The translations under genes were made by a program, and so were the position numbers. Under the pieces are notes generated by a model that was given only the letters and a program-made list of their open reading frames with translations, had not been told where the DNA came from and ran no database searches. Of a DNA stretch of 41,090 bases, positions 1 through 41,090 are shown piece after piece. The stretch lies in assembly GCA_026387455.1 (NCBI GenBank), contig JAPLLR010000063.1, positions 1 to 41,090 on the forward strand, read 5' to 3'. The stretch is from Candidatus Omnitrophota bacterium. Its GTDB lineage: Bacteria > Omnitrophota > Gorgyraeia > Gygaellales > Profunditerraquicolaceae. Numbering within the stretch: the stretch's first letter is position 1; each line of letters begins with the position of its first letter.

Positions 1-423
1 CAGGTTGGAGGAATGCAAAGCGTTAGCCTTTTTGACGGAGTGCATGCGTATATGTATATTCCGTCTCAGAATATGGCGATAGCTGTGCCTATGCAGCAGG
101 TGGCATCGCAGGTGCCCATGATCGAGGATTATCAGAAGGACTGTCAGTTCTTGGGCGATGAGACCATGGACGGCAAATATTGCGGTGTATATAATTGTGC
201 TAAAGGCGGGAGTCCCATAAAGTTGTGGATAGACAAATCAATGGATTTTCCGGTTAAGACAGAAACACAGGGGATGGCTGCTTATTATAAAAATGTAGTA
301 TTTGACACGCCTTTGGATGACAGCATATTTAGTCTTCCGGCAGGAGTTAAGCCACAGGATATGTCTACCATGATGCAGGGCATGCAGGGCATGACCGGTG
401 CGGGAGTTGGGCAATCACAGTAA
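1..423 (+). CDS. LolA/DUF4412-like envelope protein, 3' part only
   Basis: The frame is open from the first base of the window, so this is the C-terminal part of a longer gene; the ATG at 13 is internal-looking. The visible 140 or so residues have the look of the LolA-like/DUF4412 group of periplasmic proteins: a segment on protein stability ('YIPSQNMAIAVP'), a 'DGKYCGVYNC' strand, 'KLWIDKSMDFPVKTE', and the typical end 'DTPLDDSIFSLPAGVK'. These proteins fold as an open beta-barrel that binds lipid or lipoprotein, or have no known role. The last 15 residues are Met/Gly/Gln-rich low complexity. The stop codon overlaps the leuD start (TAATG), so the two are translationally coupled. The family call rests on pattern recognition only; the signal peptide would lie outside the window. 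Confidence 0.6.
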   Translation, partial: QVGGMQSVSLFDGVHAYMYIPSQNMAIAVPMQQVASQVPMIEDYQKDCQFLGDETMDGKYCGVYNCAKGGSPIKLWIDKSMDFPVKTETQGMAAYYKNVVFDTPLDDSIFSLPAGVKPQDMSTMMQGMQGMTGAGVGQSQ

Positions 424-920
424 TGATCATTAAAGGCAAGGTACATAAATTCAGCGACGATATCAATACCGACGATATCGTTGCTGCAAAATACCTGGTG
501 TCTACGGATGCCTTAGAGCTGGGCAAGCATTGCATGGAAAGTATCCGGCCTGATTTTGTCAGCTCAGTGAGCGCCGGAGATATCATTGTCGCCGGGAAGA
601 ACTTCGGCTGCGGCTCTTCGCGCGAGCATGCGCCCTTAGCGGTCAAGGGATGCGGCATTTCCGCGGTGCTGGCAAAGAGCTTTGCCGCGATATTCTTTAG
701 AAACGCTATCAATATAGGCTTGCCGTTTTTAGAGTCGCAAGATATCGATAAAATTCGCGAAGGGGATATTCTTGAGATAGACCTTACCGGCGGGATAATC
801 CGTAATCTTACTCAGAGCAAGACTTATAAGACTCAAGTTTTTCCCGGATTTCTGCAGGAGATCGTTGAGCAGGGCGGATTGATGGCTTGGATGCGTAAGA
901 AAGGGAGAGGTGTAAAATGA
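423..920 (+). CDS. leuD: 3-isopropylmalate dehydratase small subunit
   Basis: This is the small (swivel) subunit of isopropylmalate isomerase, which with LeuC converts 2-isopropylmalate to 3-isopropylmalate in leucine synthesis in the cytoplasm. The 165-residue length fits the short LeuD/HacB type. The diagnostic swivel-domain motif 'GKNFGCGSSREHAP' lies near residues 58-71, followed by 'AVLAKSFAAIFFRNAINIGLP'-type sequence typical of the family. The N-terminal 'DDINTDDI' is also characteristic. The ATG overlaps the upstream stop by one base, and the stop overlaps the next gene's start by four bases. No leuC is visible; it presumably lies upstream of the window. A homoaconitase small subunit is the only close alternative, and neighbouring leuB argues for leucine synthesis. 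Confidence 0.93.
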   Translation: MIIKGKVHKFSDDINTDDIVAAKYLVSTDALELGKHCMESIRPDFVSSVSAGDIIVAGKNFGCGSSREHAPLAVKGCGISAVLAKSFAAIFFRNAINIGLPFLESQDIDKIREGDILEIDLTGGIIRNLTQSKTYKTQVFPGFLQEIVEQGGLMAWMRKKGRGVK

Positions 921-1171
921 AGATCGAAAAAGATAGACGCAAAGTAAGTATTGTTTGCCAGGACGGTTCTATTATCAGTGGATATGTGCACATTTTTCAG
1001 GGCGAAAGGCTGATGGGTTTTATAAACGATACAAAAGAGACCTTTATTCCCGTAACCAATTGTACTTGCTATAATTCAAAGCAGGTGAAGCTATTTCAGG
1101 TTTTCAGCAAAAAAGCAAAAGATACTGTGTTGTTAAACAAGTCAGCAATACTCTTTATGAAGGAAGTTTGA
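917..1171 (+). CDS. Small conserved-looking protein of unknown function (DUF6812-like)
   Basis: This 84-residue protein sits between leuD and leuB, sharing the ATGA overlap with leuD and ending one base before the leuB start, so it is surely translated with them. The sequence is mostly predicted beta-strand: 'RRKVSIVCQDGSIISGYVHI', then 'ERLMGFINDTKETFIPVTN'. The pattern of a strand, a turn, a second strand and then 'lNd...FipvtN' resembles the small DUF6812-type domain. It has no signal peptide, transmembrane segment or metal motif. Three cysteines are scattered without a motif. A link to leucine synthesis is suggested only by position; the function is unknown. Confidence 0.75.
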   Translation: MKIEKDRRKVSIVCQDGSIISGYVHIFQGERLMGFINDTKETFIPVTNCTCYNSKQVKLFQVFSKKAKDTVLLNKSAILFMKEV

Positions 1172-1172
1172 T

Positions 1173-2231
1173 ATGGTTAAAAACTACAGAATTGCAGTCA
1201 TTGGTGGAGACGGTACGGGGCCGGAAGTTGTTCGAGAAGGTTTGAAGGTTTTGAACGTCGCCGCAAATAAGTTTAATTTTACTTACGAGACCAAAGAGTT
1301 TGATTTCAGCGGCAGGAGATATCTTGAGACCGGAAAGCTGGTCGATGAAAGCGATATCGCAGAACTTAAAAATTATTCCGCGATTTATCTCGGAGCTGTG
1401 GGGGATCCGAAGGTAAAACCTGGTATAATTGAGACAGGTGTTTTGCTTAAGCTGCGGTTTGCCCTCGATCAGTATATTAATTTACGCCCAGTCAAACTTT
1501 ACAACTCGGTGTATTGCCCTTTAAAAGACAAATTGCCAGAGGATATAGATTTTGTGGTGGTGCGCGAGAATTCCGAAGGGTTATATAAAGGAATGGGTGA
1601 GTTCCAGAATAAAGGTATGAAAGATGAGGTAGCCATCCAGATATCTCATAATACCCGTAAGGGCGTAGAGCGCTGCCTGCGTTATGCCTTTGAGTTTACT
1701 CGCAAGCGTAACAAAAGGAAGAAACTCACTCTTTGCGGTAAAACCAATGTTCTGACCTTTGCCTGGGATCTGTGGGAGAGGACTTTTAATGAGCTAGCTA
1801 TTGAATATCCGGACGTGACTACTGATTACGCGCACGTGGATGCTACTACTATGTGGTTTGTAAAGAATCCGGAATGGTTTGACGTGATTGTCACCGACAA
1901 CATGTTCGGTGATATTATCACTGACCTGGGCGCGATGATCCAGGGCGGAATGGGTATTGCCGCCGGTGGAAATATCAATCCGCAGGGAGTGTCCATGTTT
2001 GAGCCTATTGGCGGAAGCGCTCCCAAATATACCGGGCAAAATGTGATCAATCCGCTGGCTGCGATCTGTGCCGCGGGAATGATGTTGGATACTCTGGGTG
2101 AAGTTAAGGCTGCGAAAGCAATCGAGGATGCGGTGATAAAAATCGTAAGCACAAAATTGAAATCTCTTGGCGCGGGGAAGATGGGTTATTCTACCTCGCA
2201 GGTGGGGGATTTAGTAGCGGAGAACCTATGA
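1173..2231 (+). CDS. leuB: 3-isopropylmalate dehydrogenase
   Basis: LeuB oxidises and decarboxylates 3-isopropylmalate to 2-ketoisocaproate with NAD+. The 352 residues match the family. Visible landmarks are the N-terminal 'GGDGTGPEV', the substrate-recognition helix 'TGVLLKLRFALDQYINLRPVK', 'VRENSEGLYKG', the metal-binding 'VTDNMFGDIITDLGAMIQGG' and the cofactor loop 'EPIGGSAPKYTG'. 'LLKLR...NLRPVK' is the isopropylmalate form rather than the isocitrate form. The loop reads GGSAPK where textbook LeuB has HGSAPD, so the cofactor site deviates a little. Homoisocitrate or tartrate dehydrogenase are the alternatives, but leuD two genes upstream favours LeuB. The start follows the previous stop by one base and the end overlaps asd by four bases. 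Confidence 0.88.
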   Translation: MVKNYRIAVIGGDGTGPEVVREGLKVLNVAANKFNFTYETKEFDFSGRRYLETGKLVDESDIAELKNYSAIYLGAVGDPKVKPGIIETGVLLKLRFALDQYINLRPVKLYNSVYCPLKDKLPEDIDFVVVRENSEGLYKGMGEFQNKGMKDEVAIQISHNTRKGVERCLRYAFEFTRKRNKRKKLTLCGKTNVLTFAWDLWERTFNELAIEYPDVTTDYAHVDATTMWFVKNPEWFDVIVTDNMFGDIITDLGAMIQGGMGIAAGGNINPQGVSMFEPIGGSAPKYTGQNVINPLAAICAAGMMLDTLGEVKAAKAIEDAVIKIVSTKLKSLGAGKMGYSTSQVGDLVAENL

Positions 2232-3253
2232 AAAAGAAATCTACTTATAATGTAGCGGTTATAGGAGCGGGTGTGGTTGGCATTGAAATGCTTCGCGTTT
2301 TAAAACAGCGGAAGTTTCCCGTCGGAGAATTGCGGGTTTTTGCCCGATCAGCCCGGGATATATGTGTCGACGGCCAGATTTATTCAGTACAGCCGATCAA
2401 CCCCGAGGGGTTTGAGGGTATAGATTTCGCGTTATTTGCCGGGACAGAGGGAGAGAAGGGGGCGGCAGTGACTTACGCGGCTGAGGCGGTAAAAAGAGGC
2501 GCGGTAGTCATTGATAACGGCGCGGATTTTCGCATGGACCCTAAGGTTCCTCTGGTAGTCCCTGAGGTAAATGCTGCGGATGCCAGGAAGCATAAAGGCA
2601 TAATTGCTAATCCCAACTGCTCGACGATACAAATGGTAGTAGCACTTAATCCGATACATAAGAAAGTCGGGATAAAAAAAGTCATTGTTACCACTTTACA
2701 GGCTTCATCGGGTGCCGGAAAAGGCGCAGTGGAGCAGCTTAAGGAAGAAATTTCTTTAATTGCTAAAGGAGGATTCGGCAACGTTCATGTCAATGCCCAG
2801 AATAAGTCCATGCCCCAGCAGCTAGCCTATAATGTTTTTCCCCATATCGGAAGCTTTGTTGAGCTTGATTACACCAATGAAGAGTGGAAACTGGTCAAGG
2901 AAACCCATAAGATCATGCATGCCCCCAAGATGAAGATCTCAGCGACTACCGTCCGTGTGCCTGTAAGGACCGGACATTCAGAATCAGTCTATATTGAGAC
3001 AGTTAAGCCTATCACTGCCCAGAAAGCCCGGGATATTCTTAAAAAAGCTCCGGGGATCGTTCTAATGGATGACCCCAAGAATAATCTTTATCCCATGCCC
3101 AAGGATTCCGAGGGAAAAGACGAGACCTTTGTGGGAAGGATCCGCCAGGATGCCTTTGCCAAGAACGGCTTGTGGCTATGGGTGGTCGCGGATAATCTGC
3201 GTAAGGGTGCGGCGACAAACGCCGTGCAAATCGCGGAATGCCTGATAAAGTAA
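2228..3253 (+). CDS. asd: Aspartate-semialdehyde dehydrogenase
   Basis: Asd reduces aspartyl phosphate to aspartate semialdehyde, the branch point to lysine/diaminopimelate, threonine and methionine. The N-terminus has a Rossmann motif 'VIGAGVVGIEML' (residues 11-22). The nucleophile is Cys131 in 'ANPNCST', followed by 'TTLQASSGAGKGAVEQL', which is typical of this family. The substrate-binding 'VPVRTGHSESV' segment and the C-terminal 'GRIRQD' and 'VVADNLRKGAATNAVQIAE' are all present. The 341-residue length is normal. The start overlaps the leuB stop (ATGA) and the end overlaps truA by 16 bases, so translation is coupled on both sides. Confidence 0.93.
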   Translation: MKKKSTYNVAVIGAGVVGIEMLRVLKQRKFPVGELRVFARSARDICVDGQIYSVQPINPEGFEGIDFALFAGTEGEKGAAVTYAAEAVKRGAVVIDNGADFRMDPKVPLVVPEVNAADARKHKGIIANPNCSTIQMVVALNPIHKKVGIKKVIVTTLQASSGAGKGAVEQLKEEISLIAKGGFGNVHVNAQNKSMPQQLAYNVFPHIGSFVELDYTNEEWKLVKETHKIMHAPKMKISATTVRVPVRTGHSESVYIETVKPITAQKARDILKKAPGIVLMDDPKNNLYPMPKDSEGKDETFVGRIRQDAFAKNGLWLWVVADNLRKGAATNAVQIAECLIK

Positions 3254-4008
3254 AGCGCAATATATGTTTGACAATTGAGTACGACGGGACCAATTACTGC
3301 GGTTGGCAGGTTCAAAACCACAGTAAATCCGTATCCACGAGTAGTCCTTCGATCCAAGCGACAATAGAATCCGCCCTTCGAAAAATTCTCCAGGAAAAAA
3401 TAAAACTTATCGCTTCAGGCAGAACTGATGCCGGCGTGCATGCTCTGGGCCAGGTAGCAAATTTCCACACCCGCTCAAAGCTTCCCTTGGAAAGAATCCA
3501 GAAAGCTCTTAACAGCCTGCTTTCCAGGGATATTTCTATTATAAAAATAGAGGTTGTTGCGGATGATTTTCACAGCCGCTTTAGCGCAAAGTCCAAGCTT
3601 TACCGCTATACCATCTTGGCTCGTCCGCATCACTCCGCATTCCTAAAAAATCAGGTTTATTTCATGCCCTTTCCTATCGATGTCTTGCTGATGCAGAAAG
3701 AAGCAAGAGCTCTTTTGGGCAGGCACAACTTTAAAGCCTTCCAGGCTACTCAAAAAAAGGAGCGTAACCCTTTTAAAACCATCAAGCGCGTAAAAATAGT
3801 CAAATCCGCGGATTTACTGACTATTGACATCGAAGCAGATGGTTTTCTTTATAACATGGTGCGTAATATCGTGGGTACTCTTGTTGAAATAGGAAGGGGT
3901 AGGCGAGCTCCGGGAAGCCTTAAGAAAATCCTTCTTTCTAAAGACCGTAAACTTGCCGGACCTAACGCTCCAGCTAGAGGGCTGGCTCTACTTAAGGTCA
4001 AGTACTGA
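3238..4008 (+). CDS. truA: tRNA pseudouridine(38-40) synthase
   Basis: TruA isomerises uridines 38-40 in the anticodon arm of many tRNAs. The protein has 256 residues. It opens with 'LTIEYDGTNYCGWQVQ', carries the catalytic aspartate (Asp64) in 'SGRTDAGVHALGQVANF', and ends with 'GFLYNMVRNIVGTLVEIGRG' and the 'APARGLALLKV' tail, all hallmarks of TruA. It is slightly extended after 'WQVQ' by a Ser-rich stretch. The start lies inside the end of asd with a short purine-rich site (gcgga) ahead. It is the last gene of this operon; I find no clear hairpin terminator after it. Confidence 0.94.
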   Translation: MPDKVKRNICLTIEYDGTNYCGWQVQNHSKSVSTSSPSIQATIESALRKILQEKIKLIASGRTDAGVHALGQVANFHTRSKLPLERIQKALNSLLSRDISIIKIEVVADDFHSRFSAKSKLYRYTILARPHHSAFLKNQVYFMPFPIDVLLMQKEARALLGRHNFKAFQATQKKERNPFKTIKRVKIVKSADLLTIDIEADGFLYNMVRNIVGTLVEIGRGRRAPGSLKKILLSKDRKLAGPNAPARGLALLKVKY

Positions 4009-4016
4009 CTCTATTC

Positions 4017-4043
4017 TTGACATAAGCCAAATCACTCTATAAT
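4017..4043 (+). promoter_or_regulatory. Putative sigma70-type promoter for the coiled-coil protein gene
   Basis: A TTGACA box (4017-4022) and a TATAAT box (4038-4043) lie 15 bases apart in the short gap after truA. A second overlapping TATAAT at 4043-4048 would give 20 bases. Both hexamers are perfect but neither spacing is the ideal 17, so this is a prediction. It would drive the coiled-coil gene beginning at 4117 with a leader of roughly 60 bases. Confidence 0.5.
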
Positions 4044-4116
4044 ATAATAATCTAGAACGTTAGTAAGCATTTACTATCCTGAATATAAATAGGGCTTGTT
4101 TCATCGACAGTTCCGT

Positions 4117-4500
4117 ATGAAAGATAAATCAACGTTAATCTTGGTAATAGTTTTAGCGGTTATCGCTCTCATTTTAGTTCTTGATTTCTTGACTAGTGCG
4201 TTATTTATAAAAACGCTTACAGATTTTAGGGTGGTTGTATCAGAAGCAAACAGAGAATCGACTGAGGCAAAGCTGGAGAATGCTCAAATGAAGGAAGAGT
4301 TGATTAAAAACAGGTCTCATATTAATGATGTCGTTAGGATGAACAATGAACTTAAGTTCCAGTTTGATCATGCCGCAAATGCCTTACGGGAAAAAGATAG
4401 GGAGCTTGAAAAGAAAAAGGCAGAACTCTTACGATTACGGGTTGATTTGGTTGATGCTTTGGCCGCCTGCCCAAAGCCGGAGACAAACAAAGGTCGATGA
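4117..4500 (+). CDS. Membrane-anchored coiled-coil protein, function unknown
   Basis: I do not recognise this 127-residue protein. Residues 6-35 form one strongly hydrophobic segment ('TLILVIVLAVIALILVLDF' and following). The rest is a charged alpha-helix rich in Glu, Lys and Leu with coiled-coil spacing, for example 'EANRESTEAKLENAQMKEEL' and 'LREKDRELEKKKAELLRL'. The topology is one membrane anchor with a cytoplasmic or periplasmic rod. I chose the ATG at 4117; a TTG at 4096 would add seven residues, and neither has a good ribosome binding site. It precedes a glycosyltransferase gene but shows no overlap with it. A structural or scaffold role is only a guess. Confidence 0.7.
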   Translation: MKDKSTLILVIVLAVIALILVLDFLTSALFIKTLTDFRVVVSEANRESTEAKLENAQMKEELIKNRSHINDVVRMNNELKFQFDHAANALREKDRELEKKKAELLRLRVDLVDALAACPKPETNKGR

Positions 4501-4587
4501 TTTAACCGCAAGATTTCTTTCGTTTTTAGAGCTTATAGAGCCTCAAGAAGTCTTTAAGATAATCTAGGAGAGCATATATAGAGACAA

Positions 4588-6108
4588 ATGGCGCTTAAAC
4601 CTTTTGTAAAAAGAAAAGTTAAGTGGTGGGAGGTGGGAATATTATTTCTAATTCTGATAATTTCCTGTCTCGTGCGGCTGCCTTATGTCCATGAGCCGTT
4701 TGAGTGTGATCAGGCTAGCTATTCCTATATAGCCAATCATTGGGGAGAGGGCATGACTCCCTATCGCTATTCCTGGGACAGTAAGCCCCCGTTGATCTTT
4801 GTGGCTTACCGGATAATCTCGGCATTTCTTGGAACTACAGCTGAGGGGATTCATCTGGGATTTATATTTCTTGCGGCAATCTCGGTAATTTCTATCTATG
4901 CTTTGAGTAGAAGGTTGTTCAATCCCGGGTTTGCTCTGATAAGTGCATTTCTTTACGGGTCATTCTCAGGCGGTGCCTTGATAAGCGGGACATTCGCCGT
5001 ACCGGAGAATCTTTTGGTGATACTTGTGATTGCCGGCATGTATTACTTCTGGGACGGATGGGAGAGGCAGAAGAATAAATACTTCTTTGTCTCGGGGGCC
5101 TTTTTGGGTTTAGCTATGATGACAAAGCAGTCAGCTGTGTGGGAAACCGCTGCCCTTACTTTATTTCTTATATCAGGAGGGTTAAGGTCAACTACATTCC
5201 TTCTGATTGGCTGGCGTTTGGTTCTGTTTTGGTTAGGGGTAGCAGTAGTTATAGCCATATTTGTGTTGTTATTCTCGGTTTTAGGTGCGTTGTACGAATT
5301 TTTCAGCTCCGTGTTTCTTTATAATCTTTTCTTCGGAAGGATAGTTGGGATTAAACAGGGTTTGATTAATCTGGGGCATGCTCTGATTTGGTCTCCGCGT
5401 GAGAATTTCCTTCTATGGGTTTTTGCGGTCTCGGGTTGTATTCTCTCTCTTGCAAAACGTGAGCGTAAGTCCATGTTTATTAACCTCTGGTTTTTTGCCA
5501 CTTTACTAGGTTTGGTTTCGGCTCTGAACTTTTATCCCCATTATTTTATTCAGATAATTCCTGTTATTGTGATACTGGCGGTATATTTTCTGCAAAGCGT
5601 ATGGGAGCTTCCGGGCTTGGGCAGGAAAGTCTTGAGTATAATATTTGTCTGCGGCGCCGCAATATCATTTGGCGCTGTTCAGTGGAAATGGTGGTTTTGT
5701 AGTTCAGTGCTTGATTCTTTGGCAAGCCGCCGCGGCGAATTAGCACGGCCCGAGCTGTATCGGCAGGCGGAAGAAGTGGGTGATTTTATAAGAAATCATA
5801 GCGTAGCCGAAGATGTAGTGCAGGTGTGGGGCATGTGGCCAGAGGTGTATTATAACTCTAAGAGGAAGTCCCCTTCTAAATATTTCTATATCGCTTCTCG
5901 CAATATTATGCTGGGTAAGTTTAAGGAAGTGGTCCAGACACAGGTCTATTATGATATCATCAGAAATCCTCCTAAATTCATTATTATAGATGAGTATTTT
6001 GCGGATCTGATAAGTGAGCCAATGCAAAGGTACATAAACGGCGGCTATGCCCTCGAGAGGCAGGGCGAAAGGTATTTGATTTTAAACAGAAGGGACACTG
6101 TTTATTAA
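4588..6108 (+). CDS. PMT/ArnT-type (GT39/GT83-like) membrane glycosyltransferase
   Basis: This is a 506-residue polytopic protein of the PMT_2 type, which transfers sugars from polyprenyl-phosphate donors on the outer face of the inner membrane. After one membrane helix (about residues 13-32) comes the first periplasmic loop with the acidic motif 'FECDQASYSYIANHWGEG' and 'WDSKPPLIF', where the Asp acts in catalysis in characterised relatives. About ten more hydrophobic helices follow, then a soluble C-terminal domain from about residue 370. There is no strong ribosome binding site; a TATATA stretch ends seven bases before the ATG, so the message may be nearly leaderless. Lipid A, protein and glycan are all possible acceptors. 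Confidence 0.82.
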   Translation: MALKPFVKRKVKWWEVGILFLILIISCLVRLPYVHEPFECDQASYSYIANHWGEGMTPYRYSWDSKPPLIFVAYRIISAFLGTTAEGIHLGFIFLAAISVISIYALSRRLFNPGFALISAFLYGSFSGGALISGTFAVPENLLVILVIAGMYYFWDGWERQKNKYFFVSGAFLGLAMMTKQSAVWETAALTLFLISGGLRSTTFLLIGWRLVLFWLGVAVVIAIFVLLFSVLGALYEFFSSVFLYNLFFGRIVGIKQGLINLGHALIWSPRENFLLWVFAVSGCILSLAKRERKSMFINLWFFATLLGLVSALNFYPHYFIQIIPVIVILAVYFLQSVWELPGLGRKVLSIIFVCGAAISFGAVQWKWWFCSSVLDSLASRRGELARPELYRQAEEVGDFIRNHSVAEDVVQVWGMWPEVYYNSKRKSPSKYFYIASRNIMLGKFKEVVQTQVYYDIIRNPPKFIIIDEYFADLISEPMQRYINGGYALERQGERYLILNRRDTVY

Positions 6109-6205
6109 GATTGTGGAAAACAGGATTATGAGAGCGGCAAAGTAACCAACATTAGAAAGAATAAGGTAAAGTTTCCTTTTTTTTTAAAATTCTCTCAATA
6201 AAGAG

Positions 6206-6211
6206 TAAAAT
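6206..6211 (+). promoter_or_regulatory. Possible -10 box just upstream of the WbqC gene
   Basis: TAAAAT ends only six bases before the ATG at 6218, and there is no Shine-Dalgarno sequence between. If used, transcription would begin at or next to the start codon (leaderless). No convincing -35 box is seen; an A/T-rich tract precedes it. Weak evidence by itself. Confidence 0.3.
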
Positions 6212-6217
6212 ACTTCA

Positions 6218-6913
6218 ATGATTCTTTCTGTTCACCAGCCTCAATACATGCCTTGGTTAGGATATTTTGACAAGATCGCCAAAAGCGACGCTTTTGTCTT
6301 TATGGATCAGGGGCACTATAAGGAAAGTGAGTTTCAGAACCGCAATAAAATCCGCACGGATAGGGGTGCTCTCTGGTTGACGGTTCCGGTAATATCTAAA
6401 TGCCCGGGAAGGCAGAAGATAAGTGATGTGTTTATAGATCATGACATTGACTGGCGCAAGCAGCATTTAGAAAGCCTTAGGACTTATTACGGTCGGGCTG
6501 CGTATTTTAAGAAATATATCGGGTTCTTTGAGGATCTATACGACCGGAGATGGGAAAGGCTTGGCAAACTGAATGTGCTGATTACTAGGTTTATACTTAA
6601 GGAGCTGGGGATTGATACCCCGTTATATTTTGAGTCTGAGCTGTGTACAACCGCGACAAAGGCCGAATGTATCACTGAGTTGTGTCTGAAGATGAAAGCC
6701 GATAAATATTTATTCGGTTCAGGCGGCAGGGATTATTCGGAAGAAGAAAAGTTTAAGCAAGCGGGGATAACTTTGGTTTACCAGAAGTTTGAGCACCCGG
6801 TTTATCGCCAGCAATATATGAGGGATAAAGATCATTTTCTGGCTCATTTGTCGACTGTAGATTTATTGTTTAACGTTGGACCAGATTCCAGAAAAGTTCT
6901 GGAGCTTACTTAA
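6218..6913 (+). CDS. WbqC-family protein
   Basis: The N-terminus 'ILSVHQPQYMPWLGYFDKIA' followed by 'SDAFVFMDQGHYKESEFQNRNKI' and 'WLTVPV' identifies the WbqC-like family, found in O-antigen and other surface-glycan loci. The family is related by context to sugar N-acylation or amidation, but no reaction is firmly established. The 231-residue length is normal and the C-terminal 'FEHPVYRQQY' and 'LSTVDLLFNVGPDSR' are typical. Directly downstream, in the same frame after the stop, lies a remnant of an LmbE/PIG-L deacetylase, a frequent neighbour of this family. The start is set by the conserved N-terminus; no ribosome binding site is visible. Confidence 0.88.
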   Translation: MILSVHQPQYMPWLGYFDKIAKSDAFVFMDQGHYKESEFQNRNKIRTDRGALWLTVPVISKCPGRQKISDVFIDHDIDWRKQHLESLRTYYGRAAYFKKYIGFFEDLYDRRWERLGKLNVLITRFILKELGIDTPLYFESELCTTATKAECITELCLKMKADKYLFGSGGRDYSEEEKFKQAGITLVYQKFEHPVYRQQYMRDKDHFLAHLSTVDLLFNVGPDSRKVLELT

Positions 6914-6919
6914 GGGAGA

Positions 6920-7126
6920 ATTATAGATATATTTGCGATTGGAGCGCATCCTAATAATATCAAGTTTGACTTTAGAGAGAACGCCATTTTCGTTAAGTAC
7001 AAGTCCTCCCTGGATATAAATATTGAACTTGCGCTGGAAGAAAAAAAGATGTATATTAAAATTGATGTTTCGGGGCAGGGGAGGAAAGATTAATGATGTT
7101 TTATCAAGAAGGGCATAATGTAAGAA
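6920..7126 (+). pseudogene. Decayed remnant of an LmbE/PIG-L-type deacetylase
   Basis: This 226-base gap holds no intact gene. Just past the WbqC stop, the sequence reads 'IDIFAIGAHPNNIKF' (6923-6967), matching the start of LmbE/PIG-L zinc deacetylases, where the usual text is 'DIFAIGAHPDDIEFGCGG'. The metal-binding HPDD has become HPNN and there is no ATG, GTG or TTG start. The frame stops at 7091. A second family-like piece, 'FYQEGHNV' (about 7098-7121), appears in another frame, and 'RGRGGKI' (about 7072-7092) in a third. I infer truncation, frameshifts and drift of a gene that once de-acetylated a sugar. PIG-L genes commonly accompany wbqC. Confidence 0.6.
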
Positions 7127-7139
7127 AAAGGGGGAGTAA

Positions 7140-7631
7140 ATGGTTATTTCCGATAAGATCCGTAAAGCGATAAATAAGCAGATAAATGCCGAGATGTATT
7201 CGGCTTATTTGTATCTAGCGATGGCAGCCCATTTTGAGACCAAGAATCTTCTGGGCGCGGCTAATTGGTTTAAGATTCAGTTTAAGGAAGAAAATACTCA
7301 CGCTATGAAGTTCTATGAGTATGTTTTGGAGCGCGGCGGCAAGGTGGAGCTTGCGGATATCGAAGCGCCCAAGAGCGAGTGGAAGTCTCTGCAGGAGGCG
7401 TTTGCAGAGGTTTATGCCCATGAGCTTAAGGTTACGGGTTTGATCAATGACCTGATGAAATTGGCAAAGTCCGATAATGATTATGCTACCGAATCTTTGC
7501 TTAAATGGTTTGTTGACGAGCAAATAGAAGAAGAGGCGAACGCAAGCATAATACTTAATAAGCTTAAGATGATCAAGGATTCCGCGAATGGGATCCTAAT
7601 GTTGGACCATGAGTTGGGAGAGAGAAAGTAA
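7140..7631 (+). CDS. Non-haem ferritin
   Basis: Ferritin stores iron as a ferric mineral in a 24-subunit cytoplasmic shell. The 163-residue four-helix protein keeps the ferroxidase ligands of bacterial FtnA: Glu18 in 'NAEMYSAYLYL', Glu51 and His54 in 'EENTHAM', Glu95 in 'VYAHELKV', and Gln128 with Glu131 in 'VDEQIEEE'. There is no haem-binding methionine pattern of bacterioferritin. A strong ggggag site lies about five bases before the ATG. It is an independent unit between the LmbE remnant and the ACT gene. No iron-responsive operator is recognisable. Confidence 0.93.
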   Translation: MVISDKIRKAINKQINAEMYSAYLYLAMAAHFETKNLLGAANWFKIQFKEENTHAMKFYEYVLERGGKVELADIEAPKSEWKSLQEAFAEVYAHELKVTGLINDLMKLAKSDNDYATESLLKWFVDEQIEEEANASIILNKLKMIKDSANGILMLDHELGERK

Positions 7632-7640
7632 ACAGGATTA

Positions 7641-7716
7641 AACACCCGGCCTTAGCCCCTTCCTAAAAAGGTATAGGAAGGGCTACCCCTGTGGGGTTAT
7701 AGGAAAGGCCGGTGTT
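7641..7716 (+). promoter_or_regulatory. Three-way-junction RNA structure in the leader of the ACT gene
   Basis: The outer stem pairs AACACC/GGCCTT (7641-7646, 7648-7653, one bulged C) with AAGGCC/GGTGTT (7705-7716). Inside are two hairpins: an interrupted ten-pair stem (7654-7664 with 7675-7684) and ACCCC/GGGGT (7685-7689 with 7693-7697). The pairing is almost complete over 76 nucleotides. No U-run follows, so it is not a simple terminator for ferritin. It matches no riboswitch I know. It may be a cis-regulatory RNA, an mRNA-stability element or a small repeat. Confidence 0.55.
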
Positions 7717-7731
7717 GCACTTTCTGTGCAA
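7715..7731 (+). promoter_or_regulatory. Hairpin abutting the ACT gene ribosome binding site
   Basis: TTGCAC (7715-7720) and GTGCAA (7726-7731) form a six-pair hairpin with a five-base loop. Its 3' arm ends at the first base of the ribosome binding site AGGAGGG (7731-7737), five bases from the ATG. It competes for 7715-7716 with the outer stem of the preceding structure, so the two could be alternative folds. Confidence 0.5.
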
Positions 7732-7742
7732 GGAGGGTAAAT

Positions 7743-8150
7743 ATGGTTAAGTCAGCGCAGTTGGCAAAACAAATTGTAGTAACTATTGCGAATAAGATCG
7801 GGATTCTTGCCGAGATGTCGAAGTTGGTGGCTGACCATGGGATCAATGTTGAGGCAGTGGCCGGATACGCGGCAAATAACGAGGCAAAGATCATACTCCT
7901 GACTTCGGATAATCAGCGTGTGACTGATGCTTTAAGAAAAGCTGGGTTTAGCTCGATAAAGGAAGAGGAAGTTGTGGTGGTTGAGCTGGAAAATAAAGTT
8001 GGCGCATTAAAGAACATCACTGCGGAACTGGTGGCACAGTCAATTGATATCAAGCAGGTTTACGGCACAGCTTGCGCAGCTGGATGTCCGGCCAAGATCA
8101 TTCTTTCGACCAGCAATAACGATAAAGCGCTTGTTGCGTTAAAGAAATAA
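7743..8150 (+). CDS. Tandem ACT-domain protein
   Basis: The 135 residues contain two ACT domains (about 9-70 and 74-133) and nothing else. The first has 'IVVTIANKIGILAEMSKLVADHGINVEAVAGYA', shortened here in motif terms to 'ANKIGILAEMS' and 'GINVEAV'; the second has 'ENKVGALKNITAELVAQSID'. ACT domains bind amino acids and regulate metabolic enzymes, and stand-alone pairs are thought to be small-molecule sensors. A CAAGC pair of cysteines sits near residues 114-118. The gene has a strong AGGAGGG site, a structured leader and its own terminator, so it looks like a regulated single-gene unit. The ligand is unknown. Confidence 0.85.
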   Translation: MVKSAQLAKQIVVTIANKIGILAEMSKLVADHGINVEAVAGYAANNEAKIILLTSDNQRVTDALRKAGFSSIKEEEVVVVELENKVGALKNITAELVAQSIDIKQVYGTACAAGCPAKIILSTSNNDKALVALKK

Positions 8151-8189
8151 GATTTCGGGTTTTTAGGAAAATTAAAGGGAAAACTCTCC

Positions 8190-8227
8190 GGACGGCCCTT
8201 TAGGCTATTTTTGGGCCGTCCTTTTTT
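8190..8227 (+). terminator. Intrinsic terminator after the ACT gene
   Basis: GGACGGCCC (8190-8198) pairs perfectly with GGGCCGTCC (8213-8221) around a 14-base loop, followed directly by six T residues (8222-8227). This is a nine-pair, GC-rich rho-independent terminator. Confidence 0.92.
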
Positions 8228-8240
8228 AAACATAATCCAT

Positions 8241-8885
8241 ATGAAAAACAAATCAATTGACCGTTTAGAAGAAAAGATGAAAGACATGGACACAGAGTCG
8301 CTGCGTTTTCATATTCTTAATAACGCCAAGAATTTCAAGTCCTCGTGGGTGGAGCTAGGTAGGGCATTATACTCTGTCTATAAGGACAAGATGTATAAAG
8401 AATGGGGTTACAGCACTTTCGATATTTATACCGTAAAAGAAATCGGCATAAGAAAGCAGACGGCGCTTAAGCTCCTGCGTTCATACATGTTTTTAGAGAA
8501 AGAAGAGCCGCAGTATCTGCGAAAAGGCTATCTAGAAGAAACGGACGCGGCAAAGGTGCCGGGCTATGAGTCTGTTGACGTGCTGCGGCAGGCAAAGAAT
8601 AAAAAAGTCCTGGATAAAGAGGATTATGAGCATATTAAAAAAGAGATATTTGAGGATGGTCAGGACGTGCAAAAAGTGCGCAAGGATCTGACCGCGCTGA
8701 TCAGAGAGCGTAAGGAGCTGGACCCGGAAGCCGCTTTAGAAAAAAGGAAAACAGCGACGGTAAGAAGGCTGGTGAGCGTTTTGAAGTCGCTAAAGAAAGA
8801 GGCAGAGCTGTTAAAGTTGTTGCCTGTGGCGTTATTAAAAGAGACGGCTCAGCTGATCAGCCGCATTGAAGAAGAGGTTGGCTAA
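8241..8885 (+). CDS. Hypothetical protein with an HTH-like N-terminal half
   Basis: I do not recognise this 214-residue, strongly charged, all-helical protein. Residues 30-85 ('SSWVELGRALYSVYKDKMYK', then 'GYSTFDIYTVKEIGIRKQTA' and 'LKLLRSYMFLE') look like a helix-turn-helix of the kind found in phage-type DUF3102/KilA-like proteins, where a culture 'becomes' an operator reader; that is a resemblance only. The second half is Lys/Glu-rich with possible coiled coil ('LVSVLKSLKKEAELLKLL'). The ATG at 8241 lies 13 bases after the upstream terminator's T-run and has no ribosome binding site; ATG 8277 is an alternative. The next gene begins two bases after the stop. Confidence 0.7.
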   Translation: MKNKSIDRLEEKMKDMDTESLRFHILNNAKNFKSSWVELGRALYSVYKDKMYKEWGYSTFDIYTVKEIGIRKQTALKLLRSYMFLEKEEPQYLRKGYLEETDAAKVPGYESVDVLRQAKNKKVLDKEDYEHIKKEIFEDGQDVQKVRKDLTALIRERKELDPEAALEKRKTATVRRLVSVLKSLKKEAELLKLLPVALLKETAQLISRIEEEVG

Positions 8886-8887
8886 TT

Positions 8888-9262
8888 ATGCAAAAAAGAA
8901 TATACTATCACGATACTGACTGCGGGCAGGTGGTCTATTACGCTAATTACCTCAAATATTTTGAAGAGGCACGCACGGAGTATTTTGCCCAAAAAGGCTT
9001 CCAGATCAAGGAGCTGGCTGAAAAGGGTGTGATGTTTGTGGTGGCCCGTCAGGAGATAGACTACAAGTATCCGGCGTTTTACGGGGATGATCTTAAGATA
9101 AATACGGTTGTGGTGGAATTGGGGGCGGCAAAAATAATTTTTGGGAATGAGACTTTTAATCAGAACGGTCAACTGCTTAACGAGGCAAAGACAGTCCTGG
9201 TTTGTGTGGATAGCAAGCTTAAGCCTCAGGCTATTCCGGATTATTTAAGGGAGAAAATGTAA
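8888..9262 (+). CDS. Acyl-CoA thioesterase, YbgC/FadM type (4HBT fold)
   Basis: This 124-residue hotdog-fold protein hydrolyses short or medium acyl-CoA thioesters; in proteobacteria YbgC is linked to the Tol-Pal system and phospholipid metabolism. The signature 'YYHDTDCGQVVYYANYLKYF' followed by 'EEARTEYF' contains the catalytic Asp (residue 11) and matches the 4HBT pattern. The second half has 'FYGDDLKINTVV' and 'EAKTVLVCVD', typical of the family's central strands. It starts two bases after the preceding hypothetical gene and ends one base before a small membrane protein gene, so it belongs to the operon ending in hppA. No tol genes are nearby. Confidence 0.88.
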   Translation: MQKRIYYHDTDCGQVVYYANYLKYFEEARTEYFAQKGFQIKELAEKGVMFVVARQEIDYKYPAFYGDDLKINTVVVELGAAKIIFGNETFNQNGQLLNEAKTVLVCVDSKLKPQAIPDYLREKM

Positions 9263-9263
9263 T

Positions 9264-9512
9264 ATGATGATAAATGTGCAGGCAGGTTGCCTGCTTCCCG
9301 CGCTTATGTTATTGAACCTTTTTTTCGGCTGGATGTTTTTAAACACATGGACCTGGCTTTGTTTTGAAGGAGCGCTTCTGTTATTGTTTTTTCTTAATGC
9401 TTCAGTATTGGTACGCAGGGTTCGTTCATGGGCCAGACCAAAATCAGGCAAAATCATTGATGTGGATGCTGAAGTAGTGGATGAGAAACTGAAACTGAAA
9501 AAGGAGGATTGA
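9264..9512 (+). CDS. Small two-helix membrane protein preceding hppA
   Basis: The 82-residue protein has two hydrophobic segments (about residues 8-28 and 30-49) and a charged C-terminal tail ('[20 protein letters not shown]' and 'KLKLKKED') expected in the cytoplasm. I recognise no family. Its stop is one base before the hppA start, and the hppA ribosome binding site (AAGGAGG) lies within its last codons, so the two are tightly coupled. An accessory role for the pyrophosphatase is possible but rests on position alone. Confidence 0.7.
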
Positions 9513-9513
9513 A

Positions 9514-11634
9514 ATGGGTGGTTTTGATTTATTGCTGCTTGCGCCGGTAGGTTCAATTTTGGCGCTGGGATTTGCTTTTTATTTAGCGGTGTCTATTCTT
9601 AAGAAAGATGAAGGAAATGATAAGATGAAGGAAATCGCCCTGGCAGTGAGGGTGGGGGCAAAGGCTTATCTTAAGAGGCAATATATCGGAGTAACGATTT
9701 TTTTCGTAGTTGTCTTTTTGATCCTGTTGGCTATGTCGCTTAAGGGTTACCTGGCTATTTTTGTGCCTTTTGCGTTTTTGACCGGAGGCTTTTTTTCCGG
9801 TTTGTCAGGTTTCATTGGTATGACTATCGCGACGCAGTCATCGAACCGCACATCTGCTGCGGCAATGAAGAGCTTGAACTCCGGCTTACGCGTGGCGTTT
9901 TCCAGCGGTGCCGTGATGGGGCTGACCGTTGTGGGTTTAGGCCTGCTTGATTTAAGTATCTGGTATTATTTTCTTGATTGGTATTATGCCGGGCACGCTC
10001 TGCCTATGGGTACAGATAAGATCACTGCTATTACTTCTACTATGCTTTGTTTCGGAATGGGTGCCAGCTCTCAGGCTTTGTTTGCACGCGTGGGCGGTGG
10101 GATTTTTACTAAGGCAGCTGACGTGGGCGCTGATCTCGTCGGAAAAGTTGAGGCAGGAATACCTGAAGACGATCCGCGCAATCCTGCAGTTATCGCGGAT
10201 AACGTTGGCGACAATGTAGGAGATGTTGCCGGTATGGGGGCGGATCTATATGAATCGTATGTGGGTTCGATTGTAGCTACATCCGCTTTGGGTGTAGCGG
10301 CGGGATTAGGGGTTGCGGGCGTCACCGTGCCTTTAGTCATGGCTGCGGTAGGAGTAGTCTCGTCAATTATCGGGACATTTTTTGTCAGGAGCCGGGAAGA
10401 GGCCTCGCAAAGCGTATTGCTTGCGGCTTTGCGTAAGGGTGTATTCACCAGCTCGTTTCTGGTAGCGGTTATCTCGTATTTTCTTGTCTGGAAGATCCTT
10501 GGCTGGGCGCATATCGGAGTTTACTGGTCAATATTGTCGGGCTTAGTCGCTGGAGTGTTGATAGGCCTGTGTACGGAATATTACACGTCAAGCGGATTTA
10601 AGCCCACAAAGTTTATTGCTGAGCAGTCGCTTACTGGTCCGGCAACCGTGATTATCGGCGGGCTTGCTGTAGGGATGATGTCAACTGCAATGCCTGTAAT
10701 CATCGTTTGTGCTGCTATATTGGCAAGCTATTATTTTGCCGGAGGAGCTGTCAGCGCTTCAGCTGGTTTGTACGGCGTGGCTATCTCCGCTGTAGGTATG
10801 CTTTCGACCTTAGGTATCACTTTGGCGACTGACGCTTATGGCCCGGTGGCTGATAATGCCGGAGGAAACGCGCAGATGGCTGACTTGCCTCCCGAGGTAA
10901 GAAAGAGAACTGATGCGTTGGATGCATTGGGAAATACTACTGCCGCAACAGGTAAGGGATTCGCTATTGGCTCTGCTGCCTTGACGGCTTTGGCGTTGAT
11001 CGCCGCTTATCGTGATCAGATCGATCTGATCATAAAGCAAAAAGGTTTAAGCATCAGTCTGGATCTTAGCCTTATGAACCCCAAGGCATTGGTGGGATTA
11101 TTCCTGGGAGGGATGCTGCCGTTTTTATTCTGCTCTATGACCATGCGCGCGGTAGGTAGAGCAGCAGGCAAGATCGTGGTTGAAGTCAGGCGCCAGTTTA
11201 AGGAAATTATCGGCCTGATGGAAGGTAAGGCTAAGCCTGATTACGCCCGCTGCGTAACCATTGCCACCTCAGCTGCTCAGAAAGAGATGATCGCTCCGTC
11301 GCTGTTGGCTATAGTCGCACCAATAATTGTGGGAATTGTTGCCGGCATTGACGCGGTGGCCGGGCTTTTGATCGGGGCTACTGTTTCGGGCTTTGTTCTA
11401 GCGGTGATGATGGCGAATTCCGGGGGTGCTTGGGATAACGCCAAGAAGTTTATTGAGGAAGGCCACCATGGAGGTAAGGGTTCACAGGCGCACAAGGCAG
11501 GGGTGGTGGGAGACACGGTAGGAGATCCTTTTAAGGATACTGCCGGCCCGAGCTTGAATATTTTGATCAAGTTGATGTCCATGGTTTCAATAGTTTTTGC
11601 CTCATTTATAATTACCAACACCTTAGTTAAGTAA
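9514..11634 (+). CDS. hppA: K+-type membrane-bound ion-translocating pyrophosphatase
   Basis: HppA couples hydrolysis of pyrophosphate to pumping of H+ or Na+ across the inner membrane, saving energy at low energy supply. The 706 residues contain about 16 membrane helices and the Mg-pyrophosphate site: '[20 protein letters not shown]' and 'DNVGDNVGD' (229-237), '[13 protein letters not shown]', and the C-terminal '[15 protein letters not shown]'. The cation-dependence motif reads '[10 protein letters not shown]' with Ala477 and Gly480, the form found in K+-dependent enzymes, where K+-independent ones have Lys. Na+ versus H+ specificity cannot be read securely. It ends a four-gene operon with a strong terminator. 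Confidence 0.95.
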
Positions 11635-11651
11635 TTTATAAAGTTATTAAT

Positions 11652-11688
11652 AATGCCCCTGTTCAGTTTCTGGACAGGGGCATTTTTT
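11652..11688 (+). terminator. Intrinsic terminator after hppA
   Basis: A 15-pair hairpin (11652-11666 with 11670-11684, one G-T pair) with a three-base loop and GC-rich middle (GCCCCTG) is followed by TTTT. It cleanly separates the hppA operon from the glycan locus. Confidence 0.93.
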
Positions 11689-11713
11689 GTGGCCTATTTT
11701 TTCTCCAAACCCC

Positions 11714-11741
11714 TTGAAATTCATGGAATTTAGGGTATAAT
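11714..11741 (+). promoter_or_regulatory. Promoter of the glycan operon
   Basis: TTGAAA (11714-11719) and TATAAT (11736-11741) are separated by 16 bases, directly after the hppA terminator. Transcription should start near 11748, giving a leader of only about nine bases before the ATG at 11757, with no Shine-Dalgarno site. No operator or riboswitch is visible. The following genes are spaced so closely that this may drive most of 11757-35467. Confidence 0.7.
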
Positions 11742-11756
11742 TTAAAAATCAAGTCA

Positions 11757-12917
11757 ATGGCAAAATCCAACCTACTTTTTATCATTACCAAGCTGGAATT
11801 AGGCGGCGCTCAGAAGCAATTGTTAAGTCTGATCAATTCCCTGGATAAGAGCAGATTTAATTTGCATTTATTCACTGCTTGGGAGGGTTTTTTAGTTGAG
11901 GATGCCCTGGCTATTTCAGATTTGACCTTCTACAGGTCAAAGTTTCTGGAGCCGCCGATTAACCCTATAAATGATATTCTGGCACTTTTGGAAATCCGCA
12001 GATTCATTAAGATTAACAAGATTACTATTGTTCATACCCATAGCTCAAAGGCCGGGATCGTCGGGCGTTTGGCAGCGTATTTTTCGGGGGTTAAGACTAT
12101 TGTGCATACCGTGCACGGATGGCCTTTTAACGATTATCAGACGCCCTGGTTGCGGGCTTTATATATATGGCTTGAGCGGATATCCTGCGGATTTACCAGC
12201 AGGATCATTGTAGTCTCTTGCCATGATAGAGAAGTAGGTCTCAAGAATGGCATAGGTGAACCCGCTAAATACCGGCTGGTGCGTTACGGAATAGATAGGT
12301 TCGAGTTTTCGGTAGAGGCGGGTTCGATAAGAAAAGAGTTCGGTTTCGCGGATAGTGATTTTGTGATTGGATCAATAGCCTGTTTTAAGCCGCAGAAATC
12401 TCCGGAAGACTTTGTTAGGCTAGCTTCAAGCGTGGCCAAACGCGTTCCGGGCACAAAGTTTCTTTTGGTCGGAGACGGACAGCTGCGCTCGAGCATAAAT
12501 AGGTTGATTTCGGAATATGGCCTAGGTAGCCGTATAACTCTGGCTGGGTGGCGCCGAGATATTCCGCGGGTTATTTCGGCAATGGATATTTTTGTCCTAA
12601 CTTCTTTGTGGGAAGGTTTGCCGATATCGGTGCTTGAGGCAATGGCTGCAGCAAAGCCGGTAGTAGCTACTGATACAGGCGGTATCAGGGAGGTTATTTC
12701 TAACGGAGTCAATGGATTTTTGGTTTCCCGTCGCAATATCAGCCAGATGTCTGATGTAGTAATCACCCTGTTAAAAGATAACGGGCTTAAGGAAGCGCTT
12801 GGCCAGAAGGCTGCAAAAAGCATTACTGATGACCTTAGCGTAGAAACCATGTCTAGATCTACTGAAAATATTTATGCAGAGTTGCTTGTGGATAAAGGGA
12901 CGATGTATGTCAATTAG
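11757..12917 (+). CDS. GT4-family glycosyltransferase
   Basis: This 386-residue retaining GT-B enzyme should transfer a nucleotide-sugar residue to a lipid-linked intermediate at the cytoplasmic face of the membrane. The N-terminal 'IITKLELGGAQKQLLSLI' is the standard start of the GT4 fold. The C-terminal half has 'IGSIACFKPQKSPEDFV', 'FLLVGDGQLRSSI', and the donor-binding EX7E pair Glu286/Glu294 in 'WEGLPISVLEAM', followed by 'AKPVVATDTGGIREVI'. As the first gene after the promoter and just before a WecA-type initiator, it may add the second sugar. Donor and acceptor cannot be read from sequence. Confidence 0.9.
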   Translation: MAKSNLLFIITKLELGGAQKQLLSLINSLDKSRFNLHLFTAWEGFLVEDALAISDLTFYRSKFLEPPINPINDILALLEIRRFIKINKITIVHTHSSKAGIVGRLAAYFSGVKTIVHTVHGWPFNDYQTPWLRALYIWLERISCGFTSRIIVVSCHDREVGLKNGIGEPAKYRLVRYGIDRFEFSVEAGSIRKEFGFADSDFVIGSIACFKPQKSPEDFVRLASSVAKRVPGTKFLLVGDGQLRSSINRLISEYGLGSRITLAGWRRDIPRVISAMDIFVLTSLWEGLPISVLEAMAAAKPVVATDTGGIREVISNGVNGFLVSRRNISQMSDVVITLLKDNGLKEALGQKAAKSITDDLSVETMSRSTENIYAELLVDKGTMYVN

Positions 12918-13878
12918 CGCTGCCTTTATGGTTACGGCAATTTTATTGACTGTGTTTTTGGTGATAGTCTTGCGCGGGTTCAATTCGTTGAGTAAGGATG
13001 GTATGCCGCTTGCCGGAGGCATAGCTATCGGCGTAGCTTTAATTGTGACTAGTATGTATTATTGGACGCCTGCGTGGTTGATGCCAAGCCAGATGCAGGG
13101 TATTTTGATAGCTTCGGGGGTAATGCTGTTGTTCGGTTTTGTCGATGATATAAAGGAGTTGTCTGTTGTCGGAAAGTTAATTGTACAGCTGGCGGCTGTA
13201 GCTATTTTGATTTTATGCGGGGTGCGCACGCATATCGTGTATATCGGAACTACACTTAATATATTGATCACGGTAATTTGGGTGCTAGGGATCACCAACG
13301 CAATTAACCTTCTGGATGTGATGGATGGTTTAGCCGGAAGCGTAGCGTTAATGGTCAGCCTGGCTTTTTGCGTGATTGCCTCGATTAACGGCGATGCGGC
13401 TAACGCCGTATTGGCTTGCGGAATAGCCGCTTCGGTAAGTGGGTTTTTAATCTTCAATTTGCCGCCTGCCAGGCTGTATATGGGCAATGCCGGGAGCCAT
13501 TTTCTGGGGTTTCTTTTTGCCTCTATGGCCATAAGTATCCATTATGCTTCGCTGGAAGCAAAACTTGCTTTAATGGCGCCTATTTTGATACTGGGGTTTC
13601 CTATTTTTGATACCTTATTTCTTATTTTCATGCGCGTTAGAAAAGGCAGATCGGCTTTTAATAAGAGCAATGATCATCTTGCCCTTAGATTTCTTAAAGC
13701 GGGATATTCCAAGCAGGCGGCGTTGTTGATCATGGTTTTGGTAGCGTCGGTATTTGTGGTTAGCGGTATAGCTATGTTTAAACTGCCGGGCGTTTATGTA
13801 TTTATTCCGCCTGCAATTGTCGTTGTATTGTCTATTTTTTTATCAAAAAGGATGAGTCGCGTGGTTATCGATGGCTAA
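12907..13878 (+). CDS. WecA/MraY-type polyprenyl-phosphate sugar-1-phosphate transferase
   Basis: This enzyme loads the first sugar-1-phosphate (usually N-acetylhexosamine-1-P) from UDP-sugar onto undecaprenyl phosphate, starting glycan synthesis. The protein has 323 residues and about ten membrane helices. Key motifs are 'GFVDDIKEL' (Asp80, Asp81), 'NAINLLDVMDGLAG' (Asp137, Asp140), 'NAGSHFLGFLFA', and the cytoplasmic 'KSNDHLALRFLKAGYS'. The form is WecA-like rather than MraY. I place the start at ATG 12907, six bases after an AAAGGGA site and overlapping the GT4 end by 11 bases; ATG 12874 is upstream in frame but unlikely. It is the best candidate for the initiating enzyme of this locus. 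Confidence 0.87.
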   Translation: MSISAAFMVTAILLTVFLVIVLRGFNSLSKDGMPLAGGIAIGVALIVTSMYYWTPAWLMPSQMQGILIASGVMLLFGFVDDIKELSVVGKLIVQLAAVAILILCGVRTHIVYIGTTLNILITVIWVLGITNAINLLDVMDGLAGSVALMVSLAFCVIASINGDAANAVLACGIAASVSGFLIFNLPPARLYMGNAGSHFLGFLFASMAISIHYASLEAKLALMAPILILGFPIFDTLFLIFMRVRKGRSAFNKSNDHLALRFLKAGYSKQAALLIMVLVASVFVVSGIAMFKLPGVYVFIPPAIVVVLSIFLSKRMSRVVIDG

Positions 13879-15169
13879 TAAACGTATCATTATAATTGGG
13901 GCAGGGCTAACGGGCTTAAGTCTTGCTTGGCATCTGCAAAAACGAAAGATCAGCTGTTCGGTATTTGAAAAAGAGCCGGAAGTTGGGGGGCTGTGCCGCT
14001 CAAAGCAGCTCAAGGGGTTCATCTTTGATCATGACGGGCATCTACTGCATTTCAGGCACCGGTATGCTTTCGATCTTGTAGGCCAGTTTTTAGGAGACAA
14101 CCTCGTTGAGCACAAGAGGAGTGCTTGGATATATTCCTACGGCCGGTTTACGCGGTATCCGTTTCAGGCGAATCTTTATGGTTTACCTTTCGGGATCGTC
14201 AAAGAATGTCTTGCTACTTTTGTCAAAGCTCAAAGCAGCGGATATGTTAAAAAGAACGGAAATTTCGCGCACTGGATAAATGCTGTATTTGGCAAAGGCA
14301 TAGCCCGGCATTTCATGGTGCCATATAATAGAAAATTTTGGACTGTGCCGCCAGCAGAGCTGACTTGCGACTGGTTAGATGGGATTATACCGGTGCCGAC
14401 CCTGGCGCAGGTTATTGAGGGGACTGTTGAGGAAAGCAAGAGGCAATTTGGCTATAACGCCCGTTTTTGGTATCCAAAGATTGGCGGGATTAACCAGTTG
14501 CCTCAAGCTATAGCTAAGGGAATCGGCAACATCCATATGAATCAATCCGTTAAAAAGATCGATCTGAAGAAGAAAGAAATTTGGTTCTCCTGCGGAAGAA
14601 GAGAGAAGTTTGATTTCTTGATCTCGACCGCGCCTTTGCCGGAATTGAGTCGCTTGATTGATGGGCTGCCGAAAAGGATGGCTATAGAGTTTTCCCGCTT
14701 GCGCTGGAATTCGATTTTTAACCTCAATCTGGGGATAGAAAAAAGAGAAGATGCTGGGTGGCATTGGGTATATTTTCCGCAGAAAGAATCCTGTTTTTTC
14801 AGGGTAGGTTTTGCGCATAATTTCTCCACGAGCATTGCCCCGGAAGGCAAACGTTTACTGTATGCCGAAGTCTCATATTCAAAAGAAAAGCCTATTGATA
14901 AGCTTAGAATCATTAGTGCGATCATTCGCGATCTGAAGAAAACCGGAATACTTGATTCGAATGATAAAATATGTGCGCAGGATGTCAATGATATTAGCTA
15001 TGGTTATCCTATTTATGACCGCAATTATCGCTTGGCCAGGCAGAGGATTATGGATTTTCTCGGGGTAAACAACGTGATCTCCTGTGGCCGTTACGGCGGA
15101 TGGCGGTATATGTCCATGGAAGATTGCCTGATGGAGGGTAAGGAGCTGGCTGAAAGGTTAAGCTCTTAG
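13871..15169 (+). CDS. FAD-dependent oxidoreductase, amine-oxidase/UGM-like
   Basis: The N-terminal dinucleotide motif 'IIIIGAGLTGLSLAWHLQ' with 'FEKEPEVGGLCRS' and 'GFIFDHDGHLLHF' identifies the flavoprotein superfamily of amine oxidases, protoporphyrinogen oxidases and UDP-galactopyranose mutase. The 432 residues contain 'MVPYNRKFWTVPPAELTCDW', a pattern resembling the UGM-like branch common in surface-glycan loci. The C-terminal FAD motif reads 'NVISCGRYGGWRYMSMEDCL'. The start overlaps the preceding gene by eight bases. A role in sugar ring interconversion or oxidation is inferred from location; a true UGM assignment is not secure. Confidence 0.8.
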   Translation: MANKRIIIIGAGLTGLSLAWHLQKRKISCSVFEKEPEVGGLCRSKQLKGFIFDHDGHLLHFRHRYAFDLVGQFLGDNLVEHKRSAWIYSYGRFTRYPFQANLYGLPFGIVKECLATFVKAQSSGYVKKNGNFAHWINAVFGKGIARHFMVPYNRKFWTVPPAELTCDWLDGIIPVPTLAQVIEGTVEESKRQFGYNARFWYPKIGGINQLPQAIAKGIGNIHMNQSVKKIDLKKKEIWFSCGRREKFDFLISTAPLPELSRLIDGLPKRMAIEFSRLRWNSIFNLNLGIEKREDAGWHWVYFPQKESCFFRVGFAHNFSTSIAPEGKRLLYAEVSYSKEKPIDKLRIISAIIRDLKKTGILDSNDKICAQDVNDISYGYPIYDRNYRLARQRIMDFLGVNNVISCGRYGGWRYMSMEDCLMEGKELAERLSS

Positions 15170-15173
15170 TCGC

Positions 15174-16649
15174 ATGATTAAGATTGTATATCAGTCTTTG
15201 CTGGTCGCGTTTCTTCTAGTGGTTCTTTGGTTGGTTGGCGTCCCAAAGATGGCAATCTATTTACATAACCGGGGAGCTGATTGCTATAACAGCGGCAGAT
15301 ATGATGAGGCGGTTAAATATTTCAAGCAGTCTTTGCGTTTGAATCCCAAGTCCGTAGTGACCCACTTTAATTTGGGGAATGCTTATATGGAGATCAAAAG
15401 GGAGAACGAGGCGGTTGCGGAGTATAAGATCGCTATCGAGATGGACCCGTATGCCGCGGATGCTTACCGGGCCCTGAGCAGCTTTTATGCAGACCGCGCT
15501 TTATTCGACGAAGCCATTGCTACGTTAAAGAAAGTTCGCAGTATCAGCCCGTCGGACAAAAGTTCTGATAATTTGTTTAATCAGATCGTACTGGAATATG
15601 CTCATAGTTGTCTGGATAAGGGCATCGAATCCCATCTTGCTGGAAATAAGGTTGAGGCTTATCGGTTGGTAAATAAGGCCATAGAATTGCAGCCGAAATT
15701 CTTTTACTCCTACTATATCTTGGCAGCATTTAATTATTCGCAAGGTGATTACGCACTTGCGCAGAAAGAGCTAAATACGGCGGTAGGGCTCAATGACGAA
15801 TTTTGGCCGGCGCATAAACTTTTGGGGGATATTTATTTTACTTCGGGTCAATTTGCTCTGGCGCATGGGCAGTATATGAAGGTGGTTGCCGCTAATGACA
15901 AAGACGCTAATCTTTATCACAATCTAGGTCTGGCTTTGATGAATCTGGAGCGTTATAGCGAAGCCTTGCCGTATTTACGCAAGGCTGTTGAGATTACTGG
16001 GCAGGATGCGGATATGCAATATAGCCTGGCTAGCGTGTATCGAGATAGTGGCAGGCCGCAGGAGGCGATAAGGGAATACGAGAAACTATTGGCGTTGCGG
16101 TCTGATTATCCGAATGTTCATAATGATCTAGGTGATATTTATCACAATCTTCGTAGGGACACAGATGCGGACTCGGAATTTAATAAAGAAATAGCTAATT
16201 GTAAGGCTAAGCTTGCGGGCAATCCTAAAGACGCGATTACGCTTAATGATTATGCCTATGCGTTGAATGGGGTGGGGGAAAGCGATAAGGCAAGAGAGAT
16301 TATAGAGAAAGTCATAGCTTTGAATCCCGGGTACCGTCAGGCACAGCTTACCTTGGCTAAGATATACGAAAAGACAGGTAGGCAGGATCTGGCAATATGG
16401 GCTTTAAAAAAAGCTAGGACGTTATCCACTCAGGGGCAATTCATTGATAAAAATATTGAGAGTATCGGAGGATTTCAAAAGAAATCTTTTGTGCCTACGC
16501 ATACGGTGTATTTAAGAAACGGAAGGCAGGTTGAAGGAAGGATAAAGGAAGAAAGTGAAGACAAAGTTATATTGGAGGTAAAATTCGGGAGCTCTTCAGG
16601 TGACCTGATTTTCTATCGAGATAAGATTGAGCGTATATCAAAAAACTGA
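15174..16649 (+). CDS. TPR-repeat protein with membrane anchor and beta-rich C-terminal domain
   Basis: The 491-residue protein has an N-terminal hydrophobic segment (about residues 7-29, anchor or signal), then about ten TPR units, for example 'GADCYNSGRYDEAVKYFKQS' and 'HNLGLALMNLERYSEALPYL'. The last 55 residues differ: 'TVYLRNGRQVEGRIKEES', 'DKVILEVKFGSSSGDLIFYR' and 'DKIERISKN' form a compact five-strand pattern like an Sm/SH3-type barrel. TPR proteins in such loci usually scaffold assembly. It lies four bases after the oxidoreductase and 21 bases before wzm. Confidence 0.85.
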   Translation: MIKIVYQSLLVAFLLVVLWLVGVPKMAIYLHNRGADCYNSGRYDEAVKYFKQSLRLNPKSVVTHFNLGNAYMEIKRENEAVAEYKIAIEMDPYAADAYRALSSFYADRALFDEAIATLKKVRSISPSDKSSDNLFNQIVLEYAHSCLDKGIESHLAGNKVEAYRLVNKAIELQPKFFYSYYILAAFNYSQGDYALAQKELNTAVGLNDEFWPAHKLLGDIYFTSGQFALAHGQYMKVVAANDKDANLYHNLGLALMNLERYSEALPYLRKAVEITGQDADMQYSLASVYRDSGRPQEAIREYEKLLALRSDYPNVHNDLGDIYHNLRRDTDADSEFNKEIANCKAKLAGNPKDAITLNDYAYALNGVGESDKAREIIEKVIALNPGYRQAQLTLAKIYEKTGRQDLAIWALKKARTLSTQGQFIDKNIESIGGFQKKSFVPTHTVYLRNGRQVEGRIKEESEDKVILEVKFGSSSGDLIFYRDKIERISKN

Positions 16650-16670
16650 TACGGAAAGTATTCTAAACCT

Positions 16671-17495
16671 ATGGGTATGAAAAGTTTTTTTAGGGAGATA
16701 TATTTAAGGCGAGATTTGGTGCGGGAATTAGTGGTTAGAGATTTGAAAGTGCGCTATGCTCGTTCTGCGCTTGGAATTTTGTGGGTATTCTTTTCACCAC
16801 TTCTGACGGTGGCCGTTTTCTATTTGATCTTTTTTCTTTTTTTGAAGGTTAACACCGCCGAGGCGCCGTTTATATTATACCTGATGACTGCTGTCTTTAC
16901 CTGGCGCTTCTTTCAGGATTCGCTTATGTGCTCTGTCACCAGCCTTGTGGACAATAGAAACCTGGTACGCGAGTCAAATTTCCCGCATTATCTTATACCC
17001 CTGTCTATAGTTTTCTCAAATGCAATTATATTCATGTCTTCCTTAGTGATTTTGTTGATTTCTGTATTTGTTCTTAAAGAATTTTCGGTCTGGGTTTTAT
17101 TTTTGCCCTTGGTTTTGAGCGTGCATTTCATTATTGTCTTAGGGTTGTCAATTATAAGTTCTGTCATCTATGTACGCTGCCGGGATTTAAAATATGTTTT
17201 AGAAGCGCTATTGCTTCTTTTATTTTATTTGACCCCGGCTTTTTATTCGATATCTCTGGTAAAAAACTCATTCCCGCGACTTTTATTTGAAATTTACCTG
17301 TATAACCCTTTTACTGTAATTTTAAACCTGTACCGGTTTACTTTATTAAAGGGTTGTTATGTCGTAATTCATGAGGATATTAGTCTTATTGCATCGGTAT
17401 TGTCAATTTTTGTCTTTGCACTATTTGTTCTATGTTTAGCTCTTTGGTATTACAAAAAATATAGATTGAAGATAAATGATTATCTTTCTTATTGA
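16671..17495 (+). CDS. wzm: ABC-2 type polysaccharide exporter permease
   Basis: This is the membrane half of an ABC exporter that moves undecaprenyl-linked polysaccharide to the periplasm. The 274-residue protein starts with the typical cytoplasmic 'LVRELVVRDLKVRYARSALG' and 'ILWVFFSPLLTV', followed by about six hydrophobic helices, and has the family 'VIYVRCRDLKYVLEALL' segment before the last helices. It is followed by its ATPase gene 25 bases on. The start at 16671 has no clear ribosome binding site; ATG 16677 is an alternative six bases on. Confidence 0.9.
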   Translation: MGMKSFFREIYLRRDLVRELVVRDLKVRYARSALGILWVFFSPLLTVAVFYLIFFLFLKVNTAEAPFILYLMTAVFTWRFFQDSLMCSVTSLVDNRNLVRESNFPHYLIPLSIVFSNAIIFMSSLVILLISVFVLKEFSVWVLFLPLVLSVHFIIVLGLSIISSVIYVRCRDLKYVLEALLLLLFYLTPAFYSISLVKNSFPRLLFEIYLYNPFTVILNLYRFTLLKGCYVVIHEDISLIASVLSIFVFALFVLCLALWYYKKYRLKINDYLSY

Positions 17496-17519
17496 AAAAA
17501 GATATGGGAGCGTTTGAGT

Positions 17520-19208
17520 ATGGATATTGTGATTGAGCTAAAGCAGATAAGTAAAAAATACCCTAATCCCGGAGTTTTTGACGAACAGATGCGTTCTGAC
17601 TTAGGCGATTTTCTTGCGCTATGCGATATTTCATTGGGCATCTCACGGGGGGATGTTATAGGAATAATTGGCAGGAATGGGGCTGGCAAGACCACACTTT
17701 TAAACATTTTAGCTGGCGTATTGTCTCCTACACAAGGGCAGGTCTTTACGAAAGGCAGGGTTTTAGGCCTATTTAATTTAGGTGTTGGTTTCCAGGATGA
17801 ATTGACCGGAAGACATAATATTTTTCTAAACGGTACATTATTAGGCGCTACGAGAAAAGAAATTGAGGAAAAGTTAGACACGATAATCGGGTTTTCCGAA
17901 TTGGGGGATTTTATTGATATGCCGCTGGGCTCGTATTCTCAGGGTATGCGACTTAGGCTGGGGTTTAGCATTATCACCAGTCTTGATTTTGATGTTCTGT
18001 TGTTAGATGAGATTCTGGCTGTGGGGGATCTTCTTTTTCAAAGCAAATGTTTTGAGCGTATGATGGATTTTAGGCGACAAGGCAAGACACTGGTGATTAC
18101 TACTCAGGATATGGGGTTGATCGAAAGACTGTGCGATAAAGTCGTGCTTTTGGACCATGGGAGAGTACTGTTCTGCGGACATGCCGAAGAATGTATATCC
18201 AAATACCGTGCCTTACTTAGTGCGGAGAAGTTTTTTGTAGGAGTAGCACACAAAAAAATTATTTTATTCGAAAATACTAAAAAGTGGGGCGATGTCGCTG
18301 AATGGGGGAAAAAGCTCGGGACAAAAGAGGTGGTCATAGAGTCGGTAGAGTTTATAAACAGGTTTGGTTTTAAGTGCGGCAGGATAAAAAGCGGAGGATC
18401 TTTAAGGATCAGGTCAAAGTTTAATTCTAGGAACAGTGTCAAAGAAGCTCATTTTGGCGCGGCTATATTTAGAGGAGACGGGGTCTATTGTTATGGGCCC
18501 AATACGGCTTTTGATGGGCACTTAATTAAAGAGATAAGGGTAGGAAGGGGGTGGTTTGAGCTACGTTGCAATGAGTTGTTGTTGGCTCCCGGGGAATATA
18601 AAGTTTCCGTTGCTATCTGGGATAAGAATGAATCTTTGGCTTTTGATTATCATAGCGGTTATTATAATCTAAAAGTGGATGGAAAAGTTAACGGGGTAAA
18701 AGAATTATTAAGCATCCCCGCCAGTATCAAAAATAATATTTTAAAAAAAGATATGATGATGGCTTTTAATCCGGATATATTGAATAAGGATAAAACTCAG
18801 GATATATCTAACGAACGCGTGAAGTCGTTCTTGGTAGGCTTAGTGGATAAGGACGCAAAGTCCAGGGAAGCTTTTATAACTAATGATCCGGCATCTCTTA
18901 GGATTAATTTTCAGGGCCAATTGACTAACCGCCCTAATTACTGTCTTTGGGCAGGTTTTTTTCGTAGCGACAACGTATTCTGTCATGGGTTTATTCTTCT
19001 GTTTAATGAAATAGGATATTCAGAGCTGACTTTTGCCGAATTGCCGCGTTTGCCCGGAGGATACAGGGTTGCGGCTGGCCTATGGGATAAAGAAGAAAAA
19101 AGGTTTATTTATTTCTGCCACAATGCCTGCGTTTTCCGGACAGTTTCTGAAAAAGGAGATCATGGGACTATTTATTTAAAGCATAAATGGGATTGGAGGC
19201 TCCCCTAA
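17520..19208 (+). CDS. wzt: ABC exporter ATPase with two Wzt-type C-terminal domains
   Basis: This ATPase powers Wzm. Residues 1-240 are the nucleotide-binding domain: Walker A 'GRNGAGKTT' (51-59), signature 'YSQGMRLRLGF' (139-149) and Walker B 'VLLLDE' (159-164). The switch (H-loop) position reads 'ITTQDMGL' with Gln196, where nearly all relatives have His. About residues 255-385 form one Wzt_C-like beta sandwich ('GWFELRCNELLLAPGEYKVS', 'VAIWDKN') and about 425-562 a second ('ELPRLPGGYRVAAGLWDKEE'), ending in 'LKHKWDW'. Wzt_C domains recognise the finished chain end. The ATG at 17520 is chosen; TTG 17514 is possible. Confidence 0.9.
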   Translation: MDIVIELKQISKKYPNPGVFDEQMRSDLGDFLALCDISLGISRGDVIGIIGRNGAGKTTLLNILAGVLSPTQGQVFTKGRVLGLFNLGVGFQDELTGRHNIFLNGTLLGATRKEIEEKLDTIIGFSELGDFIDMPLGSYSQGMRLRLGFSIITSLDFDVLLLDEILAVGDLLFQSKCFERMMDFRRQGKTLVITTQDMGLIERLCDKVVLLDHGRVLFCGHAEECISKYRALLSAEKFFVGVAHKKIILFENTKKWGDVAEWGKKLGTKEVVIESVEFINRFGFKCGRIKSGGSLRIRSKFNSRNSVKEAHFGAAIFRGDGVYCYGPNTAFDGHLIKEIRVGRGWFELRCNELLLAPGEYKVSVAIWDKNESLAFDYHSGYYNLKVDGKVNGVKELLSIPASIKNNILKKDMMMAFNPDILNKDKTQDISNERVKSFLVGLVDKDAKSREAFITNDPASLRINFQGQLTNRPNYCLWAGFFRSDNVFCHGFILLFNEIGYSELTFAELPRLPGGYRVAAGLWDKEEKRFIYFCHNACVFRTVSEKGDHGTIYLKHKWDWRLP

Positions 19209-19209
19209 A

Positions 19210-19899
19210 GTGAAACAAGCAGCCGGGTTGCCAAGTCTTTCTGTGATTATTCCGAATTATAATGGTGAGTCAGTAATTTGCGATTGCCTAGGCTCAGTGT
19301 ATGGCACTAAGTACCCGTTTCTTGAAGTTGTCCTTGTTGACGATGCTTCAAAGGATAATTCAATTTCAGTAGTGAGGAAGTATTTTCCGCAGGTAAAGAT
19401 TTTAGAAAATCGATTCAACTCTGGATTTGCCCGAACTGTTAATACCGGCATTAGGGCGTCAAGCGGAGAGATCCTCGTCTTGTTGAATATGGATATAACT
19501 TTAGACGCGGATTGTTTAGGTCAATTGGCTAAGGGCTTGGTAGAAGATAAAGAGGTGGGCATAGCGGGCCCTAAGATGTTTTTCCCGGACGGCAAAACAA
19601 TCCAGCACGCGGGTGGCAAAATTAGGCCTAATGGAGTTTCTGTGCATGTTGGTAGGGGCGAATTAGATTCTGGGCAGTATGATTACGTAGCGGAAGTTGA
19701 TTATCTTTGTGGGGCGGTTATTGCGTTGCGTAGGGATTTGCTGCTTGATTTGGGTTGTCTGGATGAAGGATATAGCCCTCCAGAATTATTAACTGCGCTT
19801 GTGGCTGCTTACGCGATAAATATTATGACTTTTCCTTACCTATTCATGTCAAGGATTCCAAGATACAACGCTCCAAGGGTGGAGGTGGGAAATGAGTAA
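19210..19899 (+). CDS. GT2-family glycosyltransferase with a shortened C-terminus
   Basis: The N-terminal GT-A domain is normal: 'LSVIIPNYNGESVICDCLGS', 'VVLVDDASKDNS', 'NSGFARTVNTGI', and a DxD-position motif 'LNMDITLD' (93-95). The part after 'LCGAVIALRRDLLLDLGCLD' departs from the family: where relatives have 'yFEDvDLCLRARKaGY' there is 'EGYSPPELLTALVAAYAINI', and the protein ends at 229 residues rather than about 290-310. The acid-base EDxD motif is absent. GTG at 19210 is the start, ten bases after a GGAGG site. The stop overlaps the next start. It may be inactive or specialised. Confidence 0.82.
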   Translation: MKQAAGLPSLSVIIPNYNGESVICDCLGSVYGTKYPFLEVVLVDDASKDNSISVVRKYFPQVKILENRFNSGFARTVNTGIRASSGEILVLLNMDITLDADCLGQLAKGLVEDKEVGIAGPKMFFPDGKTIQHAGGKIRPNGVSVHVGRGELDSGQYDYVAEVDYLCGAVIALRRDLLLDLGCLDEGYSPPELLTALVAAYAINIMTFPYLFMSRIPRYNAPRVEVGNE

Positions 19900-22783
19900 G
19901 GTCATGGTTCTGGGTATTTCACCTCTGCCGTTTGAAAATGAGATATCGCTTAGCGGCCCGGGTATTAGGACTTGGCAGTTTGTTAAGCCTGTGCTTGAAG
20001 ATGGGCATGAAGTCTGCTTGATTTGCCTACAGCCTTCGGAAGGGTACAAACAAAAAATCAGCGGGCTGATTCATATTGGTAATTATAAAAGTTTAAAATA
20101 CTATTCTTTGTCGTTTAAAGATTTTAATGAGTTAACAAATATCCAAAAAATCCATGATGATTTTAATCCGGATTGTATTTTTAGCTTGAGCTCTTTTGGT
20201 CCTTCTTATGCCGCGGTACAGCTTGCTACCGGTAAACCCATATGGTTTGACCGCGGAGATATAATGGCAGAAGCCCAAATAAAGGTAATTGAGGAAAATA
20301 ACAATGATTACTTGTATAATTTTTGGAACCTGGAGGAGATGGTCTTAGAAAGAGGCGATGTGTTTTCCGCAGTATCTTTGCCCCAAAGATTCTCTGTTAT
20401 CGGAAGATTGGGGGGCGCTGGGCGCTTAAATAGCCAGACCCTAGGTTACGAGTTTGTTCATGCGATACCCTGTGGTATTGAGAGCGGAAGTTACAGCCAC
20501 ACCAAGAGCATAATCCGGGGAAAAAGCGTATCAGAAGGAGATTTTGTAATTCTCTGGTCAGGCGGTTATAACAACTGGACAGATATTGATACATTATTCT
20601 CAGGCTTAGAAATAGCCATGAGTGGAAATAGCAGGATAAAATTCGTATCAACGGGCGGCGAGATCTCGGGCCAAAGAGAAGCTGTTTATGCGCGATTCTT
20701 AAGACTAATAGATGGTTCTAAATATAAGGATCGCTTTATAATGCTGGGGTGGGTAGCGACAGAAGACCTGGCGAATATTTACTTGGAAAGTGACTTGGGA
20801 ATTAATATTGACAAATATTGTTACGAAGTTGTGCTTGGTAGTCGGCACAGGCTCCTTGATTGGATGAAAGCAGGCTTGCCGATTCTCACCACAAATTTTA
20901 GCGAATTGACGCATTTATTGCATTCAAATAAAATGGTTTTTACTTATCCAGACGCAGATCATCTGGCTCTTGCGGAGAAGTTTCTTAAGTTGTCGCTTAA
21001 AAAAGAGGATCTTTTAGAGTATGCGCAAAGAGCGAAGGTTTTCGTAAATATCGAATTCACATATGAAATAACTACCAAGGTTTTTCGTGATTGGGTGAAA
21101 GATCCAAAGAATTCACCGGATAATATAAATAAAGATTACTCTCTGCCTAGTTTCGAACAAAGATGCAAAGAAAATTTTTTACGGAAAATCGAGTCTTATA
21201 GGTTAGAGCTGGATAATTATAAAGTCCGTTTCTCTAATCTTGAGGCTGATCGTCTGAATCTTGAAGCTCATATTTCTAATCTTGAGGTTGATCGTCTGAA
21301 TCTTGAAGCTCATATTTCTAATCTTGAGGCCGAGCACCTCACCTTTAAAACTCACATTTCTAACCTTGAGGCGGAGCGCCCTATTTTAAAAACTCATATC
21401 GCTAATCTTGAGGCCGAGCACCTCACCTTTAAAACTCACATTTCTAACCTTGAGGCGGAGCGACAGAATTTTTATGCGCGCGTTTCTGGCTTGGAGCAAA
21501 AATTAAACAGTATTACTTCTACTCGGGCATACAGATTATATAACTCAATGAAGAAATACGCCGTGTTGCTAAATTCCTATAAAAGGTTGATCGCCAGTAT
21601 GTACAAAAAGAATAAGCCCAGTTGGTTATTTAGCGATAATATAGAGCAGAATCACGAAGATTGTAAAAATCTTTCTGGGGTGGTAAAGAGTAAACCCATA
21701 TTAATCTACGCTGAAATCAGCACAAAATGCAATTTGCATTGCAGTATGTGCGGAAGAGGTAACTATCAGATTCCTCTCGCTGATCAGGGTTTTATGAGTA
21801 GGAAAGTGTTTGATAGGCTTTCAACGCTGTTTACTCCCGGTGCCCAGCTTGCCCTGTTCGGACGAGGAGAGACTCTTCTCCATCCGGATTTTATTTATTG
21901 CTTGAGATTAGCTAGAAATGCCGGTATGAGAGTAGGGTTCAACACTAATGGGTTGCTTCTTAATGAAGAAATCGCGAAAGAAATGGTTCTAAATAAACAG
22001 ACGCATATTACTTTCTCCTGCAGCGCAGGAACGCCGGAAACTTATAATAAAATTCACTGTATAAACGCCTGGGATAAATTATGGGAAAATATAGATATGT
22101 TAAATGAGGCAAAAAGGAGGTTTGGGTCAGCGGGGAAGCCCGAAAATATAACGCAAATTAATCCGGTAGTATATCTTGAATTTGTTTCGCAACTGGATAA
22201 TATTTCTGAGCTGCCCGCATTATTGCGTTTGGCTTTTGAGCACGACATAATGGGTTTGATGGTTATTGATGTAGTTGCCCATTCAAAAGAATTAGAGAAG
22301 CAAAGGATGAATATTCCCGAAAATAGTGCGTTAGCTGACAGGTATTATCGTGAGGCCTCCGCCATATATAAAGAATTGACCAAAGAAAGAAATCGCGACT
22401 TTGACTTCAGGCTGCCAAGTTCCTATTCTGCTATAACCAAGAAGTTCATTACAGAGCAAGAAAGAGATAAGCTGGGAGAGATAGAGCATTCAGCTGCTAA
22501 TGAGGGAAGATCGGGTAAGGTTAATTTTTGCATTGAACCATGGCAAACATTCTATGTCCGTTTTGACGGCACGGTGGCTCCTTGTGTTATCACAGGAAGA
22601 AGGCTGGGTGATCTAAATAAGAACACTGCTGAAGAAATATGGAATGGTGAGGTTTTTCAAAAGTTCCGTCTAAGGATGAGAAGTGAAAGCAAGCCTTACG
22701 AATGCTTGCGATGCCATCTTTTCCCTGGTCCCAAGAGATACAATTTAGAGTTGGATGACTATAATAAGTATGAGTCATTATGA
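19892..22783 (+). CDS. Fusion of GT4-like glycosyltransferase, coiled coil and radical SAM/SPASM enzyme
   Basis: The 963-residue protein combines three parts. Residues 1-410 are a GT4-like GT-B glycosyltransferase, with 'PLSGPGIRT'-type opening 'SLSGPGIRTWQF', donor-side 'GSRHRLLDWMKAGLPILTT'. Residues 448-531 are six 14-residue repeats ('SNLEADRLNLEAHI' and variants) forming a coiled coil, followed by 'SITSTRAYRLYNSMKKY', a tail common after such rods in glycosyltransferases. Residues 600-963 are a radical SAM domain with the cluster motif Cys613, Cys617, Cys620 ('STKCNLHCSMCGRG') and a C-terminal SPASM-like domain ('GTVAPCVITGRRLGD', 'YECLRCHLFPGP'). I know of no characterised protein with this order. 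Confidence 0.85.
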   Translation: MSKVMVLGISPLPFENEISLSGPGIRTWQFVKPVLEDGHEVCLICLQPSEGYKQKISGLIHIGNYKSLKYYSLSFKDFNELTNIQKIHDDFNPDCIFSLSSFGPSYAAVQLATGKPIWFDRGDIMAEAQIKVIEENNNDYLYNFWNLEEMVLERGDVFSAVSLPQRFSVIGRLGGAGRLNSQTLGYEFVHAIPCGIESGSYSHTKSIIRGKSVSEGDFVILWSGGYNNWTDIDTLFSGLEIAMSGNSRIKFVSTGGEISGQREAVYARFLRLIDGSKYKDRFIMLGWVATEDLANIYLESDLGINIDKYCYEVVLGSRHRLLDWMKAGLPILTTNFSELTHLLHSNKMVFTYPDADHLALAEKFLKLSLKKEDLLEYAQRAKVFVNIEFTYEITTKVFRDWVKDPKNSPDNINKDYSLPSFEQRCKENFLRKIESYRLELDNYKVRFSNLEADRLNLEAHISNLEVDRLNLEAHISNLEAEHLTFKTHISNLEAERPILKTHIANLEAEHLTFKTHISNLEAERQNFYARVSGLEQKLNSITSTRAYRLYNSMKKYAVLLNSYKRLIASMYKKNKPSWLFSDNIEQNHEDCKNLSGVVKSKPILIYAEISTKCNLHCSMCGRGNYQIPLADQGFMSRKVFDRLSTLFTPGAQLALFGRGETLLHPDFIYCLRLARNAGMRVGFNTNGLLLNEEIAKEMVLNKQTHITFSCSAGTPETYNKIHCINAWDKLWENIDMLNEAKRRFGSAGKPENITQINPVVYLEFVSQLDNISELPALLRLAFEHDIMGLMVIDVVAHSKELEKQRMNIPENSALADRYYREASAIYKELTKERNRDFDFRLPSSYSAITKKFITEQERDKLGEIEHSAANEGRSGKVNFCIEPWQTFYVRFDGTVAPCVITGRRLGDLNKNTAEEIWNGEVFQKFRLRMRSESKPYECLRCHLFPGPKRYNLELDDYNKYESL
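21233..21484 (+). repeat. Six tandem 42-bp repeats inside the fusion gene
   Basis: Six consecutive 42-base units, each 14 residues (two heptads), make up the coiled coil of the fusion. Units 1 and 2 differ by one base in the first 40 or so. A block of 60 bases (21319-21378) is repeated exactly at 21403-21462, 84 bases on, so the array also carries a higher-order two-unit period. The pattern points to recent slippage or unequal exchange. Confidence 0.9.
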
Positions 22784-22814
22784 TCCGGTAACTTGGTAAT
22801 TTATTCATAAAAGA

Positions 22815-23981
22815 ATGAGCAAAAGCTTATTAAATTACAACCGTTTTTCATTGGCGTCCAGTTATGCAATTGCTTTATTTTTTGTATCCGTTCTCTGGTT
22901 ATTTATTGGCATCTGTTTTCTTATAACTGAGATATTGGCGATATTGCTATATCGCTCGAAAAAACCGAAAAGCAGTAGTTTTCAAGAGGGGCTGGTATCC
23001 ATTACCATCGTAAATTTGAATTCTAAGAATTATATCGTGGATTGCCTTGAATCGATAAAGAAACAGAAATATCCAAAAGTCGAGATCATCATAGTGGATA
23101 ATAATTCTACTGACGGGTCTTTGGAATGCATAGAGAGTTTTCTTTCACGTTGCTCCATAGAAGCGAAGATCATTAAGAATAAAACAAATGTCGGGTTTTC
23201 CAGGGCTCACAATCAGGGGATTAGGATTTCCCGCGGGGAATATTTTTTACCGCTTAATTTTGATGTCTTGATCTCCGAGAGATTTATATTAAATATGGTA
23301 GAAGAGATGGAGGCGGATAGCAGAGTGGGGATATCCAGCGGAAAACTTTTAAACATACCACAAAAATCGATAATTGATACTGCCGGAGTCTTTTTAAAAG
23401 ACCTATTTTGTTGTGACAGGGGACAAGGCCAGGCCGACGAAGGCCAATATGAAAAAAAAGAATATATCTTTGGCGCAAGCGGGTGCGCCCCATTTTATCG
23501 GAGGAATATGCTGGAAGATGTAAGGTTTAGGAATGAATATTTTGATGAAACATTCAATACATATGTCGAAGATGTGGATCTATCATGGCGTTCTCAGATC
23601 TATGACTGGAAATGTTTGTATAATCCAAGAGCTACGGGCTATCATTATAGAGGGGCGACAAGGGTCAATAATAGCAAAGCCCTAACGAATTATTTCATTC
23701 AAGGTTTTAGAAACAGGTATCTTATGATCCTAAAAAATCTATTGCTTGTTTCTTTTTTAAGGAATTTTACTTCATTAATGTCAGCGGAAATCAAATTCTG
23801 GACCTTGAATTTCTCTATAAAAAGAAGCTTTTATGCGAAATTCATCCCAGGCTTTATTTTCTTGTCACCGGCTGTTTTAATAAAAAGAGTTAGCATCTTA
23901 CAAAATGCAAAAGTTTCCTCGCGAGAGATAGAATCAGCTTTATTTGTTCAGGATTGTCAGAATTTTATTAATAAACCATGA
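22815..23981 (+). CDS. Membrane-associated GT2-family glycosyltransferase
   Basis: Residues 17-46 are hydrophobic and should anchor the enzyme. A complete GT-A domain follows: 'VSITIVNLNSKNYIVDCLES' (61-80), 'IIIVDNNSTDGS' and 'NVGFSRAHNQGI', with 'LNFDVLI' (147-153) at the DxD position and the catalytic 'VEDVDLSWRS' (251-260). The 388-residue length includes a C-terminal hydrophobic-helical tail. These enzymes add rhamnosyl, mannosyl or similar residues to lipid-linked glycans. It has its own 31-base gap upstream but overlaps the next gene by ATGA. The donor sugar is unknown. Confidence 0.9.
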   Translation: MSKSLLNYNRFSLASSYAIALFFVSVLWLFIGICFLITEILAILLYRSKKPKSSSFQEGLVSITIVNLNSKNYIVDCLESIKKQKYPKVEIIIVDNNSTDGSLECIESFLSRCSIEAKIIKNKTNVGFSRAHNQGIRISRGEYFLPLNFDVLISERFILNMVEEMEADSRVGISSGKLLNIPQKSIIDTAGVFLKDLFCCDRGQGQADEGQYEKKEYIFGASGCAPFYRRNMLEDVRFRNEYFDETFNTYVEDVDLSWRSQIYDWKCLYNPRATGYHYRGATRVNNSKALTNYFIQGFRNRYLMILKNLLLVSFLRNFTSLMSAEIKFWTLNFSIKRSFYAKFIPGFIFLSPAVLIKRVSILQNAKVSSREIESALFVQDCQNFINKP

Positions 23982-25339
23982 GTAAACTAGATTTAAATAA
24001 GGTTTTACTTTTTTATTGTGGAATTACCGAATGTGGTTTTGGTAGTCTTAGGGGTAATGAAGGGACCTGGATCAACCATGGGCTCTGCCTCATCAGTGCA
24101 GTTTTAAAGAAAGAAGGTTACAATACGGAATTGGTTGATTTGCGCAGATTACAAGATTGGAATGATTTGGAAAGATTTGTCAAAGAAGAGAAATTTGATA
24201 TAGCTGGTTTTACTGTGATGAGCGTCGATTATAATCCGGTTACAAAATGTATAGAGATAATTAAACGGCTAAAACCTGCTGCCAAGGTGATTGTTGGAGG
24301 CCCCCACGTTTCCATATGCCCAGAGGAGCTGACGTCAAATAAGAATATAGATTATGTTTTTATTGGTGAGGCCGAAAAGAGCATAGTCCCCTTGATTGCA
24401 AAAATACGAAATAATGAAGTTCAGGATAGGGTTGTTTATGGAGAGAGGCCTAACTTAGACGAGCTTCCTTTCGCAGACAGAGAGCTTTTTTCTTTACCCG
24501 AAGAACCCTTTGTCCCTTTTTTAAAAGGGCCATTTGTTACTTTGATTGCCGGACGGGGTTGTGTGTATAATTGTAATTACTGCCAGCCGGCAGAAAGAAT
24601 AATTTTTGGAAGCGGGGTCAGGAGGCGGAGCGTTGAGAATATAATTAGCGAGCTTGAGTTTATGCGTAATAAGCAGAATTTTAACAGTATGATGATTCAT
24701 GACGACTGCCTTACTGAAGATAAGGCATGGATAATGGAGTTTTGCAGTAAATATACGAAAAATGGTTTTAATCAACCATTTGTTTGTCAGAGCAGGCCGG
24801 ATTTAATCGTAAAAAATATTAAAATGGTCAAGCATTTAAAAAAAGCTGGGCTGGCTATGTTTATTGTCGGCTTTGAAAGCGGAAGCCAGAGGATGCTGGA
24901 TTTTCTGCAGAAAGGGACAACAGTCAGGCAGAATATCCAAGCTGCTGAAATTTGCCACAGATTTAAAATAAAAATATGGGCAAATTATATGCTGGGGCTG
25001 CCCGGAGAGACAAAAGAGGAGCAGCGCATGACTGTGGATATGATTAAGAAAATCAGGCCTTACCATTGCAGTCCTGCTTATTATACTCCCCATCCCGGCA
25101 GCAAATTGTTCGATTATTGCCAGAAAAACGACCTTTCCCTTATAAAAAATCATGATGACTATAGAAGAAGCACGTATGAGCCAAAAATAAAAGGGATTGA
25201 CTACGATTATCTTAAGGGATTGCTGTATGAATCTATATCGTACGGGGAAGACGGCAGAATAAAAGGTACGGGCAGGCTATTGCTAAATAGAATTAAGTCC
25301 TTTTTGAATCTAAATAAACAGCCATCAGGGACAAAATGA
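23978..25339 (+). CDS. Radical SAM protein with B12-binding-like N-terminal domain
   Basis: The first 150 residues have the fold pattern of a cobalamin-binding domain ('GLCLISAVLKKEGYNTELVD', 'FDIAGFTVMSVDYNP', 'AKVIVGGPHVSICPEE', 'IDYVFIGEAEK'), without a DxHxxG histidine, as in many class B enzymes. The radical SAM cluster motif is Cys195, Cys199 and Cys202 in 'GRGCVYNCNYCQPA'. 'LAMFIVGFESGSQRMLDFLQ' and 'ANYMLGLPGETKEEQRMTVD' are standard for this group. Known members methylate unactivated carbons or rearrange lipids and natural products. It overlaps both neighbours (ATGA), both glycosyltransferases, so a glycan or lipid substrate is likely but unproven. Confidence 0.88.
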   Translation: MSKLDLNKVLLFYCGITECGFGSLRGNEGTWINHGLCLISAVLKKEGYNTELVDLRRLQDWNDLERFVKEEKFDIAGFTVMSVDYNPVTKCIEIIKRLKPAAKVIVGGPHVSICPEELTSNKNIDYVFIGEAEKSIVPLIAKIRNNEVQDRVVYGERPNLDELPFADRELFSLPEEPFVPFLKGPFVTLIAGRGCVYNCNYCQPAERIIFGSGVRRRSVENIISELEFMRNKQNFNSMMIHDDCLTEDKAWIMEFCSKYTKNGFNQPFVCQSRPDLIVKNIKMVKHLKKAGLAMFIVGFESGSQRMLDFLQKGTTVRQNIQAAEICHRFKIKIWANYMLGLPGETKEEQRMTVDMIKKIRPYHCSPAYYTPHPGSKLFDYCQKNDLSLIKNHDDYRRSTYEPKIKGIDYDYLKGLLYESISYGEDGRIKGTGRLLLNRIKSFLNLNKQPSGTK

Positions 25340-26253
25340 ATCCCTACGCCAAACAGATTTCGGTAGTCATAGTTGCTTATAATTCAGAAGAATTCATTGA
25401 AGATTGCCTTGATTCTTTAGCCAGGCAGGATTTTAAGGATTTTGAAGTAATTATTATAGATAACAATTCAAAAGATAAAACAAAAGAAATTATAAAAATT
25501 AAATATCCCGATGTGCATATAATCGAAAACCACAGTAACGAAGGCCCCTGTAAGGCGCGTAATCAAGGTATAGCCGTGGCTAGGGGTGAGTTTATATTGT
25601 GTCTTGACCATGATACCAGATTTCACCAGAATTTCTTAGGTACTTTGTACTCTTCCATAAAGAATAGAGATTGTATCGCGGGGGTTGGCCCGAAGATCCT
25701 GATGGCAGATACAAAAATAATTTATAGCTTTGGAATACACAGAACTTTCTTGCGTCGTTTTTATGACATTGGAAGCGGAAAAAAAGATTTAGGAGTAGAA
25801 AATATAGAAAAATATGTTTTTGGCGTATCGGCTGCGGCAGTATTGTATAGAAAAAAGGCGTTAGAGGATATATGGTTTAAGGGGGAGTATTTCGACAAAG
25901 ACTTTTTTTATTTCTTGGAAGATGTTGATATAAGCTGGAGAATGCGCAAAAAAGGATGGGAGTTTCTGTATCTTCCGCAGGCTCAATGCTTGCATATCGG
26001 GGGAAGGTCCAGGAAGAAGGATGGGATTTCGCAGTATCTTTGCATGAGAAACAGATACTTATTAATCATTAAGAATGAGTCGTTGTTCGGGTTACTGAGG
26101 TTCCTTGCGGTATTTCCGGTATATGATTTATGGCGCATACTGTTTATGTTATTGGCAAATACTCGCTATTGTTTGAAGGCGCTTAATGATATAAGGCAAC
26201 TTTATCCTGCAATGGTTGGTAAGAGATATTCTAGGAATTTTAGCAATGCCTAA
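25336..26253 (+). CDS. GT2-family glycosyltransferase
   Basis: This is a complete 305-residue rhamnosyl-type GT2 enzyme: 'ISVVIVAYNSEEFIEDCLDS' near the start, 'IIIDNNSKDKTK', 'NEGPCKARNQGI', the metal-binding 'CLDHDTRF' (89-96), and the catalytic 'FLEDVDISWRMRKKGW' (193-208). A hydrophobic C-terminal stretch (about 250-280) suggests membrane contact. It starts inside the end of the radical SAM gene (ATGA) and ends eight bases into the O-antigen ligase-like gene. Sequence and layout resemble the enzyme at 22815-23981, so the pair probably arose from related ancestors and builds adjacent linkages. Confidence 0.9.
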   Translation: MNPYAKQISVVIVAYNSEEFIEDCLDSLARQDFKDFEVIIIDNNSKDKTKEIIKIKYPDVHIIENHSNEGPCKARNQGIAVARGEFILCLDHDTRFHQNFLGTLYSSIKNRDCIAGVGPKILMADTKIIYSFGIHRTFLRRFYDIGSGKKDLGVENIEKYVFGVSAAAVLYRKKALEDIWFKGEYFDKDFFYFLEDVDISWRMRKKGWEFLYLPQAQCLHIGGRSRKKDGISQYLCMRNRYLLIIKNESLFGLLRFLAVFPVYDLWRILFMLLANTRYCLKALNDIRQLYPAMVGKRYSRNFSNA

Positions 26254-27487
26254 TAATGCTTCTAAATACTGGCAGGTTTCATTGTTCCTTATTTTCTTTG
26301 TATGGATTTCGTTCTTTCCGTTTCCCCTGGTGGACCGTTACGGGTGGTATATCAAGATAGTTTTTGGTGTAATTTTGCTTTTTATTAATTTTTTTAATAA
26401 AGTGCAAAATCCGCTGATTGAGGCTCGAGATTGGCCTTTATGGTTGTTTCTGTTTGTTATTCCATTAAGCATTGTTGGCGCCGTTAATAAAAGCCTTGCT
26501 CTGAGCGCGTATTTGAATATCGCCTTAGCATTCTTAGTTGCTTTTTACATTGGTAAGTTAGTATTCGGTTCTCTGCAGAATAAGGTGTTTTTCTTTTTGG
26601 TTATTAGCGCATGTGCGTTTATTGTGGCAACATACGGATTATTTGAATTTGTTGTTGGTAAGAATATATTATACGTGAAATTTGTCCCAAACAGTTATTA
26701 TGAACGATATAGCGTTTATTTCCCTCGTCCCATGTCAACACAGTTTAACCCGGTTATTCTAGGGTCTTTTCTAATTGGATGCTTGCCATTTAGCTTTATT
26801 TTTTGCGAATCTAAAAAAAAGCTTCACCGGATTTTCGGAACTATTGCAGTCATTGTAAGCGTAAGCATAATATTGCTTACTGCTTCCCGAGGAGTTTTTC
26901 TGGGCTTTGCGGCTCTTTGCGGATTTTATCTATGGAAAAGCGGCAAAAGAAAACTTACTTTTGTTTATATACTTTTACTCCTTATTTTCGCATTTTTCTG
27001 TTCTTTCTCGGTAAACAAGAACCTGCGTCAAATCGGCTTTGATAAGATATTATATGGAACATTTGATAGTTCAATATCAAGCTATCGCGCTGACAGGGCT
27101 TCTATGGCGATGCGTATGGCCAGCGAACATCCAATTTCGGGAGTGGGTCTTAAGCATTTCAGGTTGCTTTTTAATAAGTATTCGAAGTATGACGACGGCT
27201 CAATTGAACCTTATGAGTTTATGATTCCGGATAATATGTATCTATCTTTTTTGTCAGAGACAGGATTTTTAGGGCTATTAGCTTTTTTGACTTTTATTTT
27301 TTTGTTAGTAAGGAGGGGCATACAGAGATTTAATGCCGAACAGGATAGGCAGGTTAAATTGATAATACTGATGCCGTTATGCGCTTTGATTGGGCTGTTG
27401 GTGAATATGGGAGCTTACGATTTATTTTATTGGGACAACCCCTTAATGCTATTTTCCTTAATATGCGGATTTATTTCAGCTGCTTGA
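26246..27487 (+). CDS. O-antigen ligase/polymerase-like membrane protein (Wzy_C family)
   Basis: The 413-residue protein has about eleven membrane helices and the signature of the WaaL/Wzy superfamily: 'LTASRGVFLGF' (where the Arg helps bind the lipid-linked glycan), 'HPISGVGLKHFRLLFNKY' and the periplasmic 'PDNMYLSFLSETGFLGLLAF', the place where ligases have a catalytic His. Here the corresponding 'DNMY' replaces the usual 'HNhy', so the family histidine is missing. The start at ATG 26246 has an AGGAA site; ATG 26216 is upstream in frame inside the previous gene. It could polymerise or attach the chain, but an ABC export system normally has no Wzy. Confidence 0.78.
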   Translation: MPNNASKYWQVSLFLIFFVWISFFPFPLVDRYGWYIKIVFGVILLFINFFNKVQNPLIEARDWPLWLFLFVIPLSIVGAVNKSLALSAYLNIALAFLVAFYIGKLVFGSLQNKVFFFLVISACAFIVATYGLFEFVVGKNILYVKFVPNSYYERYSVYFPRPMSTQFNPVILGSFLIGCLPFSFIFCESKKKLHRIFGTIAVIVSVSIILLTASRGVFLGFAALCGFYLWKSGKRKLTFVYILLLLIFAFFCSFSVNKNLRQIGFDKILYGTFDSSISSYRADRASMAMRMASEHPISGVGLKHFRLLFNKYSKYDDGSIEPYEFMIPDNMYLSFLSETGFLGLLAFLTFIFLLVRRGIQRFNAEQDRQVKLIILMPLCALIGLLVNMGAYDLFYWDNPLMLFSLICGFISAA

Positions 27488-27891
27488 TCTTCGGAGTTGT
27501 ATTAATCCCGTTTTTTTTATTAATAGAAGCTAACGGGCAAACTAACATTGAAAAGGCTAAATTACTATATATGGACGCCAGATTTAATGATGCCATTGCA
27601 GAGTTGAATAGTGAATTAGACGTTGATCCCGGTATTGCGGAAACCTATCTTTATCGGGGTAATGCATATTACTCTAAAGCGGATTTTAAATCGGCAATTC
27701 GAGATTATTCTAAGGCGATTGAGATTGATCCTGATTATGCGCTCGCCTATTATAACCGGGCAGTAACTTATTATTCAAGTCAAGGTTATGAAATGGCCTG
27801 GAAGGATGTTCATCGCGCTCATAAGTTAGGATATGAACCCCATGTCGATTTTATTGAGCAGTTGAAAGTGGATACGGGAAGAATAGAATAA
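27463..27891 (+). CDS. Secreted or periplasmic TPR protein
   Basis: The 142-residue protein starts with a clear signal-type segment ('MRIYFSCLIFGVVLIPFFLL', residues 1-20) followed by three TPR units: 'KAKLLYMDARFNDAIAELNS', 'LYRGNAYYSKADFKSAIRDY' and 'YYNRAVTYYSSQGYEMAWKD'. The start at ATG 27463 overlaps the end of the O-antigen ligase-like gene by 25 bases and gives a good signal; a longer frame from 27379 would bury it. The stop abuts the next ATG. It probably acts as a small protein-protein adaptor at the membrane or in the periplasm; partner unknown. Confidence 0.8.
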   Translation: MRIYFSCLIFGVVLIPFFLLIEANGQTNIEKAKLLYMDARFNDAIAELNSELDVDPGIAETYLYRGNAYYSKADFKSAIRDYSKAIEIDPDYALAYYNRAVTYYSSQGYEMAWKDVHRAHKLGYEPHVDFIEQLKVDTGRIE

Positions 27892-29088
27892 ATGATACCG
27901 AGACGTAAGGCTCATATTTTACCGGGTGAGTTTTGTAAAGCACTCTGGGCATGTCAAGAAGAAAAGAATTTCTCTGTCTCTTGTGTGGGGCGGTGGGAGG
28001 AAGCTTTTGCGCGGTATAACGGTTCGCAATTCGCGGTGAGCACAGGTTCAGGACGTTTAGGCCTAGAGCTTATTTTGCGGGCTTTGGAGTTGAAGCAGGC
28101 TGATGAAGTGATTATTCCGGCCTACACTTTAAAGGATCTGGTAGGAATAATTCAGTCTCTTGGGTTGGTCGCTGTTCCCGCGGATATTGACAACGAAACT
28201 TTTAATATAAGCCAGGAGTCGATAGAGAAGAGGGTTACCTCGCGCACGAAAGTAATTCTGGCTACGCATTTGTTCGGAGCTCCTTGTGAAATTATCAAGA
28301 TCCAGGAGATAGCCCGTAAAAACTCTATTTTTGTCATTGAAGATTGTGCTCACGCGGCCGGCGCAGTATTCCAGGGGCACAAAGTCGGCAGTTTCGGTGA
28401 TGCATCTTTTTTTAGCTTTGAGACCATGAAGCCTATTAATACCTATGGCGGAGGAATGGTGGTTACTAATTCGCAAAGGCTTGCCGATAGTATCCGCTTA
28501 ATATCCGCCGGATTCAGAATAGATGAAAATGTGCCTACAGCGAAGGTTATAAGCACTTTGTGTGAAACCGGTTTTCTATCTACGCCTTTAGCGTATCCAG
28601 CTTTATATATGATGGCTTCTAGGGGCTGGAGTACATATTGTTCGGCCATTTATAGGAGAGTTCAAAAGCCAGCCGGAAGAAAGACTTTTTCTGATTTCCA
28701 GGCTTTAGTGGGTTTGGAGAAACTGAAGTCTCTTGACGAAAGGATCAAGGCTAGAAATAAAAAAGCGCAAACCCTACGGGAGTCCTTAAGTGATTCTATC
28801 AAGATCCAGTCAATTATCCCGGGGTCACTTTCGAGCTATTATTTTTTTGTGGCAATAGTTGATTCGGATGTGTGGAAAACCAGGAAGTTTTTACTGAGGC
28901 GGGGCATTGATGCCGGGATAGGCTCTGAGATTGCTGATGATTGCGCCATGCTGTTGGGGTACCACGATTGTCCGAATGCGAAAAAGGTATTTGAGCGCGC
29001 TATTCAGATACCACTCTATGAAGATATTTCAGAGCGCGCTATTAAATATGTGGCTAAAACACTATCCACATCAGTAAAGGAAAAATGA
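27892..29088 (+). CDS. DegT/DnrJ/EryC1/StrS-family PLP aminotransferase
   Basis: The family transfers an amino group from glutamate to a keto-nucleotide sugar, making amino sugars for surface glycans. The 398 residues show 'FAVSTGSGRLGLELILRA', the PLP-pyridine Asp151 in 'VIEDCAHAAGAVF', 'SFGDASFFSFETMKPINTYG' with Lys180 as the Schiff-base lysine, and 'ARNKKAQTLRESL'. The usual 'SFHPTKNLTTGEGG' is changed to 'SFETMKPINTYGGG' but the lysine is kept. The ATG abuts the previous stop and the end overlaps the next gene by four bases. A role in making an amino sugar for this glycan is inferred. Confidence 0.88.
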   Translation: MIPRRKAHILPGEFCKALWACQEEKNFSVSCVGRWEEAFARYNGSQFAVSTGSGRLGLELILRALELKQADEVIIPAYTLKDLVGIIQSLGLVAVPADIDNETFNISQESIEKRVTSRTKVILATHLFGAPCEIIKIQEIARKNSIFVIEDCAHAAGAVFQGHKVGSFGDASFFSFETMKPINTYGGGMVVTNSQRLADSIRLISAGFRIDENVPTAKVISTLCETGFLSTPLAYPALYMMASRGWSTYCSAIYRRVQKPAGRKTFSDFQALVGLEKLKSLDERIKARNKKAQTLRESLSDSIKIQSIIPGSLSSYYFFVAIVDSDVWKTRKFLLRRGIDAGIGSEIADDCAMLLGYHDCPNAKKVFERAIQIPLYEDISERAIKYVAKTLSTSVKEK

Positions 29089-30167
29089 AGTTAAAAGATT
29101 CAATTCGTTACGTCGGTGATTTTCTTGAGGTAAAACGCTGCAGGAGAAAGATGCAGCCTCCCCCCAGTATTTTATTTCCGCTTATCTGGATAACCGGAAA
29201 ATGTAACCTGAAATGCAAGATGTGCGACCAGTGGTTGGAAGAGAAGCAGCCTGTAGATGAGCTCTCGACTAAAGAATGGCTCGAAGTTATCGATTCCGCT
29301 TGTAACCTGCGGGCTGCAATTATACTTATTACGGGGGGAGAGCCATTCTTAAGGGCGGATATATTTGATATCCTCGGTTACATCAGAAGAAAAGGGTTGT
29401 CTTCGCATATCTGCACTAATGGGACGCTGCTTAATGAATCTGTGGTTGAGAAATTAAAAAGTTCGGGATTGGATAGTATTTCGGTCTCTCTGGATAGCCA
29501 TATTCCGGAGGTATACAACATTATCCGCGGGGCGCATGTTTTTGATGATGTGGTAAACGGTATCAAGATATTACGAAAAGGGATTCCTCGACTTAAGATC
29601 GGGATAAACTGTTTCATTTCTAAATCGAATTTTAAAGATATCTATAAAATGGTTCCATATGCGCAAAGCCTGGGAGTTGACCAGATCAAGTTCGATACTA
29701 TACATACTCACCTCAGGCATCGGAAAAAGAGCCTGACTAATGTGGATGAGCTTCTTTTCTCTGAAAAGGATTTGCCCGAGCTTTCTCAAGAGATGCATAA
29801 ATTGCTTACTACCTTTTCCAAGAGCCGTTTATTGACAAATTCCCGCACCTTCATTAATGGAATCATTCACGCCTATAATGGTAAGACGCATCCGTGGGGT
29901 TGTTTCGCGGGCTATGTTTCTTGCACAATTGATCCTTCGGGGAAGGTTACACCTTGTGATAATACCGATAGCGGACTTGACGTGCGCAAAAACACGCTTG
30001 AAGAAATATGGAATTCCGAAAGATTCCAGGAGCTCAGGAATAATGTGCACAACTGCTCTTTGGCATGCTGGGATTCTACTCATGCGGAGCTCAATATCAG
30101 GTGCGCAAGGTGGGGGTTGTTTAGGGAGTTTAAGCAGATAGCCAGGGAGCTTAATTTTTACTGTTAA
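29085..30167 (+). CDS. Radical SAM enzyme with C-terminal SPASM-like domain
   Basis: The 360-residue protein has the cluster motif Cys40, Cys44, Cys47 in 'TGKCNLKCKMCDQW', then 'ILITGGEPFLRADIFDIL' (SAM-binding GGEP), 'ICTNGTLLNESVVEKL' and 'SISVSLDSHIPEVYNIIRG'. The C-terminal part, 'GCFAGYVSCTIDPSGKVTPC', has cysteines and ends 'VHNCSLACWDS', the layout of SPASM/Twitch domains that bind extra clusters. SPASM enzymes include PqqE, AlbA and sugar or peptide epimerases and cyclases. No precursor peptide gene is nearby, so a sugar or lipid substrate is more likely here. It overlaps the aminotransferase (ATGA). Confidence 0.9.
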   Translation: MKLKDSIRYVGDFLEVKRCRRKMQPPPSILFPLIWITGKCNLKCKMCDQWLEEKQPVDELSTKEWLEVIDSACNLRAAIILITGGEPFLRADIFDILGYIRRKGLSSHICTNGTLLNESVVEKLKSSGLDSISVSLDSHIPEVYNIIRGAHVFDDVVNGIKILRKGIPRLKIGINCFISKSNFKDIYKMVPYAQSLGVDQIKFDTIHTHLRHRKKSLTNVDELLFSEKDLPELSQEMHKLLTTFSKSRLLTNSRTFINGIIHAYNGKTHPWGCFAGYVSCTIDPSGKVTPCDNTDSGLDVRKNTLEEIWNSERFQELRNNVHNCSLACWDSTHAELNIRCARWGLFREFKQIARELNFYC

Positions 30168-30169
30168 AG

Positions 30170-31792
30170 ATGGATAAACGAGCAGTCGCCAATTTTCTTA
30201 TAGTAGCTTTAGTTTTTAGCTATTTTTTTATTGTTTTTGATGTAAACTTCCGTGGCCCGGATGAGCCAATTTATTTTGCTTATACCGCAAGCGTAATTGA
30301 AGATGGAGACTTAAACGCCGTGAACCAATTTTATAAAGGGAGTGCAAAGTTCGTTTCGCAGACTTACAATCTTCCGGATTTTCATAACCACGGTGGCGTG
30401 ATCCTATGGGCTCCGGTTTACGCGTACGGAAAGCTTTTTGGTTCTGAAAAAGCAATTAAATGCGCGTTGTCATTGAGCACTGTGATATTCAGTTTTTTTA
30501 CATTGATTTTTAGTTTTATGCTTTGCCGTAAGTTATTTTCTGAAAAAACCTCATTATTGGCTACGGTGATTATGTTTTTTGCAACACCGTACTTTTATTT
30601 TACATTTTTTCAGCCCGGAAACGGTCAGATAATCGCTAGTCTGTTATCGGTTATGTCAATTTTTACTCTTTACTACGCGTCCGCCATGAACCGCCTACAC
30701 TGGTTTCTTTACGGTATGTTTTTTTCTGTATGTTTGGCGATAAAACTAGACCTGTGGTTCCAGATTTTCCTTATTGCTATGTGTTTTGCGGCCCTATACT
30801 ACAGAAAAGAGGTAAGTCCGCGCAAAGCGCTATATTTTGCCCTTGGCGTCCTACCAGTATTTATTTTAAATCTTGCCAACGATTATATTAAATACGGCAT
30901 CATGCGTAAGGGTGAGTTTTATTTATTTAACCCGCATAATTTCTATTTTTTAGACCAGCTGTTTTCTTCCTATCGCGGTTATTTCTATACTTCCCCGATT
31001 TTTTATATTTCGTTGCTTGGGTTTATGCTTGTAATTTACGCTTTGCTCAAAAAAAGGTTTTCGGATAACGCAGAGCGCTGGAAATTGACGCTGCTTTTTC
31101 TGTTGTCTATATATGTTCTTTTAAAAATATTTTTTATCTCTTTTCGTTATGCCTGGGGAGGAGGGACGACCGGCGCAAGACACCTACTTACGGAATTCCC
31201 GGTATTTGTGCTATTGTATGCCTTCGCAATAGAAAATCAGAAGCGTCTCCTTAGATGTGTGATTTATATTCTATCGCTTATCATGGTATTCTGGAATTTG
31301 ATGGTTATTTCCGAATTTATAAAAGGAGTGGATATAAATTACTTTGTTGGGGCCCCGGAATTAATCACGCGTTTTTCTTCACTTGGCGTGCTTTTTGATA
31401 TTTTGTTACAGCCAAAGGATATATGGCTTAAGTTATCGGTTTGTTTGCCGTTAATAGCTATTATCTTACTATTGATTACTGTTGTGATGGCAGGGGGCGC
31501 AAAGTTTACCGCCCAGGAGCGTGTTTTTAAATTAATGGGTAGTCTTGCCGTTTATGCGTTTTTGTCCTATGGATTGATCACACTCTTAAATATCGGCAAT
31601 AATAAGCGTAATGTCGAGGCGCTTAAGGCGGAAGGTTTCTTTACGGGATCCGCTGTCTTGAACAGTCGGGATTACGAAAGGGAAGAAAATGTGGCTTCGA
31701 TGGATGAGATGATCGATCACTTTACTTTAAAGAAGGATTTCGCAATAGTAGAGAAAATCAAGCAGGTTAAAAAGAAGACTTACGGAGATTGA
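30170..31792 (+). CDS. PMT/GT39-like membrane glycosyltransferase, copy A
   Basis: This 540-residue polytopic protein (about twelve helices) resembles PMT-family enzymes that use polyprenyl-phosphate sugars. After the first helix comes 'FRGPDEPIYFAYTASVIEDG' with the acidic PDEP pair, and 'YNLPDFHNHGGVILWAPVYA'. The C-terminal 95 residues form a further hydrophobic helix plus a charged tail ('LLNIGNNKRNVEALKAEGFF', 'YEREENVASMDEM'). It is clearly paralogous to the gene at 32878-34302, with the same loop motif and the same 'AMNRLHWFLYGMFFSVCLAI' segment. It starts two bases after a radical SAM gene. Confidence 0.82.
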   Translation: MDKRAVANFLIVALVFSYFFIVFDVNFRGPDEPIYFAYTASVIEDGDLNAVNQFYKGSAKFVSQTYNLPDFHNHGGVILWAPVYAYGKLFGSEKAIKCALSLSTVIFSFFTLIFSFMLCRKLFSEKTSLLATVIMFFATPYFYFTFFQPGNGQIIASLLSVMSIFTLYYASAMNRLHWFLYGMFFSVCLAIKLDLWFQIFLIAMCFAALYYRKEVSPRKALYFALGVLPVFILNLANDYIKYGIMRKGEFYLFNPHNFYFLDQLFSSYRGYFYTSPIFYISLLGFMLVIYALLKKRFSDNAERWKLTLLFLLSIYVLLKIFFISFRYAWGGGTTGARHLLTEFPVFVLLYAFAIENQKRLLRCVIYILSLIMVFWNLMVISEFIKGVDINYFVGAPELITRFSSLGVLFDILLQPKDIWLKLSVCLPLIAIILLLITVVMAGGAKFTAQERVFKLMGSLAVYAFLSYGLITLLNIGNNKRNVEALKAEGFFTGSAVLNSRDYEREENVASMDEMIDHFTLKKDFAIVEKIKQVKKKTYGD

Positions 31793-31811
31793 TGCTGGAG
31801 GCAGGATAAAT

Positions 31812-32876
31812 ATGGACCATTTAGGGATAGATAGCCATAAGCTTATGTATCATGTAGAACGGGTGAACAAATGGCAAAAGGGAGAAGATATTTTCCCTAT
31901 TTACGTAGAGGTGGGACTTTACGGTGCATGCAACCACAGGTGTATTTTCTGTGCTTTTGATTTTCTCGGGCATAAAAATACCTCACTTGATGATAAAGGG
32001 CTGAAAAAATTTATCATCCAGGCAGCTAAGGGCGGAGTAAAAGCGATTCTTTATTCCGGAGAGGGTGAGCCACTTTTGCATGACAGAGCCCTCGAAATTA
32101 TCGCATTTACTAAGAGATGTGGCATCGATGTCGCCCTCGTCACAAACGGAGTATTGTTAGATAAAATAACGGTAAGGAAGTTGTTGCGTGATCTGTCTTG
32201 GCTGAAGGTCAGCCTTGATGCAGCTACAAGGAATACCTATTCTCTGATCCATGGCGCACGGAAAGATGATTTCGACAAAGTAATGAGGAATCTTAAGGAA
32301 GCGGTAAGGATAAGGAATAAGTTCAGGTATGGTTGTGTTATCGGCGCGCAGGCGTTACTGTTGCCGCAAAATCTTGCGGAGATGGGCCGCTTGGCCAAAC
32401 TTTTAAAAGAAATAGGGGTAGATTATTTGGCCATAAAGCCATACTGCCAGCACGCCTTAAGCAATAAAAAAACATACTTATCTCCTAAGGGAATTAATTT
32501 GCATTCGTTAGAAAAGGATCTGGAAAGATATTCGGATGATTCCTTCAGGGTCATTTTACGAAAAAATGCTATTGGCAAAATGGAAAGGGATCGACCATAT
32601 AATAAATGTTTCGGGGTGTCTTTCGCCACTCATATTACCGCAAGCGGCGATGTCTATCCTTGCAATGCTTTTATCGGATCTAAAGAATACTGTTATGGAA
32701 ATATTTGCAAAAAAGATTTCAGAGATATTTGGCTGGGACCGAGACGCAAAAGGATAATATCTAAACTTAACCGTAGGTTGAGCGTGAGTAAATGTCGTGT
32801 TGCCTGCCGCTTGGATGAGATAAACAGATACCTGTGGGAGTTAAGGCATACGGTAGACCATGTAAATTTTATTTAG
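31812..32876 (+). CDS. Radical SAM enzyme, SPASM-like
   Basis: The 354-residue protein has the cluster motif Cys40, Cys44, Cys47 in 'YGACNHRCIFCAFD', 'ILYSGEGEPLLHDRALEIIA' (GEGEP in place of GGEP), 'LVTNGVLLDKI' and 'LKVSLDAATRNTYSLIHG'. The C-terminal part holds 'CFGVSFATHITASGDVYPCN' and further cysteines, an arrangement like SPASM domains. It sits between the two PMT-like paralogs, as the radical SAM gene at 29085 sits before the first, so the unit radical SAM + PMT occurs twice. The two radical SAM proteins are only moderately alike. Substrate unknown. Confidence 0.88.
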   Translation: MDHLGIDSHKLMYHVERVNKWQKGEDIFPIYVEVGLYGACNHRCIFCAFDFLGHKNTSLDDKGLKKFIIQAAKGGVKAILYSGEGEPLLHDRALEIIAFTKRCGIDVALVTNGVLLDKITVRKLLRDLSWLKVSLDAATRNTYSLIHGARKDDFDKVMRNLKEAVRIRNKFRYGCVIGAQALLLPQNLAEMGRLAKLLKEIGVDYLAIKPYCQHALSNKKTYLSPKGINLHSLEKDLERYSDDSFRVILRKNAIGKMERDRPYNKCFGVSFATHITASGDVYPCNAFIGSKEYCYGNICKKDFRDIWLGPRRKRIISKLNRRLSVSKCRVACRLDEINRYLWELRHTVDHVNFI

Positions 32877-32877
32877 A

Positions 32878-34302
32878 ATGTTCAAAAAACACAAATATCA
32901 ACTTATTGTCGGAGCTCTGGTTTTTATTTATCTTTTCTTGGTTTATGATGTGAATTTTAGGGGCCCAGATGAGCCGGTCTATTTTGCTTATACCGCAAGC
33001 ATAGTCAAAGATGGGGATTTGAATATTATAAATCAGTTTTACAATGATTATGGGCAGTATGTTTCTAAGACCTATAATCTGCCGGATTTCCATAATCACG
33101 GAGGTGTTATTTTCTGGGCACCGTTTTTTTTGCTCGGGAAATCTATTTATTCAGTAGCTGATTGGCTGAATATCGCGAGTATAGCTGATGAGGGGTTGGA
33201 TAAGATGATCAAGTGCGCGATGTCTTTTAGCACAATAATTTTCGGATTTTTTACTTTGTTTTTTACTTTTTTACTCTGCCGCAAGCTTTTTTCTGATAAA
33301 GCAGCGTTCTGGTCAACCCTGCTTATGCTCTTTGCCACGCCGTTCGCCTATTTTACACTTTTTGAGACAGGTAACGGCCAGATAGTCGCGTCCATGCTTT
33401 CAGCTATATTGATTTTCGTGCTTTATAATTACGCACCAGCCATGAATGGAAAACACTGGTTTGTATATGGCATGTTTTTTTCTATTTGTCTGGCAGTAAG
33501 AGTTGAGCTATGGTCGATGTTTATACTTTTTATTCTTCCTTACGTTTTAATCCTTTGTCTGTCTAAAAGTATTCGCTGGAACGCTCTTGTATTATTGATA
33601 GCGGGTATTTTGCCGATCTTTATTCTAAGATTGATAAATGCTTATTTAAAATATGGGGAAATCCGCCCGGAAGAGCTGTTTTATATTATTTCTTTTCTTC
33701 AGTTTAAGTCTTCTTATCAATTCAACGGACTGTTTAGCACATTCCGCGCAGTGATCTATTCTTCACCGATTATTCTGATCTGTTTTGCCGGGGTTACGGT
33801 AAGCGTTGTCGGATTGATCAAGAAAATCTTAAAAAAAGAGACATGTCTGAATGAGTGTTTTTTGATAACTGCAGCAATATACTTATTTTTTAAGCTTTAT
33901 TCTTTGAGCCGAATCTTTAGTCCGGCAGGTGACGCGTTGACTGGCCGGTGTTTTCTTACGGAGTTTACATTATTTGTTTTATTTTATGGGTATTTCGTAA
34001 ATATGCAGAAAGGGAGGTTGCGGCTTTCTTGGATAGCCGTATCAATCCTCTTTATGGGCTGGAACCTGCTTGTTATCGCGGAATATATTGTGGGTTTTGA
34101 TTGGCTGTATGTATATTCTAGCCCTGGAATAGCCGCACGAATCTTTAATCTTAAGTATATGCTATTTCCGCTATTTTTCATAAAAGATATTTATTTGAAA
34201 CTTTCATTCTTCTTGCCGCTGCTGGCTTTTGCATTGGCGGTAATTTTATTTTTGAAAAAAAAGATCCCATCATTAAATCACCATTGTAGAGAGCGGAGAT
34301 AA
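32878..34302 (+). CDS. PMT/GT39-like membrane glycosyltransferase, copy B, C-terminally shortened
   Basis: The 474-residue paralog of the gene at 30170 repeats its key loop 'FRGPDEPVYFAYTASIVKDG' and 'YNLPDFHNHGGVIFWAPFFL', and 'AMNGKHWFVYGMFFSICLAV'. It has about eleven helices and a 20-residue insertion after the second. It stops after 'ALAVILFLKKKIPSLNHHCR', just where copy A continues into its last helix and tail. That missing tail is found as the N-terminus of the next gene (34307). Whether the two proteins work together or the enzyme is now active without the tail is unknown. Confidence 0.82.
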   Translation: MFKKHKYQLIVGALVFIYLFLVYDVNFRGPDEPVYFAYTASIVKDGDLNIINQFYNDYGQYVSKTYNLPDFHNHGGVIFWAPFFLLGKSIYSVADWLNIASIADEGLDKMIKCAMSFSTIIFGFFTLFFTFLLCRKLFSDKAAFWSTLLMLFATPFAYFTLFETGNGQIVASMLSAILIFVLYNYAPAMNGKHWFVYGMFFSICLAVRVELWSMFILFILPYVLILCLSKSIRWNALVLLIAGILPIFILRLINAYLKYGEIRPEELFYIISFLQFKSSYQFNGLFSTFRAVIYSSPIILICFAGVTVSVVGLIKKILKKETCLNECFLITAAIYLFFKLYSLSRIFSPAGDALTGRCFLTEFTLFVLFYGYFVNMQKGRLRLSWIAVSILFMGWNLLVIAEYIVGFDWLYVYSSPGIAARIFNLKYMLFPLFFIKDIYLKLSFFLPLLAFALAVILFLKKKIPSLNHHCRERR

Positions 34303-34306
34303 AGAC

Positions 34307-35467
34307 ATGAGGATATTTTCTTATTTTACTTTAGTCTTATGCGCTTTGTATTTTATGACGACATTGCTAAATATTGTAAATAATCATAGTAACGCGCAAA
34401 GGCTTAAAGACTCAAAAATGTTGAGAGGCGTGCAAGTCATCGAAACCGCTGCTGGGGAATTGTCAGAATATGAGAAGGAAGAGCATATTTGGACGCTTTT
34501 TAAACAAAAGGCCTACTATGCATTAAAAGGCGATATCAATATGATGGACATTACTAAAAATCAAAAAGAGGAGGTATTCGGTAATAGGCCCCGTTTGCGC
34601 TTGGACTTGACCCCTTATCGGATTTTTAGGGTTTCCCCGGCATATTATAATACCGGAGATAGATACGATTTGGCCATAGAGAGCTATGAGAGGGCTATAT
34701 CTATTGATCCCCAGGATTTTGAAGCCTACATAACCCTGGGAGATATTTATAGTTTTATCGGTAATTATGCTAAAGCTATTGAAAACTACAAAGAGGTTTT
34801 ATTAATAAATCCCGATATTAATAAATTGTATATTAGTTTGGGGTCTCTTTACAATAGATTGGGAGATTATGATAGAGCGATTACCTCTTATGGAGAAGCG
34901 CTTCAGAGAAATCCTAGTTTTGGGGAAGCGTATATAGGCCTTGCATCAGTTTACGAGTTAAATGGTAAATACTTGCAGGCGATAGCCTATTATCAGAAGT
35001 ATCTTGAGATTAATCCTAAATCTAGCGAGGTATATAGGAGCTTGGCCGATGCTTATGGGAATATGGGAGAATATAGCAAGGCCATAGCCTATTATCAGAG
35101 ACATCTTGAGCTTAATCCCAAATCCGGAGAAGTCTACAGGAGCTTAGCTGATGCCTATGGTAAGGCGAACGATTATCCTAACCAGATTAAATGTCTATAT
35201 AGCGCCCTTGAGCTTAATCCTAAGTCCAGCGAGGTATACAGGAGCTTGGCTGATGCCTATGGGAACATGGGAGAATATAGCAAGGAAATAGAATGCTACA
35301 GGAAGTCGGTAGCTATAAATCCTAAAGAAGCGCGGGCTCAGTTTGATTTGGGCGACGCCTATAATAATATTGGTGATATTGAAAATGTCTTAAAGCAGGC
35401 TAAGGAACTTAGAAAGCTAAAAAGAGAAGATTTAGCCGAAGAATTAGAGCAGGCTATAAGAAGATGA
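34307..35467 (+). CDS. TPR protein carrying the displaced C-terminal tail of the PMT-like paralog
   Basis: Residues 1-75 match the end of the PMT-like copy A: 'TLLNIVNNHSNAQRLKDSKM' here against 'TLLNIGNNKRNVEALKAEGF' there, and 'YEKEEHIWTLFKQKAYYALK' here against 'YEREENVASMDEMIDHFTLK' there. It contributes one hydrophobic helix (about 3-23). Residues 110-386 are about eight TPR units; 'KSSEVYRSLADAYGNMGEYS' recurs almost unchanged, showing recent repeat expansion. The GGAG site eight bases before the ATG supports translation as a separate gene, four bases after the copy B stop. I read it as a fission of the PMT gene followed by fusion to a TPR array. Confidence 0.8.
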   Translation: MRIFSYFTLVLCALYFMTTLLNIVNNHSNAQRLKDSKMLRGVQVIETAAGELSEYEKEEHIWTLFKQKAYYALKGDINMMDITKNQKEEVFGNRPRLRLDLTPYRIFRVSPAYYNTGDRYDLAIESYERAISIDPQDFEAYITLGDIYSFIGNYAKAIENYKEVLLINPDINKLYISLGSLYNRLGDYDRAITSYGEALQRNPSFGEAYIGLASVYELNGKYLQAIAYYQKYLEINPKSSEVYRSLADAYGNMGEYSKAIAYYQRHLELNPKSGEVYRSLADAYGKANDYPNQIKCLYSALELNPKSSEVYRSLADAYGNMGEYSKEIECYRKSVAINPKEARAQFDLGDAYNNIGDIENVLKQAKELRKLKREDLAEELEQAIRR

Positions 35468-35538
35468 GGATATGATTAATGGATCAAGTTAACATAAATG
35501 GAATTTAGTTAAGCTTGTAAGATCTAAATTAGATAAAT

Positions 35539-36990
35539 ATGAAAGTATTATTCGTATTTAAAAGTGAGAATTTTTTGGCACCGACCGGCTTATGCGTAAT
35601 TGCAGCAGTAGCCCGTAAAGCGGGACACGAAACTTTTCTTTGTGAAATGAATTCTGAAGATCCCATAAAAGCCATTTCTCGAATTCGTCCGAAAGTAATC
35701 GCGTATAGCTCTTCAACCGGAGAATCAAAGCATTATTTTCAGTTAAATAGCCGGATAAAGAAAGATTTTCCCGGTATTTTTACCGTCATGGGAGGGCCGC
35801 ATCCGACATTTCACCCGGAAATGATCCAGGGAAGCAGTCTCGATGCGGTTTGCATTGGAGAAGGAGAGTATGCTTTTGTGGATTTACTAAGTGCTATAGA
35901 TAAGGGTGAGCCGGTTGAGGGCATACAGAATATCCTAACTAGGAACACCAAAGAAGGCTTTAGCGTCCGTGATTTAGTAGATGATCTGGATAAGCTGCCT
36001 TTTCCGGATTATTCGCTTGTTTATGATAATACTCCTATGGGTTCATACCCGCTTAAAAGCATTATAACATCGAGAGGTTGTCCTTATGATTGCACGTACT
36101 GCTTTAATGCCGCATGGCGCAAGCTTTATCTCGGTAAAGGTAGGGCAGTCCGCAGGCATAGCGTAGATTATGTGTGTGATGAGATTATGTTTGTTAAGAG
36201 TAAATGGCCATTAAGTTTTGTAAAGTTCTACGACGATATTTTTACCTATAGCGCAGATGACTGGCTTGAGGAGTTTTCTGTTAAATACAAAGAAAGGGTA
36301 AAGCTGCCATTTTTTATTCTTACCAGAGCAGACTTGGTTACAGAAGAAATGATCAGGTTATTAAAATCTGCTGGCTGCCGCACAATAAGCATGTCTATAG
36401 AGGCAGGAAATTATGAAATAAGGAAAGATATGCTTAAGCGAAGCATGACTGACGAGCAGCTTATTAAGGCGCACCTACTTTGCGACAAATACGGAATTTA
36501 TACCTTTACTAACTGTGTTATAGGTTTGCCGAACACATCCCTTGAAAATGATTTAGAGTCGCTTGATCTTTCTATCAAGAGTAGGGTTACCTGGGCGGAG
36601 TTCCCCATTTTTTATCCTTATCCCGGAACTGAACTTGGTCAGCGCACAGTTGAAATGGGTGCGTATCAGTTTGATTTCGAGAAAATGCATACATCTTATC
36701 AACATAAATCTTTGCTGAGCTGTTTTACGGAGGAAGAAAAAAACGCGCAGATGAATCTGGCTTTACTGGGTCCGGTGGCAATAGTTTTTCCGAAATTAAG
36801 GAATCTGGTCGCAAAGCGTCTGATCTTTATCAAGCATAACTTTATATTCACATTTTTGTATTATTTGACAAAGATGTATGTACTTCGGAAGAAAATCTAT
36901 GTAACAAAGACCAATATTTTTGTCTCTTTGCGTATTTTTATTAAAAGCTTAATGCAAGAATGGTTTCGACACGAAAATAAAAAAGGATGA
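35539..36990 (+). CDS. Radical SAM protein with B12-binding-like domain
   Basis: The 483-residue protein has a cobalamin-binding-like N-terminus ('TGLCVIAAVARKAGHETFLC', 'PKVIAYSSSTGESKHYFQLN', 'VMGGPHPTFHPEM', 'VCIGEGEYAFVDLL') and the cluster motif Cys181, Cys185, Cys188 in 'SRGCPYDCTYCFNAAWRK'. 'TISMSIEAGNYEIRKDMLKR' and 'NCVIGLPNTSLENDLESLDL' follow the usual order. The last 110 residues hold a hydrophobic segment ('IFTFLYYLTKMYVL'). A 71-base AT-rich gap lies upstream and there is no Shine-Dalgarno site, so it may begin a new transcript. Methyltransfer or ring chemistry on a lipid or sugar is likely by family, not shown. Confidence 0.87.
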   Translation: MKVLFVFKSENFLAPTGLCVIAAVARKAGHETFLCEMNSEDPIKAISRIRPKVIAYSSSTGESKHYFQLNSRIKKDFPGIFTVMGGPHPTFHPEMIQGSSLDAVCIGEGEYAFVDLLSAIDKGEPVEGIQNILTRNTKEGFSVRDLVDDLDKLPFPDYSLVYDNTPMGSYPLKSIITSRGCPYDCTYCFNAAWRKLYLGKGRAVRRHSVDYVCDEIMFVKSKWPLSFVKFYDDIFTYSADDWLEEFSVKYKERVKLPFFILTRADLVTEEMIRLLKSAGCRTISMSIEAGNYEIRKDMLKRSMTDEQLIKAHLLCDKYGIYTFTNCVIGLPNTSLENDLESLDLSIKSRVTWAEFPIFYPYPGTELGQRTVEMGAYQFDFEKMHTSYQHKSLLSCFTEEEKNAQMNLALLGPVAIVFPKLRNLVAKRLIFIKHNFIFTFLYYLTKMYVLRKKIYVTKTNIFVSLRIFIKSLMQEWFRHENKKG

Positions 36991-37940
36991 AAAAACTTTT
37001 AATAATTAAAATGGGTTATTCAGAGACCCTGGACTGGATGCTGAGTCTCACCACGAGTCTTGGCGATGTTCTGCGGACTACTTTTATCCTGAACTACTTT
37101 AAGGATTACCATATCGATTGGCTTGTCGACGGCCGGGCATTGCCCTTACTTGAACATAACAAATACATCAAAAGGATATTTGTCTATAATCCTTCAGTTG
37201 GGGATGAATTGAAAAAAGAAAAGTATGATTTGGTTATTAACCTGGAGAAAATTCCGGAAGCATGCGTATTATCCGATTCATTAAACGCAAAGAAAAGGAT
37301 CGGTTTTGGTTTTAACGGCCACGATGTCGATATGGCCAATTATCTGGATTATTTGATCGGCGATGATATGCTTATCGAAATCTGCAGAGAGGCCAAGAAG
37401 AAGAGGGATAATCAACATTGCTTTCAGGAAATCCTGGCGAGGGTATTAGGCAAGGAGTGGAGCGGCCAGCGTTATATTCTTGGCTATAAGCCAAAATCGA
37501 AGATTTCATACGATATAGGCTTTAACTGGACCACGAGTAATAAATGGGCAAATAAGTCTTGGCCTAAACCTTACTGGCAGAAGCTGGAGGCTTTGATTAA
37601 GGGGAAATATTCTGTTTCATGGCAGAGGGGTCTTTCGGATATTTTCAGTTATATCGACTGGATACACTCATGTCGGATGATTGTCACGGCAGATAGTCTT
37701 GGTTTGCACATATGCTTGGCACTGGGTAAAAGTGTTATCGCTTTATTCGGCCCAACCTCGTATCGCGAGATCTATTTTTATAACTGCGGTTCTTTTATAT
37801 TGCCTGAATCGGATTACAGGTGCATACCTTGTTTAAAGCCGCTATGCAAAAGGAAAAAACAATGTATGGAATTTATAATGCCGGAAACGGTTAAGGAAAG
37901 AATTGAATATGAGTTTAAAAACCGTATCTTTGCCAAGTAA
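36987..37940 (+). CDS. GT9-family (heptosyltransferase-like) glycosyltransferase
   Basis: The 317-residue protein has the GT9 pattern: 'SLTTSLGDVLRTTFILNYFK' near the N-terminus, 'YDLVINLEKIPEACVLSD', and the C-terminal donor site 'IVTADSLGLHICLALGKSVI' with 'ALFGPTSYREIYFY'. GT9 enzymes normally add heptose to LPS core, using ADP-heptose, so this may act on the core or on a surface glycan. It overlaps the upstream radical SAM gene (ATGA) and the downstream radical SAM gene by 32 bases. The C-terminal 'CIPCLKPLCKRKKQCMEF' carries four cysteines, a pattern seen in many bacterial GT9 enzymes. Confidence 0.87.
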   Translation: MKKLLIIKMGYSETLDWMLSLTTSLGDVLRTTFILNYFKDYHIDWLVDGRALPLLEHNKYIKRIFVYNPSVGDELKKEKYDLVINLEKIPEACVLSDSLNAKKRIGFGFNGHDVDMANYLDYLIGDDMLIEICREAKKKRDNQHCFQEILARVLGKEWSGQRYILGYKPKSKISYDIGFNWTTSNKWANKSWPKPYWQKLEALIKGKYSVSWQRGLSDIFSYIDWIHSCRMIVTADSLGLHICLALGKSVIALFGPTSYREIYFYNCGSFILPESDYRCIPCLKPLCKRKKQCMEFIMPETVKERIEYEFKNRIFAK

Positions 37941-38814
37941 CTATAATTACATAGCCTGTTTTTTGACTTTGGATTGCAATATCAGGTGCGATTATTGCAT
38001 TAACTCTCATAACAGCGAAAGAAGGCCGCTAAGACAGACCATCTCAGGAGATAAATGGGTTGCGGGACTTAACCGGATAGACTGCTTAGCAGACATCCCT
38101 ATTACTTTCCAGGGGGGAGAACCAAGCCTGCATCCGGATTTTATCCGAATAATCAAAAACATTCGGAAGGATTTAAACATTGATATACTTACCAATCTTA
38201 CCTTTGATATTGATGTTTTTATTAAAGAGATTGACCCCCGACGCTTATCAAGGGGCGCTTCTTATCCTAATATCAGGGTAAGCTATCATCCGGGGTATAT
38301 GGATCTAACCTTGTTGATGAAAAAAATCCTAAAAATGCAGGATGCCGGCTTTTCCGTTGGTGTCTATGGTATTCTCCATCCCCGGATAAAGAATGAGGTT
38401 CTCTTGGCCCAAGATATCTGCTTAAAAGCAAACATCGATTTCAGGGTAAAGGAATTTTTAGGTAGGTATGACAATAAGTTATATGGAACATATCTTTATC
38501 CTGAAGCAATAGGCAACCAAAGGCGCAAGAGTTGTCTCTGCCGCACTACGGAGCTAATAATCGGCCCCAATGCAGATGTTTTTCGATGTCACCACGACCT
38601 TTATAAGTCATTTGCCGCGACTGGAAACCTTTTGGATCCGGAAATCGCTATTAGTAACAATTTCAGGGAATGTGTTGAGTTCGGGGATTGTAATCCTTGC
38701 GATATAAAGATTAAAACTAATCGTTTTCAGGTTTTTGGCCATACTTCAGTCGAGATTAAAGATATTGCGGAAGAAAAAGTTCGTGTATATCCTAAGTCAT
38801 CGATCAGGGGTTAG
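37909..38814 (+). CDS. Radical SAM enzyme
   Basis: This 301-residue protein is compact: the cluster motif Cys23, Cys27, Cys30 in 'LTLDCNIRCDYCINSHN' comes almost at the N-terminus, followed by 'ITFQGGEPSLHPDFIRIIKN' and 'IDILTNLTFDIDVF'. The C-terminal region has 'SCLCRTTELIIGPNADVFRC' and 'CVEFGDCNPCDIK', with enough cysteines for one or two auxiliary clusters, but no full SPASM pattern. I place the start at ATG 37909, behind an AAGGAAAG site, inside the end of the GT9 gene; a TTG at 37903 adds two residues. Substrate unknown. Confidence 0.87.
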   Translation: MSLKTVSLPSNYNYIACFLTLDCNIRCDYCINSHNSERRPLRQTISGDKWVAGLNRIDCLADIPITFQGGEPSLHPDFIRIIKNIRKDLNIDILTNLTFDIDVFIKEIDPRRLSRGASYPNIRVSYHPGYMDLTLLMKKILKMQDAGFSVGVYGILHPRIKNEVLLAQDICLKANIDFRVKEFLGRYDNKLYGTYLYPEAIGNQRRKSCLCRTTELIIGPNADVFRCHHDLYKSFAATGNLLDPEIAISNNFRECVEFGDCNPCDIKIKTNRFQVFGHTSVEIKDIAEEKVRVYPKSSIRG

Positions 38815-38816
38815 AA

Positions 38817-39545
38817 ATGAAAGAAGAGATCAGTATCTCGGTTTGCGTTCCGGCATTTAACGAAGAAAAGAATATTGAGAAAACCGTAATGGGCCTGTTT
38901 GATGCTCTCTTAAAGCATCTATATAGATTTGAGATAATTATTGTTGATGACGGAAGTATTGATTTGACTGGGAGCCTGGCGGAGAGCCTTTCGAGAAGGC
39001 ATAGTCAAATCAAACTTCTCAAGCACTCGATTAATCTTGGTATTGGCAGATGTTATCGGGACGCTATGCGTATTGCGGAAGGAAATTTTTTTACCTGGTT
39101 TCCTTCGGATGGCGAAGATACGGCTGAGGAGATGTTGATGTGTCTTGGGCGCGCCAAAGAGGGAGCTATTGTTACTTCCTACCACGCTGAGCATGGCGGA
39201 CGCTCAGCGTTTCGACGGTTGCTTTCAGGTTTCTATACGTTAATCTTGAACAGCCTTTTCGGCCAGCGGTTGAAATACTACAATGGACTTTCAGTTGTTT
39301 CAACTCAAAGAGTACGGGGGATGATTTTAGTTTCCGATGGTTTTTTCTGTAATGCCGAGATTATTATACGCGCGATCAAATCAGGGTGCAAAGTAATTGA
39401 GGTGGAGACAAAGTTAGCGAAGCGGCTTTCGGGGAGATCCAAGGCGCTTACATGTGGGTCCCTTAAGCGGGCTGGTATTGATTTTATCCGTATATTACGA
39501 GCCGGGAAGACGGTTTCATCATTGATGTTTGGCGGATCAATATGA
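38817..39545 (+). CDS. DPM1-like GT2 glycosyltransferase
   Basis: The 242-residue protein resembles polyprenyl-phosphate mannosyl/glucosyl transferases: 'ISVCVPAFNEEKNIEKTVMG', 'FEIIIVDDGSIDLTGSLAES', 'NLGIGRCYRDAMRIAEGNFF', and 'WFPSDGEDTAEEML' with the acidic metal site (Asp98, Asp101). It lacks added membrane helices. Such enzymes make lipid-phosphate sugars, the donors used by PMT-type transferases, so it could feed the three PMT-like proteins of the window; that is inference. It starts two bases after the radical SAM gene and ends overlapping the next one. Confidence 0.88.
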   Translation: MKEEISISVCVPAFNEEKNIEKTVMGLFDALLKHLYRFEIIIVDDGSIDLTGSLAESLSRRHSQIKLLKHSINLGIGRCYRDAMRIAEGNFFTWFPSDGEDTAEEMLMCLGRAKEGAIVTSYHAEHGGRSAFRRLLSGFYTLILNSLFGQRLKYYNGLSVVSTQRVRGMILVSDGFFCNAEIIIRAIKSGCKVIEVETKLAKRLSGRSKALTCGSLKRAGIDFIRILRAGKTVSSLMFGGSI

Positions 39546-40603
39546 TATCCTTAAGACGTTTAAGCCAATACGTTGGGTTTATGTGCTCGCTTCAGGCGGC
39601 GAAGCTTACTAAAAAACGTATTCCCTTAATCGTAATTTTGTGCGTGACTAATAAATGTAATCTTAAATGCTGGTATTGCTATGGGGAGCATCCGTTAAAG
39701 AACGCATGGCAGGATTTCTCAACTAAGGAACTTTTGATAATGATTCGCACGCTCCGTGGGCTGGGAACTTTGATTTTGCAGCTGCAGGGCGGCGAACCTT
39801 TGCTACGTACTGATATCCGTCTAATAATTGAAGAAGCAAAGAAATGCGGTATGTTGTGCGATATGGTCACCAATGGAATCTTAATACCGCAGAAACTAGA
39901 CGCTGTGCGTTTGTTGGATAAGATTTGTATAAGCCTTGATGGCCCGGCTCGTCTTACGGACAGTAATCGCGGAGAGGGGGTCTTTGATCGCGTGGTAACA
40001 GGGATCAGCGCGGCTTCTGAACTTGGATTGCCAGTGCGCATAAGCGCTGTTTTGACTCAAGATACGGATACAGAAGATATTGATTGGTTGCTCGATTTCT
40101 GCCGTAAAAGGAGCCTACTTGTGAATTTTTCGCCTTCATTTGATTTCATTGGCCAAAGCAGGGGGAGTGACTTTAAACCCCATATCGTAGCCGATAAGAA
40201 AATGCGTTTGCTTTTTCAACATATATTGAACTGTAAAAAGAAAGGCCAGGCTATCCAGTTTAGTCAGAAAAGTTATGCTCTTGCGTTGCAGTGGCCGTTA
40301 GAATATTCCAATATGACTGTGCAGGACAGTGATAGCCGCACGAGGCGATACCCGCATTGTTATCACGGAGACTATATATTTTTTATCGATAGCGATGGGA
40401 GTGTGCGCCCCTGTTGTAACTTTTGGGGTAGAAAATCAGCGAATATAAGAGTCGAGGGTTTAAGTAAAGCTATTTTGCTAACTGAGCGTTTAGGCTGCGG
40501 TAGTTGTTATGTCCCGGCATATATCGACAGAAACCTTTTTTTCGAAGGTGCAATCAGTACCTGGTTTAATTATATTATACACAGCTTACGAGGAGAAGCA
40601 TGA
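39542..40603 (+). CDS. Radical SAM enzyme with SPASM-like C-terminus
   Basis: The 353-residue protein has the cluster motif Cys39, Cys43, Cys46 in 'VTNKCNLKCWYCYGEHP', then 'LILQLQGGEPLLRTDIRLII', 'DMVTNGILIPQKLDAVRL' and 'KICISLDGPARLTDSNRGEG'. The second half contains 'PHCYHGDYIFFIDSDGSVRP' with 'CCNFWG', and 'GCGSCYVPAYIDRN', a cysteine arrangement close to PqqE-type SPASM enzymes. Coupling on both sides (ATGA with the GT2 gene, ATGA with the aminotransferase) groups it with amino-sugar or polyol chemistry. No peptide precursor is found in the neighbourhood. Confidence 0.88.
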   Translation: MISLRRLSQYVGFMCSLQAAKLTKKRIPLIVILCVTNKCNLKCWYCYGEHPLKNAWQDFSTKELLIMIRTLRGLGTLILQLQGGEPLLRTDIRLIIEEAKKCGMLCDMVTNGILIPQKLDAVRLLDKICISLDGPARLTDSNRGEGVFDRVVTGISAASELGLPVRISAVLTQDTDTEDIDWLLDFCRKRSLLVNFSPSFDFIGQSRGSDFKPHIVADKKMRLLFQHILNCKKKGQAIQFSQKSYALALQWPLEYSNMTVQDSDSRTRRYPHCYHGDYIFFIDSDGSVRPCCNFWGRKSANIRVEGLSKAILLTERLGCGSCYVPAYIDRNLFFEGAISTWFNYIIHSLRGEA

Positions 40604-41090
40604 GCAATATTGAATGGTTTAAACTTGAAGATGTAGAGGATTTATCTGTGAAGCATCGTGTTAAATTAACGCAAGAATATGTCAATCCGGGGATGGCCAA
40701 ATTATTCGGTATTCTTGGTTTTGATAGGGTACGCGCGGTTTCTGCCGAAGGTATGTATATTGTGCTTGATGATGGAAGGCATATTCTGGATATGACTGCG
40801 GGTAACTGCGTGCTTGGGCTTGGCCATAATCATCCTAGGATTTTGAAGGCAAGGGGAAAGGTTGCGAATGAAAAGCGTCTTGAGATCTGCAAATCTTTTC
40901 TTTCTCCGTATGTGGCTGCTTTATCCTCAAATATGGCGGCATTGCTGCCGAAGGACCTGCAATATTCATTTTTTTGTGGCAGTGGCGCTGAGTCTGTAGA
41001 AGGGGCGCTTAAATTGGCTCAGAAGCATCATGGTAAGGATAGGTGCGGTATCGTGTATACGGATCACTCATTTCACGGAAAGACGCACGC
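40600..41090 (+). CDS. Class III PLP aminotransferase, 5' part only
   Basis: An open frame starts at ATG 40600, overlapping the radical SAM stop, behind an AGGAGAAG site, and runs off the end of the window. The visible 163 residues read 'FDRVRAVSAEGMYIVLDDGR', 'HILDMTAGNCVLGLGHNHPR', 'SFFCGSGAESVEGALKLAQK' and 'VYTDHSFHGKT'. This is the N-terminal half of a class III aminotransferase (ornithine, GABA, diaminobutyrate or glutamate-semialdehyde type). The PLP lysine lies outside the window. It may supply an amino group to a compound handled by the neighbouring radical SAM enzyme; substrate unknown. Confidence 0.85.
   Translation, partial: MSNIEWFKLEDVEDLSVKHRVKLTQEYVNPGMAKLFGILGFDRVRAVSAEGMYIVLDDGRHILDMTAGNCVLGLGHNHPRILKARGKVANEKRLEICKSFLSPYVAALSSNMAALLPKDLQYSFFCGSGAESVEGALKLAQKHHGKDRCGIVYTDHSFHGKTH

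Follow-up and report, generated by a model that had tools for sequence, protein, structure and literature searches.

Whether one gene can join a sugar-transferring enzyme, a rod of heptad repeats and a radical enzyme, and what the three would accomplish together, is the question raised by a long frame in the middle of the window, the whole stretch of 41,090 nucleotides of Candidatus Omnitrophota DNA that was analyzed here (Table 1). A sequence-only reading had described an uninterrupted frame of 963 codons at 19892-22783 that encodes a GT4-like glycosyltransferase (GT) domain at residues 1-410, 14-residue heptad repeats, and a radical SAM (rSAM) domain with Cys613/617/620 and a Cys-rich, SPASM-like end. 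The unbroken frame is borne out by the reading of open reading frames, the three cysteines lie at the positions claimed, and the other parts are taken up below. In terms of known proteins, the architecture is a variant of three familiar kinds, namely a GT-B transferase, a coiled-coil protein of glycan assembly and a twitch radical SAM enzyme.

Table 1. Coordinates of the fusion gene, its parts and its operon neighbors in the window.
Feature	Position	Strand	Remarks
Fusion gene, 963 aa: GT-B glycosyltransferase, coiled coil, radical SAM/twitch	19892..22783	+	Ortholog L019:16090-19080:-
GT4-like GT-B domain, residues 1-410	19892..21121	+	Motifs invariant across 14 relatives, several phyla
Coiled coil, residues 424-546	21161..21529	+	Counterpart 418-592 in G046, 423-587 in G208
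Six 42-nt tandem units (14 aa, two heptads)	21215..21466	+	Nested 84-nt repeat, 97% matches
Basic helix after rod, residues 541-575, ITSTRAYRLYNSMKKY...	21512..21616	+	Where stand-alone relatives stop
Radical SAM core, residues 609-741 (Pfam span)	21716..22114	+	CX3CX2C at 613/617/620 (21728-21751)
Predicted twitch domain, residues 880-942	22529..22717	+	CX12GX4C (880, 898) and CX2C (938, 941)
GT4	11757-12917	+	Conserved upstream operon block 11757..15169
WecA/MraY-type glycosyl-1-P transferase	12874-13878	+	Conserved upstream operon block
FAD amine-oxidase-like protein	13871-15169	+	Conserved upstream operon block
Wzm-like ABC-2 transporter permease	16671..17495	+	Conserved in G046 and G208
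Wzt-like ATPase, Wzt_C (269-389) and second, diverged Wzt_C copy	17514..19208	+	
GT2 gene	19210..19899	+	Overlaps fusion start by 8 nt
GT2 glycosyltransferase, next gene	22815..23981	+	Conserved in window and G046
B12-binding radical SAM protein	23978..25339	+	Neighbor in G046; adjoins rSAM tail in G208
O-antigen ligase/polymerase (Wzy_C) membrane protein	26216..27487	+	

The fusion is real, rare and conserved between genera. Among 108 genomes of the family, a genome of another genus (G046) contains a full-length match in a single open frame of 1003 codons, whose protein of 996 aa is 52% identical, follows the same domain order and keeps the same entry into the radical SAM domain (SKPILIYAEISTKCNL in both); homologs are thus not always split, and the frame in the window is a genuine single gene that is due neither to chance nor to a mis-join. 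Near-identical rod repeats could mislead a short-read assembly, yet an assembly or frameshift artefact joining two genes can be set aside as extremely improbable, since an independent genome carries the same frame and junction and the base composition is uniform along 19892-22783. The exact architecture occurs in two of the 128 genomes of the order and its GT domain in three of the 384 genomes of the phylum; the order of parts, which had been called unfamiliar, is therefore indeed rare, but GT and rSAM domains are fused elsewhere as well. Open-access literature searches, which were not exhaustive, returned no description of such a fusion, and viral contigs contained no relative, so that a viral origin was rejected. 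An AlphaFold model of the full-length protein from three sequences reached a pLDDT of 46 and was set aside.

A second state of the same cluster is found in a genome of another family (G208), in which the upstream block seen in the window leads to a separate 605-aa gene for the GT domain and coiled coil that ends after the rod, with a further ORF between it and the end of the contig. The rSAM tail has a counterpart with 70% identity in a fragment at the start of another contig of that genome, with the same B12 radical SAM gene next in order. To the extent that the contig reveals it, this genome does not encode the GT and rSAM parts in a single gene, and the arrangement indicates that they belong to one cluster, with fusion as one of two states; moreover, because the GT and coiled coil stand alone in this genome, linkage is not needed. 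Of the earlier proposal that physical linkage implies action on the same glycan or at the same membrane site, the shared glycan pathway is retained, but "implies" is too strong.

The N-terminal domain is assigned to the GT-B fold and is GT4-related, as two Pfam glycosyltransferase group-1 domains exceed their cut-offs within the first ~400 residues (Glyco_trans_1_4, 29.5 bits against 27; Glyco_trans_1_2, 26.6 bits against 25). The GT4 family of CAZy usually carries an EX7E motif; in this protein E312-X7-R320 replaces it, and EX7R is invariant in 14/14 relatives, so that by its sequence the domain is GT4-like and falls outside the strict definition of GT4. Across 14 relatives from several phyla, GPGIRTWQ, SGxYNxWxD and YEx3GS(R/K)xR are invariant; in 14 members of the subfamily, the window protein among them, more than 50 alignment columns are invariant, and the window copy keeps these residues. 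A single-sequence search of the PDB with this domain gave no match, and a profile search gave distant GT-B matches only. Stand-alone members of the subfamily (L031-L042) occur in Chloroflexi, Actinobacteria, Acidobacteriota and Sumerlaeota; they share the invariant motifs and 34-47% identity over the GT domain, but carry no rSAM domain and, in those scored, no long coiled coil. Several of them close with a short basic helix, for example NPFYRLFRFFKRLF, and the post-rod helix of the window protein, STRAYRLYNSMKK, occupies the matching position, by which the rSAM half looks as if it had been added onto the end of a complete GT. The hydrophobic moment of this helix is nominally high in several stand-alone relatives, a value biased by the choice of the best window, and the amphipathicity of the window copy is not significant (p about 0.06).

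Between the two catalytic parts lies the rod, in which the 14-residue heptad repeats noticed earlier correspond to six 42-nt tandem units (TRF score 189) together with an 84-nt array, and a Lupas-type score places coiled coil at residues 424-484 and 499-546. All three lineages have the coiled coil, at ~123 residues in the window, ~175 in G046 and ~165 in G208; stretches of the array are near-identical, which leaves the exact number of repeats uncertain.

The C-terminal half belongs to the radical SAM superfamily by its three cysteines, a Pfam Radical_SAM match (residues 609-741, 1.1e-12), its predicted fold and its Foldseek matches; its core carries GRGE where many relatives carry GGEP/GxGEP. 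A full SPASM domain, which holds two auxiliary clusters, follows the motif CX9-15GX4C ... CX2CX5CX3C ... C. The end of the window protein does match the Pfam SPASM model (residues 880-942, 1.2e-13), which agrees with the SPASM-like character first assigned to it, but its cluster cysteines number four only (880, 898, 938 and 941) and none follows Cys941. Their spacing, CX17C and CX2C as in the alignment with the aminocyclitol dehydrogenase BtrN, forms a predicted cluster site, and the C-terminus is accordingly classed from its sequence as a twitch domain with one auxiliary cluster rather than as a full SPASM domain. The best PDB match of the rSAM half by sequence profile is BtrN as well (E 1.4e-33, with a profile built from 29 mixed Omnitrophota rSAM domains), and a single-sequence search gave weak matches only. 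BtrN, whose auxiliary cluster is ligated by four Cys, oxidizes an aminocyclitol (PMC9012708). Twitch enzymes of this type share with the window protein CX3CX2C and one four-Cys auxiliary motif (CX17C, CX2C); the window enzyme, in contrast, is larger, stands behind a GT and a rod, and is ~14% identical to BtrN in a structural alignment. The model of this half, computed with 29 relatives, has a pLDDT of 86.5, and its Foldseek neighbors are mixed, comprising peptide enzymes (SuiB, the best match, SkfB and anSME) and sugar-related ones (BlsE, DesII and BtrN); because both kinds are among them, the fold leaves the substrate unfixed. A two-electron oxidation of a sugar is plausible.

The surrounding genes supply the setting. 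Since the fusion gene follows Wzm and Wzt, it is assigned to ABC-transporter-dependent glycan assembly, and the operon seems to serve the synthesis and export of a surface sugar chain. The window and G046 have in common the order GT4, WecA-like, FAD protein, Wzm, Wzt, GT2, fusion, GT2, B12 radical SAM, GT2, to which the window adds a TPR gene at 15174; an operon with Wzm/Wzt, WecA-like and GT genes is conserved in all three lineages. The upstream GT2 gene (19210-19899) lacks ~80 codons, in frame and including the YYED acceptor-side motif, that both orthologs keep, and is either a decayed gene or an assembly collapse. The window contains seven of the 27 rSAM matches of the 1.68-Mb genome. These seven radical SAM genes lie within 21 kb (19892-40603), at 19892, 23978, 29085, 31812, 35539, 37903 and 39542; twice among them (29085/30170 and 31812/32878, within 29085-34302) a radical SAM/SPASM gene is followed by a related multi-spanning membrane protein.

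Joining a GT to a radical SAM domain is a recurrent theme in this family. SPASM-type domains were surveyed in 105 of its genomes, yielding many long open frames, of which some were read. The order rSAM-GT4 was found in L078 and L088 and, by sequence and BLAST similarity, in L091; GT2-rSAM was found in L080 and, by the same means, in L089; and a frame of 2053 residues (L083:3-6161:+) contains a long coiled coil, a hydrophobic segment, GT2, GT4 and two radical SAM/SPASM-type domains. These proteins likewise place a glycosyltransferase and an rSAM/SPASM-type domain in one chain, but differ from the window protein in their GTs (GT4 or GT2), their order and their rSAM lineages, and are non-orthologous. 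As the GT2 and GT-B partners are unrelated to each other, the fusion arose on more than one occasion. In the rSAM tree the fusion types stand apart; an AU test did not reject a single clade for the window-type and GT2-rSAM-type domains (p 0.166), and therefore the independence of these two fusions rests on the non-homologous GT partners and not on the tree. Sugar transfer and radical chemistry thus probably belong to one pathway. Elsewhere in the family, rSAM domains are joined to TPR, B12-binding or further rSAM domains and, as judged by eye, to a methyltransferase (L062). Single frames in other genomes of the family hold three or four radical SAM domains, some with a B12-binding domain (L086:870-6359:-, L085, L077), and L090:1040-3208:+ has an N-terminus that by eye resembles an aldo/keto reductase and a ferredoxin, followed by a radical SAM/SPASM-type domain.

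In ABC-dependent O-antigen systems, Wzm/Wzt exports a lipid-linked chain that has been synthesized at the cytoplasmic membrane, the carbohydrate-binding domain of Wzt reads the chain end, and in several such systems the terminating enzyme sits on a coiled-coil protein that keeps it at the distal tip of a rod, away from the polymerase (PMC11231755; PMC3482155). A C-terminal carbohydrate-binding domain on Wzt is a mark of systems with rod-bearing terminators (PMC11231755). Like WbdD, WbbB, Klebsiella O4 ORF7 (GT137) and O7 ORF6, the window protein begins with a catalytic domain, continues into an extended coiled coil and is encoded in an operon that also has Wzm and a Wzt bearing such a domain; a spacer role for the rod would fit the known coiled-coil rulers of this assembly (PMC11231755, PMC3482155). 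Unlike those terminators, the window protein has a GT-B domain from a different family and, beyond the rod, a radical SAM domain, and any role in termination is putative.

We tentatively favor, at a little under an even chance, a bifunctional enzyme of Wzm/Wzt-dependent surface-glycan assembly in which the GT and rSAM domains would work on the same chain or its donor. We infer a sugar as the radical substrate, contact with the membrane, and oligomerizing and spacing roles for the rod. The GT-B domain would add a sugar to a polyprenol-linked chain; the coiled coil would oligomerize the protein and keep the catalytic ends apart, at a distance of ~18 nm in the fully extended state; and the basic helix would keep the post-rod end close to the inner membrane. 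There, the radical SAM/twitch half would make a 5'-deoxyadenosyl radical and strip a hydrogen from a sugar, either in the same chain or in its donor, while its one auxiliary cluster of four cysteines would accept an electron, in a dehydrogenation as in BtrN or in an epimerization. Action in two steps on one glycan is the most economical reading of a protein that has a GT at one end of the rod and a radical enzyme at the presumed membrane end.

A sharper form of this explanation, rather unlikely, is a WbdD/WbbB-like terminator with a ruler, in which the distal GT would cap a chain long enough to reach it, Wzt would recognize the cap, the rSAM domain would modify the chain close to the membrane, and the length of the rod would set that of the glycan. 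Its layout is that of Klebsiella O4 ORF7 and other such proteins (PMC11231755), and the rod varies in length among relatives and is built of two-heptad units; however, a Wzy_C protein is also present in the operon, and the scored stand-alone relatives outside Omnitrophota lack the long coiled coil. Quite improbable is the bolder proposal of a new class of ruler enzyme, one of several convergent Omnitrophota fusions, that would couple glycan capping to the radical rewriting of a sugar in the assembled, lipid-linked chain through a coiled coil of evolvable length; such fusions would then suggest that surface polysaccharides are edited by radical chemistry after their assembly.

Alternatively, the fusion may merely hold two pathway enzymes at 1:1, with the coil as a plain oligomerization linker that neither spaces nor channels. 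The unfused GT and coiled coil of G208 agree with this, as does the variety of fusion partners and orders in the family, which is expected if co-localization suffices; it is nevertheless rather unlikely, given that all three lineages keep a coiled coil and both fused ones keep the junction with the rSAM domain. The rSAM half might instead mature a peptide or protein, modifying a polypeptide that works alongside the glycan machinery, for its closest NCBIfam models (TIGR04311 and TIGR04317, all well under their cut-offs) are maturases and its top Foldseek match is a peptide enzyme. Repeated fusion to glycosyltransferases points to glycans instead, an unsystematic reading of the operon showed no precursor-peptide gene, and the maturase reading is considered improbable.

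Radical SAM genes crowd this glycan operon, and the repeated fusion to GTs ties the radical step to sugar transfer. Each of these fusions is encoded by one gene, whose expression offers a way to the substrate, and if radical chemistry does edit surface polysaccharides during or after their assembly, it would constitute a route to sugar diversity apart from the nucleotide-sugar pathways.
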